Origin: Panax quinquefolius
Lineage: Eukaryota > Streptophyta > Magnoliopsida > Apiales > Araliaceae
Length of the DNA: 64,000 nucleotides
Assembly (NCBI GenBank): GCA_020205615.1
Contig: CM035167.1
Coordinates: 33,148,103 to 33,212,102 of the forward strand
Reading direction: 5' to 3'
Each line of letters starts with the position of its first letter. The stretch's first letter is position 1. Shown piece after piece: positions 1-64,000 of this stretch. Under the pieces are notes generated by a model. That model was not told the origin of the DNA, did not search any database, and saw nothing but the letters and a program-made list of their open reading frames with translations. A program made the position numbers and the translations under genes.

Positions 1-1
1 T

Positions 2-3000
2 CAGGAGAAATTAGACTTTGAGTTATCTGTGGAAACTCCGTTGGGAGAAACCTTCATTACATCCACTGTTTATAAGTCTTGTTTGGTTCAAATCGGTACC
101 CTTACATTACCTGTCGATCTTATTTCATTGAAAATACTTGAATTTGATGTGATTCTAGGGATTGATTGGTTAACTACTCATCATTCAAAAATTGATTATT
201 TTCATAAGGTTGTTAGCTTTCATATTCATAACCAACCTATTATGCGAATTCAAGCAACCAAACCATTAAAATCAATCACTCATTGTCTCTCTCCATAAAG
301 CTATTCGTTTATTGAAAAAGCTGGATGTCAAGCTTTCTTAGCTCATGTCACGGATGTAAACAAAAATACGTCGATTTTGAATAATATTTCTATTGTTAAT
401 GAATTTCTGACGTATTCCCGAAGAACTTCCCGGCCTACCCCGGGCGTGAAATTGAATTTTGTATCGACCTTGAACCCTAGACAAAACCCATTTCCAAAGC
501 CCCATATCGAATGACTCCTATTGAACTTCAGGAGTTAAAGACTCAACTACAGGAATTGTTAGACATTGGCTTTATTCGTCCTAGTACTTCTGTTTGAGTT
601 GCTCCTGTTCTATTCGTGAAGAAGAAAGATGGGAGTATGTGACTTTGTATTGACTATCGGGAGTTGAATCATGTCACCATCAAAAATAGGTACCCATTGC
701 CACGTATTGATGACCTATTTGACCAGTTACAAGGAGCCAAATTCTTTTCAAAGATTGATCTTCGTTCCGGATATCACCAATGGAAGATTAGAACCGATGA
801 CATTCCAAAGACTGGCTTTCGTAACTCCTATGACGGGCATTATGAATTCCTAGTCATGTCCTTTGGATTGACTAATGCCCCTGCTGCCTTCATGGATATG
901 ATGAACCGAGTATTCAAGGAATATTTGGATCACTTTTTGGTCGTCATTCCAAAAGCCGTGAAGATCATGAGCAACACTTGAGGCTGATACTCCAAAAGCT
1001 TCGTGAATATAAGCTTTATGCCAAGTTGAAGAAATACGAGTTCCGGCTTGAGGAAGTAGCATTCCTTGGGCACGTGGTATCAAGTCATGGAATATCTGTT
1101 GACCTAGCAAAGATTGAAGCTATTCAAATTTGGGAGCAACCTAAATCAGTGACCGAAGTACGTAGCTTTCTAGGCTTAGCTGGTTATTATCGGAGATTCG
1201 TAGAAGGGGTTTCTCGAATCGCTACTCCACTAACTCAGCTGACTCAGATAGATACAAAGTTCGGTTGGAGCAAGGAATGTGAGAAGAGTTTTCAAGAACT
1301 CAAGAGGAGACTCATTTCAGCACCTGTTCTGATAATACCATCTGGTTCAGAGGGATTTGTCATCTACAATGATGCTTCGGGCAAAGGGTTAGGATGTGTT
1401 CTCATGCAACATGGGAAAGTCATAGCCTGTGCCTCACGACAACTCAAAGAATATGAGAGGATTTATCCTACTCATGATCTAGAGTTGGCAGCTGTTGTCT
1501 TAGTACTAAATATTTGGAGGCATTACTTGTATGGGGAGAAAGTGGAGATCTTTACGGATCATAAAAGCCTCAAATATTTCTTCACTCAAAAGGAACTCAA
1601 CATGCGACAACGACGTTGACTTGAACTGTTTAAAGATTATGATCATACCATCCAATACCATCCTGGAAAAGTGAATGTGGTAGCTGACGGATTGAGTAGA
1701 AAATCATATGCGGGTACGAGTGCAATATTGACAACGCAAAGGCCCATTTTGTGTGACTTGCAAAGGATGGAAATAGAGTTAAAGACTCTAGGGACCCATG
1801 TGATGATGGCGAATATAAGAGTAGAACCGACTTTAATTGATAAAGTTAAAGCTGCTCAAGCTACAGACCTGGAACTGATGCATATAAGGAAGAAAATGAA
1901 AGAAGGTGCTATGCCGGAAGCAAGAATCGGTGAAGAAGGAATACTTTGAGGCAACTCCAGACTTTGTGTTCCTAACGACCCTGATTTAAAGTATAAAATC
2001 ATGATGGAGGCGCATAACACACCATTTTCAATCCATCCCGGGAGTACCAAAATGTATCATGATATTCGTCATACATTTTGGTGGAGCAATATGAAGAAAG
2101 AGATAGCGCTGTTTATCTCAAGGTGTCTAACGTGTCAACGAGTCAAGGCGAAGCATCAAGTAACAAAAGGTCCATTACAACCACTTGAAATTCTAGAATG
2201 GAAGTGGGAGCACATTACCATGGATTTCGTTACCGGTCTTCCCAAAGTTTCTCAAGGCATAGATGCGATTTGGGTCATTGTTGATAGATTGACCAAGTCT
2301 GCTCATTTCTTACCGATACGAGAAACTTATACACTTGAACGTCTTGCTCGTATGTATATAAACGAGGTTGTAAGATTTCATGGTATGCCAGTATCCATAG
2401 TTTCTGATCGAGACCCAAGATTCACTTCAAGATTCTGGGTTAGTTTGCAAAAAGCTATGGGCACGGATTTACGATTTAGCTCGGCATATCATCCTCAGAT
2501 GGACGGGCAGTCGGAGAGGACGATTCAAACTCTTGAAGATCTATTAAGACTCTGTGTCCTTGATTTCAAGGGAAGTTGGGACAAGTTCTTATCATTGGTG
2601 GAGTTTTCCTACAACAACAGTTATCAAGCAAGTATTGCATGGCTCCATTCAAGCGTTGTATGGAAGAAAGTGTCATTCTGCGCAAAGATCTTTGGGATGA
2701 GGTGGGTGAGGCAACGTTGTTGGGACCGGAGTTGGTACGTATGACTACTTTAAAAAGATTCAAACGATCCGACAATGTATAAAAACCTCACAAGATCGAC
2801 AAAAGAGTTATGCTGATCTTCATCGAAAGGACGTGGAATTCGATATAGGAGATCATGTGTTGTTATGTGTTGCTCCATGGAAAGGAGTTACGAGATTTGG
2901 AAAGGGAAGAAAGCTCAATCCTCAATTCATCGGCCAATTCTTAATCCTTGATTGAGTAGGAACTGTGGCCTATAGACTCGCTTTACCGCCAAGTATGTCT

Positions 3001-3303
3001 CGTGTTCATAACGTTTTTCACATATCCATGTTACGTAAATATGTGGAAGACCCTAACCACATTATTAAGTTAGAACCGGGCAAAATAGCGGAAGATTTGA
3101 CGTATGAAGAGGTTCCTGTTCAAATCTTGGATAAGAAGGAACATATTCTACGCTCCAAGGTTATACCTCAAGTCAAAGTTTTGTGGAGAAAGCACGATGT
3201 TGAGGAGATGACTTGGGAGTTAGAATCTGAAATGAAATCAAGGTATCCTTACCTCTTTAATATACCAGGTACGTACCCTAATTTCGAGGGAAAAATTTCA
3301 TAA
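2..3303 (+). pseudogene. pol: Broken pol polyprotein of A (PR-RT-RNaseH-IN-chromodomain)
   Basis: The protein would copy element RNA to DNA and integrate it. Seen in order: retropepsin C-terminal part (2-298, with VILGIDWL), RT (511-981, frame shifting to 978-1330; [21 protein letters not shown]), RNase H (about 1330-1700, with [10 protein letters not shown]), integrase (about 1930-2950: zinc finger ending CLTCQRVK, catalytic block with MDFVTGLP, SDRDPRF and [11 protein letters not shown]), and a GPF/chromodomain tail (2965-3303). Breaks: stops at 296, 595, 638 and 1617, a stop near 2953, several frameshifts, and a small deletion near 948 that removes the F-I-D-D catalytic box of RT, as comparison with D shows. 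It cannot be functional. Closest relative in the window is D. Confidence 0.93.
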
Positions 3304-3314
3304 GAAGGGGAGAT
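3302..3314 (+). other. Polypurine tract of A
   Basis: A purine run (aagaaggggaga) lies directly before the TG that starts the 3' LTR and just after the pol stop codon. This is the expected position of the plus-strand primer of a Ty3/gypsy element. Confidence 0.85.
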
Positions 3315-4122
3315 TGTAAAACCCCAACTTTTTGAATAAAGATGAATTTTCTATAAATATTATTTTTGAATATTATGGAGTGAAATTGATATAATGTTAT
3401 AGTTGTGGGTAATATTTATAAATTTTGCAAAGTACGCAAGTTGTTATATAATATTTGATTGGTCGAGGAATATTCGCTTTAACAGGAATATTCGTGACAT
3501 GCAAGACAATCATTGGTGGACCCTAATAGAACGGAATTATTGTCGATTGAAAAAATGACAAAAATACTTTTATGAAAATAATGGCGGAAGTTTTACCGTT
3601 AATCTGTTGAAACACCCGGTGTTAAAAAATACATATAATATGCGTGGTTGCATAAGAGCACACTGTATTGATTATTGATGCTTACGTGATAAGTCACTCA
3701 GCTTTTGTTGGTATTATTAATGTAATAATACATAAAATCTTTTATATAAAATGTAATACTTTTATAAAGTTATTCTATAAATAGAATATATTATATTCTA
3801 TTATGCATAGTCGTATAGTGTCTCGTGATAGTGTTTTGCATAGTAAAATCTTTTTATATAAAACAAAATACTTTTATAAAGTTATCTGCTTTATTAGACA
3901 ATAATTAGAATATATTATATTTTATTATGCATAGTGTTTGCATAAGGCACGTATATAAGGTGTTTGCATAGTAAAATCTTTTATAAAGTTATTCGTTTTA
4001 TTAGATTATAAATAGAATATATTATATTTTATTTAAAAGATTTTGCTTTAAATATGGACCGTTAGATTAAAGTAAATCAATCTGGACCGTTCATAAGTTA
4101 GTTACTATGCAGTCCATTTTTC

Positions 4123-4130
4123 TATAAATA
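4123..4130 (+). promoter_or_regulatory. TATA box of LTR A
   Basis: TATAAATA, followed about 60 bp later by a GAGAGAAA-rich stretch, is the usual plant LTR core-promoter layout. The same octamer stands at equivalent places in the A', D, F and C LTRs. Transcription from it would start near 4155 (inferred). Confidence 0.6.
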
Positions 4131-4319
4131 GAAGCTCATTCCTTCATAATTTTCTTACGAATTCACTGAAACTTTAGAGAGAAAAACTATAGAGAGAAAG
4201 AAGAAAAGTGTTCAACTACTTCACTACTTATATATCCAGTACTCTTCTTCTTAAGGTAGGGAATATTATTTGTTGTACTCATAAGGGGTATTCTTTCTTT
4301 CTTACTCATGAAGAGAACT

Positions 4320-4745
4320 TCTGTTATTCCATTCTTTATTATTCTGTTGGAATAACCTGTATACGCGGGATACCCTATACTTGGTAAAATTCTTCTGTTA
4401 TTTAATTCTTTATTATTCTATTGGAATATCCTGTCTCATGCATGCGCTTTACGGACCGATTTCCGCCTTTATTATTATTCGCTGGAATATCCTCGTCTGT
4501 GTGTTTTTTACGTCGGACCGGTTCCGTCTTTATTGGTATTCTCGTTAGAATAACTCTGCGCTATCTGCAATCCGCATGCATGATGATTTCGTTATTATTC
4601 CATTATTTATTATTCTTTGGAATATCCGCTTGCAGGTGATTTTCACCGACTTCGGTTCCGTTAATTATTATTCGCTGGAATAACTCGTCTATGCGCGGCA
4701 ATCTGCATGCATGGTGATTTCTTTTGTTATTCCATTCGTTATTAT
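4320..4745 (+). repeat. GAATA/TATTC imperfect repeat block in LTR A
   Basis: At least six imperfect units combine TTATTATTC with GGAATAAC or GGAATATCC, many forming short inverted repeats (ATTATTCGCTGGAATAAC). Two units also carry a CTGCATGCATG stretch. It lies just downstream of the inferred transcription start. A' and D have GAATA-rich repeats in the same part of the LTR, but with different unit sequence and length. Confidence 0.7.
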
Positions 4746-5771
4746 ACTCAATTGGTTAAAGTTTTGACTTCTATACTCCATGAAATTAGTGGAATATTCT
4801 TGATATTTGCGCTTCATCCAGTATCTTTTCATGGAAATATTCTTCTGAGCATTCTTGAATTTTACTCTACAAAGCAGTATCATGTTGACAATCTGGACGT
4901 TATTAGTTCCTGGATAAATTAATTCTTTAACTTTTTTTATTAAATTCTTATATCATTGTCATCATCCTCATGTTTATATTTTGTTGAAAGTCATCTGTGG
5001 CCGGTAGTGCATGGATGGATTTGGTATGATTATGACTAGGGATTATTCGGTGTAATCATGACCGTAATGTTAGAAATGATGTGGTCAAAGTCCTCATTGG
5101 CCCGTAGTGCATTGATGGATAGTTGTTGGCATGATCATGACCATTAATGAATACACAAATATTCTTGGCCCGTAGTGCATGGATAATTGTGGTCGTGATA
5201 CTAAAGAATATCCTCGGTCAGTAGTCAGGGGGTGATTCGATGATGTGGATTATTTATTGTCGAGTCTCAAATGATAAAAGTCATGAAAAACCTTTTAAAT
5301 CATAGAAGATTGTAGATTTTATTCTCTACTTGACTCTTCTAATGGATTGCTTGTTTCAAGCTTCTGATTAAACTTGATGTTTGTTATATTGTATCGGTTT
5401 AACATCTGTTTTAAGGCTAATGATAATTTATTCGCATTATCTTAGTCATAATATTTGTTCTTGGGCTAGTTGAGCTCACCCTTTTCTTTCACTTTGTTCT
5501 CTTGTGAAATGAGAATGTAGCTAGGATTTAGCCTGGGGAATGGAGTGATGGTCCGAATGATAGTATTAGCTAGTAGTCCTCACTATTCTGTTAAATAGTG
5601 TGACAATAAATGTAATGAGGACTCATTCTGAGAGTGAATATTACCTAGAAGATAGTATTTGTATTTAAACTCACAGCTCTCTTATTGTATAATTAAGATT
5701 GTATTTATGTTCTGTACCATGTATTTGGCGACTCAGAATAGGTAATGTATACCTATTTTGGGGGCGTCACA

Positions 5772-6506
5772 AATTATATGTATTTCAATTCCCAAATGAA
5801 CAACTCTGAATAAATGCAAATTAGAAACTACTTTCTAATTTCATTTAACCTTGGCCAGGGATTCCTGGGTTGTCATTTATTGAATCACATAAGACATTTC
5901 TCTTCTTTTACTAGAAGTGGTAGATTCTATATTGATCATTCATTATCTCCATATATAACTTATTACACCCAAGCATACCATTTGGCATACCCTAAGGGTC
6001 TTAAGGAATAAGTCAAAATGTAATTCATTACACATAAGATACTATGATGATCTCAAGTCTAATAATCATTTGTACTACTATCACTATAGGAATTCCTATT
6101 GATAAGCAAGTAAAACTCCATTAGGTATTCCTTAGCGAGTCACGTTCAGTGAACTTATTCTCCAATAAGCACACAAATGATCATGAGATCAATCATTCTC
6201 ATCTAATGAGCAAGAAACATATATATCAATCTATCCGAATTCATTAATCCCTTTTTTAGTAATCCATTGATTGAGAACATTTTTGTTTTAAGCTATCTAA
6301 GAATTTAGATCTCATTAGCATGATCTCATCATGATTCTAAAAGCATTGCTTAAAATTATGGGTTTATCACATATTATTAAAACAACACCATGTAGATAAT
6401 TAAATACCTTTAATAAATAATTCTTTTATTAATAAATAAATAAGATTGATTAAAAAGTATATGCTTTATCATCATACATGATTGGCTTGTATGCATACTA
6501 CTTTCA
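5772..6506 (-). repeat. Partial copia LTR K (C family), minus strand
   Basis: The reverse complement of this stretch closely matches the first ~770 bp of the C LTR (50669 onward and 57986 onward), including the start TGAAAGTAGTATGC. It ends on the left exactly at the A insertion; the rest of K must lie beyond A, outside the window. K may be a solo LTR or the 5' LTR of a longer element. Its start at 6506 abuts Athila-type sequence, so K inserted into J. Confidence 0.85.
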
Positions 6507-7096
6507 ACAAATACTAACTAAATGCAACACAATAAACAATAACATAAATACTATTTTTGTGATTTTCCATTTTTCATTTTTTTATGTGACTCAACTCAAA
6601 ACGAAAAACAAAAAAACCATTATTTACAAACTAAACTACAAAGACTAAATTCTACTATATTAACGATGCAACTAACATGCAATGTAAACATGGACTAATA
6701 AATGCAAAAACTAAACTAACACATGCAAAATGACATTTGACATACACAAAACTAAACATTAAACACATGCACATATACCCCAAACTTAAATCTAACAATG
6801 TCCTCATTGTTAAGAATATTGCAATAAAGCACAAGAGGACTTCGTTTTATCGGCTAAGCAGAAGGTGGCACCTCCTTAACATCTGAATCTGATGGTGGAT
6901 ATGCAGGCAGTGGTTGTGGACTGGGGAACTGGATCTGGTCAGTAGCAACATAGTTTAGTTAAGAAAATGCCTCAGTTAATGATGCGTTAAGGGTGTTTTG
7001 AGTGGCAAAGGCGTGGCCCTGTCGTGCTATAATCCTTTTCAACTTTCTATCTTCAAGTCCATCTCGAGCATCAATGTGGCACTATATGCTTCAAAA

Positions 7097-8072
7097 TTAA
7101 GTGTTGAACATATATTTAGTTGGCCTAGAAGCACCAGGTGCAACCTCATCTTTTGACATCTCATCAGCTTTAAACTCTTCATCCCCTGAACTCTCTTCGG
7201 CTTCCTCCTCCTCTGGAGCATTTTGAATCATGAACCCCAACCCTCGAGGATGTGACTCACCCCCAGTCCAGACCGAATATCGTACAATGAGTCGTGGGTC
7301 TAGCAACTATAGGGGCTGCTGCACTGGCTCATCTGTTGCCCATATTACACCTGACTGATGACATAATCCATATATCAATGATGGGTGAGGCAACCCCCCA
7401 GAAAATGGGCCTCGTAGATAGTGCCGGATAGAGAAACTAATGATAGCCCCAATATCAATGTTAAAATCCTTCAAAATAGTGTAAAACAGCAACACTTTCT
7501 CTTTTATAACTTAACTTGTATGCGTGATTGGGAATAACTTCGCACATAGGAAGGCATACCAAATTTTCCTTTATAGACTTAAGTCTTTGCTCATAAACAA
7601 AGTTCATGCTTTCTTGCCCTTAACCCATGTTGTACCCGACTTTGAAATTAGAGTCAAGATTTGATCATAGTCAGGATTGTTGTCACACAACTGTGCATAC
7701 TGGCATAGGGTTGGGGCCCTCACATTGTAGAACTCATTTATTGCTTCAGGACCAAACGAGACTTTTTTCCTCTGAAGAATGCAATGAATGGTGCCTTGTC
7801 CTCGCATTCAAGTAGAATTCCTTCATTACTGTTACCACCACTAGGTCCGGTTAGTCTGTGAATGAGTCCCATCATTGCTCATGAATTTGATGCTTCGTCT
7901 GACCATCGAATGACTCCAGCCTCAAGCCACCCTCGGGTGTCAGTGCCTTTGGGGATAGGTAATCAAATTTGACTGCAACCAGGGCACTGACAAATTTTTG
8001 CTACTCGAAACTTCGTGTGGGAAGTGAGGACCCTTCACCCCTTTGTTGCTTAACTGATGTCTTTGGTGCCAT
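7097..8072 (-). pseudogene. Athila-associated 'plant transposon protein'-like ORF, broken
   Basis: An ORF-like region starts at ATG 8072 (minus strand) with MAPKTSVKQQ and continues through segments around 7604-7807 (SFGPEAINEFYNV), 7307-7495 and 7097-7306, the last with an acidic tail (EEEEAEESSGDEE). Several stops break it. The 'V.F.PEAINE.Y' pattern resembles the putative plant transposon protein domain found in ORFs of Athila-like elements. That family match is from memory of the pattern, not a search. The position just upstream of the Athila 3' UTR block fits the extra 3' ORF of Athila elements, sometimes called env-like. Function unknown. Confidence 0.55.
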
Positions 8073-8375
8073 ACTGTATCAATCCAAGCCAAATTCCCCC
8101 AAACGTTTTACTTGGGCGTTTCGTCGAGCACTTAGCTTTTATGAAACCTAAAAAAACTAATATATGCTACCAAATTGAGCACAACTATCAAGTATGTTGA
8201 AAACCCACAAATAGTGCGTACCCACAGTCCAATTATTTGTAGGTGTTTAATAGACACTATTTCTGCCCCAATTGCAGAACCTTCTCCACTTTTTGCTATT
8301 CTCCTTTGTAGAAAACCCTAATTGTTATGATGAAGATCTGAAATTTGTTGTGTATTTGGGTAATTGTAGTTGAAG

Positions 8376-8383
8376 TTTATATA
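8376..8383 (-). promoter_or_regulatory. Possible TATA box upstream of the J ORF
   Basis: Minus-strand TATATAAA lies about 300 bp before the ATG at 8072 and is followed by an AC-rich leader with TTAGGGTTTT, a plant 5'-UTR-like stretch. It could drive the extra ORF from an internal promoter, or be chance in AT-rich DNA. Confidence 0.3.
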
Positions 8384-8524
8384 GAAGTGTAAGAAATGGC
8401 TAAATTTAGTGGGTAGTGGGAGGTTTTAGGAAGAAATCGTGGGATTGAGGGGTTTTATTCTTCGGTTATGTGAGAGAGAAGTAGGGGAGGCACGACCTGA
8501 AGATGGGTTTTTAAAAACTGATAC

Positions 8525-8690
8525 ATGCGACCCCCACCGGGGCAGGCATCTTTTTAACTTTAAACCCCTGTTGGGGTGGGATATGGTTGAGAACCCCCTC
8601 GATGTGGTGGGTAAGAACAGAGAGCACCCCCACCGGAGCAGGTGTGCCAGGCTTAGTTTGGGCCCGCTGGGGCGGGGTACTATTTCCTGC
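8525..8690. repeat. Cluster of GC-rich, partly palindromic repeats
   Basis: Five imperfect copies of a C4-G4 type unit (such as CCCCCACCGGGGCAGG, CCCCTGTTGGGGTGGG, CCCCCACCGGAGCAGG, CCCGCTGGGGCGGGG) sit in an otherwise AT-rich surround. Each could form a short hairpin. Closely similar units occur in the LTRs of I (about 9040) and H (about 13768 and 13793). Open frames on both strands here come from low stop-codon density in GC-rich DNA, not from a gene. Confidence 0.7.
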
Positions 8691-8838
8691 ATAAACTTTG
8701 ATTTTCTGCTGTTTTGTCCCGCACGCATGTAAAACTTTATTCTCAATACCTGAAATCCAATAAAACCCAAAATTAAAGTTAATCACATGGAGATTGAGCA
8801 AGAACGTTGTGATTAACAAATAATTACTAACTACTACA

Positions 8839-10187
8839 TGATGAGTTTGTTTTATACCTACGAATCGACCTCTAATTCGAGCTTAAACTGTGTTAATTCT
8901 ATGTTTTTATGTTTTGTTTTTACTTGTTTAGTGTTATTTTGTGTTTAGGTGTGGTGGCGTGGCAATTGGACTTATAAGGGGAATTCATGGCAAAAGTTTG
9001 CAAGATTAGGAGCTAAATTGGACAAATAGTAGAATGGTAGCCCGCCGGGGCGGGGTTACGGGAAAGCCAGTGTCCTGTTCCTTTCGAACTGCTGCAACAA
9101 TGTGAAGGCTAGAGATTGGAATGGCTTGGAACTCAAGTGTGCATGAAATTAGAGTCAAAATACGTTTCTTGGCTTATAATTAACAAAAAAAACAACAAGA
9201 TTGAATCTTGATACAAGCAATTAACATCTTTGAAGCTAATTTTTGAGCGAGAGCATTGGAGGAAGATTTTGAAGGAGATTTCACTATAATTACAGACTGA
9301 GGCTAGAGAGAAGGGTGGTTTTGGATTCATTCTCTTTCTTTAGTTTATTATTTATAATTGGGATGATGTTTACTTTAATTAATTTAGTTTTTAATTCATC
9401 AATGATGAACTAAATTACTTTTTAGGCTTATAACGGATCTTTCGGTGGAATGATGATTATGTAATCTTTGATTTTCAGTTTAATAAGCTATTCTTCAGTT
9501 TATCTATATTAATTTGTGTTTGAATTTATGAATTTCTTGATCACCAATTTTTTGTGGACTTGTATGGATTCGTGAGAGGAAATATAAGTCTAGACCTAGT
9601 TAATATAGCATGTGTTCTTGAATTCTATGATTGATTGGAATCTTGATTTACGTTAGGGTAGAGATATGCCTAGCATCACATGTAATCAAATAGAGAAATT
9701 GAATTTAAACATTCTTTGATTGCAATTCACATAGAGATATAGTGAATTAGTTAATTAAGGTGTTTAACTTAGTTCTATCTAATTTATGGATTTAAGTTAA
9801 TACGGTATTAGTGCATCGAGAGATGGCTAGTTCTACTTGAGTGTTCTTGATTAATAAACTAGGATACTAAATTAAACTGGAATAAAGGGTAATAATTAGA
9901 GTGATACCCGGGGTGAAGTTATAAGCCTAATTCTCTAATAATTGTTTGATATTTTAGTTTTTAGGGTTAGTTGATTGTTTGGTATTTTTAGTATTTTTAA
10001 CATATTTAGTTTTCATAGTTATATTTCTTAAATTGGATAGTTTAATAAAATTGAGATTAATAGGAAGTTGATAATTGCGGTGGTTAATTTCTTGCAAATC
10101 TCTATGGGAACGATACTTTACTTACTATAATATTACTTGTTGACCACGTATACTTGCGTGTTGTGCATATTTAGATTTTACCCAACA
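8839..10187 (+). repeat. 5' LTR of I (Athila type)
   Basis: Begins TGATGAGTTTGTTTTATACC and ends CCCAACA just before the primer-binding site. It is collinear with the H LTR, sharing 'cacatagagatatagtgaat' (near 9729 and 14563), the 'gttgaccac.tatacttgcgtg' end block and a GC-rich unit near 9040, but is clearly diverged from it. No coding content. Confidence 0.82.
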
Positions 10188-10193
10188 AGTGTT

Positions 10194-10211
10194 TGGCGCA
10201 GTTGTCGGGGA
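10194..10211 (+). other. Primer-binding site of I (Athila, tRNA-Asp-like)
   Basis: TGGCGCAGTTGTCGGGGA lies 6 nt after the LTR end. It corresponds to the Athila primer site (consensus like TGGCGCCGTTGCCGGGGA, complementary to tRNA-Asp) with two changes. Confidence 0.85.
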
Positions 10212-10323
10212 ATTAGTTTAATATTTTTGTGCCAATATTAGCTTTAATCAAATTAGTCTTAATTTTAATAATTTTTTTCTTTTTATTTAATTCTCTTCCT
10301 ATTTTTCTTTCTTTTCAAGTACA

Positions 10324-11361
10324 ATGGATGGATGCAAGTATCAATGGCCATATACCAATATGACTCCACCAAGGGACACATGAATTGATGGACTAAATGC
10401 AGTTTTTTCATTGTCAGCACAAATTGAAACACTTTCGAAGAGGTTGGATATTATTGCAGCCCAACGTATCCAAAAGATCATAGTAAATTGTAATTATTGT
10501 GCTGGCAATCATCCGAGTCTACAATGCATCATAAAATTTGGATCAATACAATATGGGAGTGATTACATCAACAACTATTCTTATCCCTGTTCTCATCAAG
10601 TTTGGGGGTATCACCTAGATGCACCATGGAGCTATAACTATCAAGACCAATAATATGCTCCAAATCCTATATACACTTCAAAATTCTCATGTCAACTTCC
10701 ATTGCAAGAAGAAAAATCAAATTTGGAGGAATTCATGTCAAAGCTCATAGCAAACCAAGAGGAGAGGATGATGAGTCAAGAAATATCGAGCCACAATCTT
10801 CAGCAACAGATGGAACAACTCATCACCACTTCAACCCATGGTCTTCAATACATGGATTCCAAAAATGAGACAGATAATTCAGGGGTGGTGGAATTATTGT
10901 CCAAATTTGTAGCATCAAATGAGGAGAGGAGGATTAATCAAGAGCGATCAATTTAGAATCTTCAGAGTAAGATAGATCAAATGTTCAAAGCCTTGAACAA
11001 CTGTCTTCAATATAATTGGTGTTATGACATGGATTCCGAGATTGACGAAGTGCCCGAACCAAATCTACAACTAGATGAGACACGAGATGTTGAAAAAGAA
11101 AAGACAAATAGGGATAATGAAAATAATGTCGGTGAAGAACTAACTATGATTACCAACGAGGATGGGCTAATGTTATTACTGCCCCAAGTTCCTTCTCCGC
11201 CACAGATCAAGGGTCCAGTTAGATTTGCAAAATCGTGCCTGCTTGGTAGTCATCTCGTCGGCAAGGCTCTTTATGACATGAGAGCTAGTACAAATCTAAA
11301 GCCATGGTGGGATGAGGAGGAGAAGATAGAAGTAGAGCCTGTTGTGCTTCCCAAGCCTTAA
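10324..11361 (+). pseudogene. gag: gag-PR fusion ORF of element I, three in-frame stops
   Basis: One reading frame of 346 codons starts MDGCKYQWPY and is interrupted only by stops at 10381, 10651 and 10954, with no frameshift. It shows a zinc-knuckle-like motif (CNYCAGNHPSLQC), a glutamine-rich probably coiled-coil stretch with two similar NQEERM/NEERRINQE segments, an acidic linker, and a segment ending ALYDMRASTNLKP. The last corresponds to the Athila retropepsin active site region, where the expected D-L-G-A is replaced by D-M-R-A. The gag N-terminal domain and all of pol are missing. That such a shortened ORF kept its frame suggests it was once propagated in this form. Confidence 0.7.
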
Positions 11362-13120
11362 AGCCCCAATCGAATCATATGCTCAACAGACGGAAAAACA
11401 CCTAGTTAATCAACATTCTCAATTGGGTACTTATTTAAACAAAGCATGCTAGGTGACTTTAATTCGATAGCCATCACAAATGGGAACCTACCAACTATTT
11501 CCGATGGATGGAGGGTTCCTCAATTATCGAAGAGGAATTGGATAGTGCTGACCAGACAAAGTCAGGCTGAAAGACTGTAATTTAAGCGCTAACTGGGAGT
11601 TAACCCAGAAATTGTTATATTTATATGCTTTACTAGTTTATTTAGTAGATAGGAATTAATTTTCTTATTAAGTTCTCTTATAAATCCAAAGTGCTATTCT
11701 AATCCATGTTGTCTCTCTTCATTGCAGGTATTGATGGCTCAGTAAATAAGCAAAATATTATGGAAAGGGAAGCCACAAACCTGAACCCATGCCTCAGTAT
11801 CCTCCTTTAGATCTCGATGTGGAGGAGTTTTCAGTCTTTATTTCACAACCACCACCACCACAAGCTTAACAAATCAGGGAAGTCCTTAACTCTTCATTTT
11901 TTTATTTAAACAATGAGGACATTGTTCACTTTGAGTTTGGGGGTGGATCATATTGTATTACATAATTGTTTAGTTCACATACATTTCATTGGTTAGCATG
12001 TTTATTTTTGCATATTGTAGGCATATGTCAATTAAAAAAAAATTCTTTTGTATTGAGTGTTTGCATATAGAATGTTTGTATGAATCTAGGTAATGGATTG
12101 GTTTGAATTTAGCTTGGCCTATGATAAGATTGGTTTTGTTTGTTAACTTGAATAGTGTTGATAATTGATGATGAGTTCTAATTTTAATCATGATGATAAT
12201 CTGAGCATGTATGAAACTTATGTAACTGGTTAGCACTTAAAAGTTTAAATGTTTTAATCCACTTGGTTCAAGGGTTTCATAATTTTATTTCTGGGGGAAA
12301 ATCTTGGTTAAAATTTAAGGAAATTAGTGAACTGGCAGTAAAGGTTGGAATAACGTAAAAGCTTGAGTTTGGGGGAATCTATGGGGTATATATATACAAA
12401 ATGAAAAAAAAGAATTAAATAAAATAAATAAAAAATCCAGAAAAAGAAAATAAATATATGAATAAACACTGTGGTATGCTTGTCTAGTTTTGTGGCCTTT
12501 GTTACTTGAGTAAGTAAGCCCGAGGGGATTGTCTTTACACCTAGAACCCTAAGGTCTTAATGTTTTGGGAGTCGTTGGTCGAAAGCTCATTAAGGTAGCA
12601 TTGAAAAGCCTAGGGGAATAACACATTGCATAACCATGAGAATAAAAAAATAAAACACGAGAAAGAGCAAAAATGCCCTCGTGACGGAATAAAAGTAGAA
12701 ATTAATCCTGTATTTACCCTTAGACTTGGTAATTACTTAGTTTTAACTGAAGTTTTCATGTTCACAAAAGTAATTGATTGGAACTGAAATTTTCCTTCTA
12801 AGAAGTTTGTTATGTGATTTTCTGTAACTGTGGCCGGATAGAATGGTTAACAAGCACACACACACAACATGAGTGATGACAGGTTGGGATTGACTAACTG
12901 GTTAGAGTTATGGACTTTGACTTGATTGGATATATTGTTTGAGTACCACTGATATCTTTGAGGCCTGATTCTATATATCATATTGATTTATTACTGGGTT
13001 CGTAGGTATATTAGGAAGTAGATCATGCATATGCATTCATGTAGTTGAGTTAGGTTATTTATTTTTAGTTCTTTTGTGTTTTTTATTGAGGACAAACAAA
13101 GGTTTATGTTTGGGGGTATT
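11362..13120 (+). other. Non-coding 3' region of element I
   Basis: No gene. The stretch carries Athila 3' UTR landmarks: a motif near 11597 (aagcgctaactgggag), 'aacaatgaggacattgttc' near 11909, several TTTGGGGG purine-rich tracts (near 11936, 12365 and 13109), and a polypurine-like TTTGGGGGTATT directly before the LTR start at 13121. The rest is AT-rich with no recognisable signal. Confidence 0.65.
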
Positions 13121-13395
13121 TGATGAGTGGGTTTTATACCCATTAATTGAGTGCATTTGAGCTTAATCTTTTGGAAGTTTGTAAGTGTTTGTGTCTATTC
13201 ATGCATGTGTTATATTATTTTGTAGGAATTGGGACAAAAGCTACTTGGATCGACGTTTGGGGTTGCTAGATTCGCATTTTCGGCTTGCAATTTATATAAC
13301 ATCCATTTCAGAGCAAATTTCAGAATTGCTCCAGTCCTTATTTCGAAAAACGCATAAAATAAAAGTTGTAGATCTACGTCTCCTCTTTTTCAATT
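13121..13395 (+). repeat. Start of I's 3' LTR (275 bp), interrupted by H
   Basis: Starts TGATGAGTGGGTTTTATACC after a TTTGGGGG tract and is about 90% identical to the start of the H LTR that follows at 13396. Either H inserted into this LTR, whose remainder would lie beyond the window, or the segment is a partial tandem duplication. Insertion is favoured because a polypurine tract precedes it. Confidence 0.75.
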
Positions 13396-14986
13396 TGATG
13401 AGTGGGTTTTATACCCATTAATTGAGTGCATTTGAGCTTAATCTTTTGACAGTTTGTAAGTGTTTGTGTCTATTCATGCATGTGTTATGTTATTTTGTAG
13501 GAATTGGGACAAAAGCTACTTGGATCGACGTTTGGGGTTGCTAGATTCTCATTTTCGGCTTGCCATATTCATAACAATCACTTCATAGCCAATTTCAGAA
13601 TTTCTCCAATTCTTATTTCGAAAAACTCATAGAATAAAAGTTGTAGATCTACGTCTCTTCTTTTCCGGAACATCTTGAATCATCAAAATCGGTGTTCAGA
13701 CGAAGAAGTTATAGTCATTTTCCCAAAGGATGTCAGAGTAGAAAATTTCCAAAAAAAGGATGTCCGCCGGGGCAGACATTTTACATACAAAGGTCCGCTG
13801 GGGCGGGGGTACAAGCCCAATAACAAAAGCCTAGTCCACTCAAGGGCCTATTAGTATAGTAAAACCACTTGTATGGGGAAATGGCATAAATTGTAGTTTT
13901 TTTTTTAAAATTTGAGTTCAAGAAGGATTGGTTCAAGCTGATTGATTCAAGGACTTCTAGGAGGACTTAAAGACATATAAAGAGGCATATAAAAGGAGGA
14001 GAATAGCAAGAATTAGGGAGAGGAAGAATTTCATTAAATTATATTAGAGTAGATTAAGACCAAAACCCTAGTTCTTATTAGTTTGGAGATTGATGCAACT
14101 TAGAGACCGTTGAAGATCAACAACATGAGCTTGAGGAGGATGGAGATTTGCTGATAACATATTTATTCTTCACTCTACTCTTATTTTTGTCTTTCAATGT
14201 TTATTCAACTGTGGATTCTTGGTTTTAATTCATTAATCATGAACTAAATGTTATGTTTAAGATTACAATGGATCGTATTACATAGTTTATTTTAGTATGC
14301 TTCTCAATTGATTATTGTGATTATTCTTGGATTGTCTATTATGGTTTGTGTTTATTGCTTAATTGCCTAGTTAACAATTATCGTAATAATCTATATGAAC
14401 TCGAGAGATGAAATATAAATTTAGATCTAATCATAATAGCATGTGATTATGTTTTCTGCATGGTGTTGGAATACATAATTTATGTATAGGATAGAGATAT
14501 ACCTATTCATCGCATGTAATCAGATAAAGAACTTGTGCTTAAATTCCTCTTTAATTGTAATTCACATAGAGATATAGTGAATTAGTTAATTAGGGTGTTC
14601 TTCTTAATTCTATCATATATGGATTTAAGTTGACTTGAGTATGATACATTGAGAGATGGTCATATTTACTTATGTGTTCTTGATTAACAATTCAAAATAG
14701 TGAGCATAATTGATAAGAAGTGTATTAATTAAGTGAAGTAATAAGTGAAGTTGTGATCTTAAATCTCTATAATCTGATTTTTAATTAGTGGTAATTAGAA
14801 TTAGTTTAATTAAATTATTTAATTTACAACATTAAATTGATTGTTTAAATAAAATTAGTTTGATTAAGAGTTAGTAATTGGTAATTTGTATTAATAATTC
14901 CTCGTGGGAACGATACTCTACTTTCACTTTATTACTTGTTGACCACATATACTTGCGTGTTGTGCGTAACTAGATTTTACCCAACA
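13396..14986 (+). repeat. 5' LTR of Athila element H (1591 bp)
   Basis: Starts TGATGAGTGGG and ends TTTTACCCAACA, 6 nt before an Athila primer-binding site. It holds two GC-rich units (near 13768 and 13793) and the collinear blocks shared with the I LTR. The partner 3' LTR is outside the window. Confidence 0.85.
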
Positions 14987-14992
14987 AGTTTT

Positions 14993-15010
14993 TGGCGTAA
15001 TTGCCGGGGA
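14993..15010 (+). other. Primer-binding site of H (Athila, tRNA-Asp-like)
   Basis: TGGCGTAATTGCCGGGGA follows the LTR end with the same spacing as in element I. It is a slightly mutated Athila primer site. Confidence 0.85.
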
Positions 15011-15120
15011 GTAGTATAGATTTTAATTATTTTGCAATATTAGTTTAATTAGTCCAATTTTACTTAAACATTTTTTTCTTTTGTTTTGTGCTTTTTATTT
15101 AAGGTTCTTGAAGTTGGTTT

Positions 15121-15653
15121 ATGCAAATTCGGTCCAAAAACCCAGACTTGCTTTCTTTTGAGGACGATATTGAGAAACAGTTTCAAAGGCTAAGTTAGTG
15201 GATCAGGGATACCAAGGAAAACTTAGAGAATTCTAAAAAAGAAGAGGTAATGGTTGCCGAAGACCAGAAAGCGTTGAGAGACTTTGCTACTCCTAAAGTA
15301 ACTGAGCTTCGGTCGAGTATCACCATGCCGACGATTTCTGCAAACACGTTTGAAATCAAGCGCGAGACTATTCTGATGATACAAAATTCAGTTCAGTTTG
15401 GGGGACTTGCAAATGATGATCCGAATGAACACCTGGTTAGTTTTTTGGAGATATGTGACACTTTCAGATACAATGGGGTGTCAAACGACATAGTCAGGCT
15501 TCGCTTGTTCCCATTCACTCTGCGGGACAAGGCGAAGAGTTGGTTACATTCTCTACCGCCGGGATCAATAACTACATGGGAAGACCTCGCTCAAAAATTT
15601 CTAGCCAAATGTTTTCCACCAGCCAAAACTTCAAAAATGAGGAACGAGATAAC
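15121..15653 (+). pseudogene. gag: gag of Athila H, 5' part, cut by E
   Basis: One frame from ATG 15121 (MQIRSKNPDL) with a single in-frame stop at 15196. It contains the retrotransposon gag core: NSVQFGGLANDDPNEHLVSF, then RLRLFPFTLRDKAKSWL, then TWEDLAQKFLAKCFPP. It ends mid-protein at KMRNEIT where the E LTR begins. Gag would form the virus-like particle. The remainder, including the zinc knuckle and protease, is not found on the far side of the insertion, so H lost its middle. Confidence 0.9.
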
Positions 15654-16313
15654 TGTAACATTCCAAAATTTTTTTAATGTAAATTATAAATATTTATTGA
15701 TTTATATAAATATTTATTGGATGCGTTTATTATTGGATAAATAATTGTTCAATTTGATTGATTCGATTTTGTTAATTATTTATTTATTAAATAATTAATG
15801 TGTTATATGGATTGAAAGTTATGTGATTAAGTGATTTATTTAATAAATTGTTATTACATAAAGTGTGACAAATAACTATGTGATAAAGAGTTATTAAAAT
15901 AAATTAAAGTAGTTTAATTTAGTTTTACCCAAACAAAGCTTAAGGATATAAATTATTTTATTTTAAATGGTTTGTCAAACAAAGCATTATGGCTTTTGGA
16001 TTTCTTTTGAATTTAAATTATTAATTAAATAAATAAAATATATAAAATATATATTAATTTGGTAACTGCTAATTCAATATGGTCATTAGTTGAGCGTCAG
16101 TTTAAAACTTTTGAAAAGACGTACGTTGGTTTTAGTTAAGTATATTGTTTTGGCTTAAACCTGAGAAAGGTTTACAGAGTAAACAAAAGAAACAAAAGAG
16201 CTCTCTGTGAGTTGAGAGAAAATCATCAGAACTTGAGGAAGGTTTTTGAAAGAATTGTCTACTGTTAACAACAAGTTCTTAAGCAACAAAAAGGTAGGAG
16301 CATAACCCTAGTA

Positions 16314-16379
<66 letters not shown>

Positions 16380-18973
16380 TATAAACGACGTGAGTTTGAG
16401 TTTCTGTGTTCATGAGTTTTATAATTTTTGAGAATTTTTAATTTATGTAATTTCCGTTATACAATTGAATTATATGATGTTATGTTTCTCAGAGCTAGTG
16501 TTAGATAAAGATTGTATTTTAAATTAAGGCTGCAAGGTAAGAACTTTGTTTTACAGTGAAAAACATGTATGAACGTATGTTTGCAAAATAACAAAATTGG
16601 TATGTGATTATGCAAATTGTGAACTAATACGCGAATTGAACTTTGTATATGTTAGTTGGACTATATGTTGGTATGCTAGTATTACAAAAGTATTAAGTTG
16701 GTTATAATTCTGGATTTACGTTCACTGTATTTTAGATATCCACAATGGAGTTTTAAAATTTTGGTTTCAAAGAAAAACAGTGTTTTTAAAGAATTAGTTC
16801 TCTGATATTGTTGTTTAGTTGTGTAAAATTTGTACACGAATGCTTCATAACTTTTATGTGTAATTTACGTGAAGTTATACATGTTAATGGGTGTTAATAA
16901 AAAGTTAGGCAATGACTTTGTTCGCTTTTTTCTGGTTTGGTTCTGTGAGTTTCGGCGCCCCAGAGCCAAAATCCACGCCCAACACATCAAGTCTCACGCC
17001 TCAAATACCAAAAATGGGCCAGTTCATCGCCCCAACACTCTCTAATTGCTACCCCGTATTGCTGAATTCGCACCCCCGCACCATCGTCTCGCGCCCAAAT
17101 ATTTGAAAAAGTGGTTTGGGTCGGACAGTTTTGACCTCCTGTAGTAAAATGGCCATAACGTTTTCATACAAAATTCGATTAAGGTGATTCAAATGATTCG
17201 GAAAGAGGCCGAATAGGCCTATAACTTTTATTCTTTAAGTTTTTCAATTTGAAATCGTTATGAAGGGTCAAAATGGCCATCTTTAGGACTGTTGTGTATT
17301 TGGAGCTAATCGGAGGGCGTTAGGATGCGCGAATGCAAGTGCAATCCTTTGAGTATTAGTATAACGTAATGATAACATGTTGGACATGTAATAGGATGTT
17401 ATATCAAGTTGTTAATGTGTATGTGGTGTAATGACATGATCACTTAAGTAGTTATAAAAAAAAACTAAAAAGTAATGTTCATGAAAAGATGCAATTTTAT
17501 TTAAACTTACACTTAGTTAGTAGCTATACTAAAAGTAAGAAAGCAACTCATGAAGGTAATGTTAGTGTAACTAATGTGTATTGTCAATACATATGGTATG
17601 TGTAGGACTTGGGGTGAACATGAGTAGTGATTGTTTAACCTACGCATGAGGCAAGTTCCATAACCTTTGCTACTTTATTATTCAGCAAGGTTACTTTTCA
17701 CTGTTATGTTATACTTATGCAAATTCTCTATTTCTTATCTCTTGTTTAACGATTTATTGTCATGCAAGTTCATTAACTCTACCTTGTTAATAGTTGACCA
17801 AGTTTTTCTAAATCATAAATCGTCATTATGCAAATTTCATAATTCTATACTTTATTGAGTAAAGTATTTTCATTAAACAACTTGATTGTATCTAGTTATT
17901 CATGATGATACAAGCTTTCCATCTCCACACTTTCGTCGAGATAGGTATTATGGTTATGCAAGTTTTCTTAACTCTAAACTTGTTATATCAGCAAGCTAGT
18001 ACCTTTATTCTGTTGAATCAGTTTATCGTTCAAATTATTGTTGTTATGCATGTTTGATATTAAATTCTAAGTTGTAACCTTAGCTTAATATTTTTCAAAG
18101 CAAGGTATGATAGATTATTCAATTGTTATTCTATTAGATTATTCCTAAAGCATGAACTTAGAACGAAATGTTTATTCAGTTATGATCATTCAATAACATA
18201 GTGTTATTATCTTTTATTCAACTAATCCTTTGTTGATGTCCGTTAAACTCCAAATTACTTTGAAGTGTATCCAAACCAAACGGACTTTGGTGCGGACTTG
18301 TACTCTAAATACTGAGACGAACAACCCTATTTTTAGGGGTTGCACCTAGTTTTGTACTTTGTGCTGAAATGTTTGTATACAATACATGTACGAAGGATTG
18401 ATCCCCCTAAGTACCTTTGAGTCCTTGCAATGTATATATATTATTATAGTTAAAGTTGAAAGATTACTTATAACTGTGGACAGGGTTCGTGGTCATTAGA
18501 CCCTCAGTGAATGTTATGATTTATGGAATGTTAATAGAACATATTGTTCAGTTCTATTCAGCCTAGTATTTGGCAAGTGATGTAAAGGTTAAGGTTTTAT
18601 TTATTGTTATTCCAATTGAGCCTTGTTTGCTCACTCTTGCCTATAAAATTCTTACAGCTAAAGCTGAAAAGGGTGACGTACCTAGCACCAGTAAGAGAAA
18701 GGGAAAGATGAACAAGTACTGAAGACTTGTAATAGTTTAATAGTTTTATTATTAGACTTTGGTTTAAAGATTGTAATGAAGTTATTTTATTTTTCTGCAT
18801 GAATGATTGTTTGTAAAGGTTAGATAACCTGGGAGATTTTATTTTATGTAATTCCTGTATGGGCAGGTTTATTATTCAATTTTATTTATGATTGGGTAGT
18901 TATAAATGAATGTTTTGATTACGTGAACAACAAATCTTGAGGTAATGAAGTACCGGGATTTGGGGGTGTCACA
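15654..18973 (+). repeat. 5' LTR of element E (3320 bp)
   Basis: Starts TGTAACATTCC inside Athila gag and ends GGGGGTGTCACA before a tRNA-Met-type primer site. It shares organisation with the B LTR: an AT-rich start, a GC-rich segment (16953-17100), 'ccaaaccaaacggactttgg' (18271), a GATCCCCCTAAGTACC block, and GCTCACTCTTGC at 18629. It contains an (AT)n(GT)n microsatellite. A sister LTR start is seen at 63932. The LTR at the other end of this composite (26728-29865) is a different sequence. Confidence 0.88.
16315..16376 (+). repeat. (AT)n(GT)n microsatellite
   Basis: A run of TA dinucleotides passes into GT dinucleotides within the E LTR. Likely variable in length; no function inferred. Confidence 0.95.
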
Positions 18974-18976
18974 AGT

Positions 18977-18988
18977 TGGTATCAAAGC
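18977..18988 (+). other. Primer-binding site of E (initiator tRNA-Met)
   Basis: TGGTATCAAAGC, three bases after the LTR end, matches the plant initiator-Met primer site TGGTATCAGAGC with one change. B has the identical sequence at 36587. Confidence 0.9.
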
Positions 18989-19177
18989 TTTAGGTTATGA
19001 ACCTTAGGTGGGGGGAAAGCCTTAGGAAATAACCTTTGAAATGATAGTGGAGATAACTCTTATCGAGTTTTAAGGAAGAAGTAACAAAACACTTATGTGT
19101 TTATGTGTTTATAATTTATGTGCTCGTGAGTGTCGAGTAGAATGATTAATAATTAAAACTTTAAAAACTTTGTTGTC

Positions 19178-19179
19178 AG
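19178..19179 (+). other. Possible 3' splice site before ORF1 of E
   Basis: TTTGTTGTCAG|G directly precedes the ORF1 ATG (19181). The matching place in B reads TTTTGTTGTTAG|G. A pyrimidine/T-rich tract plus YAG one base before a start codon, conserved in two elements, suggests a splice acceptor. Not proven. Confidence 0.45.
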
Positions 19180-19180
19180 G

Positions 19181-19927
19181 ATGACTAATGTCGGAGAATC
19201 CAGTCAGGATAGAGAGGAAGGACCTCAGATGCCTATAGAGGAGGAGCCTCGCGATATTCAAGTTGTTTAGGAACAACTACTGCCACGGGAGTCAGCCCCG
19301 TTGGTCACAGTGGTTGAAGATGAAGATGATGATGTGGAGACGGATGAGGAGGATCCCGTGGAGTTGCCACAGGAGGATGAGGATGACGAGGACGAGGAGG
19401 AAGAGACTCCACTAAACTCGATGGCTGCTCGTATGTATGATGAAGTCTACGACCGTAACGTGGAACTTCAGGACACAGTTGAGGAGTTGTAGGAGATAGT
19501 AGCTAAACAACAGACTGCAATGACACAGAAGGACGACGACATCCAGGATCGAGATGAATGTCTAACTAATGTTGAAGAGAAGCTGATGCAGACTGAAGGA
19601 GAGAATGAATAATTGATTGAGATGGTCGTGGAACTAAAGAACAAGCTAAAGGAAGAAGCTACCAAGAGGGCTAGAGCGGAAGACAAATACGAGGAAGATT
19701 ATCAACGAAATGGAGTAGCAGTAAGAGACGCACAAGCTAAGAGGATGAAGGTGGAAGAGATGGATAAAGTATTCAATACCGTGATCAATCGAGCTCAAGA
19801 TCGGGTCATGGGTTATCCAATTCAGTTCGAGACTCTTCCATCATACGTGTTAGATCGCCGAATAATGTTCTGAGTTATGGTAGAAGAGCGTCGAAAGGCT
19901 ACGGAGTATCTTAATAGATCATCGTAG
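19181..19927 (+). pseudogene. ORF1 of E: extra acidic coiled-coil protein upstream of gag
   Basis: A single frame of 248 codons plus stop starts MTNVGESSQ and lies between the primer site and gag, where standard Tekay elements have no gene. It is interrupted by in-frame stops at 19268, 19490, 19610 and 19871, without frameshift. Layout: short N-terminus with EEEPRDIQVV, a very acidic stretch (DEDDEDEEEE), the block MAARMYDEVYDRNVELQD, a long charged heptad-like region likely to form a coiled coil, and a C-terminal block VMGYPIQFETLPSYVLDRR. The B copy (36803-37543) matches all these parts in order and has the same length. Function unknown; not recognised as any gag, env or protease. Conservation of its frame between two diverged elements argues that it was a real protein. 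Confidence 0.8.
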
Positions 19928-20228
19928 GAAATGTGACTGTAATGCACGTAATAAGTATTAAATAATGTGTAAATCCCTATTGTTAAGTAACCATTGGATA
20001 TGATAATAATGATGTTTTCCTGTAACTTTTGTAGTTCAGGAAAGGAATGTAAATAACAGTGATGCTATTATTTTTATGTTTTTCGAAGTAATGATGAATA
20101 AATAAAAGTTATTATTTTATTCAAAGTGTTATGTGTTATGTGGTTATTTCTTTTATGGAGGCAAGTTAATTAGAAAATACTTAAAGATGTTGAGTAATAG
20201 TCTAATAGATGTTTTGTTTTAACAGAAA
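19928..20228 (+). other. Spacer between ORF1 and gag of E, possible intron end
   Basis: About 300 bp, AT-rich, no gene. It ends TTTTGTTTTAACAG|AAA directly before the gag ATG, a good plant 3' splice-site consensus (AG at 20224-20225). The B spacer (37544-37834) has the same length and also ends in a T-rich tract plus TAG, three bases before the gag ATG. Confidence 0.5.
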
Positions 20229-21055
20229 ATGCCTCCCAAACGTGAACCACCCCGACAGAGAACCAATGAGAGAACTAACAATAAAGATGTTGAAGATAAT
20301 CCCGTCCAACAACTAGTGACAATACTAACAAGAGCGTTGCATAATCAACCTCAAAACCAAGGCTCAACGTTTAAGGAGTTTAAGGCGGTTGGACCACCTG
20401 AATTCCGTGGATCCATGAATCCGGTCGAGGCACAGACCTGGATTATGGAAATAGAAAAAGTATTTGAAGTCGCTAGGGTAGGGGATGAACAGAAGACTGT
20501 TTTTGCAACATTCATGTTGAAAGTAGAATCTAGTTATTGGTGCCAAGCCAATAAAACCCGAGAAGGACCAGGAGTGATGACCTGGGATAGGTTCAAGGAG
20601 TTATTCTTCGAGACCTATTTCCCAGAAAGTTCGAAGAATCAGTTAGAGGTTCAGTTTTTGGAACTAAAGCAGGGAACGATGACGATATCTGATTATGCAG
20701 CGAAATTCAACGAGTTGGCAATGTTTGCGCCATATCAGGTCAGTACGGATGAACGAAAGGCGAAGAGATTTGAACAGGGACTGAAGCCCTGGTCAGACAT
20801 GAGGGTTTCCTGCTCCAATTGAAGACATTTGCAATGTGGTCGAGGAGAAGGCAATACTACCAAGGTGGAGGCGAGGCAGTGACAAAATTCAACCAAGAAC
20901 AAAAGAAGAAGAAGAATGGGGGGAGGGGGGAAGTGAAGAATGGTAGCGGAGGCAATGGAAATGGCAACAACAATAACAACAACAACTTGAAGAGGAAGTG
21001 GAACGGAAACGGGGGTACTAGAAACCAGCAGGGTAACCAACAATTTAGAAAAGGA
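20229..21055 (+). pseudogene. gag: gag of E, joined to integrase tail of F
   Basis: Starts MPPKREPPRQRTNERTN and shows the chromovirus gag core: FKAVGPPEFRGSMNPVEAQT, WDRFKELFFETYFP, ELKQGTMTISDYAAKFNELA, then RRFEQGLKPW-like sequence. A frameshift occurs near 20800. The basic, asparagine-rich linker (GNGNNNNNNNLKRKW) that normally precedes the zinc knuckle follows, but at about 21055 the sequence changes abruptly to the integrase C-terminal part (HFGKKGKLSPRFIGP). The zinc knuckle, protease, RT, RNase H and integrase core are therefore deleted. Confidence 0.88.
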
Positions 21056-21339
21056 AAGATACACTTTGGAAAGAAGGGGAAACTAAGCCCAAGGTTTATA
21101 GGACCTAGCTTTTGAAGTGTTAAAACGGGTAGGTGCGGTAGCTTATATGGCAGCGTTACCTCCAGACTTCGAACGAATACATAATGTATTTCATGTATCG
21201 GTGTTACATCCTTACAAACCAGATTATAAACATGTAATAGAAGTTGAGACTATTCAAATCGAGAAGGACTTAACATACGAAGAGATGGCGATTCAAATCA
21301 TCGATAGAAAAGAGCAAGTTCTGCGACACAAGGTCATAT
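21056..21339 (+). pseudogene. pol: Integrase C-terminal tail of F, first part
   Basis: Encodes GKKGKLSPRFIGP, then HNVFHVSVLHPYKPDYKHVI and DLTYEEMAIQIIDRKEQVLR, the GPF module and the start of the chromodomain of a Tekay-type integrase, with a shift near 21113. The B copy at 41350-41620 is the close match. It is cut at 21339 by element G and resumes at 26579. Confidence 0.88.
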
Positions 21340-21775
21340 TGTGACAACCCGAGAATTTTTCTGTCAGAGATTGACCGGCCTTGATCTTACATATGTGTTG
21401 ATGTTATTATGATATGATGTAATAGAATTGTACCTTGTCATGTATACTTCATGTGTGAATGTTTAGATCACAGAAATAATTACTAGAATCAAAGTAACAA
21501 AGCTTCAAAAGTGTCACCTTGAGCTGTTCTTCTTTTCTGGTTAACCCAGAAAATGAAGAACAGTCTCTGACAAGACTTGGATGCACTATATCTCATTGAT
21601 TTGGTATTGGATGGCCTTGATGTTTCTTTAAGGTTGTAGTATTGCATCAACACTATAACATTAACCCAAAACCCTACCCAGTTACATCAACAGATACGAT
21701 TTAGGACTGGTCAAACCACCAACCTCGAACACTGACATGCGTTTTCTGGGCAGGCATCAAGAACACCAAGAACAC

Positions 21776-21801
21776 CTATAGCGACGGTTCTGTCGCTATA
21801 G
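21776..21801 (+). repeat. Perfect 10-bp inverted repeat in LTR G
   Basis: CTATAGCGAC and GTCGCTATAG flank a 6-nt loop. It is followed by TAGCGATAG, a partial third copy near 21810. It is GC-richer than the surrounding LTR. Confidence 0.9.
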
Positions 21802-22040
21802 GGCCATTTTAGCGATAGTTTAATTTAGAAATTAATAATTAAATTCTGAAAAATATTTAAAAATAGATAAAAATGGGTTTAATTATAAAAAAAATAATAA
21901 ATAAATTCTGAAAAATTATTTTAAATTACGAAAATAGTTTTAATTATTTTAAGTATATTTCATAAATATTTAATATTTTTGGAATATAAATGGTATTTAA
22001 TTTATTTAATTATAATATTAAATAAATGATTTAAAAATGA

Positions 22041-24475
22041 TTTTAATTCATGAAAAATCATAACAAATAATATTAATGTATAAGAAAATATTTTAAGTTA
22101 TTTTCAAAGTGACTTTTAATATTTTGTGATGAAATTCATTAATTAATTAATATTAATTATAATTATTTTATTTAATAAATATATTAAATAAATTATGGAA
22201 AAATAGAATTAATGATTTAAAAATCATATAAAAATGATTTAAGTGTTATAAAAATATTTTAAGTTATAAAATGTAACTTTTGATATTTTGTCATGAAAAT
22301 ATTAATATTTTAATATTAAAAGCAATAATCGGATAATGGATTTAATTCGGTTTAAAAATCATATAAATATGATTTTAAGGTATTAAAAAACTTTGACATA
22401 TTATAAATATAGTATAATATTAAGTGATGATTTTCATTAATATTTGATAATAAATAAATATTAATGATAAAGGAATATTGTAGTATTTAATTCATTTAAA
22501 TACAATTATAATGATTGAAAATAAACGATAAATAGTAATAATTACTTAAAAATTATTACGAGACTTTGAAAAATATTTTGACTGCTTAGAAAATTGTCTT
22601 AGTTAATTGTTAAGTGTTAGTCAAGAGTTTAATTGAACATAGACTCGATAAAAGTCCCACTGTAATCACGGGATGTTAGAATTGTGGTTTCAAGTTCAAC
22701 TCGGATCGCAATAGTTTGACTTGATCACAAAGTCTTATGTGTGTTATATATAATCGATAGGGTTATGTGTTATATGTGTTTATGTTATTCTATATCTATA
22801 TATATTATAGTATTATATTGTGATGATATTATTCTAATATTGGAGATCTATATTACTAATATTAGGTCTTCGGATAAAGCGTTATAAATTGCGTTACAGA
22901 ATCAACCAGTTGTGCAAGTTTGTTTTTATTTAACTCTATTAAGAGTGTTTCATTCAGATAAGCTTATGGTTAATCATTGTTGGTTGCCATGAATTATACT
23001 ATGTACATATTGCATGTATAAGTCAGGTAGGATAGGCTGATCACCTTCATTACCAGTTGGTTCAGATATATTTGTTCATGTATAATACTTGTTCAGTTAT
23101 AAATTTGTTCCTCATAGTTCACAATTATATTGTTGAATTATAGCCAGCCAATTATTCAAATCATTTCAATCATGATATATCATTATATTGTTGAACTTAA
23201 ACTTGCTGGGCAATTCTTATGCTCACCCTTGCTATATCATGATAAAACATTGCAGATTAAGGCGAAAAAATAATTTTAATTCATGAAAAATAATATTAAT
23301 GTATAAGAAAATATTTTAATTTATTTTCTATGACTTTAAATATTTTGTGATGAAATTCATTAATTAATTAATATTAATGGTAATTATTTTATTTAATAAA
23401 TATATTAAATAAATTATGGAAAAATAGAATTAATGATTTAAAAATCATATAAAAATGATTTAAGTGTTATAAAAATATTTTAAGTTATAAAATGTAACTT
23501 TTGATATTTTGTCATGAAAATATTATTATTTTAATATTAAAAGCAATAATCGATAATGGATTTAACGGTTTAAAATCATATAAATATGATTTTAAGGTAT
23601 TAAAATACTTTGATATATTATAAATATATTATAATATTAAGTGATGATTTTCATTAATATTTGATAATAAATAAATATTAATGAAAAAGGAATATTGTAG
23701 TATTTAATTCATTTAAATACAATTATAATGATTGAAAATAAATGATAAATAGTAATAATTACTTAAAATTATTACGAGACTTTGAAAAATATTTTGACTG
23801 CTAAGAAAATTGTCTAAGTTAATTATTAAGTGTTAGTCAGAGTTTAATTGAACTTAGACTCGATAAAAGTTCGACTAGACCGTCGGGATGTTAGAATTAT
23901 GTCGGGTTCAACTCGAACGCAATAATAGTCGACTTGATCTTAGTCTTATATGTAATGTTATAGGCGATAGGGTTATGTGTTATATGTGTTTAGGTTATTC
24001 TATATCTATATATATTATAGTATTATATTGTGATGATATTATTCTAATATTGGAGATCTATATTACTAATATTAGGTCTTCGGATAAAGCGTTATAAATT
24101 GCGTTGTGGTAATCAACGGTTCAGGCAAGTTTGTTTTTACTTAACTTTACTAAGAGTGTTTCATTCAGATAAGCTTATGGTTAATCATTGCTGGTTTCCA
24201 TGAATTGTACTCTGTACATATTGCATGTATAAGTTAGGTATGAAAGGCTGATCACCTTCATTACCAGTTGGTTCAGATATATTTGTTCATGTATAATACT
24301 TGTTCAATCATAAATTTGTTTCGGCTAGTTCACAATTATATTGCTGAATTATAGCCAGCCAATTATTCAAATCATTTCAATCATGATATATCATTATATT
24401 ATTGAACTTAAACTTGCTGGGCAATTCTTATGCTCACCCTTGCTATATCATGATAAAACATTGCATATTAAGGCG
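22041..24475 (+). repeat. Two-copy direct tandem duplication (~1.2 kb period)
   Basis: The block from about 22041 to 23272 is repeated from about 23273 to 24475. Anchor words such as aattcatgaaaaat (22046 and 23278) and attaaggcga (23256 and 24467) give offsets of 1232 and 1211 bp. The copies differ by scattered substitutions and small indels, so the duplication is not very recent. Confidence 0.9.
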
Positions 24476-24742
24476 AATACGTCAGATACAAGGAAAGGTC
24501 CAAGACAGTTCCAGCTTTAGTAGACGCGTGCAGTTAGATTTGTATTGTATGATATTAATGTTGTTATATGTTAGAAAAATTATGAATTATATATAAGTAA
24601 AGGTTACTCGACCTTGGAAAATAGTGTGTAATGTAATGTATAAACAATTTATGTTTATATCTTTCGCAAATAGTAATAGTTGTATAGAATGATCGAACCG
24701 GATCCGAGGTGAATTAGGACCTAGATTCGGGGACCTCATAGT

Positions 24743-24754
24743 TGGTATCAGAGC
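24743..24754 (+). other. Primer-binding site of G (initiator tRNA-Met)
   Basis: TGGTATCAGAGC, an exact match to the usual plant initiator-Met primer site, two bases after the LTR end. Confidence 0.9.
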
Positions 24755-26372
24755 TGTTGGTTATGAAGCTTAGATAAGAATACCAGAGACCAATAATCGC
24801 AGTGATTAGGATAAGTACTAACTCAAATAGAGTTAGTTGGTTGGTAAGATTCAAAGACGAATCCCGGCGAGTTATAAGATACAGAGTTCCCTAACTCTGA
24901 TAATAAAGTTGAACAGTAGTGAGACATAGATAGAGTCTAAAAGACTAAAAGTGCAATGATAGAAGATCGTAAAATAAAACGATCATGATATAGAAATGAA
25001 TCATAATATATACGATGAGATCACCCCGTGATCTGATAAGGTTATAGTATGGAGAAGGATCAAGCGAATGATTGAAAAGTTATAAAAAAGTTTGCTGTGT
25101 GGCAGTTGTACTATGAAAGCTCATGAAAGAGTTATGGATTATGAATACGGATTAAATGAAATTCTTATTCAGAAGGGGGTTAAGATTAGGTGGGGATTTC
25201 AGTTGAGGATTCATGTCGGCAGCTGAGTTGTATGATTCCTTGTGTGGGCGGGGAATTGTACTTGGTGTAACAACTACTTAGTTTTGACAATGATAATCAT
25301 TGAAATGTTGTGTCGCGCTATTTGATATATGCATGTTAAGAGGGTGATTCCTTTCTTATGTGTATAACAGATAGATAGGTCATATGTAGAGGATATAAGG
25401 TTAAGTACGAGGTCTTAAAACTCATACTTAAGTGACATTCTTGATTCAAAGTTATATGAAATGTTTATGAACCCCTCAGCAAACGGACACCAAAGGTCAG
25501 ACTAGGATAAGTTCTTAAACTCATATGATTGTGGTAATTTATGGACTCATAAGTGTGGTCTTACGAACTGGGTATAGTTGTATGTAAAAGAAGTATTGAG
25601 GATAATAGGAACAAATAGATTGTTAAGCAAGTGATTATTAGTGGAGACATAAGTTTTCCAAAACTCCTAACTATGCTAGACTTCGAAATGTTGACATCAA
25701 GCTAAATACGCACTATGTTCTTTTAAAAAAAATGTAGACTCGTAATCATTTTTGAAACGGTTTAAAATATAGTCTATGCTACTCATTTTAGCTGGACGAA
25801 AATGATTTGAAATATCAAAATAAGTTTTATTTATCACTCATGTACCATGTAACCTGGTGCAGAGATGATAAAAATTTGATGGAGTTGTAAATACAGGAAT
25901 ACGTAGTGTGAATTTGATCTAAAATCGTTGTTCCACTATTGTATGATGTGTTATGACAAAGTCATACAATGACGGCATCCTCAAACGGACTGTTAATATA
26001 GTACGGCATCATGGCGTCATTCTCAAAAATATTTTCAAAAAAAATTTAATTTGCCAACGGGGTTTGGCTATACTTTAATAATTCGATTGAATTGAATTAT
26101 TGATATGAGTCTATGCTATTCGATTTAGCTAGACTAATGTTATGAAAACTCTAAAGTGTTCATTGAAAGAATTTTCCCTAACCAAATTGCTTTTGTATGG
26201 AATCCTATGATAAGACTGAGGTGAACTGTGTTGTTTGGATAAATAATCCAATCAAGTAGCGTAAATATTCGCTATATATGATTAATACGTTATGCATGAC
26301 GTAAGAGTACGATAGGCTGATCACCTAAAGTATTAACAACAGAAGTTTACCTTCTTTGTGATTGTGAACACC
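24755..26372 (+). other. Non-coding interior of G
   Basis: No gene visible. The right half includes LTR-like words: 'aaacggacaccaaagg' near 25483, two similar 'agtctatgct' plus 'tagct' segments near 25767 and 26109, and GATAGGCTGATCACC near 26310, also found in LTRs F and G. Part of this may be diverged 3' LTR rather than true interior. Confidence 0.6.
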
Positions 26373-26578
26373 TAGATTTGTATTGTATGTTATTAATGTT
26401 GTTATATGTTAGAAAAATTATGAATTATATATAAGTAAAGGTTACTCGACCTTGGGGAATAGTGTGTAATGTAATGTATAAACAATTTATGTTTATATCT
26501 TTCGCAAATAGTAATAGTTGTATAGAATGATCGAACCGGATCCGAGGTGAATTAGGTCCTGGATTCGGGGCCGTCACA
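26373..26578 (+). repeat. Truncated 3' LTR of G
   Basis: About 206 bp nearly identical to the end of the 5' LTR (24534-24740), ending GGCCGTCACA. The first ~3.2 kb of the expected LTR is absent or unrecognisable. Confidence 0.88.
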
Positions 26579-26683
26579 CATATCATCGGTAAAGGTGTTA
26601 TGGAAGAACCACGATACCGAAGAAGCACCATGGGAATTAGAAGAAAAGCTAAAGAAGGATTACCCTCAGTTGTTTGCGTAATG
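26579..26683 (+). pseudogene. pol: Chromodomain end of F, second part
   Basis: After the G insertion the frame resumes with KVLWKNHDTEEAPWELEE and ends DYPQLFA before a stop at 26681. This is the terminal half of a type II chromodomain at the integrase C-terminus, thought to guide integration to heterochromatin. Compare B at 41640-41722 and A at 3170-3303. Confidence 0.88.
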
Positions 26684-26727
26684 AAAGGCGAGACTCTGGG
26701 GACAGAATCTTTATAAGGGGGGAAGAA

Positions 26728-29700
26728 TGTAACGACCGAGAAATTCGGATCCTTTGTAAACTACTTGAAGGAATTAAATAATGAATAAAATAATATTATT
26801 TGTTATTATTACGTGTTAATAAGATGTATGTCATTTTATAACCTAGAAATGTCGGAACATCGTAGTATTTTAACTACGCGAAGGAATTAAAGTGTTTTAA
26901 TTTCCAAGACGAAAATAAAAGCTTTCCGAGAAATTTTTTGAAAAACACTATTTATCATTTTCCGCTCGGGAATTATTTTTGAACTTCTGAGAAATACGTA
27001 ACGTTATAATATCGAGGTGAGATGGATTTTGTAATAATAATCTAAGTATGGAAAACGTAATATTTCACATGCAGACTTAATTTGAGAACGTTAAGAATTA
27101 AAGTCTAATGAAATGAATTAGTGTAATCTTGTGTGAAGTGTAAAGTCCAATAGCATTAAGGGGCAAGCCCAAGTAGTAGAAATGTTTAGCCCAAGAGTTG
27201 GTTAATATGAAGCCATAGTAATTTAATGCAAGCCCAAAGACTAAGCTAAACTAATTACACTAAAGCCCAAGTATTGATCCATTGGCTAAATAGGATCCAT
27301 GGGGCAACCCATAAGAGAGCTTGGTAACCAAGGGTTTAATGTGGAGGCCAAGTAAAGAGAGTAGCTAGCAAGTTTACTTAGTTGTTAAGTAAATGAATAC
27401 TAAGGAGGTTTATTAAGGAGGTGGGAGGACTTATAACAAAAGTGCCCTAAGCTTAGAAAGCCTATAAATAACAATCTTGTAATTCATTACTTGGTTGTTA
27501 GTTTTCATCCAAAACAAAATAACTTAAGTGTTAGAGAGAATAAGCACTTTGAAGCTTAACTTCCATTGTTAGATTTTCCAAGAATAAGAAGGACTAGTTT
27601 ATCAAGGGTAAGGCTCTTGTCACATATATATCTTCCATCTCTATCATTATAGGGTGATAAGAGAAGTGTAGCTTAATCAACTTGTATGCTAAAAACATTT
27701 AAGAAATGGTTGATTAATGGACTTAAGCCGAATAAATAAGGAATAAGCAATTCAAACCTAAATAAGTTATGAACTTATGAAGAACAATGATGAACTTGTC
27801 ATATGTTTACCTTAAAGAGTTAGTATGATTCATAAGATGCAAGAATGTTGTATAAAGGACTTAATTCAAGAATAAGACATAAGGAAATAAAAATGTTATA
27901 TTGTAGAATTTGTTAAGTTATGAACTTATGAAGAATAAGCCATAACATAATTTAAAGACAAGTTGTTGTAATATGTAGGTTGAGATGTCTAGTTAATAAA
28001 ATGAATCCATTTAAAATAATGATAAAATCATTAGTAATGAAGTTTTGCAGGAATTCACATGATTGGACGATAATCGTCGAATTCGTGAAGTTCTTGAAAT
28101 GGTAGTCATATTTTGTGTTTGAACTCGGAAACATTGGTTTTCGATGGAGACAAGTCTTATTTGGCATTATAGAGTTGCAGACTCAAAAATAACTGGATTC
28201 CGACTTAGAACGAAGAAACGAGCGTTGAATGTTCATGAACGTTTATCGTTTTCGTTAAAAATGAACCAATAGGTGAATTTTTAGCAAACGAAGCCGAATA
28301 GATAAAATTCTTGCATGAACACGTAGAGTATGTGATTTGTGAATCGTAGGCTCTTGAACGAGCCAATTTGGACTTATAACAAAGAAATTACGAGTCCGAG
28401 AATCTCACAAAATGAAAAGTCTGTAAAAAATTTCTGGTGAACAGAGTTGGCGCCGCGGCGCCCGCCCAAGGCCAATTAGTCCGCGCCGTAGTGCCAAAAT
28501 GGCCCTCAGCCCCTAGAAAAGCGCGCCACAATGCGACCCATAACGAACGAACTCGCATCGCAGCACCGAGTCCGGTTTCTTAGCTTAGCATGTGATCTTT
28601 GCTTGTATTGACACGAGAGAAGAATAGCCATGGGCCATATTTCCAACCCTAGAGTCTAGATAATGAAAAATGTTTTCATGTTGAGCATGAATGGAAATTG
28701 TTTAACAATTAACTAAGGATTGTAATGTAACATTGTTAAGACATAATTAAGCCTTAAGTATGATCAATTAGTGTTAAAGAAAGTCAATTGCGTATGAAAG
28801 TAAGGACGACATAACGGAAAGCCGAAACAAATAATAACAAATCTGATACGTAATTAGATTGAGAAGTAGGGTCAGATTCTTTAGGAACCATGTATGGTTA
28901 TTCATGACCTAATGTGCTATGTGATGTTATCATTTATTGTAGAGACCTTAAAGACTTAAAGTGCACGTGTTATATCGGTAGCATACGCTAAAGACAAGTA
29001 TTTTAACCCTTGTTCCAGTTCGATCTGGACACACTTTGTGATTCATGTATTCTTCGCATGAGTTAATGTCTGATGAAGTCAAAGCTAATTGTTTAGGCTA
29101 GACTTATGCTATGTTGGATTTCTTATAATCTATCAAGTATTGACAAGAAATTACCAAACTAATATTGTTGTTGTTTTCAAAAGGAGACTGAGTATGCTAA
29201 ATTGTTTTGTCACAACTTAAACATATACATGTATACACGTTTAATGAATGTAGTGTTGATCAACATATGGTACTATAGGCTGATCACCTAGACATTCTCG
29301 TAAGCTATGCTGGACTTACAGACTTAGTGTCGGGATGTCCTTTTCAAAGTACTAATGAAATGCTCATGGTCTTGGACTAGAATTGATGTTTTACGGAATA
29401 TTGTTGTTGTAAAATGTTTTGAATGAAAAGAAGTGCTATTTTGAATTATCGATAGTACTTCCTAACTATTATTCAGTTATTGAAGATATACGATTCCTAT
29501 GTTTCAAGCATGCTAGTTTATTAAAATTGTTGTACTTGGTGAGCTAGTAGGCTCACTCTTGCTTGAACCATATGAATGCAGCTAAGATCAAACAGACCGA
29601 TGGCTCCGGCAAGGATAAAGGGAATGCGAAGGCGAACCCATAGATTACTTATGTAATAGTATAGTTTTGTAAGAATAATATTTGATATTATAACAAGGAC

Positions 29701-29865
29701 AAATGTAACGATTATAAAGAACTTGGGAAATGTTAATATTATTTTAAATATATATAAGACATATTCATTCTTTTGAGGCATTTCAATTGAATGTTTGTGT
29801 GAACTGTAGCACCGTGTAGCACCATCTGTCGGGTTGGAAGATACCCGGATTTTGGGGGCGTCACA
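26728..29865 (+). repeat. 3' LTR of F (3138 bp)
   Basis: Preceded by a polypurine tract (aaggggggaagaa, ending 26727), starts TGTAACGACCGAG and ends GGGGGCGTCACA where Athila H sequence resumes. TATA box at 27463; GC-rich segment 28447-28570; 'actataggctgatcacct' near 29274; GCTCACTCTTGCT at 29551. It does not resemble the E LTR in its body, so the two ends of this composite come from different families. Confidence 0.88.
27463..27470 (+). promoter_or_regulatory. TATA box of LTR F
   Basis: TATAAATA, followed by an AAC-rich leader with a GAGAGAA word, the same layout as the TATA region of LTR A. Confidence 0.55.
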
Positions 29866-32522
29866 GGTTAATGATCCATTGGAAACTACATTATTGGGAG
29901 ATGAAGATTTGGATGATCTGGAGTTTGTAGATTATTTGCATATGCTGGATTCTTTGCCACGAGTTAGCAGATTCAAAGCACCATTTGAACAATTACACAC
30001 AGAGGAAAGAGCCACAACAAGGATGAAACCTTCATTGGAGGAGCCACCTACACTTGAGCTTAAGCCACTTCCTAAACACCCCAGGTATGCATATTTAGGA
30101 AATTCTAATACTTTACCTGTTATTATTGCTTCTGCACTTAACGAATTGCAGGAAAATATGTTATTGAGTGTGCTTAGAGAATACAAATCATCTATAGGAT
30201 GGACAATTGCATATATCAAGGGAATAAGTCCGTCCTTCCACATGCATAAAATTCTTATGGAAGAGGATGCAAAGCCAAAAGTGGAACAACAGAGAAGGCT
30301 CAATCCAATCATGAAAGAAATAGTGAAGAAAGAAATTCTAAAGTGGTTGGATGCGGGAATCATCTACCCAATTTCAGACAGTATATGGGTCAGTCCGGTT
30401 CAATGTGTGCCGAAAAAGGGATAAATGACTGTAATACATAATGACGATAATGAATTAATTCCTACGAGGACAGTGATCAGTTGGAGGGTTTGCATGGACT
30501 ATAGGAAGTTGAATAAAGCAACCTGCAAGGACCACTTCCCTCTAACTTTTATCGATTAGATGTTGGACAGGTTGGTGGGACAAAAATTTTACTGCCTACT
30601 AGATGGGTATTCGGCGTACAATCAAATAGTCATTGCTCTTGAAGATAAAGAGAAAACCACTTTCATGTGCCCATACGACACTTTTGCATTCAGAAGAATG
30701 TCGCTTGGCTTGTGTAATGCACCTGCAACCTTTCAACGGTGTATGATGGCCATTTTCTCGGACACGATGGAAAAGAATGTGGAAGTCTTCATGGATGACT
30801 TCTTTGTCTATGGAGATAATTTTGAAACTTGTTTAGAGAATTTGGTGATGGTTTTAAAGCGATGCGTGGGGATAAATTTGGTACTAAACTGGGAGAAGTG
30901 CAATTTCATAGTTGAAGAAGGAATAATTTTGGGGCACAAGGTCTTAGCGAAGGGATTAGAGGTTGATAGAGTGAAGTTAGAAACAATTGATAATCTTCCA
31001 CCGCCGACTACAATGAAGGAAATTCACAGCTTTCTGGGACATGTAGGATTTTACCGAAGGTTCATTAAAGATTTCTCTAAGATTGGAAAACCATTGTGCA
31101 GTCTCTTAGAGAAGGACACAATTTTCAAGTTTGATGAGGATTGTAAGTTAGCATTTGAGGTATTGAAGAAAAAGTTGACTACAGCTCCAGTTATCGTCAC
31201 ACCAGATTGGAATATGCCTTTTGAGTTAATGTGCAATGTAAGCGACTACGCAGTAGGGGCTATTTTGGGTCAACGCCGAGAAAAGATATTCCACGCCATA
31301 TAGTATGCAAGTAAGACATTTACGGAGACTCAAATAAATTACACAACTACAGAAAAGGAGTTACTTGCAGTAGTATATGCCTTTGACAAATTCCGGGCAT
31401 ATTTGATTGAGACAAAGGTGGTGGTTTACTCGGATCACTCGGCAATTTGGTATTTATTCTCGAAGAAGGATGCTAAGCCATGACTTATCAGATGGATACT
31501 CCTCCTACAGGAATTTGATTTGGAGTAAAAAGATAGAAAGGGGACGGAGAATCAAGTTGTAGACCATCTTTCAAGGTTAGAAAATCTGGACAAAGACGGG
31601 GCAGATAAGTGTTTAATCAACGAGTCATTTCTGGATGAGCAGCTGTTTGGAGTCAATGCAGAATTTCCATGTTATGCAGATTTTGCCAACTATTTGGTGA
31701 GTAACGTCCTTCCAACTGATAGTACACGGAAACAAAAGAAGAAGTTCTTACATGTCGTCAACTTGTACATATGGGATGAGTCGTATCTATTCAAACAATA
31801 TGCAGATAAAGTGATTAGTTGATGTGTTCCATACAGTGAAGTAAATAATATACTGCATGAGTGCCATTCGTCTGCATACGGGGGACATTATGGAAGTGAG
31901 AGAACAATGACAAAAGTGCTTCAAGTAGGGTTCTATTGGCTTACAATATTTAAAGATGCCCACTAGTTTGTTAAAAGTTGTGACAAATGTCAAAGGGTGG
32001 GTAACATATCGAAGAGGAATGAGATGCCACTACAAACTATCTTGGAAATTGAAATATTTGAGGTATAGGGCATGGATTTTATGGGGCCATTTCCTTCATC
32101 GTTTAATAATTAGTACATCTTGCTTGCAATTAAATATGTATCAAAATGGGTTGAAGCTATAACACTCCCCACAAACGATGCCAAAGTGGTTCTTAAATTC
32201 TTGCACAAGAATATTTTTACAAGATTTGGCATGCCAAGAGCTATTATAAGTGATGAGGGTAGTCACTTCTGCAACAGATCGTTTACAGATCTTTTGGCAA
32301 AATATGGGGTCAACCATAAGGTGGCTACAACATATCACCCCCTAACAAGTGGGTAAGCTGAGGTTTCAAACAGGGAGGTGAAGAAAATATTAGAAAAGGT
32401 AGTAAACCCAAATAGAAAGGACTAGTCTCTCAAATTGGATGATGCATTATGTGCTTATAGGACAGCTTACAAGATGCCAATTGGGATGTCACTATATCAT
32501 TTGGTTTACGGGAAAACATGTC
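29866..32522 (+). pseudogene. pol: pol of Athila H (RT-RNaseH-IN), cut by A'
   Basis: One reading frame runs through the whole stretch with eleven in-frame stops (30422, 30557, 31301, 31481, 31526, 31820, 31964, 32066, 32111, 32354, 32423) and no frameshift. Seen: the pre-RT linker ELKPLPKHPRYAYLG, RT with VCMDYRKLNKAT, FAFRRMSLGLCNAPATFQR and an intact FMDD box (EVFMDDFFVYG), tether YRRFIKDFSKI, RNase H (TEKELLAVVYAFDKF, VVYSDHSAIWYL), integrase zinc finger (H..., CDKCQRVG), and catalytic core with GMDFMGPFP and YVSKWVEA. It ends at LVYGKTC where the A' LTR begins. Gag C-terminus and protease are missing at its left edge. Confidence 0.93.
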
Positions 32523-34092
32523 TGTGACGCCCCAAAAATAGGTTTACATCACCCATCTTGGGTCGCCAAATACATAGTACTGAATACAAATACAAACTTA
32601 ATTATACAACAAGAGCTGAGAGTTTTTACACGAATATTGTCTCATAGAAAATATCCATACTCAAATTCAATCCTCATTACTTTTATTATCACACTAAATA
32701 GTGAGGATTACTAAAACAACCATCTCGGACCATCACTCCGTTGCTCGACTAGTCCCGACTATGTTCTCATTTTCTGAAGAAAATAATGAAAGCAAAATGG
32801 TGAGCTTAACTAGCCCAATAAGAAATATTATGACTAAGATAATGCAGAATAAGTTATTGTTAGCATTCAATAATGATAAACTGATAGAATATAATAGACA
32901 ACAATTTTAACTGTAGCGGAATAAGCAATCCATTAGAAGAGTCAAGTAAATCATGATATCTACTATCTTCTATGATTTAAAAAGGTTTTCATCAAATTTA
33001 TCGCTAAGACTCAGCGTAATAAATAAATCACATAATCGAATCATCCCTGCACTACGGGCCAAGGATATTCATGTAATCATCAGTGGTCATGATTATACCG
33101 AATAATCCTTGGTCATAATCATACCAATAACTGTCCATCAATGCACTACACGCCAATGAGGATTTTTACCACATCATTTGTAACATTACGGGTCATGATT
33201 ATACCAATGATCCCTGGTCATAATCATACCAATCAACAGTCCATCTATGCACGTAAGCCAAAGATGACTTTCATCACAATATAAGCATGAAGATGATGAC
33301 AATGATATAAGAATTCAATTAAAATAAAGCACATGATAAATTTTAAAGATTTATAATTTAATTTATCCAGAATTCAATAATGTCCAAATTGTCAACACAA
33401 TACTGCTTTCTGGAGTAAAATTCAAGAATAATATCCATGTATCAAAAATAATTTGGATAGAAAAGAAATAAAATTTTTGATGAATAGTACCCATAAAAAT
33501 AGTATCCTCGTGAATAAGACTTGAGAATAAGACCCCGGAGACATAAAAGTGCCCTAAATACTAGAGTGAATAATATTTGAGTGAATTGTAATTGGGTGAA
33601 TAATAACTCGTGAATAGTACCCCAGCATAAAAAGTGCCATGAATACCCGAGTGAATAATATTTTAGTGAATAGTAATCGGGTGAATAGTAACCCGTGAAT
33701 AATACCCCGGTGAAAATATTGATATTTAATAAGAAAGTTCAGATCAATATTTCAAGGAAACGATACTGGATGAAGCACAAAACTCAAAGATATTCAACTA
33801 ATTTCAAGGATTATAAAAGTAATAATTACCATAGTAAGTTTAGATTTAAGAATATTAAAAGAAATAACATACAAAACTGCAAATGGATGTTCACCTGTCA
33901 TACGGTACGTAATCCGCGTAGACAGGTTATTCCGACATATTAAAGGATGAATACAAAAAAAATAGTATTCCTTATGAATACGAAAGAAATAATACCCCTT
34001 ACCAAACTAAAATAACATCCCTTTCCTTAGTAGAAGACTGGATACTGCAATAGTGAAGTAGTAGAATACTCTTCTTCTTGCTCTCTATTATT
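32523..34092 (-). repeat. A'-type LTR, 3' portion, minus strand
   Basis: The reverse complement ends GGGGCGTCACA and matches the end of LTR A, with the GAGCTCACC-like motif at 32799-32810 (minus), GTAGTGCA-type repeats near 33050-33260, and a GAATA repeat block. It sits in the Athila integrase frame. It is cut at 34092 by B and continues at 63804. It may be a solo LTR or the 3' LTR of an element extending right of the window. Confidence 0.87.
33485..33720 (-). repeat. GTGAATA-type tandem repeats in LTR A'
   Basis: Two ~115-bp imperfect tandem units share 'gtgaataatatttgagtga'-like sequence, 'aaaagtgcc' and 'gtgaatagtaccccgg'-like ends. Within each unit GTGAATA recurs several times. D has shorter GTGAATAGTAACTC arrays at the same place. 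Confidence 0.75.
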
Positions 34093-34631
34093 TGTGACGA
34101 ACGAGAATTTTGTTAATTAATTTTAATATTTATTGGATTAAATAAATATTTTTGATGATTTAATTATTAGATTAAATAATTAATTGATGCAATTGTGGTA
34201 GATTAATTTAATTATATGTATTACATTTATTAAATTAATGTGGAGATTTTTTATTATCGAAGTATGTGATTATGTGAACTTATTGTATTAAAAGAAATAT
34301 TTAATAAGCCTATTGGTATTTTAATTAATTTAATTATTAATTAGAGAGTTAATAATTTGACATTATTAACTAATGAGAAATTATTATATTTTATTTTAAG
34401 TAAATCACAAAGAGAGAGAATTAAGAATTTGAGAGAATTGTTAGTTGTTTGATTAATTGAGGAAGTTCATCTCTTCTATCTACACTAAGCGGTGAGCAAT
34501 CTCCTCCTTCCCAAATTTTAAATTACGTATTAAAGTTTTAATAAAAATGGCTTTCATTCATCCTGTAAAGTCTCTGTAATTGGAAAATTGTGTTGTTATA
34601 TGGATATATGTAATAATTCGAGTAGTATAGC

Positions 34632-34688
<57 letters not shown>

Positions 34689-36583
34689 CATGATTCCCTA
34701 TCATCAGTTTCATTATATTACACCGTATATGATTGCTTCAAAATTACAGAGTTTGGGTTATGGCCATATGGCCCTTATACGTAAATTTAATGTGTCAAAC
34801 ACAAATGTTTTTATAAAATTCCCACTCTTATTTGATTATGCATGTTGTTACGAAGAGACCAAACCTTAAATGAACGGATTCGGTGTTATAACGAATCCGT
34901 AGTGTTAAAATTTTATGTTTTTGTTCAAAATCTTCAAGAACACAAAGAAAATGTTGAAATTTATATATTTTAATTCAGTAATTATGTGTTTTAATGGGTT
35001 AAAATCATTCTATAGATGTTGAGTAATGTTTATATACCAATTCTAACATGTGGGTATGATTAAATTGCAGTAAATAAGAAAAATTGGTAGAAATTAGCAT
35101 GTTTCATGATTTTCATGAACCATCATTTCATGAGCCCATCGACCCGGCAGCAACTATGGTCAAGACCAAGCAACGCGGCCGCACCGCCACGTCCGAGAAT
35201 CAAGATAAAGAAGAAATATGGCATACCACTCTTCGTAAAGTTCGAAAACGAAAAATTTTAAAATGTTTTAAGTCCACGAATGTGATATTAATCTAATTTA
35301 ATGAACATAAGAATATATTAGAAATACAAGAAGATGTTAAAACAGTTATTATCATATCAATAACATAATTGCATGTGGATTGAATTATTGAATACATAAT
35401 TAACTTGTTATTTGTGAAGTGTAATGTATGTGACAATGAATGTGATAATTTGACTAAGTATAGTCATAATTCAAGTTAGACAAAAAGAATGAACCTTTGA
35501 TGATTAGTTAAGTTATAATTAACTGGTATTGTGAATGTAAATTGTATGTAGGATTTAATTCAAGGAACGTGTTTTATTAAAGTGTAATCTACGCACGAGG
35601 CAAGTTTCCTACCCCTACTTGTTATCATTGTTCAAGTTTATTATTTACCTTGAGTAAAATCTTATTACTATTATTCAAGTTCGAATTGTTATATTAAAGA
35701 TTTATTATCCTTTCACAATATGAAATTGTTATACAATATTTGTTCTATTGTATACTTCTTGAGATTATTATTCAATTTGAATATCATTATTGTTGAACCT
35801 TGTTAGACTAGTGAATCCTTATTGATTCAACTAGTCCATAGTTGATGAACGTTCTAAATTTCAGAACCCTTATTGAATTATCCAAACCAAACTTCCTTTG
35901 GTGCGGACTCAAATGTCAAACTGAGATGAACAACCCTGCAAAGGGATTTACTTATGCGTTAGCGTTAAGATATTGTGCACAGTATGGTACTAAGGGTTGA
36001 TCCTGCTAAGTACGAGTAGAAAAGTACATAGTCTTATGACTGTTAAAGGTTTCAAGTATAACCCTTGATAACCTAGGACATAGTTCAAGGTCTTATGACC
36101 CTCAGAAATCTTTTGATTCTTGTTATTCATTCTTGACTCAAAAGTTGAGCTCTTATTCAGAAGTCTTTGATTCCCTCGCATGTTATTATACATTGTTATT
36201 TCGTTATTTTATTTGTGGGAAATCATGCTCACTCTTGCTTAATAATAACATTGCAGTTAAGAGCCAAAGAACCGATGAGCCTTCTACTAGTAAAGGCAAG
36301 GGCAAGATTAACAAATGTTGAAGACTTGTATTTATGAGATGTTGAATTTATGTGTTAAGACTTGATGTTGTTTAAGACTTATTGTTTATGTTTCCGCACA
36401 GATGTTTAAGGTTAGTTTAACCTGGGATTGTATTGTTATTCGGATGTTGTAACCCTTAAGGGGAAGATTTTATTTCTATCTATTGCATGGTTTGCATTTA
36501 TTATTGGTAGATAGATAGATGATATTTGTACATTGAACACCAAATCCCGTGGAATTGAAGTACCCAGAATTGAGGGTGTCACA
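34093..36583 (+). repeat. 5' LTR of element B (2491 bp)
   Basis: Starts TGTGACGAACGAG, ends GAGGGTGTCACA, and is followed by a primer site. Compared with the 3' LTR (41836 onward) it lacks 238 bp at about 34404, bounded by AAAT microhomology, has an expanded (TA)n run (34638-34686), and has a replaced GC-rich segment near 35130-35230. Motif GCTCACTCTTGCT at 36227 is followed by TTGCAG at 36251. Confidence 0.92.
34638..34686 (+). repeat. (TA)n microsatellite in B 5' LTR
   Basis: About 24 TA units, against about five in the 3' LTR at 42620. An expansion after insertion. Confidence 0.95.
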
Positions 36584-36586
36584 AGT

Positions 36587-36598
36587 TGGTATCAAAGC
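36587..36598 (+). other. Primer-binding site of B (initiator tRNA-Met)
   Basis: TGGTATCAAAGC, three bases after the LTR end; identical to E. Confidence 0.9.
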
Positions 36599-36799
36599 TA
36601 TAGGTTATGAACCTTAGGTGGGGGAAAAACTTTGGGTAGTAGCCTTATAGAAAGAACATAGTGATGGAAAACTCTTATTGAGTTCTAGGAAATGAATTTT
36701 TGTAATTCATTAAAGATAGTAAAAGACTTTATGTGCTTATGTGTTAAATTATGTGCTCACTAGTACGACTTAGTAACTAAAACTCGAAATTTTGTTGTT

Positions 36800-36801
36800 A
36801 G
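36800..36801 (+). other. Possible 3' splice site before ORF1 of B
   Basis: TTTTGTTGTTAG|G immediately precedes ATG 36803. Same arrangement as in E at 19178. Confidence 0.45.
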
Positions 36802-36802
36802 G

Positions 36803-37543
36803 ATGTCTGACGTTGGAGGAACTAGTAGAGCAGGGGAGGAGTAACCCCGAGTACCTACAGTACCTACAGAGGAGGATCCTAGGGACATTCATGTCGTTAG
36901 GGAACAATTGGTACAGAGGGAGTTATCTCCATTGATCACCGTTGTTGGTCAGGAGCATGAACCTGAGACAGATCCTGAGGAGGATCCTGAGGAGGAATTT
37001 GACGAGGAAGAGAAAGAAGAGGAGTTTCCACAGCATTCCATCGATGCTGAGATGTACGACACATTATACGACCATAATATGGAGTTACGAGATGAGGTGC
37101 AGGATCTGACTAAGCGAGCTATTATTCAGCAGATTACTCTCGAGAAGAAGGAGAGGGAGATTTCGACTCTTCACTCATGACTGGGAAATGTAGAATGGGA
37201 TTTGGTCCATGAGAAGGGTCAAACCGAAGATAAAACCGGAGAGATAGAAAAGTTGAAGAAGGATCTGAAAGAGAGTTCAGAGAGGCTTGCCATAGCAGAG
37301 GAGGGCTGGGTAAGAGAGTCACGTCATGCTGATCTCGCAGAAGAGGATGGTCATGCAAAGAAGGCAAAGCTTGGAGAGACATACTCTACACTTAATCATG
37401 CAATGGATGAGGCCCATGATCGAGTTTTGAGGTACCCCATCCAGTTTGAAGGACTTCCATCGTACATGCTGGATAGCAGGACGATGTCTCGTATCATGGA
37501 AGAGGAGTGTGGCAAGGCTATTCAGCACCTTGACAGGCAGTGA
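36803..37543 (+). pseudogene. ORF1 of B: extra acidic coiled-coil protein upstream of gag
   Basis: A single frame of 246 codons plus stop starts MSDVGGTSRAGEE, with in-frame stops only at 36842 and 37178. Matching E ORF1: EEDPRDIHVVREQL, a run of acidic residues (DPEEDPEEEFDEEEKEEE), MYDTLYDHNMELRDEVQDL, a long Lys/Glu-rich heptad-like segment (about residues 105-190), and C-terminal HDRVLRYPIQFEGLPSYMLD. No signal peptide, membrane segment or zinc knuckle. Candidate roles would be structural or regulatory within the particle or nucleus; the sequence does not decide. The D element has no such ORF: its leader is only about 175 bp. Confidence 0.8.
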
Positions 37544-37834
37544 TATAATCTATTTAATTATGTGAAAGACTTAGTTAATTTTTATATGTAAATTCCGATA
37601 TATTTATGAACGAAGGAATATTTTAATATTTAAATCCTGTGGATTCTTTATGTCGGAATGGTGGATGAAAATAGCAGTTATGCTATCGTTTGATGTAAAA
37701 CTTTTAGTTTAAATTAAATATATTAAGTTGTTTGAGATGATGTGTTAAATGATTATATTAAATTATTGAGTTAAGTCTTAACAATTTAGAGAATTTAATA
37801 AAGATTTAATAAGCATATATCTTTTTAATAGAAT
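37544..37834 (+). other. Spacer between ORF1 and gag of B
   Basis: About 290 bp of AT-rich sequence without a gene. It ends ATCTTTTTAATAG|AAT before the gag ATG at 37835, a possible splice acceptor at the same distance from ATG as in E. Confidence 0.45.
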
Positions 37835-38518
37835 ATGCCACCACGAAGAAGACAACAACGTCAACCAGCTCAGGAAGAGTCTACCAATAATAATAATAAA
37901 GCCAATGCTAATCCTGTTCAACAATTGGTTAACTTGCTAGCTGGAGCAATGGATAATCAACCTCAAGCTCCACCAAATACTATGTTTAAAGATTTCAAGG
38001 CGGTGGGACCGCCAGAATTTAAAGGTTCCATGAACCCGATCGAGGCTTAAACATGGGTTATGGAAATGGAGAAGGTTTTCGACGTTGCTAGGGTTAGAGA
38101 AGACCAGAAGACCGCTTTTGCAACATTTATGCTGAAGTCTGAAGTTAGCTATTGGTGGCAAGCAAACAAAGTTCGAGGAGGTGAAGGTGTAATTACTTGG
38201 GAGAGATTTAAAGAAATGTCTTTTGAGATGTACTTCCCAACCAGCTCACAGAACCAGATGGAGGTTTAATTTCTAGAATTGAAGCAGGGAAATATGAGCG
38301 TACCTGATTATGCGGCTAGATTCAACGAATTAGCAAGGTTTGCCCCGTATCAAGTACACACGGACGAGAGAAAAGCCAGAAGATTCGAACAAGGACTAAA
38401 GCCTTGGGTATACAGTAAAGTATCAATGTTTCAGATAAACACATTTGTCGGAGTATTGGAAAAGGCCATCCTCGCTGAAGGTGGAAGCGATGCGGTGACC
38501 AAGTATAATCAAGAGTAG
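37835..38518 (+). pseudogene. gag: gag of B
   Basis: One frame starting MPPRRRQQRQPAQEE with in-frame stops at 38048, 38267 and 38516 and no frameshift. Contains FKDFKAVGPPEFKGSMNP, VMEMEKVFDVARV, ELKQGNMSVPDYAARFNEL and ARRFEQGLKPW, the chromovirus gag core. At the first two stops E has CAG in frame (20433 and 20652), so these look like C-to-T losses of glutamine codons. The basic tail continues past 38518 in broken frames to a zinc-knuckle fragment (EACSNC) near 38660. Confidence 0.9.
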
Positions 38519-38649
38519 AAAAAAGAAGAAGAGTGATAATGAAAGTAATAACAAGACTGGTGGGAGTAACACACTGGGGGTAGTCATAGTCAGAAGAGGA
38601 AGTGGACGGATAATTCGTCAGCTGAAAGTCAACAAGGAGGGCAGAAGAA

Positions 38650-41600
38650 GAAGATCGAAGCGTGCTCAAACTGCAAGTCAACAAGGTTGTGTTTTATGGT
38701 AGCAAGTCGCCTAGACAAGCGAGTTGTCTGACGATGATGCAGGCCAGGAAGTTATTAAGACAAGGCTGTGTAGGATACTTAGCTTACATAGTCGACAGTC
38801 GAAAAGAGAATCCCAAGGTAGAAGAAATACCGATTGTGAGGGACTTCGTCGACGTATTTCCAGACGATTTGCCAGGACTTCCACCAGATAGATAGGTAGA
38901 TTTCGTGATAAATTTGGCGCCCAGAACTGCTCCAATATCGAAACACCATACCGAATGGCACCAGTAGAGATGAAAGAACTAATGGTACAACTACAAGGAT
39001 TGTTGGATAAGAAGTACATTCAACCGAGCGTATCACCGTGGGGAGCGCTTGTGTTATTTGTGAAAAAGAAGGATGGATCGATGCAGCTCTGCATTGACTA
39101 CAGAGAACTAAATAAGGTCACGATTAAGAACAGATATCCATTACCTAGGATCGATGACCTGTTTGATCAATTGAAGGGAGCGAAATACATTTCCAAGATA
39201 GACTTGAGAAGCAGTTATCATCAACTGAAGGTAAGGCCAGAGGATGTACCGAAGACAGCATTCAGAACGCGATATGGTCACTACAAATTTTTAGTTATGT
39301 CGTTTGGTCTTACGAATGCTCCTGCAGCATTAATTGGACTAATGAATTGTGTGTTCAAGCCGTTTTTGGACAAGTTTGTAGTGGTATTTATAGACAAAAT
39401 TTTGGTATATTCGAAAACCAAAGAAGAACACAAAGAGCATTTGAGATTAACGTCGGAGGTATTGAGAAGGGAGAAGTTGTATGCTAAGTTTTTGAAATGC
39501 GAATTTTGGATCGAGCGAGTACAATTTCTTGGTCACGTGATCGATACGAACGAAATTTCGATAGATCCATCAAAAGTCAAAGCCGTGATCAACTGGGATC
39601 AGCCAAGGACGCCATCGGAAGTACAAAGTTTTCTTGGATTGACAGGGTATTATAGAAGATTCATTTAAGATTTTTCCAAGATCGCAACTCCGTTAACGAA
39701 TTTAGCTCGAAAAGCTGTGAAATTTGTTTGGACGGATAAGTGTGAGGAATGTTTTCAAAAATTGAAGAAGAGGTTGAGTACGGCACCCGTGTTATCTCAT
39801 CCGGTTGATACAGGATATTTTGTTGTTTATAGTGATGCGTCGCATAAAATACTTGGCTGTGTGCTGATGCAAAACGGCAAAGTCATTGCGTATGCATCAT
39901 GACAATTGAAGGATTACGAGAAGGGATATCCGACCCACGACTTGGAGTTAGCTGCTGTTATTTTTTCTTCGAAAATTTGAAGGCACTATCTCTACGGGGA
40001 GAAGTGTGAAATATATACGGACCACAAGAGTCTGAAATATATTTTTACACAGAAGGATTTGAATATGCGTCAAAGAAGATGGTTGGAATTAATTAAGGAT
40101 TACGACTATAAGATTTTATACCATCCGGGTAAAGCAAATGTGGTTGCCGACGCCTTAAGTAGAAAGGGTCGTGAGAGATTGATGATGTTGACTGCTCAGG
40201 AGGAGCTAATTTCATAAATGGAGAAACTAGAGTTGGAAGTGAAGTATCCTATGGAGATTTATGAGAAGTTATTTCAGATGCAATCTGGTACAACTCTACT
40301 AGATAAAGTAAAGGAGGCTCAACTTTAGGACGAAGAATGTAAAAAGGTGACAAAGAAGATATCTGAAAGAACTGAACCGAGATTTAAGATGGATAAGGAA
40401 GGAATACTGAGATTTGAGAGTAGAATTTGGGTACCGCCAGTACAAGAGATTAAGGAAGACATTTTGAGTGAGGCTCATAGTTCATAATATTCGATTCACC
40501 CTGGTAGTACCAAGATGTACCAAGATCTTCTAAAAACATTTCTGGTGGCCGAATTTGAAACGTGATGTTGCAGAATGTGTTGCCAAGTGTCTGACCTGTC
40601 AGAAAGTAAAAGTAGAACATCAGAGACCAAGTGGATTGCTACAACTGTTGGAGATCCCAGAATGGAAATGGGAACATATTACAATGGACTTCGTGGTTGG
40701 CCTTCCGACGACTCAGAAAGGCTACGACGCAGTATGGGTTATCGTTGACTGACTGACGAAATCCGCACACTTCCTTCCGATAAAAATCAGATTCAACTTA
40801 GATCAGTTGGCGAGGTATACGTAAAAGAGATTGTTTCGAGGCACAGAGTTCTGGTGTTAATTATTTCTGATAGAGATCCGCGCTTCACATCGAATTTCTG
40901 GAAACGTCTTCAGGAATGCATGGGTACGCAATTGCGAATGAGTACAACATACTACCCTCAAATAGACGGACAGAGCGAAAGAACGATTCAGACATTAGAA
41001 GATATTCTAAGAGCCTGTGTGATGGACTTTAAAGGAAATTGGGATGATCACCTACCGTTAATAAAGTTCGGCTACAACAACAGTTACCACGCTAGTATTG
41101 GCATGCCGCCTTATGAAGCGTTATCTGACGTAAAGTGCGAACTCCGCTTCTTTGGGATGAAGTTGGTGAAAGGCAATTGCTAGGGCCAGAATTGGTACAG
41201 CAGACAACAGAAATAGTCAAAGTTATCCGAGCACGACAGGTAGTAGCTCAAGATAGACAGAAGAAATACGCTGATCCACATCATAAAAATATCGAATTTG
41301 AATCAGGTAGTTATGTTTTCTTGAAGGTCTCTCCCTGGAAGGGGAAGATAAGGTTCGGAAAGAAAGGGAAATTAAGCCCAAGATTTATTGGACCCTTTGA
41401 AGTATTGCAAAGAATCGGAGAAGTCGCGTACGAGGTAGCCTTACCTCCATCACTCGAGAATGTCCACAACGTCTTCCATGTTTAGGTGTTACGACCCTAC
41501 AAACCCGATTACAAGCATGTAATTGAATACGAACCCCTGCATTTTGAAAAAGACTTATCTTACGAAGAAATTCCTGTTCAAATTATCGACAGAAAAGAAC

Positions 41601-41722
41601 AAGTTCTCATAAATAAAGTAATACCTTCTGTTAAGGTAATTTGGAGGAACCACAACGCTGAAGAAGCTACGTGGGAACTCGAAGAGAATATGATGAAGAA
41701 CTACCCTCATTTATTTACTTAA
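38650..41722 (+). pseudogene. pol: pol of B with protease deleted (RT-RNaseH-IN-chromodomain)
   Basis: At about 38665 gag zinc-knuckle sequence runs straight into the last part of the protease region (VNKVVFYGSKSPRQASCL), so the retropepsin core is deleted. RT: 38955-39668 ([30 protein letters not shown]), with the F-I-D-D box changed to F-I-D-K, removing a catalytic aspartate. RNase H: 39717-40200 ([26 protein letters not shown]). Integrase: 40500-41180 ([37 protein letters not shown]). GPF and chromodomain: 41350-41722 (VIWRNHNAEEATWELEE). Stops at 39666, 39900 and 40750 and several frameshifts. Non-functional. Confidence 0.93.
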
Positions 41723-41820
41723 TTATGTGTAAGCAATTACGGGACAATATCTTTGTAGGGGGGGAGGAGAATGTAACGGGTCAAAATTTATTGAGTCGTG
41801 ATTCTGGGGACAAAATCCTT

Positions 41821-41835
41821 TTAAGGGGGGAAAGA
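41821..41835 (+). other. Polypurine tract of B
   Basis: ttaaggggggaaaga directly before the TG of the 3' LTR; the same type of tract precedes LTR F. Confidence 0.85.
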
Positions 41836-43372
41836 TGTGACGAACGAGAATTTTTTAAATTAATTTTAATATTTATTGGATTAAATAAATATTTTTGATG
41901 ATTTAATTATTAGATTAAATAATTAATTGATGCAATTGTGGTAGATTAATTTAATTATATGTATTACATTTATTAAATTAATGTGGAGAATTTTTATTAT
42001 CGAAGTATGTGATTATGTGAGCTTATTGTATTAAAATAAATATTTAATAAGCCTATTGGTATTTTAATTAATTTAATTATTAATTAGAGAGTTAATAATT
42101 TGACATTATTTACTTATGAGAAATTATTATATTTTATTTTAAGTAAATTAAATAAAATATTGGATTTATTTTATAAGGAGTGTGACATTAATTAAACTAT
42201 ATTGTAGAGGTTTTATTAAATTAAATGGTTTTATAATCTATTCTTGCTAAGCCAAATAAGGCCCTAGGAGGAGTTATCAGCAGTTAACCCATGATTGGGC
42301 TAACTGACCACTTCTGCGTCAGTTCTTCTCCTTTATTATCAGACATCTTCTTTTTATTATTATTATTCTAAGTTCTACAAGGAAATCACAGAGAGAGAGA
42401 GAATTAAGAATTTGAGAGAATTGTTAGTTGTTTGATTAAATGAGGAAGTTCATCTCTTCTATCTACACTAAGCGGTGAGTAATCTCCTCCTTCCTAAATT
42501 TTAAATTACGTATTAAAGTTTTTATAAAAATGGCTTTCATTCATCTTGTAAAGTCTATGTAATTGGGAAATTGTGTTGTTATATGGATATATGTAATAAT
42601 TCGAGTAGTATAACATGTTTTATATATATATTGCATGATTCCTTATCATCAGTTTCATTATATTACACCGTATATGATTGCTTCAAAATTACGAGTTTGG
42701 GTTATGGCCATATGGCCCTTATAATGTAAATTTAATGTGTCAAACATAAATGTTTTATAAAATTCCCACTCTTATTTGATTATGCATGTTGTTACTGAAG
42801 AGACCAAACCTTAAATGAACTGGATTTGGTGTTATAACGAATCAAGTAGTGTTAAAATTTTATGTTTTTGTTCAAAATCTTCAAGAACATAAAAAACGAA
42901 GAAATTTATATATTTTAATTCTGTAATTATGTGTTTTAATGGGTTAAAATCATTCTATAGTTGTTGAGTAATGTTTATATACGAATTCTAACACGTGGGT
43001 GTGATTAAATTCGTGTAGAAATAAGAAAAATTGGTAAAAATAGGCATGTTCTGCAATTTTCGCGAACTGCCATTTTTGTGTCTGGTACGCCGCGCCGCAG
43101 CGCCGAGAATCAGTACATCAGTGGCGCCGCAACGCAACTCTCCAGAAAGTTAAGAAACAAAAATTTTAAAGTGTTTAAGTCCACGAATGTGATATTAATC
43201 TAATTTAATGAACATAAGAATATATTAGAAGCACAGTAAGATGTTAAAATAGATTATTATCATATCAATAACATAATTGCATGTGGATTGAATTATTGAT
43301 TACATAATTAACTTGTTATTTGTGAAGTGTAATGTATGTGACAATGAATGTGATAATTTGACTAAGTATAGT
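41836..43372 (+). repeat. 3' LTR of B, first part
   Basis: Starts TGTGACGAACGAG and is collinear with the 5' LTR. It retains the 238 bp missing from the 5' copy (42149-42386) and a GC-rich segment (43085-43142). It is interrupted after atagt (43368-43372) by D and resumes at 62680. Confidence 0.93.
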
Positions 43373-46063
43373 TGTGACGCCCCCAAAATAGGTATACATC
43401 ACCTATTCTGAGTTGTCAATACATGGTACAGAAACAACTACAACTTTATTATTACAACAGTAAAACTGTGAGTTTGAATACAAATATTATCTTCTAGACA
43501 ATATCTATACTCAAATAAATCCTCATCACATTTATTGATACATTATTTTACAAAAATGGTGAGGACTACTAAACAATCCTTTTAAAACCTTCATTCCATA
43601 CCCCTACTCTGCACTCGCTATATTCTCGCCTCCCGAGAAGAAAAAATGGAACAAAAAGGAAAAGGGTGAGCTCAACTAGCCCAAGAAAGAATATTATGAC
43701 TAAGATAATATACAACAAATTATCGTTAGTCTTCAACAGGAAAAATCTAATAGAATATAATAGACAACAAATTTTAAATCAATATTCGCAATGAAATAAT
43801 AATTCATTAGAAGAGTTAAGTAGAGAATGCAAACTACTATCTTCTATGTATGAATTTAAAAGTTCATCGCTCATCTTTTATCCCCGTAACATCAATCAAT
43901 ATACATCTGAATCAAATATTCATCTTTGCACTACAGCCAAAGATATTCATCGATTGGTCATGTTCATCTAAACACTGCTCATCTTTGCACTACTGCCCAA
44001 AGATATTCTTGAGAAATCATTCATCTTTACACTACAGCCAAAGATATTCAATAATATCATCATTTAAGACCGAGGATGATGAAAAATATTTTTTAAAGAA
44101 ACGAATCCAAAGGAAACAAAATGACAAGGATTAAGGATTAAGGATTAGACTTTGTTTTATCCATGTTCAAAAATACCTCAAAAATAATCATAGTGGTGTA
44201 AAATTCAAGAATGATCAAAACATGGATACAATCAAAGCTAGTATCCGTAATAGATATTTTGGACAAAAAGAAGAAATTTTATTTTTCTATGAATAGTCAT
44301 GAGTATCGTGAATAGTAACTCAGAATTCAAAAGATAGAAATTCCACAAAAAATATCTTCACGCTTACGTGAATAGTACTAAATGAATAAGAACTCGTGAA
44401 TAGTAACTCATGAATAGTAACTCGTGAATAGTAACTCATAAATAGTAACCCCGACATGAAAAAGTTCCAAATTTGATAAAAAGTTCCAACTAATATTTCA
44501 AAGATAATGATATTGAAGAAATAATATCATTTGAGAAGAAAAATATCATCCCTTACCTCGAAAGATCAAGATTTCTAATTTGAAACAATCAATATATAGG
44601 CTATGACTTGGACTTGCACCAGATAGCAATACTCAAAGTATACTCAAAATACTCACAAGAATACGCCGATAATATAGAGAGAAAACTTCAGCCGGTGTGA
44701 TTTTCAATTCTAACCTAAGCACCCTATTTATAGAAATCGCTTAGAACACCAAAGCGTAAAATTTAATATATTAATAATAAATTTCCTACACATGCCTAGA
44801 ATCTGATTTCAGCCATCAAACACATGCCACATTCTAGAAAAAGTAAGAAAAAAATGTTTTTCTAATTTTAAATATTTTAAACTTCCAAAAATCAATTATT
44901 TCGGAGCTTTGGAACTTCAATAATTCATAATAAATAGCCCTTTCATCAGAAAATTCGAATCTCGCGAGTTTTTATAGGAAATTCAATTCTCTACAACTTT
45001 ACAGAAGAAAGTTTTTCCAAATTCCAAATAGAAATTGACTGAAATCCACAAACCAAGCGATTTTACAAAAGCTATAATCAAATTTCACCAATAAATGGGG
45101 TCCACCGACATGTTTAACATGTTTTAAACATTTATTGCAACAAAATACTCTTCCTCCTCAGATACTCATATATCCCACATTCGTTGTAAAAATATCACCA
45201 TTATTATATTATTAACATATAATAATATATTTAAATGAATTATTTTATCGTAAAAAGATAAAATATCAATTTTCAACAATTGTCACAATAAAAATTTTCT
45301 CCATCTATGTCCACATAAAATCAATATTTTTCTCATCATATGAATCAATAATTAATTATTCACAAATAATATTACGAATCACAATATCGACAACCGTGCG
45401 CCTCCTGGAAAGAGGGGCTTTCCAATAAGAATTTCTTCTTCTTGGTAGCAAGCAATTAGGTGACCAAACCTCTCCTTAGATGTAACTTTCTAGACATTGT
45501 CAATAATGTTATCTAATAATATTATTCGGATAATATGAATTATTGCTTCGATAATGAAAAATACCGTGTAATGACAATTATCAAAACAACAATAATATAA
45601 AATATCAACGCAGTTAATTATTAACTCAATAAAATATCGAATAAAGATTATCGTAACCATTATTGAGTAGTGCCTTCTTCACGTAAGAATCAATAATTGG
45701 TGCAATACTGCAGTAATCTTCTTGTGTTTTAACCACACCGGTATTTTAACAAGATAATCTGTAATAACTACGCCGTTATTTTTAAACAACTTATATTTGT
45801 GCTTTTTCTTCATCCAATCGCTTTTCAAGTATGGGGCCCACACATGGTCGCAACCGTCGTACATTTAATATTCCCAGATAGTACGAATATTCCACGACCA
45901 AACGAATATTCCCCAACAACAATGAATATTTTATAACCACTTGCTTATTTTGAAATATTTATGTATTTTACCCTAACTATCCACATTAATCACATCAACC
46001 CTTACTATTTCAAAATAATAAATAGAAAATTAAATTTCATTAATAAAATGTTGGGGTCTTACA
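43373..46063 (-). repeat. 3' LTR of D (2691 bp)
   Basis: On the minus strand starts TGTAAGACCCCAAC and ends GGGGGCGTCACA. TATA box at 44726-44733 (minus). Near 43925-44052 a unit with TTTGCACTAC and CCAAAGATATTC occurs three times. GTGAATAGTAACTC-type repeats lie at 44340-44455. Motif GAGCTCACCC at 43662-43676 (minus), about 300 bp from the end. Confidence 0.92.
44726..44733 (-). promoter_or_regulatory. TATA box of LTR D
   Basis: Minus-strand TATAAATA; the 5' LTR, the one that would drive transcription, has the same octamer at 61347-61354. Confidence 0.55.
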
Positions 46064-46073
46064 ACCTCCCTCC

Positions 46074-49000
46074 TTATGAAATTTCGTCCTCGAAATTGAC
46101 GTCGATACACAGTGTTTTCAAAAGGTGAGGATACCTCGCTTTCATTTTCGCTTTCCAATTCCCGGTCATTTCCTCTATAGCATGATTCCTCCACAAAACT
46201 TTAACTTGTGGTATGACCTTTCTTGCGTAGGACATGCTCCTTCCTATCCAAGATCTTGACAGTACCCTCCTCATACGTTAAGTCTTCGCTTATTAAGTCC
46301 TGTTCTAATTCTATAACGTGGTTCGGGTCTTTCACATATTTACGAAATGCGATATGTGAAACACATTATGAACACGAGACATACTTGGAGGTAACGCAAG
46401 TCTATAGCTACATTTCCTACTCGGTCAAGAATTTGAAATGGACCAATAAATTGTGGATTGAGCTTTCCTCTCTTCCCAAATCTTGTAACTCCCTTCCATG
46501 GAGCAATTCGCAACAATACATGATCCCCTACACTAAATTCCACGTCCTTTCGATGAAGATCCACATAACTCTTTTGTCGATCTTGTGCCGTTTGTATACG
46601 TTGTCGAATCATTTGAATCTTTTCGGTAGTCATATGTACTAACTCGGGTCCCAACAATGTTGCTTCACCCACCTCATCCCAATATATTGGAGAACGACAC
46701 TTTCGTCCATATAATGCTTCAAATGGAGCCACACCTATACTTGCTTGATAAATGTTGTTATAGGAGAATTCCACCAATGGTAAATACTTATCCCAACTGC
46801 CCTTGAAGTCTAGGACACAGAGTCTTAATAGATCTTCAAGAGTTTGAATAGTCCTCTCTGATTGTCCGTCCGTTTGGGGATGGTATGCCAACTAAATCGC
46901 AAATCCGTCCCATAGCTTTTTTTGCAAGCTAACCCAAAATCTTGAAGTGAATCTTGGGTCACGATCCCAAACTATGGATACCGGGCATGCCATGCAACCT
47001 CACAATCTCATTCACGTACATACTAGCAAGACCTTCAAGGAATAAGTCTCCGTGTCGGCAAGAAATGAGCGCAGACTTGGTTAATCTATCAACAATAACC
47101 CAAATAGCATTGATGCCTTGAGAAACCGTAGGAAGACCCGTGAACGAAATCCATGGTAATATGTTCCCACTTCCATTTCGTAATCTCAAGTGGTTGCAAC
47201 GGACCCTTAGGTACTAGATGCTCGCCTTTTACACGTTGACAAGTTAAACACATCGAGATAAACTTTGCAATTTCTCTCTTCATATTGTTCCACCAAAATG
47301 TATGTCAAGATCACGATACATTTTAGTACTTCCGGATGGATTGCAAATGGTGTATTGTGTGCCTCCATCATAATCTTGTACTTCAAATCGAGTCGTTAGG
47401 AACACAAAGTCTAGAGTGGACTCAAGTATTCCTTCTTCATTAATTCTCGCTTCCGGAATAGCTCCTTCTTGTACTTTCTTCTTCATACGCATCAGCTCCG
47501 GGTCGATGGCTTGAGCAACCTTAACTTTTTCTATTAAAGTTGGCTCTATGATCTTGACATCATCGCACTCGTTCCTGCATATGATCTTCTACTCAACGCG
47601 TCAGCTACCACGTTCGCTTTTCCAGGATGGTATTGAATAGTGTGGTCGTAGTAGTCTTTCAATAGCTCGAGCCAACGTCATTGCCGCCGCATGTTGAGTT
47701 CTTTTTGAGTGAAGAAATATTTAAGGCTTTTATGGTCCAATATATCTCCACTTTCTCCCCATATAGATAGTGCCTCCATATCTTTAGCGCTGAAAACGAT
47801 CTGCCGCTAACTCTAGATCATGAGTAGGATAATTCCTCTCATACTCTTTAAGTTGTCATGAGGCATAAAGCTATGACTTTCCCACGTTGCATGAGAACAC
47901 ATCCTAACCCTTTGCCTCAAGCATCATTGTAGATAACAAATCCATCCGAACCGGATGGTATTGTTAGAAACAGTCTTAAATAAGTCTCCTCTTAAGCTCT
48001 TGGAAACTCTTCTCGCATTCTTCACTCCAAACGAATTTTGTATCCTTCGAGTTAGTTGGGTTAATGGAGTAGCGATTCGAGAAAACCCTTCCACGAATTT
48101 TTGATAATAACCAGCTAAGCCCAAAAACTACGTACTTTTCATCACCGACTTGGTTGCTCCCAACTTTATTTTGCTTCAATCTTCATCGGATCAACAGATA
48201 CTCCATGTTTTGACACCACGTCAAGAAATGCTACTTCCTCAAGCCGAACTCGCATTTCTTCAATTTGGCATATAGTTGGTTTTCACGAAGCCTTTGGAGT
48301 ACCGAACGAAATGGTGCTCATGATCTTCACGACTTTTGGAATATATGAGGATGTCATCAATAAAGACAACAACGAATTGATCCAAATATTCCTTCAATAC
48401 TCGGTTCATCATATCCATGAAAGCCATAGAGCATTAGTTAGTCCGAAAGACATGACTAAGAATTCATAATGCCCATACCGAGTTCTCAGGCGCCTTTGAA
48501 TATCCTCGCCTCTAATCTTCACCGATAATATCCGAACGAAGATCGATTTTGAAAAGAATTGTGCCCTTGCAAATCGTCAAACAAGTCATCAATACAAGGT
48601 AGAGGATACCTATTCTTGATGGTGACATGGTTCAATTCCCGATAGTCAATACAAAGTCGCATACTCCGCGTCTTTCTTCTTTACGAATAAAACAGAGCAC
48701 CCCAAGGAGATGTACTTGGGGCGAATGAAACCGATGTCCAACAATTCCTCGTAGTTGGACCTTTAACTCCCAAGTTCAATAGGAGCCATTCGATATGGGG
48801 TTTTAGAAATGGGCTTTGTACCAGTTCAAGATCAATAAAGAATTCAACTTCACGTTACGGGGTAGACCGGAAGTTCTTCGAAAAATACGTAAGGAAAGTC
48901 AATAACAACAGAATATTATTCAAATTTGACGTGTCTTTATTCAAATCCATAACATGGGCTAAGAAAGCTTGACATCCGCTTTTTCAATAAACGAATAGCT

Positions 49001-49500
49001 TTATGATTAGATATATGATAGTGATTGATTTTAATGGTTTAGTTGCTTGAATTAAATATAACGGGTTGGTTAGGAATATGAAAACTAACAACCTTACGAA
49101 AACAATCAATTTTGGCATGATGAGTAGTTAACCAATCAATCCCTAAAATCACATCAAAAGCAAGTATCTTTAAAGAGATAAGGTCAACGGTAAGGTGATG
49201 GTGCCAACTTGAATCAAACAAGATTTATAAAAAGTGGATGTGATGAAAGTTTCTCCTAACGGAGTTTCCACAGATAGGTCAAAGTCTAATTTCTCCGGAG
49301 TCAAGTTTAAACGTTGAGCACATGCAGGAGAGATAAATGAATGGGTAACACCCAGATCAAGTAAGGTATAAACTTCGCAAGAATTTATAAATAGCTTACC
49401 CGTGATCACCTCGTTGGGTTTCTCGCATTTTGACCAATCACAACAACGCTTCTTCCCGAATCGTTGACTTTGACTTTTTGGGATGATCTTTTGAGTCACC
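46074..49500 (-). pseudogene. pol: pol of D (PR-RT-RNaseH-IN-chromodomain), many small frameshifts
   Basis: Minus strand. Protease about 49040-49480 (VDLISLKILAFDVILGIDWL, nearly identical to A; an upstream active-site-like DLGVTHSFI). RT about 48000-48860, with the F-I-D-D catalytic box readable near 48355-48375. RNase H about 47600-47980. Integrase about 46340-47490 ([39 protein letters not shown]). Chromodomain about 46074-46330, ending NFEDEIS before TAA. Frames change many times, usually by 1-2 nt near CG or CNG words. Since the LTRs are young, some of these may be sequence errors rather than real mutations. Confidence 0.9.
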
Positions 49501-50620
49501 GTCCCCATTGAACTAGGTTTCGCTCTGATAATGATCTCGAGCGATATGTCCTTCCTTTCCACAATTATAGCATACCTTGAACTGTTGTGGGTAGTTTGAC
49601 CGATATGTCCCTCTTTTTCGCATTTGTAGCATATGACCGGTGGTCGTTCTCCTCCCTTAGAACCGATTCTTCTTGACCGCTGCCGTCTTTACATAATCGT
49701 TGTTAAATCTCCTCTTTTAAAATCTCCTCCTCGACTCGCTTCTTCTATTTTCATGGCCATGATTACCACCAGTGGTTACCATTTTGTCCGTCTGCTTTCT
49801 TTCTCCGCCGGTTATCATTATTACATTGATCGCTATCTCCGGTACGATCCTCGTTATGGTCCCTTGGTTGAATATACTCGTTATCTCGCTCTAACAATTG
49901 AGCCTCATTAACAACATCCTGAATAGAGAAAAATTTATGAGAAATGAGATATTGTCGTATCTTAGGTTTCAAACCTCTCGAAAACATCCGCATCATATGT
50001 TCCTCATTCTCCACCAAATGAGGTGCAAACTCGATAACTCTTGCAAACTTTGCCTCGTCTCGAGACACCGTCGTGTTGTTTTGTTCCAATCGATGAACTC
50101 CACTTCCTTCATACGACGAACACTTTCGGAAAGTATTTGTCATTAAATAGCTTCAAAAACGTCTCCCAAGACATCTTTGAAAGGCCGAAAGGATGATGCA
50201 CGCTTCACGGACTCCCACCGATGATCCGCGCCGCGCACTTGGAACATAAAGGTGGCGAATGGAACCTTCTGTTCTTTCGTGCATCCCAAGACATCGAATA
50301 TCTTGGTAATTTGCTTGACCCATGTTTCCGCCTATGATCGGATCTAGCTTTCCCTTAAATTCGGTGGTCTCAACTCTTTGAATCGTTTTGGTCAGGACAA
50401 CCCGTGAATTGCTATCATTTCCTCCTCAGTATTTTGAACACGAGTCTCCTCGTGCGATTTTGCATGAACTGCAAAAACTTCTAAACATCCCCTCGTTCAT
50501 CATCTCGCTCAATGGTGTTGTTCACGGGAGAAACATTGCCGACTGTTGCACGTTCTCCTCGTTGGTGAGTACAGGCGTCTCCACGGTCTCATTTCCATTG
50601 TTAATATTCTCAGTCGACAT
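49501..50620 (-). pseudogene. gag: gag of D
   Basis: Minus strand, starting at ATG 50620 (MSTENINNGNETVETPV). Contains the gag core segments RVIEFAPHLVENEEHMMRMF and GLKPKIRQYLISHK, then the basic linker, then two zinc-knuckle motifs (CYKCEKEGH and CYNCGKEGH type, about 49550-49635). Several frameshifts and a stop near 50525. No extra ORF lies between it and the primer site. Confidence 0.88.
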
Positions 50621-50668
50621 TCTCAAATACTGTCATAAAACAAGGGTTAATTAAGGAAATCAATATAT

Positions 50669-52552
50669 TGAAAGTAGTATGCACACAAGCCAATCATGTT
50701 TGATGATAAAGCATATACTTTGTAACAATCTTATTCATTTATTAATAAAAAGTATTAATTTATTAAAGGCTTTTAATTATCTACATGATGCTGTTTTATA
50801 ATATGTGATAAACCCATAGTTTTAAGCAATGCTTTTAGAATAATGATGATGATCATTCTAATGAGATCTAAATTCTTTGAAAGCTTAAAACTAAAATAGT
50901 TCCCAATCGTTGGATTACTAAATTGGGGATTAGTGAATCCGGATAGATTGGTACATATGTTGCTTGCTCATTGGATGAGGATGATTGATCTCATGATCAT
51001 TTGTGTGGAGACACTAAAGCAAGTATGTAGGTGCTTATTAGAGAATAAGTTCACTTTGACGTGGCTCGCTAAGGAATACCTAATGGAGTTTTATTTGTTC
51101 TCATCAATAGGAATTCTCAGTAGTGATAGTAGTACAAGTAATCCTTGGACTTGAGATCATCATAGTATCTTGTGTATGATAAGTTATACTTTGACTTATT
51201 CCTTAAGACCCTTAGGGTATATCAAAGGGTATGCTTGGGTATAATAAGTTGTACATGGAGATAATGTATGATCAATAAAGAATCTACCACTTCTAATAAA
51301 AGAAGAGAAATGTCCTATGTGATTCGATAAATGACAACCCAAAAGAGTCCTTGGCGGCGCGAATGAAATTAGAAAGGAGTTTCTAATTTGCATTATTTGA
51401 GTTGTGCATTTAAGAGTCGAAATACATATAATTAAATAAAATAAGACTTGACAAAGAATTCCATGTCTTATATTTAATTGGGACATCAGTATGGTGGAAG
51501 GATTGAATTGTATTTGGTAACTATTTACTCAAAGGTTCTTTTATGATTAATGTTGAAATCTATATTATCCGGAAAGTCGTTGATCGCTAGGGAGGGCTTA
51601 TCCCTATTGTAGAATAAATATTATTTAAATAAATTAATTGTTTAATTTATTTATTTAAATAAGATTAGAATTGTTCTAATTGATTTATTCACAACCGGCT
51701 TAATATGGAGAACCTAAAGGGTCACACCATAAAAGGAAGAATAATTATTTAAGAAGTAAATGGCATAATCGTAATAATATGTTATGTATATTTAATTTAA
51801 TCTATGGTGATAGAATAAATTAAATAGCTTAATATTTATTATTTAATATTTTAGAAATATTAAATATAAATTAATAAGAGGAGTCTTATTAATATTATTA
51901 CAATTATTATTATTTTAATTTCTAAAAGAGTTTAGGAATTAATTTAATATAAGTACTCTCATTTATTCCTAATTGGATTAGGAAGGAAAATTAGTTAAAG
52001 GAGTTTAATTAATTATCCCTAATAAGATTAGGGAGCTTAATTAATTAAAAGAATTTAATTAATTAAATAAAACTCAATTCCTTAATTGTTAAGATGGGTT
52101 GCCCACATCTATAAATAAGAGGAGTCTTAATATGGGTGGTGTGGGTTGTTGACTTTAACAACTACGTAATAATTCCAAGTTGTTGGGAGTATGCCTTTTC
52201 TATAGAGATAGAAAATTAGGGTTAGCCATAACACCCATCTTCTTGAATTTTATTCTTCCTTGGTGGATCACCTCTAGAGGCCAAACACATGGGTGGCTAA
52301 CGTTGATCAAAGGAAGGAACCAAACCCGGTGAATTCAAGATTGAACGCGAAAGGATTTGGAGGTGAACTTGTACCTGAGGAAGCTCGATCTTCAAGGGTA
52401 TGATTTTATTCTTTATCTTTTCGTTTAATTAATAATTGTGCATAAAGGGTGATCCGGGTATATGGTTTGTAAAATTTTTTAAACTCTGATTTTACCACGC
52501 TTCCGCTAATTTATGCAATTTGATTGCGTTGATGAATATTACAAACCTAACA
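50669..52552 (+). repeat. 5' LTR of C
   Basis: TGAAAGTAGTATGC...ACCTAACA. TATA box at 52110-52117. Differs from the 3' LTR by roughly a dozen small changes. The K fragment (5772-6506) is a third, more diverged copy. Confidence 0.95.
52110..52117 (+). promoter_or_regulatory. TATA box of LTR C
   Basis: TATAAATA after 'cccacatc'; repeated in the 3' LTR at 59426-59433. Start of transcription about 30 bp downstream is inferred. Confidence 0.6.
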
Positions 52553-52553
52553 A

Positions 52554-52566
52554 TGGCATCAGAGCC
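52554..52566 (+). other. Primer-binding site of C (initiator tRNA-Met)
   Basis: TGGCATCAGAGCC, one base after the LTR end; one mismatch to TGGTATCAGAGC. Confidence 0.88.
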
Positions 52567-53019
52567 AAACCTTTATGCAAATTATTAATTGTTCAAATTT
52601 AATTTATATATTGATATGTGTTTAGAACAATTTAATTGGGCATAATTTTATTGTATAAAATTTATTTAAAAAAAAAAAAAAAAGGCTTTTTTTTTTCTTC
52701 CAAAAACATGAATAATTATTGAGATTCATTTTTTTTTTCAATTAAAGTTAATGCAATATATGATTTATTTTTTTGTAAACAACGTGGTAGCTTTATTTTT
52801 TTTTTAAAAGAAATCAGCAACTTTAAAAAAAAAAAAAAAAAAAAAAAATTCTAACATTCTTTTAAATTCCGGGACTTAAACCGCATTTTATTATATCAAG
52901 GTTCATGGAAGGACAAGGATTACAGGATCATCAAATTTTTAAATATAAGGAATATATTATATATATATATAATATATATATTATGAATATATATATACAT
53001 ATATATATTCTTAATTATT

Positions 53020-53740
53020 ATATAATTAAAATAAAAAGTTTATTTTAATTTTAATAATTTTATAATTAAAATAAAAAGGTTTATTTTAATCTTAAAATAA
53101 AAGGTTTATTTTAATATTAAAATAAAATATTTATTTTAATTTTAAAATTAAATTTCATGCTAACTAATTAGAGTTGGAATTGGATTCCATGCTAACTAAT
53201 TGGAGTTGAAATTGGATTTTATTTTTCCTAAAATAAAGGAGTTTATTTGTAAATAGGGAAGTAAATCCATATTTCCTTAAATAAAGGAGTTTATTTAGAT
53301 ATGAAATAAGATTTCATATTATTCAAAATAAAAGAGTTTATTTATGAATAGGAAAGAGAATCCTAATTTCCTTAAATAAAAGAGTTTATTTAAATATGGA
53401 ATAAGATTTCATATTATTCAAAATAAAGGAGTTTATTTGTGAATAGGAAAGAATATCCGTGTTTCCTTTAATAAAGATTTTTTTACATGGAATTGGATTC
53501 CATAATTAATTAAAATAAAAGAGTTTATTTTAATTAAAGATTTTTTATATACGTGGAATTGGATTCCATAATTAATTAAAAATAAAGGAGTTTATTTTGA
53601 TTAAAAATTTTGATTAAAATAAAATAGTTTATTTTATTCAAAATTGGATAAATTAAAATAAAATAGTTTTATTTTGATTTAAATTTGGATTAAAATAAAG
53701 GATTTTATTTTGATTCAAAAATAGATTTTATACTAACTAA
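53020..53740 (+). repeat. AT-rich minisatellite, AAATAAAGGAGTTTATTT units
   Basis: More than ten imperfect copies of a unit centred on AAATAAAGGAGTTTATTT (variants AAAATAAAAGGTTTATTTT), spaced 25-65 bp apart, with linkers such as 'ggaattggattccat' and 'gaataggaaag'. Each core is nearly its own inverted repeat (AAATAAA/TTTATTT), so RNA from it could fold into many weak hairpins. Confidence 0.85.
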
Positions 53741-54493
53741 ATTTGCCCATTAAATGATATCAATATATATATTAAATGTTTATTATTCATAAGATGAATG
53801 TTATTTATTGATGCATATGGTGATGTGTATGATAATAAATGGGATTTATTATAGACTATTGACCAATGCGATTGGATTTTATTTTAGTTGGATGCATGAA
53901 TGTATGGGTTTTATTAAATGGGGTCTGCGTACCTCGTCTTCTCTAATTTTTCTTAATGTAAATTCTATCTCACTTCTATGTACTTCCCTCGATCACCGAT
54001 CAAGGTTTCTATTTATTTTAAATAGTTTTGTAATAGGAATAGTTAGAATTAATTTTGAAAAATTGGAGATCAAGGAGCAAGGAGCGCTTGAAGACCCGCT
54101 TTGTAATGGAGCCCTAAGTTTAAATGTAATAGTTATATTTAAATATTATTTCTTGCACCCCTAGGGTTTGACCTTTTGGTTCACTTGGTGGCTCTAGTGA
54201 ACCAAACTAGAATAAAAGTCCATAATCAATCCGGGTAGAATATAGTATTCTATATGTGCATGCTTATACTATATATATATATATATATTATGCAAACATG
54301 CTTCGCATGTTCATTAATATAACGCGTATTTTATATATATATATGCAATGCTGCCGCTAAAACAAGATGAGATAATTAATAATAAACCCCTCAATTTTTT
54401 ATATTAAGTCCTAAGCGTTCAAAGATATTTGGAATATCGAACGTCGCCTTCTAGCATGATAAAATTAATAGAGTATTAAATATTTAATATGAG

Positions 54494-54791
54494 TTTGTTG
54501 TGTCACCACAAGGCAAGTATTAAGTATTTAAAATGTTAATTTATCACATTTGATGCTTATAAAGAAAATTGAACAATATTGTTTTGTTGTGTCACCACAA
54601 GGATGATATTTTTCTTTTTTGAATATATGGAGTGCTAGGTCGGACTTAACTTGGATAATTTTGATTCGGATGTGCCACCACTTGATCAAAATAATCTAAG
54701 AGGCAAAATACAAGGAGTTGCATAGTTGATGTAATTGACAAAAAGTTGTCTACCTATTTATTTATATATAGTTTGTTGTGTCACCACAAGG
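54494..54791 (+). repeat. Three spaced copies of TTTGTTGTGTCACCACAAGG
   Basis: Exact 20-bp copies at 54494-54513, 54583-54602 and 54772-54791, with a degenerate one (tgtgccaccacttg) near 54671. Each holds the inverted repeat TTGTG-TCAC-CACAA. Spacing is irregular (89 and 189 bp). Confidence 0.92.
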
Positions 54792-54997
54792 CTATATACA
54801 TTTGAAATGGGATCCTTATTCTCACTAGCAAATCTTTAATTAGATTTTTGCTTTTAACTATATAAGTGAGGGTAATATAGTTTGAAGAAAATAGTGGGAG
54901 ATACCAATTTAAAACAAGACCTAAATTATTTTGGTAATTAATAAAAGAATGTATGTTAAAATGTTGTTAATTACAAATTCATTTACGAAATTTTACA

Positions 54998-57970
54998 ATG
55001 TCTAAAATTACTATCATCAAAGCATATTAGATGCTAAATTAACGGCATCCAAATTAAACGGATTGGTTAAGGAATTTGAGAATAGTTCTCATAGTCGAAA
55101 AGCTATCTTATGTCCTTAATACGCCTATCCTCGCAATGATAGTTTGCGCATAATGCCTCGAGGAAGACATTGCTACTTTTAGAAAGTGGCAAGATGATGC
55201 ACAGATTGGCTCAATGCATCATGTTCGCATCTATGAGTAACGAGCTTCAGTGTCAGCATGAAACTATGGATGCTCCTACTATATTCCTGCACATCAAGTA
55301 GTTGATGGTGAGGAAAGTAGGACTGATAGATATCGAGATATCTAAGGAGCTCTTCCGATCTAGAATAGCCAATGGCACTATAAAATGCAGATAAAAAAAG
55401 TTCTTAACATAATCAATTTGATTGATCAATTAGACAACAGGTTTTGTCATGGATGGAGAGTTGAGCCAAGATTTGATCTTGCACTCACTCCCAGACTCCT
55501 TTCACAATTGTTGTGAATTTTTCATATAAACAAGCTAGATATCGCCTTTCTTTGATTTGTTTAACATGTTGAAAAATGTTGAGAGTCACTTTCCAACCAA
55601 GAAAAACCAAGTCTTCTTGGTAGGGGCCAAAGGATCTTCCTAAAAGAAGAACGATTCAAAGAAGGTAAATGAAAAGGTGTAAACAAAGGATAATAAGAAC
55701 AAAACTGATACGGATAGCAAAGGAGTTTGCTTCCACTGCAATAAGCCTAGACACTGGAAAGAAACTGCGAGAAGTATCTTGCAGAGGCTAACCAAAGAAG
55801 CTTAGTGAAGTTTCGGTTATAAATACAAATTTGTTCATGATTTAAAATAAAATTTTCTTTAAGTCAAGGTTCTACTTGGGTATTGGATACCGATTTTGGT
55901 TATCATAAATATAGATTTATGAAGGGACCAAGCAGAAGTAGAAAGCTAAACAAATATAAGTAATTCTATGTGTGGAAAATGAAGCAAAGGTTGCCGCATT
56001 AACTATAGAAACTTATAGTTTAGCAATGCCTACGGGCAAATCTATTAAGTCAATAAGTTGTTATTGTATTCCAGTTCTTATTAAAAATATTATTTCCATT
56101 TTATTGTTGGACAATGAAATCTTTGGTATTATAATTAAGAACAATTGTTGTTCTATTTATAATAATAATGTTTTGTATAAAACTGGAATATTACTTAATA
56201 AATTTTGTATACTTGACTTACATGAAAATAATTTTGCATATTGAACAAATTAGTATAAGAAAAGGAGATGATCATTCAAAGAGTTGAATGTGTGTATTTG
56301 CTGAAATACAAGTGTGAATTATTTGAAAGGTTCAAAGAATTCAAAAGTGAAACAAATTGGCAAAGTATTAAGATTCTTTGATTAGATCAAGGAATAAATA
56401 CTTGTGAAATAAGTTTCTAGATCATCTTAAATGGTTTTTCATAATGGACGCCTCCTGATACGCAATAATTGATTGATGTATCTGAAAGGAAAAATCGTAC
56501 CTTGTTGGACATGGTGCGGTCCATAATGATTTTACCGACATTCTAGTATCCTTCTGGGATATCCTAGAAATGGTCGACATATCTCTGAAAATGGTAACCT
56601 CAAAATCCAAATTTAAGACTCCATAAAAGTTATGGATGTGGAGGATTCCTAATCTTAAGTATGTTAAGATAAAGGGTTGTCCAACTTATGTGAAAAGGTT
56701 TCAAAGGATAAGCTTGGGACAAGATTTGACAAGTGTCGATTTGTGGGACATCCTAAAGTAAGTTTAGGGTATATGTTCTATAATTCTACTTAGCAAAAGG
56801 TGTTTGTTGCGAAACACGCTTCCTTCTAAGATAAAGGTGTTTATCATTGAAAGGGCTAGTGGGAGGATAATAGATCTTGAAGAGTTCAAGAACCACAAAA
56901 CACTATAAGTCAAATAAGAGGAACCTGTAGATAGACCTATTGTACCACAACTGAATCATAAATCGAATAGTCACCGAGATACCGGGAGGTATGGATTCAT
57001 CATGGATAATGATGATGAGGTACGCATCATAGAAGATGATGATCCAGAGTTACATTCGATGAGGTAAGACTTCTAGTGTGTACAAAAGGGACAGTAGGAG
57101 CGCCGTGACATTCCTAATATTATATGTTGATATACTACGGATAAGGAATGACATACCAATGCTACAATCAGTAATGATAAAGTTGTCTAAACATTCCTCC
57201 ATGAATGGTTTGGGAAGAGTATCTTAATTGGGGATAAAATCTATATAGATAGATACAACGGGATGCTCAACTTAACCCAAGGAACGATATATTCATTTGA
57301 TGCTAAAGTCGTTTAGCATGGCAAACTCAAGAGATGTCTCATGTTGATGAGCCGTGGAGTGTATCTCTTAATAGTCCCCATAGACTCCAAAAAGAAGAGA
57401 GATCGCATGAGTGACAATCATGTATGCAATGAAATATACGAGACCCGATGTTGATCGGTCATATTACGGAGAAGACAAAGTGAAAAACATCTTAAAGTTC
57501 TTAACCCAAGACTAAGGATGTGAGCATATATGGTGGGTCTGAATTAAAACTAGAGGGCTTACGAGACTCAAGTTTTTCGCAGACGAGACCAAGACGATAG
57601 AAAATCAACTTTAAGGTAAAGTGTTACCTTGAATAGTGGTGCAGTGAATTGGAAAGGTTCCAAACAGCAAAGAGTTGCTGGTTTAGTGATAAAGACAAAG
57701 TAAATAGCTATAAATGAAGCTGCAAGTTGATTGTTTGAATTAAAAGTTCATTACAGAACTAGGAATAGTTCCTAAGTCTCATCTTGGATCTAAACATGTG
57801 TTGTGGCACTTTCATTTGAATATTAGAATCATTGAAAGATGGGAAATCACTATAGAGATAGTGGACTCTCATGAATAACATTACATATCCATTAACTAAA
57901 AGCTTATCCAACAAAGGGATAATCGTCACTTAGAGAAGAAGAGTATGAGATACCATGACGATTGGCTTTA
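54998..57970 (+). pseudogene. Decayed gag-pol of copia C
   Basis: Recognisable pieces in order, in shifting frames. Gag N-terminus from ATG 54998 (LDAKLTASKLNG). Degenerate zinc knuckle near 55730 (GVCFHCNKPRHWKETARS, last Cys lost). Pre-integrase region 55972-56240 (NIISILLLDNE, IIKNNCCSIYNNN). Integrase scraps 56430-56850. RT scraps 57080-57350, including an LYVD remnant of the Y-V-D-D box and LNLTQGTIYSFD. RNase H 57480-57900 (GAVNWKGSKQQRVA, AINEAA, SKHVL.HFHL). Much of RT is missing. No open frame exceeds about 90 codons. It cannot encode working enzymes although its LTRs are young. Confidence 0.85.
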
Positions 57971-57985
57971 GTGCAAGTGGGAGAT
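57971..57985 (+). other. Polypurine tract of C
   Basis: gtgcaagtgggagat directly before the 3' LTR, the usual copia AAGTGGGAGAT form. Confidence 0.85.
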
Positions 57986-59868
57986 TGAAAGTAGTATGCA
58001 CACAAGCCAATCATGTTTGATGATAAAGCATATACTTTGTAACAATCTTATTCATTTATTAATAAAAAGTATTAATTTATTAAAGGCTTTTAATTATCTA
58101 CATGATCTTTGTTTTATAATATGTGATAAACCCATAGTTTTAAGCAATGCTTTTAGAATAATGATGATGATCATTCTAATGAGATCTAAATTCTTTGAAA
58201 GCTTAAAACTAAAATAGTTCCCAATCGTTGGATTACTAAATTGGGGATTAGTGAATCCGGATAGATTGGTACATATATTGCTTGCTCATTGGATGAGGAT
58301 GATTGATCTCATGATCATTTGTGTGGAGACACTAAAGCAAGTATGTAGGTGCTTATTAGAGAATAAGTTCAACTTGACGTGGCTCGCTAAGGAATACCTA
58401 ATGGAGTTTTATTTGTCTCATCAATAGGAATTCCTCAGTAGTGATAGTAGTACAAGTAATCCTTGGACTTGAGATCATCATAGTATCTTGTGTATGATAA
58501 GTTATACTTTGACTTATTCCTTAAGACCCTTAGGGTATATCAAAGGGTATGCTTGGGTATAATAAGTTGTATATGGAGATAATGTATGATCAATAAAGAA
58601 TCTACCACTTCTAATAAAAGAAGAGAAATGTCCTATGTGATTCGATAAATGACAACCCAAAGAGTCCTTGGCGGCGAGTAATGAAATTAGAAAGGAGTTT
58701 CTAATTTGCATTATTTGAGTTGTGCATTTAAGAGTCGAAATACATATAATTAAATAAAATAAGACTTGACAAGAATTCCATGTCTTATATTTAATTGGGA
58801 CATTGTATGGTGGAAGGATTGAATTGTACGGTAACTATTTACTCAAAGGTTCTTTTATGATTAATGTTGAAATCTATATTATCTGGAAAGTCGTTGATTG
58901 ATATTGGAGAGCTTATCCCTATTGTAGAATAAATATTATTTAAATAAATTAATTGTTTAATTTATTTATTTAAATAAGATTAGAATTGTTCTAATTGATT
59001 TATTCACAACCCGGTTTAATATGGAGAACCTAAAGGGTCACACCATAAAAGGAAGAATAATTATTTAAGAAGTAAATGGCATAATCGTAATAATATAGTT
59101 ATGTATATTTAATTTAATCTATGGTGATAGAATAAATTAAATAGCTTAATATTATTATTTAATATTTTAGAAATATTAAATATAAATTAATAAGAGGAGT
59201 CTTATTAATATTATTACAATTATTATTATTTTAATTTCTAAAAGAGTTTAGGAATTAATTTAATATAAGTACTCTCATTTATTCCTAATTGGATTAGGAA
59301 GGAAAATTAGTTAAAGGAGTTTAATTAATTATCCCTAATAAGATTAGGGAGCTTAATTAATTAAAAGAATTTAATTAATTAAATAAAACTCAATTCCTTA
59401 ATTGTTAAGATGGGTTGCCCACATCTATAAATAAGAGGAGTCTTAATATGGGTGGTGTGGGTTGTTGACTTTAACAACTACGTAATAATTCCAAGTTGTT
59501 GGGAGTATGCCTTTTCTATAGAGATAGAAAATTAGGGTTAGCCATAACACCCATCTTCTTGAATTTTATTCTTCCTTGGTGGATCACCTCTAAAGGCCAA
59601 ACACATGGGTGGCTAACGTTGATCAAAGGAAGGAACCAAAGCCGGTGGATTCAAGATTGAACGCGAAAGGATTTGGAGGTGAACTTGTACCTGAGGAAGC
59701 TCGATCTTCAAGGGTATGATTTTATTCTTTATCTTTTCGTTTAATTAATAATTGTGCATAAAGGGTGATCCGGGTATATGGTTTGTAAAATTTTTTAAAC
59801 TCTGATTTTACCACGCTTCCGCTAATTTATGCAATTTGATTGCGTTGATGAATATTACAAACCTAACA
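57986..59868 (+). repeat. 3' LTR of C
   Basis: 1883 bp, TGAAAGTAGTATGC...ACCTAACA, followed by the target-site duplication tatat. Confidence 0.95.
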
Positions 59869-60011
59869 TATATCACATAATATCCCTATATACTGACCAA
59901 CTAAAAAAATAAGCTTAGGTAGGACACACTAGCGAAGGATTTACTCGCTCTCCCTCCTCTAGTTTATTCCCCGATCTCATGGAGATCATATCCTAAGCTC
60001 GATACCAACCA
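59869..60011 (-). other. Leader of D, with primer-binding site
   Basis: Resumes D after C. On the minus strand TTGGTATCGAGCTT (about 59995-60008) is the tRNA-Met-type primer site next to the LTR end. The LTR end here reads CATG rather than the CACA of the other copy, which leaves the exact edge uncertain by 2 bp. The total leader from primer site to gag ATG is about 175 bp. Confidence 0.8.
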
Positions 60012-62679
60012 TGACGCCCCCAAAATAGGTATACATCACCTATTCCGATTCGAGTTGTCAATACATGATATGCAGAAACAACTACAACTTTATTATTACA
60101 ACAAGAAAAGCGTGAGTTTGAATACAAATATTATCTTCTAGACAATATCTATACTCAAATAAATCCTCATCACATTTATTGATACATTATTTTACAAAAT
60201 GGTGAGGACTACTAAACAATCCTTTCTAAAACCTTCATTCCATACCCCGACTGCTATCGCTATATTCTCGCCTCCCGAGAAGAAAAATGGAACAAAAAGG
60301 AAAAGGGTGAGCTCAACTAGCCCAATAAAAAGAATATTATGACTAAGATAATATACAACAAATTACCGTTAGTCTTCAACAGGAAAAATCTAATAGAATA
60401 CAATAGACAACAAATTTTAAATCAATATTCGCAGCTGAAATAATAATTCATTAGAAGAGTTAAGTAGAGAATGCAAACTACTATATTCTATGTATGAATT
60501 TAAAAGTTCATCGTTTATCTTTTATCCTGTAACATCAATCAATATACATCCGAATCAAATATTCATCTTTGCACTACAGCCAAAGATATTCATCGATTAA
60601 TCATGTTCATCTAAACACTGCTCATCTTTGCACTACTGACCAAAGATATTCTTCAGAAATCATTCATCTTTGCACTACAGCCCAAAGATATTCAATAATA
60701 TCATCATTTAAGACCGAGGATAATGAAAAATATTTTTTAAAGAAACGAATCCAAAGTGAAACAAAATGACAAGGATTAAGGATTAAGGATTAAGGATTAA
60801 GTACTTTGTTTTATCCATGTTCAAAATACCTCAAAAATAATCATAGTGGTGTAAAATTCAAGAATGATCAAAACATGGATACAATCAAAGCTAGTATCCG
60901 AATAGATATTTTGGACAAAAGAAGAAATTTTATTTTTCTATTGAATAGTGTCAGATATCGTGAATAGTCTTAGTATATGTGAATAAGTAACTCACACACC
61001 AAAAGATAGAAATTCCACAAAAATATCTTCACGCTTCATGAATAGTACTCGTGAATAGTAACTCATAAATAGTAACCCCGACATGAAAAAGTTCCAAATT
61101 TGATAAAAAGTTCCAACCAATATTTCAGCATAATGATATTGAAGAAATAATATCATTTGAGAAGAAAATAACATCCCTTACCTCGAAAGATCAAGATTTC
61201 TAATGAAACAATCAATATAGGCTATGACTTGGACTTGCACCGTATAGCAATACTCAAAGTATACTCAAAATACTCACAAGAATACGCCGATAATATAGAG
61301 AGAAAACTTGATTTACGGTGTGATTTTCAATTCTAACCTAAGCACCTATTTATAGAAATTGCTTAGAACACCAAAGCGAAAATTTAATAAATTAATAATA
61401 AATTTCCTACACATGCCTAGAATCGATTTCACCATCAAACACATGCCACATTCTAGAAAAAGTAAGAAAAACGTTTTTCTAATTTTAAATATTTTAAACT
61501 TCCAAAATCAATTATTTTGGAGCTTGAACTTCAATAATTCATAATAAATAGCCCTTTCATCAAAAAAAAATTCGAATCTAGAGTGTTTTTATAGGAAATT
61601 CAATTCTCTACAACTTTGCGGAAGAAAGTTTTTCCAAATTCAAATAGAAATTGACCAAATCCACAAACCAAGCGATTTTACAAAGCTATAATCAAATTTC
61701 AATCAATAAATGGGGTCCACCATTTACATGTTTAACATGTTTTAAACATTTATTGCAACAAAAATACTCTTCCTCCTCAGTATACTCATATATCCCACAT
61801 TCGCTGTAAAATATCACCATTATTATATTATTAACATATAATAATATATTTAAATGAATTATTTTATCGTAAAAAGATAAAATATCAATTTTCAACAATT
61901 GTCACAATAAAAATTTTCTCCATCTATATCCACATAAAATCAATATTTTCTCATCATATGAATCAATAATTAATTATTCACAAATAATATTACGTAATCA
62001 CAATATCGACAACCGTGCAGTTCCTGTGAAAGAGGGGCTTTCAATAAGAATTTCTTCTTCATGCGCAAGCAATTAGGTGACCAAACCTCTCCTTAGATGT
62101 AACTTTCTAGACATTGTCAATAATGTTATCTAATAATATTATTCGGATAATATGAATTATTGCTTCGATAATGAAAAATAATTTCGCAGTGTAATGACAA
62201 TTATTGAAATAACAACAATATAAAATATCAACGCAGAATTATTAACTCAATAAAATATCGAATAAGAATTACTGTAACCATTATTGAGTAGTGCCTTCTT
62301 CACGTAAGAATCAATAATTGGTGCAATACTGGTGTACATCGTGTTTTAACCACCGGGTATTTTAACAAAGATAATAGCAATAACTACTGCGTTATTTTTA
62401 AACAACTTATATTTGTCATTTTCTTCATCCAATTAAGCTTTTAGTTATGGGGCCCACATACATGGGCTGCTTCGTCATTTAATATTCCCACAAAGATTTA
62501 ATATTCCACGACCAAACGAATATTCCCGACAACAATGAATATTTTATAACCACTTGCATATTTTGAAATATTTGCGTATTTTACCCCTAACTATCCACAT
62601 TAATCACATCAACCCTTACTATTTCAAAATAATAAATAGAGAAAATTAAATTTCATTAATAATAAGTTGGGGTCTTACA
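60012..62679 (-). repeat. 5' LTR of D (2668 bp)
   Basis: Collinear with 43373-46063. Differences are clustered short replacements and indels, not scattered single substitutions (compare 45361-45440 with 61981-62070). It contains a GGATTAA run (four units near 60773-60800) against fewer in the other copy. Confidence 0.92.
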
Positions 62680-63803
62680 ATAGTCATAATTCGAGTTAGA
62701 CAAAAAGAATGAACGTTTGATGATCAGTTAAGTTATAATTAACTGGTATCGTGAATGTAATTGGTATGTAGGATTTAATTCAAGGAACGTATTTTATTAA
62801 AGTGTAATCTACGCACGAGGCAAGTTTCCTACCCCTACGTGTTATCATTGTTCAAGTTTATTATTTACCTTGAGTAAAATCTCATTACTATTATTCAAGT
62901 TCGAATTGTTATATTAAAGATTTATTATCCTTTCACAATATGAAATTGTTATACAATATTTGTTCTATTGTATACTTCTTGAGATTATTATTCAATTTGA
63001 ATATCATTATTGTTGAACCTTGTTAGACTAGCGAATCCTTATTGATTCAACTAGTCCATAGTTGATGAACGTTCTAAATTTCAGAACCCTTGATGAATTA
63101 TCCAAACCAAACTTCCTTTGGTGCGGACTCGAATGTCAAACTGAGATGAACAACCCTGCAAAGGGATTTACTTATGCGTTAGCGTTAAGATATTGTGCAC
63201 GATGATGGTACTAAGGGTGATCCCCTAAGAATGCAGTAGAAAGGTCCATAGTCTTATGACTGTTAAAGGTTTCATGTATAACCCTTGATAACCTAGGACA
63301 TAGTTCAAGGTCTTATGACCCTCAGAAATCTTTTGATTCTTGTTATTCATTCTTGATTCAAAAGTTGAGCTCTTATTCAGAAGTCTTTGATTCCCTCGCA
63401 TGTTATTATACATTGTTATTTCATTATTTTATTTATGGGCAATCATGCTCACTCTTGCTTAATAATAACATTGCAGTTAAGAACGAAAGAACCGATGAGC
63501 CTTCTACTAGTAAAGGCAAGGGCACGATTGGGAAATGTTGAAGACTTGTATTTATGAGATGTTGAATTTATGTGTTAAGACTTGATGTTGTTTAAGACTT
63601 ATTGTTTATGTTTCCGCACAGATGTTTAAGGTTAGTTTAACCTGGGATTGTATTATTATTCGGATGTTGTAACCCTTAAGGGGAAGATTTTATTTCTATC
63701 TATTGCATGGTTTGCATTTATTATGGGTAGATAGATAGATGATATTTGTACAGTGAACACCAAATCCCGTGGAATTGAAGTAGGCGGATTTGGGGGTATC
63801 ACA
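62680..63803 (+). repeat. 3' LTR of B, second part
   Basis: Starts with the duplicated target atagt and matches the 5' LTR from about 35460 to its end. GCTCACTCTTGCT at 63447; ends GGGGGTATCACA. The short flank ttgtt that follows (63804-63808) matches ttatt before the 5' LTR in four of five bases, the likely target-site duplication of B. Confidence 0.93.
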
Positions 63804-63931
63804 TTGTTTCTCTCTCTATAGTTTCTCTTGTGAGTCTAAGTGAATTGGTGAGAATGAAAGAAGAATTAAGCTTCTATTTATAGAAGAAATGACTAAATAG
63901 TAACTAATTCACGAACTATCGAGATTGATTT
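63804..63931 (-). repeat. A'-type LTR, continuation
   Basis: Minus-strand continuation of the LTR cut at 34092. It matches LTR A 4080-4200, with TATA box at 63875-63882 (minus). It is cut at 63931 by a further LTR. Confidence 0.85.
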
Positions 63932-64000
63932 TGTAACAATCCAAGATTTTTTTTTGTAATTTAAAATATTTATTAATTTAAATAAATATTTTATTGATGA
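63932..64000 (+). repeat. Start of another E-type LTR
   Basis: TGTAACAATCCAAG followed by a T-run and 'aaatatttattaatttaaat' parallels the E LTR start at 15654. Only 69 bp are in the window. Its orientation makes it a plus-strand element, or solo LTR, inserted in A'. Confidence 0.7.

Follow-up and report, generated by a model that had tools for sequence, protein, structure and literature searches.

To our knowledge, no accessory gene of a plant LTR retrotransposon has a proven function. In Ogre/Tat elements, such a gene, ORF1, is located upstream of gag. A survey of plant LTR retrotransposons classes Ogre/Tat with the non-chromoviruses, raises the question of whether eORFs have any function and, in the accessible text of its chromovirus section, mentions no eORF (PMC6317226; this and the following papers are cited from the portions of their text that are openly available). 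Sense ORFs before gag have been published in Tekay-lineage elements of grasses (PMC3485330) and of sunflower (PMC11728184). In grasses, ORF0 was described in Retrosat2, RIRE3 and RIRE8 of rice, with homologues in maize, sorghum and Brachypodium, and was reported absent outside this plant group; pairwise identity of the proteins is as low as 7.6% (PMC3485330). In sunflower, 500 of the 523 elements of Tekay group 2 were reported to carry a 5' aORF and groups 1 and 3 to be without it, and both the sunflower and the grass 5' aORF proteins are predicted to be nuclear and to contain extended disordered regions; some also have a long helix at the C-terminus (PMC11728184). An earlier, sequence-only reading of the present locus had assumed that Tekay/Del chromoviruses normally have only gag-pol and had linked extra upstream ORFs with the Ogre/Tat lineage; these publications support neither assumption.

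We analysed a stretch of 64,000 nucleotides of Panax quinquefolius DNA (the window), in which two elements, E and B, carry homologous ORF1 frames located between primer site and gag.

18964-18973, plus strand: LTR end of E, GGGTGTCACA (same motif in B at 36574)
18975-19180, plus strand: leader of E, from LTR to ORF1, with six upstream ATGs
18976-18988, plus strand: primer binding site of E, TTGGTATCAAAGC
19181-19927, plus strand: ORF1 of E, 248 codons and a stop, with four internal stops and no frameshift
19928-20228, plus strand: spacer between ORF1 and gag of E, 301 nt with 16 ATGs and a splice-acceptor-like TTTTAACAG at its end, before gag
20229-20822, plus strand: gag of E (Retrotrans_gag, 8.4e-18), open over 197 codons
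34093-36583, plus strand: 5' LTR of B, TGTGAC...GTCACA
36585-36802, plus strand: leader of B, from LTR to ORF1, with six upstream ATGs
36586-36598, plus strand: primer binding site of B
36803-37543, plus strand: ORF1 of B, 246 codons and a stop, with two internal stops and no frameshift
37544-37834, plus strand: spacer between ORF1 and gag of B, 291 nt with 11 ATGs
37835-38518, plus strand: gag of B, interrupted by internal stops; its identity to E gag is 70.9% across 172 positions
38892-39668, plus strand: reverse transcriptase of B (RVT_1, 3e-30)
41486-41719, plus strand: chromodomain at the C-terminal end of the B integrase (Chromo, 4.1e-5; 23.8 bits, short of the Pfam cut-off of 25.1)
41823-41835: purine tract of B, directly before the 3' LTR
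41836-43372, plus strand: 3' LTR of B, first part
62680-63803, plus strand: 3' LTR of B, second part, on the far side of a nested element

The order of B is complete, running from LTR through ORF1, gag, reverse transcriptase (RT), integrase, chromodomain and purine tract to the 3' LTR. We take the primer sites of E and B to be of the initiator-Met tRNA type. Gag-pol order, primer site, purine tract and LTRs of the host element are those expected of Tekay/Del, and we file it as Tekay/Del-type, an assignment made by the chromodomain and the literature only. The position of ORF1 is like that in Ogre/Tat, but the Panax host element differs from these non-chromoviruses in the chromodomain of B. The LTR pair of B has diverged by K 0.074 and 0.044 for the two 3' LTR parts, which at 1.3e-8 substitutions per site per year would place the insertion about 1.7-2.9 million years ago.

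The ~247-codon frame of the sequence-only reading was confirmed as a shared frame, its length being corrected to the exact counts listed above. The blocks it had named were found in the translations of E and B (MYDEVYDRNVELQD / MYDTLYDHNMELRD and YPIQFETLPSYVLD / YPIQFEGLPSYMLD), as were the acidic N-terminal half and the long charged, heptad-like middle. Each copy aligns with one intact relative from end to end and without frameshift, at 91.5% over 248/248 for E and 91.5% over 246/246 for B. The five alternative frames of the same DNA contain 9-25 stops in E and 6-23 in B. Between E and B, pS was 0.82 and pN 0.33 in the true frame, whereas shifting the frame gave pS/pN of 0.44/0.42 in one case and 0.32/0.45 in the other; conservation of the frame is far beyond chance.

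Like grass ORF0, the Panax ORF1 is an extra ORF before gag-pol in long-LTR elements, has no function assignable by homology and evolves fast, ORF0 outpacing the gag-pol ORF and ORF1 outpacing gag (PMC3485330). The LTRs measure about 3 kb with TGTCACACCC...GGGCGTGACA ends in grasses (PMC3485330) and 2.5 kb with TGTGAC...GTCACA ends here, and the hosts belong to different plant groups, ORF0 and ORF1 being compared by description only (PMC3485330). With the sunflower 5' aORF, ORF1 shares the sense orientation, the 5' location, the lack of a domain and the absence from sister groups, whereas the sunflower product has 402 aa and 15.9% proline (PMC11728184) and that of Panax ORF1 is acidic, with 240-249 aa and 4-4.5% proline. 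By position, ORF1 fits the eORF-5'F class of the plant LTR survey, yet its 240-249 codons fall just under the minimum of 250 applied there (PMC6317226); members may thus escape surveys that set the minimum length at 250 codons or higher. We found no description of such an ORF in Panax in the open-access literature searched, as far as its accessible text goes. Within a kind of ORF that is already known, ORF1 forms a new sequence family, the grass and sunflower proteins having been compared by description only, and it adds to the Tekay 5' ORFs both a third plant group and a selection test.

The predicted ORF1 product is acidic and about 245 residues long; its long middle is heptad-periodic and its C-terminal block conserved. 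Most copies shown start with M(S/T)(N/D)V, continue with EEPRDIxVV and an acidic stretch, and then have, in this order, the MYD block, the long charged middle and the YPIQFExLPSYxLDRRT block; net charge across the first 90 residues is -27 to -30. In the middle, the strongest hydrophobic period was 3.50 in all four proteins analysed, a strength reached by a fraction of 0 to 0.0085 of 2000 shuffles. A period of 3.50 is characteristic of coiled coils. Before the C-terminal block, a K[KR]x[KR] patch, a candidate nuclear localisation signal, occupies an aligned position in both families, although the pattern is only four residues long, the protein is rich in K/R, and further matches occur elsewhere in E-type proteins and in the database protein P0002.

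Relatives were sought in a genome of 3,565,155,480 bases on 821 contigs with stop-free C-terminal pieces of ORF1 as queries. Loose candidates numbered 18,867 for the B piece and 18,534 for the E piece; the best 150 of each were scored, and these lists, like the best-150 gag lists, are weighted towards sequences closely related to the window copies. Of 94 loci, selected partly by frame length and by similarity of the encoded protein and including repeats of one copy (e.g. L002 and L039, both window E), 29 have a YPIQFE-type block in a frame of 225 codons or more that runs from ATG to stop. After omission of L057, L070 and L075, 26 intact copies of 240-249 codons were used; L055 (249 aa) was excluded by the motif filter, and L086 was retained even though it is out of frame over part of its N-terminal region. 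Hence, intact relatives, whose absence would have spoken against the sequence-only reading, exist elsewhere in the genome. When copies were instead picked by gag, 15 of 16 (picked by eye among the best-150 gag matches, down to the last rank) had ORF1 upstream of gag, the exception being L105, without an ORF1 match. A protein collection yielded relatives on short contigs, four with the B query and three with the E query (18 in total with their alignment); the homologues there have 244-257 aa and the layout of ORF1. Searches of viral contigs and plasmids found no ORF1 relative. Two weak relatives in the protein collection, P0019 (E 0.0022) and P0018, have an EPRDIHVV start and an acidic stretch, P0019 having EEEPRDIHVV in common with ORF1, and may mark further plant groups that carry ORF1.

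ORF1 is under purifying selection between rounds of transposition. The gag-picked set was added because the other copies had been found by protein similarity, and it is free of selection bias on ORF1; with L105 dropped, the 15 copies gave a pooled pN/pS of 0.31 (codon bootstrap 0.25-0.39) for the C-terminal part of ORF1, the part covered, against 0.82 and 1.12 in the shifted frames. Among the intact copies (15 E-type, 11 B-type), median omega was 0.21 within E, 0.23 within B and 0.19 between types, where synonymous sites are near saturation. Pooled pN/pS for the same copies was 0.26 (E), 0.25 (B) and 0.46 (between types), and shifted frames had median ratios of 0.75-1.46. The remaining copies (39 E, 29 B) showed a pooled 0.34 in either family and 0.65-1.09 in shifted frames, and the signal was weaker in the eight DNA-picked copies L001-L008 (0.48 vs 0.58 and 1.12 shifted). 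For gag-picked copies, pN/pS dropped from 0.53/0.66 in the closest pairs (8 each) to 0.23/0.22 in the most distant, a trend to which binning by pS itself contributes by lifting the lowest-bin ratio. Young copies thus have a raised ratio, not the value near 1 that the sequence-only reading had named as evidence against it. For gag of window E and B, pN was 0.19 at pS 0.79, compared with 0.33 at 0.82 for ORF1; ORF1 evolves faster than gag, yet it is clearly constrained.

The window also harbours elements without ORF1, among them one inside the 3' LTR of B:

43373-62679, minus strand: chromovirus-type element nested in B, having a gag and lacking ORF1 (boundaries approximate)
about 50667-59868: younger insertion within the nested element, LTR pair K 0.010

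The LTR pair of the nested element itself has K 0.062, and its gag is a related one (40-43% in short pieces). The primer site of this element is at about 60008, and its gag apparently begins near 50620 on the minus strand; the younger insertion aside, no ORF1 match occurs between the two. Nor did the 751 nt read on the upstream side match ORF1 in any of four sampled relatives. In two of these, primer site and gag ATG are 179 and 184 nt apart; in the other two, either the primer site or the gag ATG was not found. Present in most copies of its own family and in none of the sister group sampled, ORF1 is distributed as a 5' aORF. The sequence-only reading had used another element, D, as its ORF1-less contrast. 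D does lack ORF1, but its RT (30560-31303) is only 35% identical to that of B and its integrase is, as we take it, Athila/Tat-like; D is therefore no fair comparison for E and B, little can be concluded from the absence of ORF1 in it, and the element at 43373-62679 is the better control. Element A, at the left edge of the window (1-6500), has 81.6-81.9% DNA identity to the nested element, is 68% (RT) and 56% (chromodomain) identical to B, and scores 6.5e-4 for Chromo, below the Pfam cut-off, and 7.5e-12 for SH3_Tf2-1. Positions 2650-4627 of L095 match an LTR-like part of A (window 3315-5302) at 90%; since this LTR-like stretch stops shortly before pol, A seems to be without most of gag and is probably an internally deleted copy.

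The top-scoring ORF1-bearing copies are unevenly distributed over the large contigs. Of the 300 ORF1 matches (best 150 per query), one set of 12 large contigs carries 277, the other set of 12 carries 2, and small contigs carry 21; the two sets were defined after viewing the lists, though the B list alone would define them. The best 150 E gag matches were split 132, 6 and 12 in the same order, and the best 150 matches to the ORF1-less gag 40, 96 and 14, on 23 of the 24 large contigs. As the ORF1-less sister family thus occurs on nearly all large contigs, ORF1 is dispensable for such elements in general. PgDel2, a Del family whose FISH signal covers half of the chromosomes of Panax tetraploids (PMC5567358), shows the same half-set pattern as the top-scoring ORF1-bearing copies, a likeness in distribution only; the available text of the PgDel2 paper contains neither 'orf' nor 'open reading' (PMC5567358). 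The top-scoring ORF1 copies probably mark one subgenome of tetraploid Panax, and ORF1-bearing copies might serve as a subgenome marker, although older copies on the other contig set may be missed because only the best 150 were scored. Copies with ORF1 also lie closer to the contig middle than those without (median 0.29-0.32 vs 0.45, p 0.004; only 40 ORF1-less places, positions rounded to Mb). In sunflower, it is the aORF-less Tekay groups that are biased towards the pericentromere, and the aORF group is not (PMC11728184). We rejected a role of ORF1 in keeping insertions clear of the centre, since Panax shows the opposite of the sunflower trend.

How ORF1 and gag might be expressed was considered from the leader and the spacer. 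The offset between the two frames varies (1 in E, 0 in B), and we rejected an ORF1-gag fusion or read-through on this ground. With six ATGs ahead of ORF1 and 11-16 in the spacer, expression by simple scanning is improbable. E and B have a splice-acceptor-like TTTGTTGTYAGGATG in common before the ORF1 ATG, and a rough acceptor-like pattern was present before ORF1 in 24/42 E and 18/29 B leaders and before gag in 33/52 E and 7/37 B spacers. Inspection by eye saw no strong splice donor. Alternative splicing onto the acceptor-like sites before each ATG would be the likeliest, if weakly supported, route.

Taken together, we read ORF1 as a selected accessory gene of one Tekay/Del-type chromovirus lineage whose product would be a coiled-coil nuclear adaptor, with a probability of roughly 0.5 for this reading as a whole. 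Conserved, coding, without a known domain, represented by intact copies and found in one chromovirus lineage, ORF1 bears out the proposal of a lineage-specific accessory gene; that it is a selected protein gene is close to certain. Judging from the heptad-periodic middle, we lean towards a protein that acts as a coiled-coil oligomer. Such oligomers could be imported into the nucleus by way of the K-K/R-x-K/R patch that precedes the C-terminal block, and might connect the element RNA or integration complex to chromatin or export factors, with contacts made through the EEPRDIxVV and YPIQFExLPSY motifs; this adaptor role is tentative, and we rate it at less than even odds.

Two explanations would deprive ORF1 of a function of its own. 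A passenger or regulatory upstream frame with an inert protein might account for the stops in many copies, including both window copies, yet pN/pS is low in the frame and higher off frame, and the conservation of residues speaks against a frame kept only for its length or position; we deem this explanation extremely improbable. An origin of ORF1 as a degraded piece of gag, of pol or of a host gene that was captured is hardly more attractive and very unlikely in our view. It could draw on low-scoring similarities to coiled-coil families (among them an Smc chain, E 0.0035), which we attribute to composition. Against it, a comparison of ORF1 with E gag by hhalign returned a probability of 0.0, disposing of the gag ancestry that the sequence-only reading had allowed might undo its case, and no Pfam family reached its cut-off with ORF1; for a host gene of origin, the search was non-exhaustive, with the best 150 of about 18,500 candidates scored.

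Other explanations grant ORF1 a function and place it elsewhere. ORF1 might counter host silencing and be kept since silencing is the main barrier to spread, as its selection and a seemingly numerous family (about 18,500 loose candidates with either piece) would allow. Plant viral suppressors and the VANC proteins of Vandal transposons provide models. An RNA-silencing role has been proposed for the grass 5' aORFs, whose fold weakly resembles that of a DRBM protein (PMC11728184). However, Pfam found no RNA- or DNA-binding domain in ORF1 and the N-terminal 90 residues are strongly acidic, and we consider this function unlikely. It is doubtful, if somewhat less so, that ORF1 partners Gag or the genomic RNA in particle assembly, RNA export or the choice of what is packaged. 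ORF1 lies directly upstream of gag and occurs together with it in 15 of the 16 sampled copies, and a protein of a C. elegans LTR element is reported to be needed for genomic RNA export and to be able to form nuclear rods (PMC10309623, accessible text). ORF1 is unrelated in sequence to gag, though a partnership remains compatible with this, and the sister family has gag without ORF1.

The 5' ORFs of grass, sunflower and Panax Tekay/Del elements could go back to one ancient, fast-evolving gene for an acidic coiled-coil nuclear protein that was lost in some branches, an idea that we hold to be speculative and rather doubtful; if true, EEPRDIxVV and YPIQFExLPSY would be the anchors that join scattered copies. 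Many copies, intact frames, measured purifying selection, a natural ORF1-less sister family within one genome and top-scoring copies nearly confined to half of the large contigs make ORF1 a good system for testing the function of such genes.

Besides, two features outside ORF1 deserve mention. The first 40 nt from the primer site (18975-19014 in E, 36585-36624 in B) contain a single E/B difference despite saturated synonymous sites. A hairpin just 3' of the primer site was considered and discarded, as its predicted folding was no better than that of shuffled sequences. The same 40 nt contain a short palindrome, AGGTTATGAACCT, which is exact in 35/42 E and 26/29 B copies. Finally, a tandem duplication of ~1.2 kb with 92.9% identity lies at 22055-24477, inside or adjoining E.
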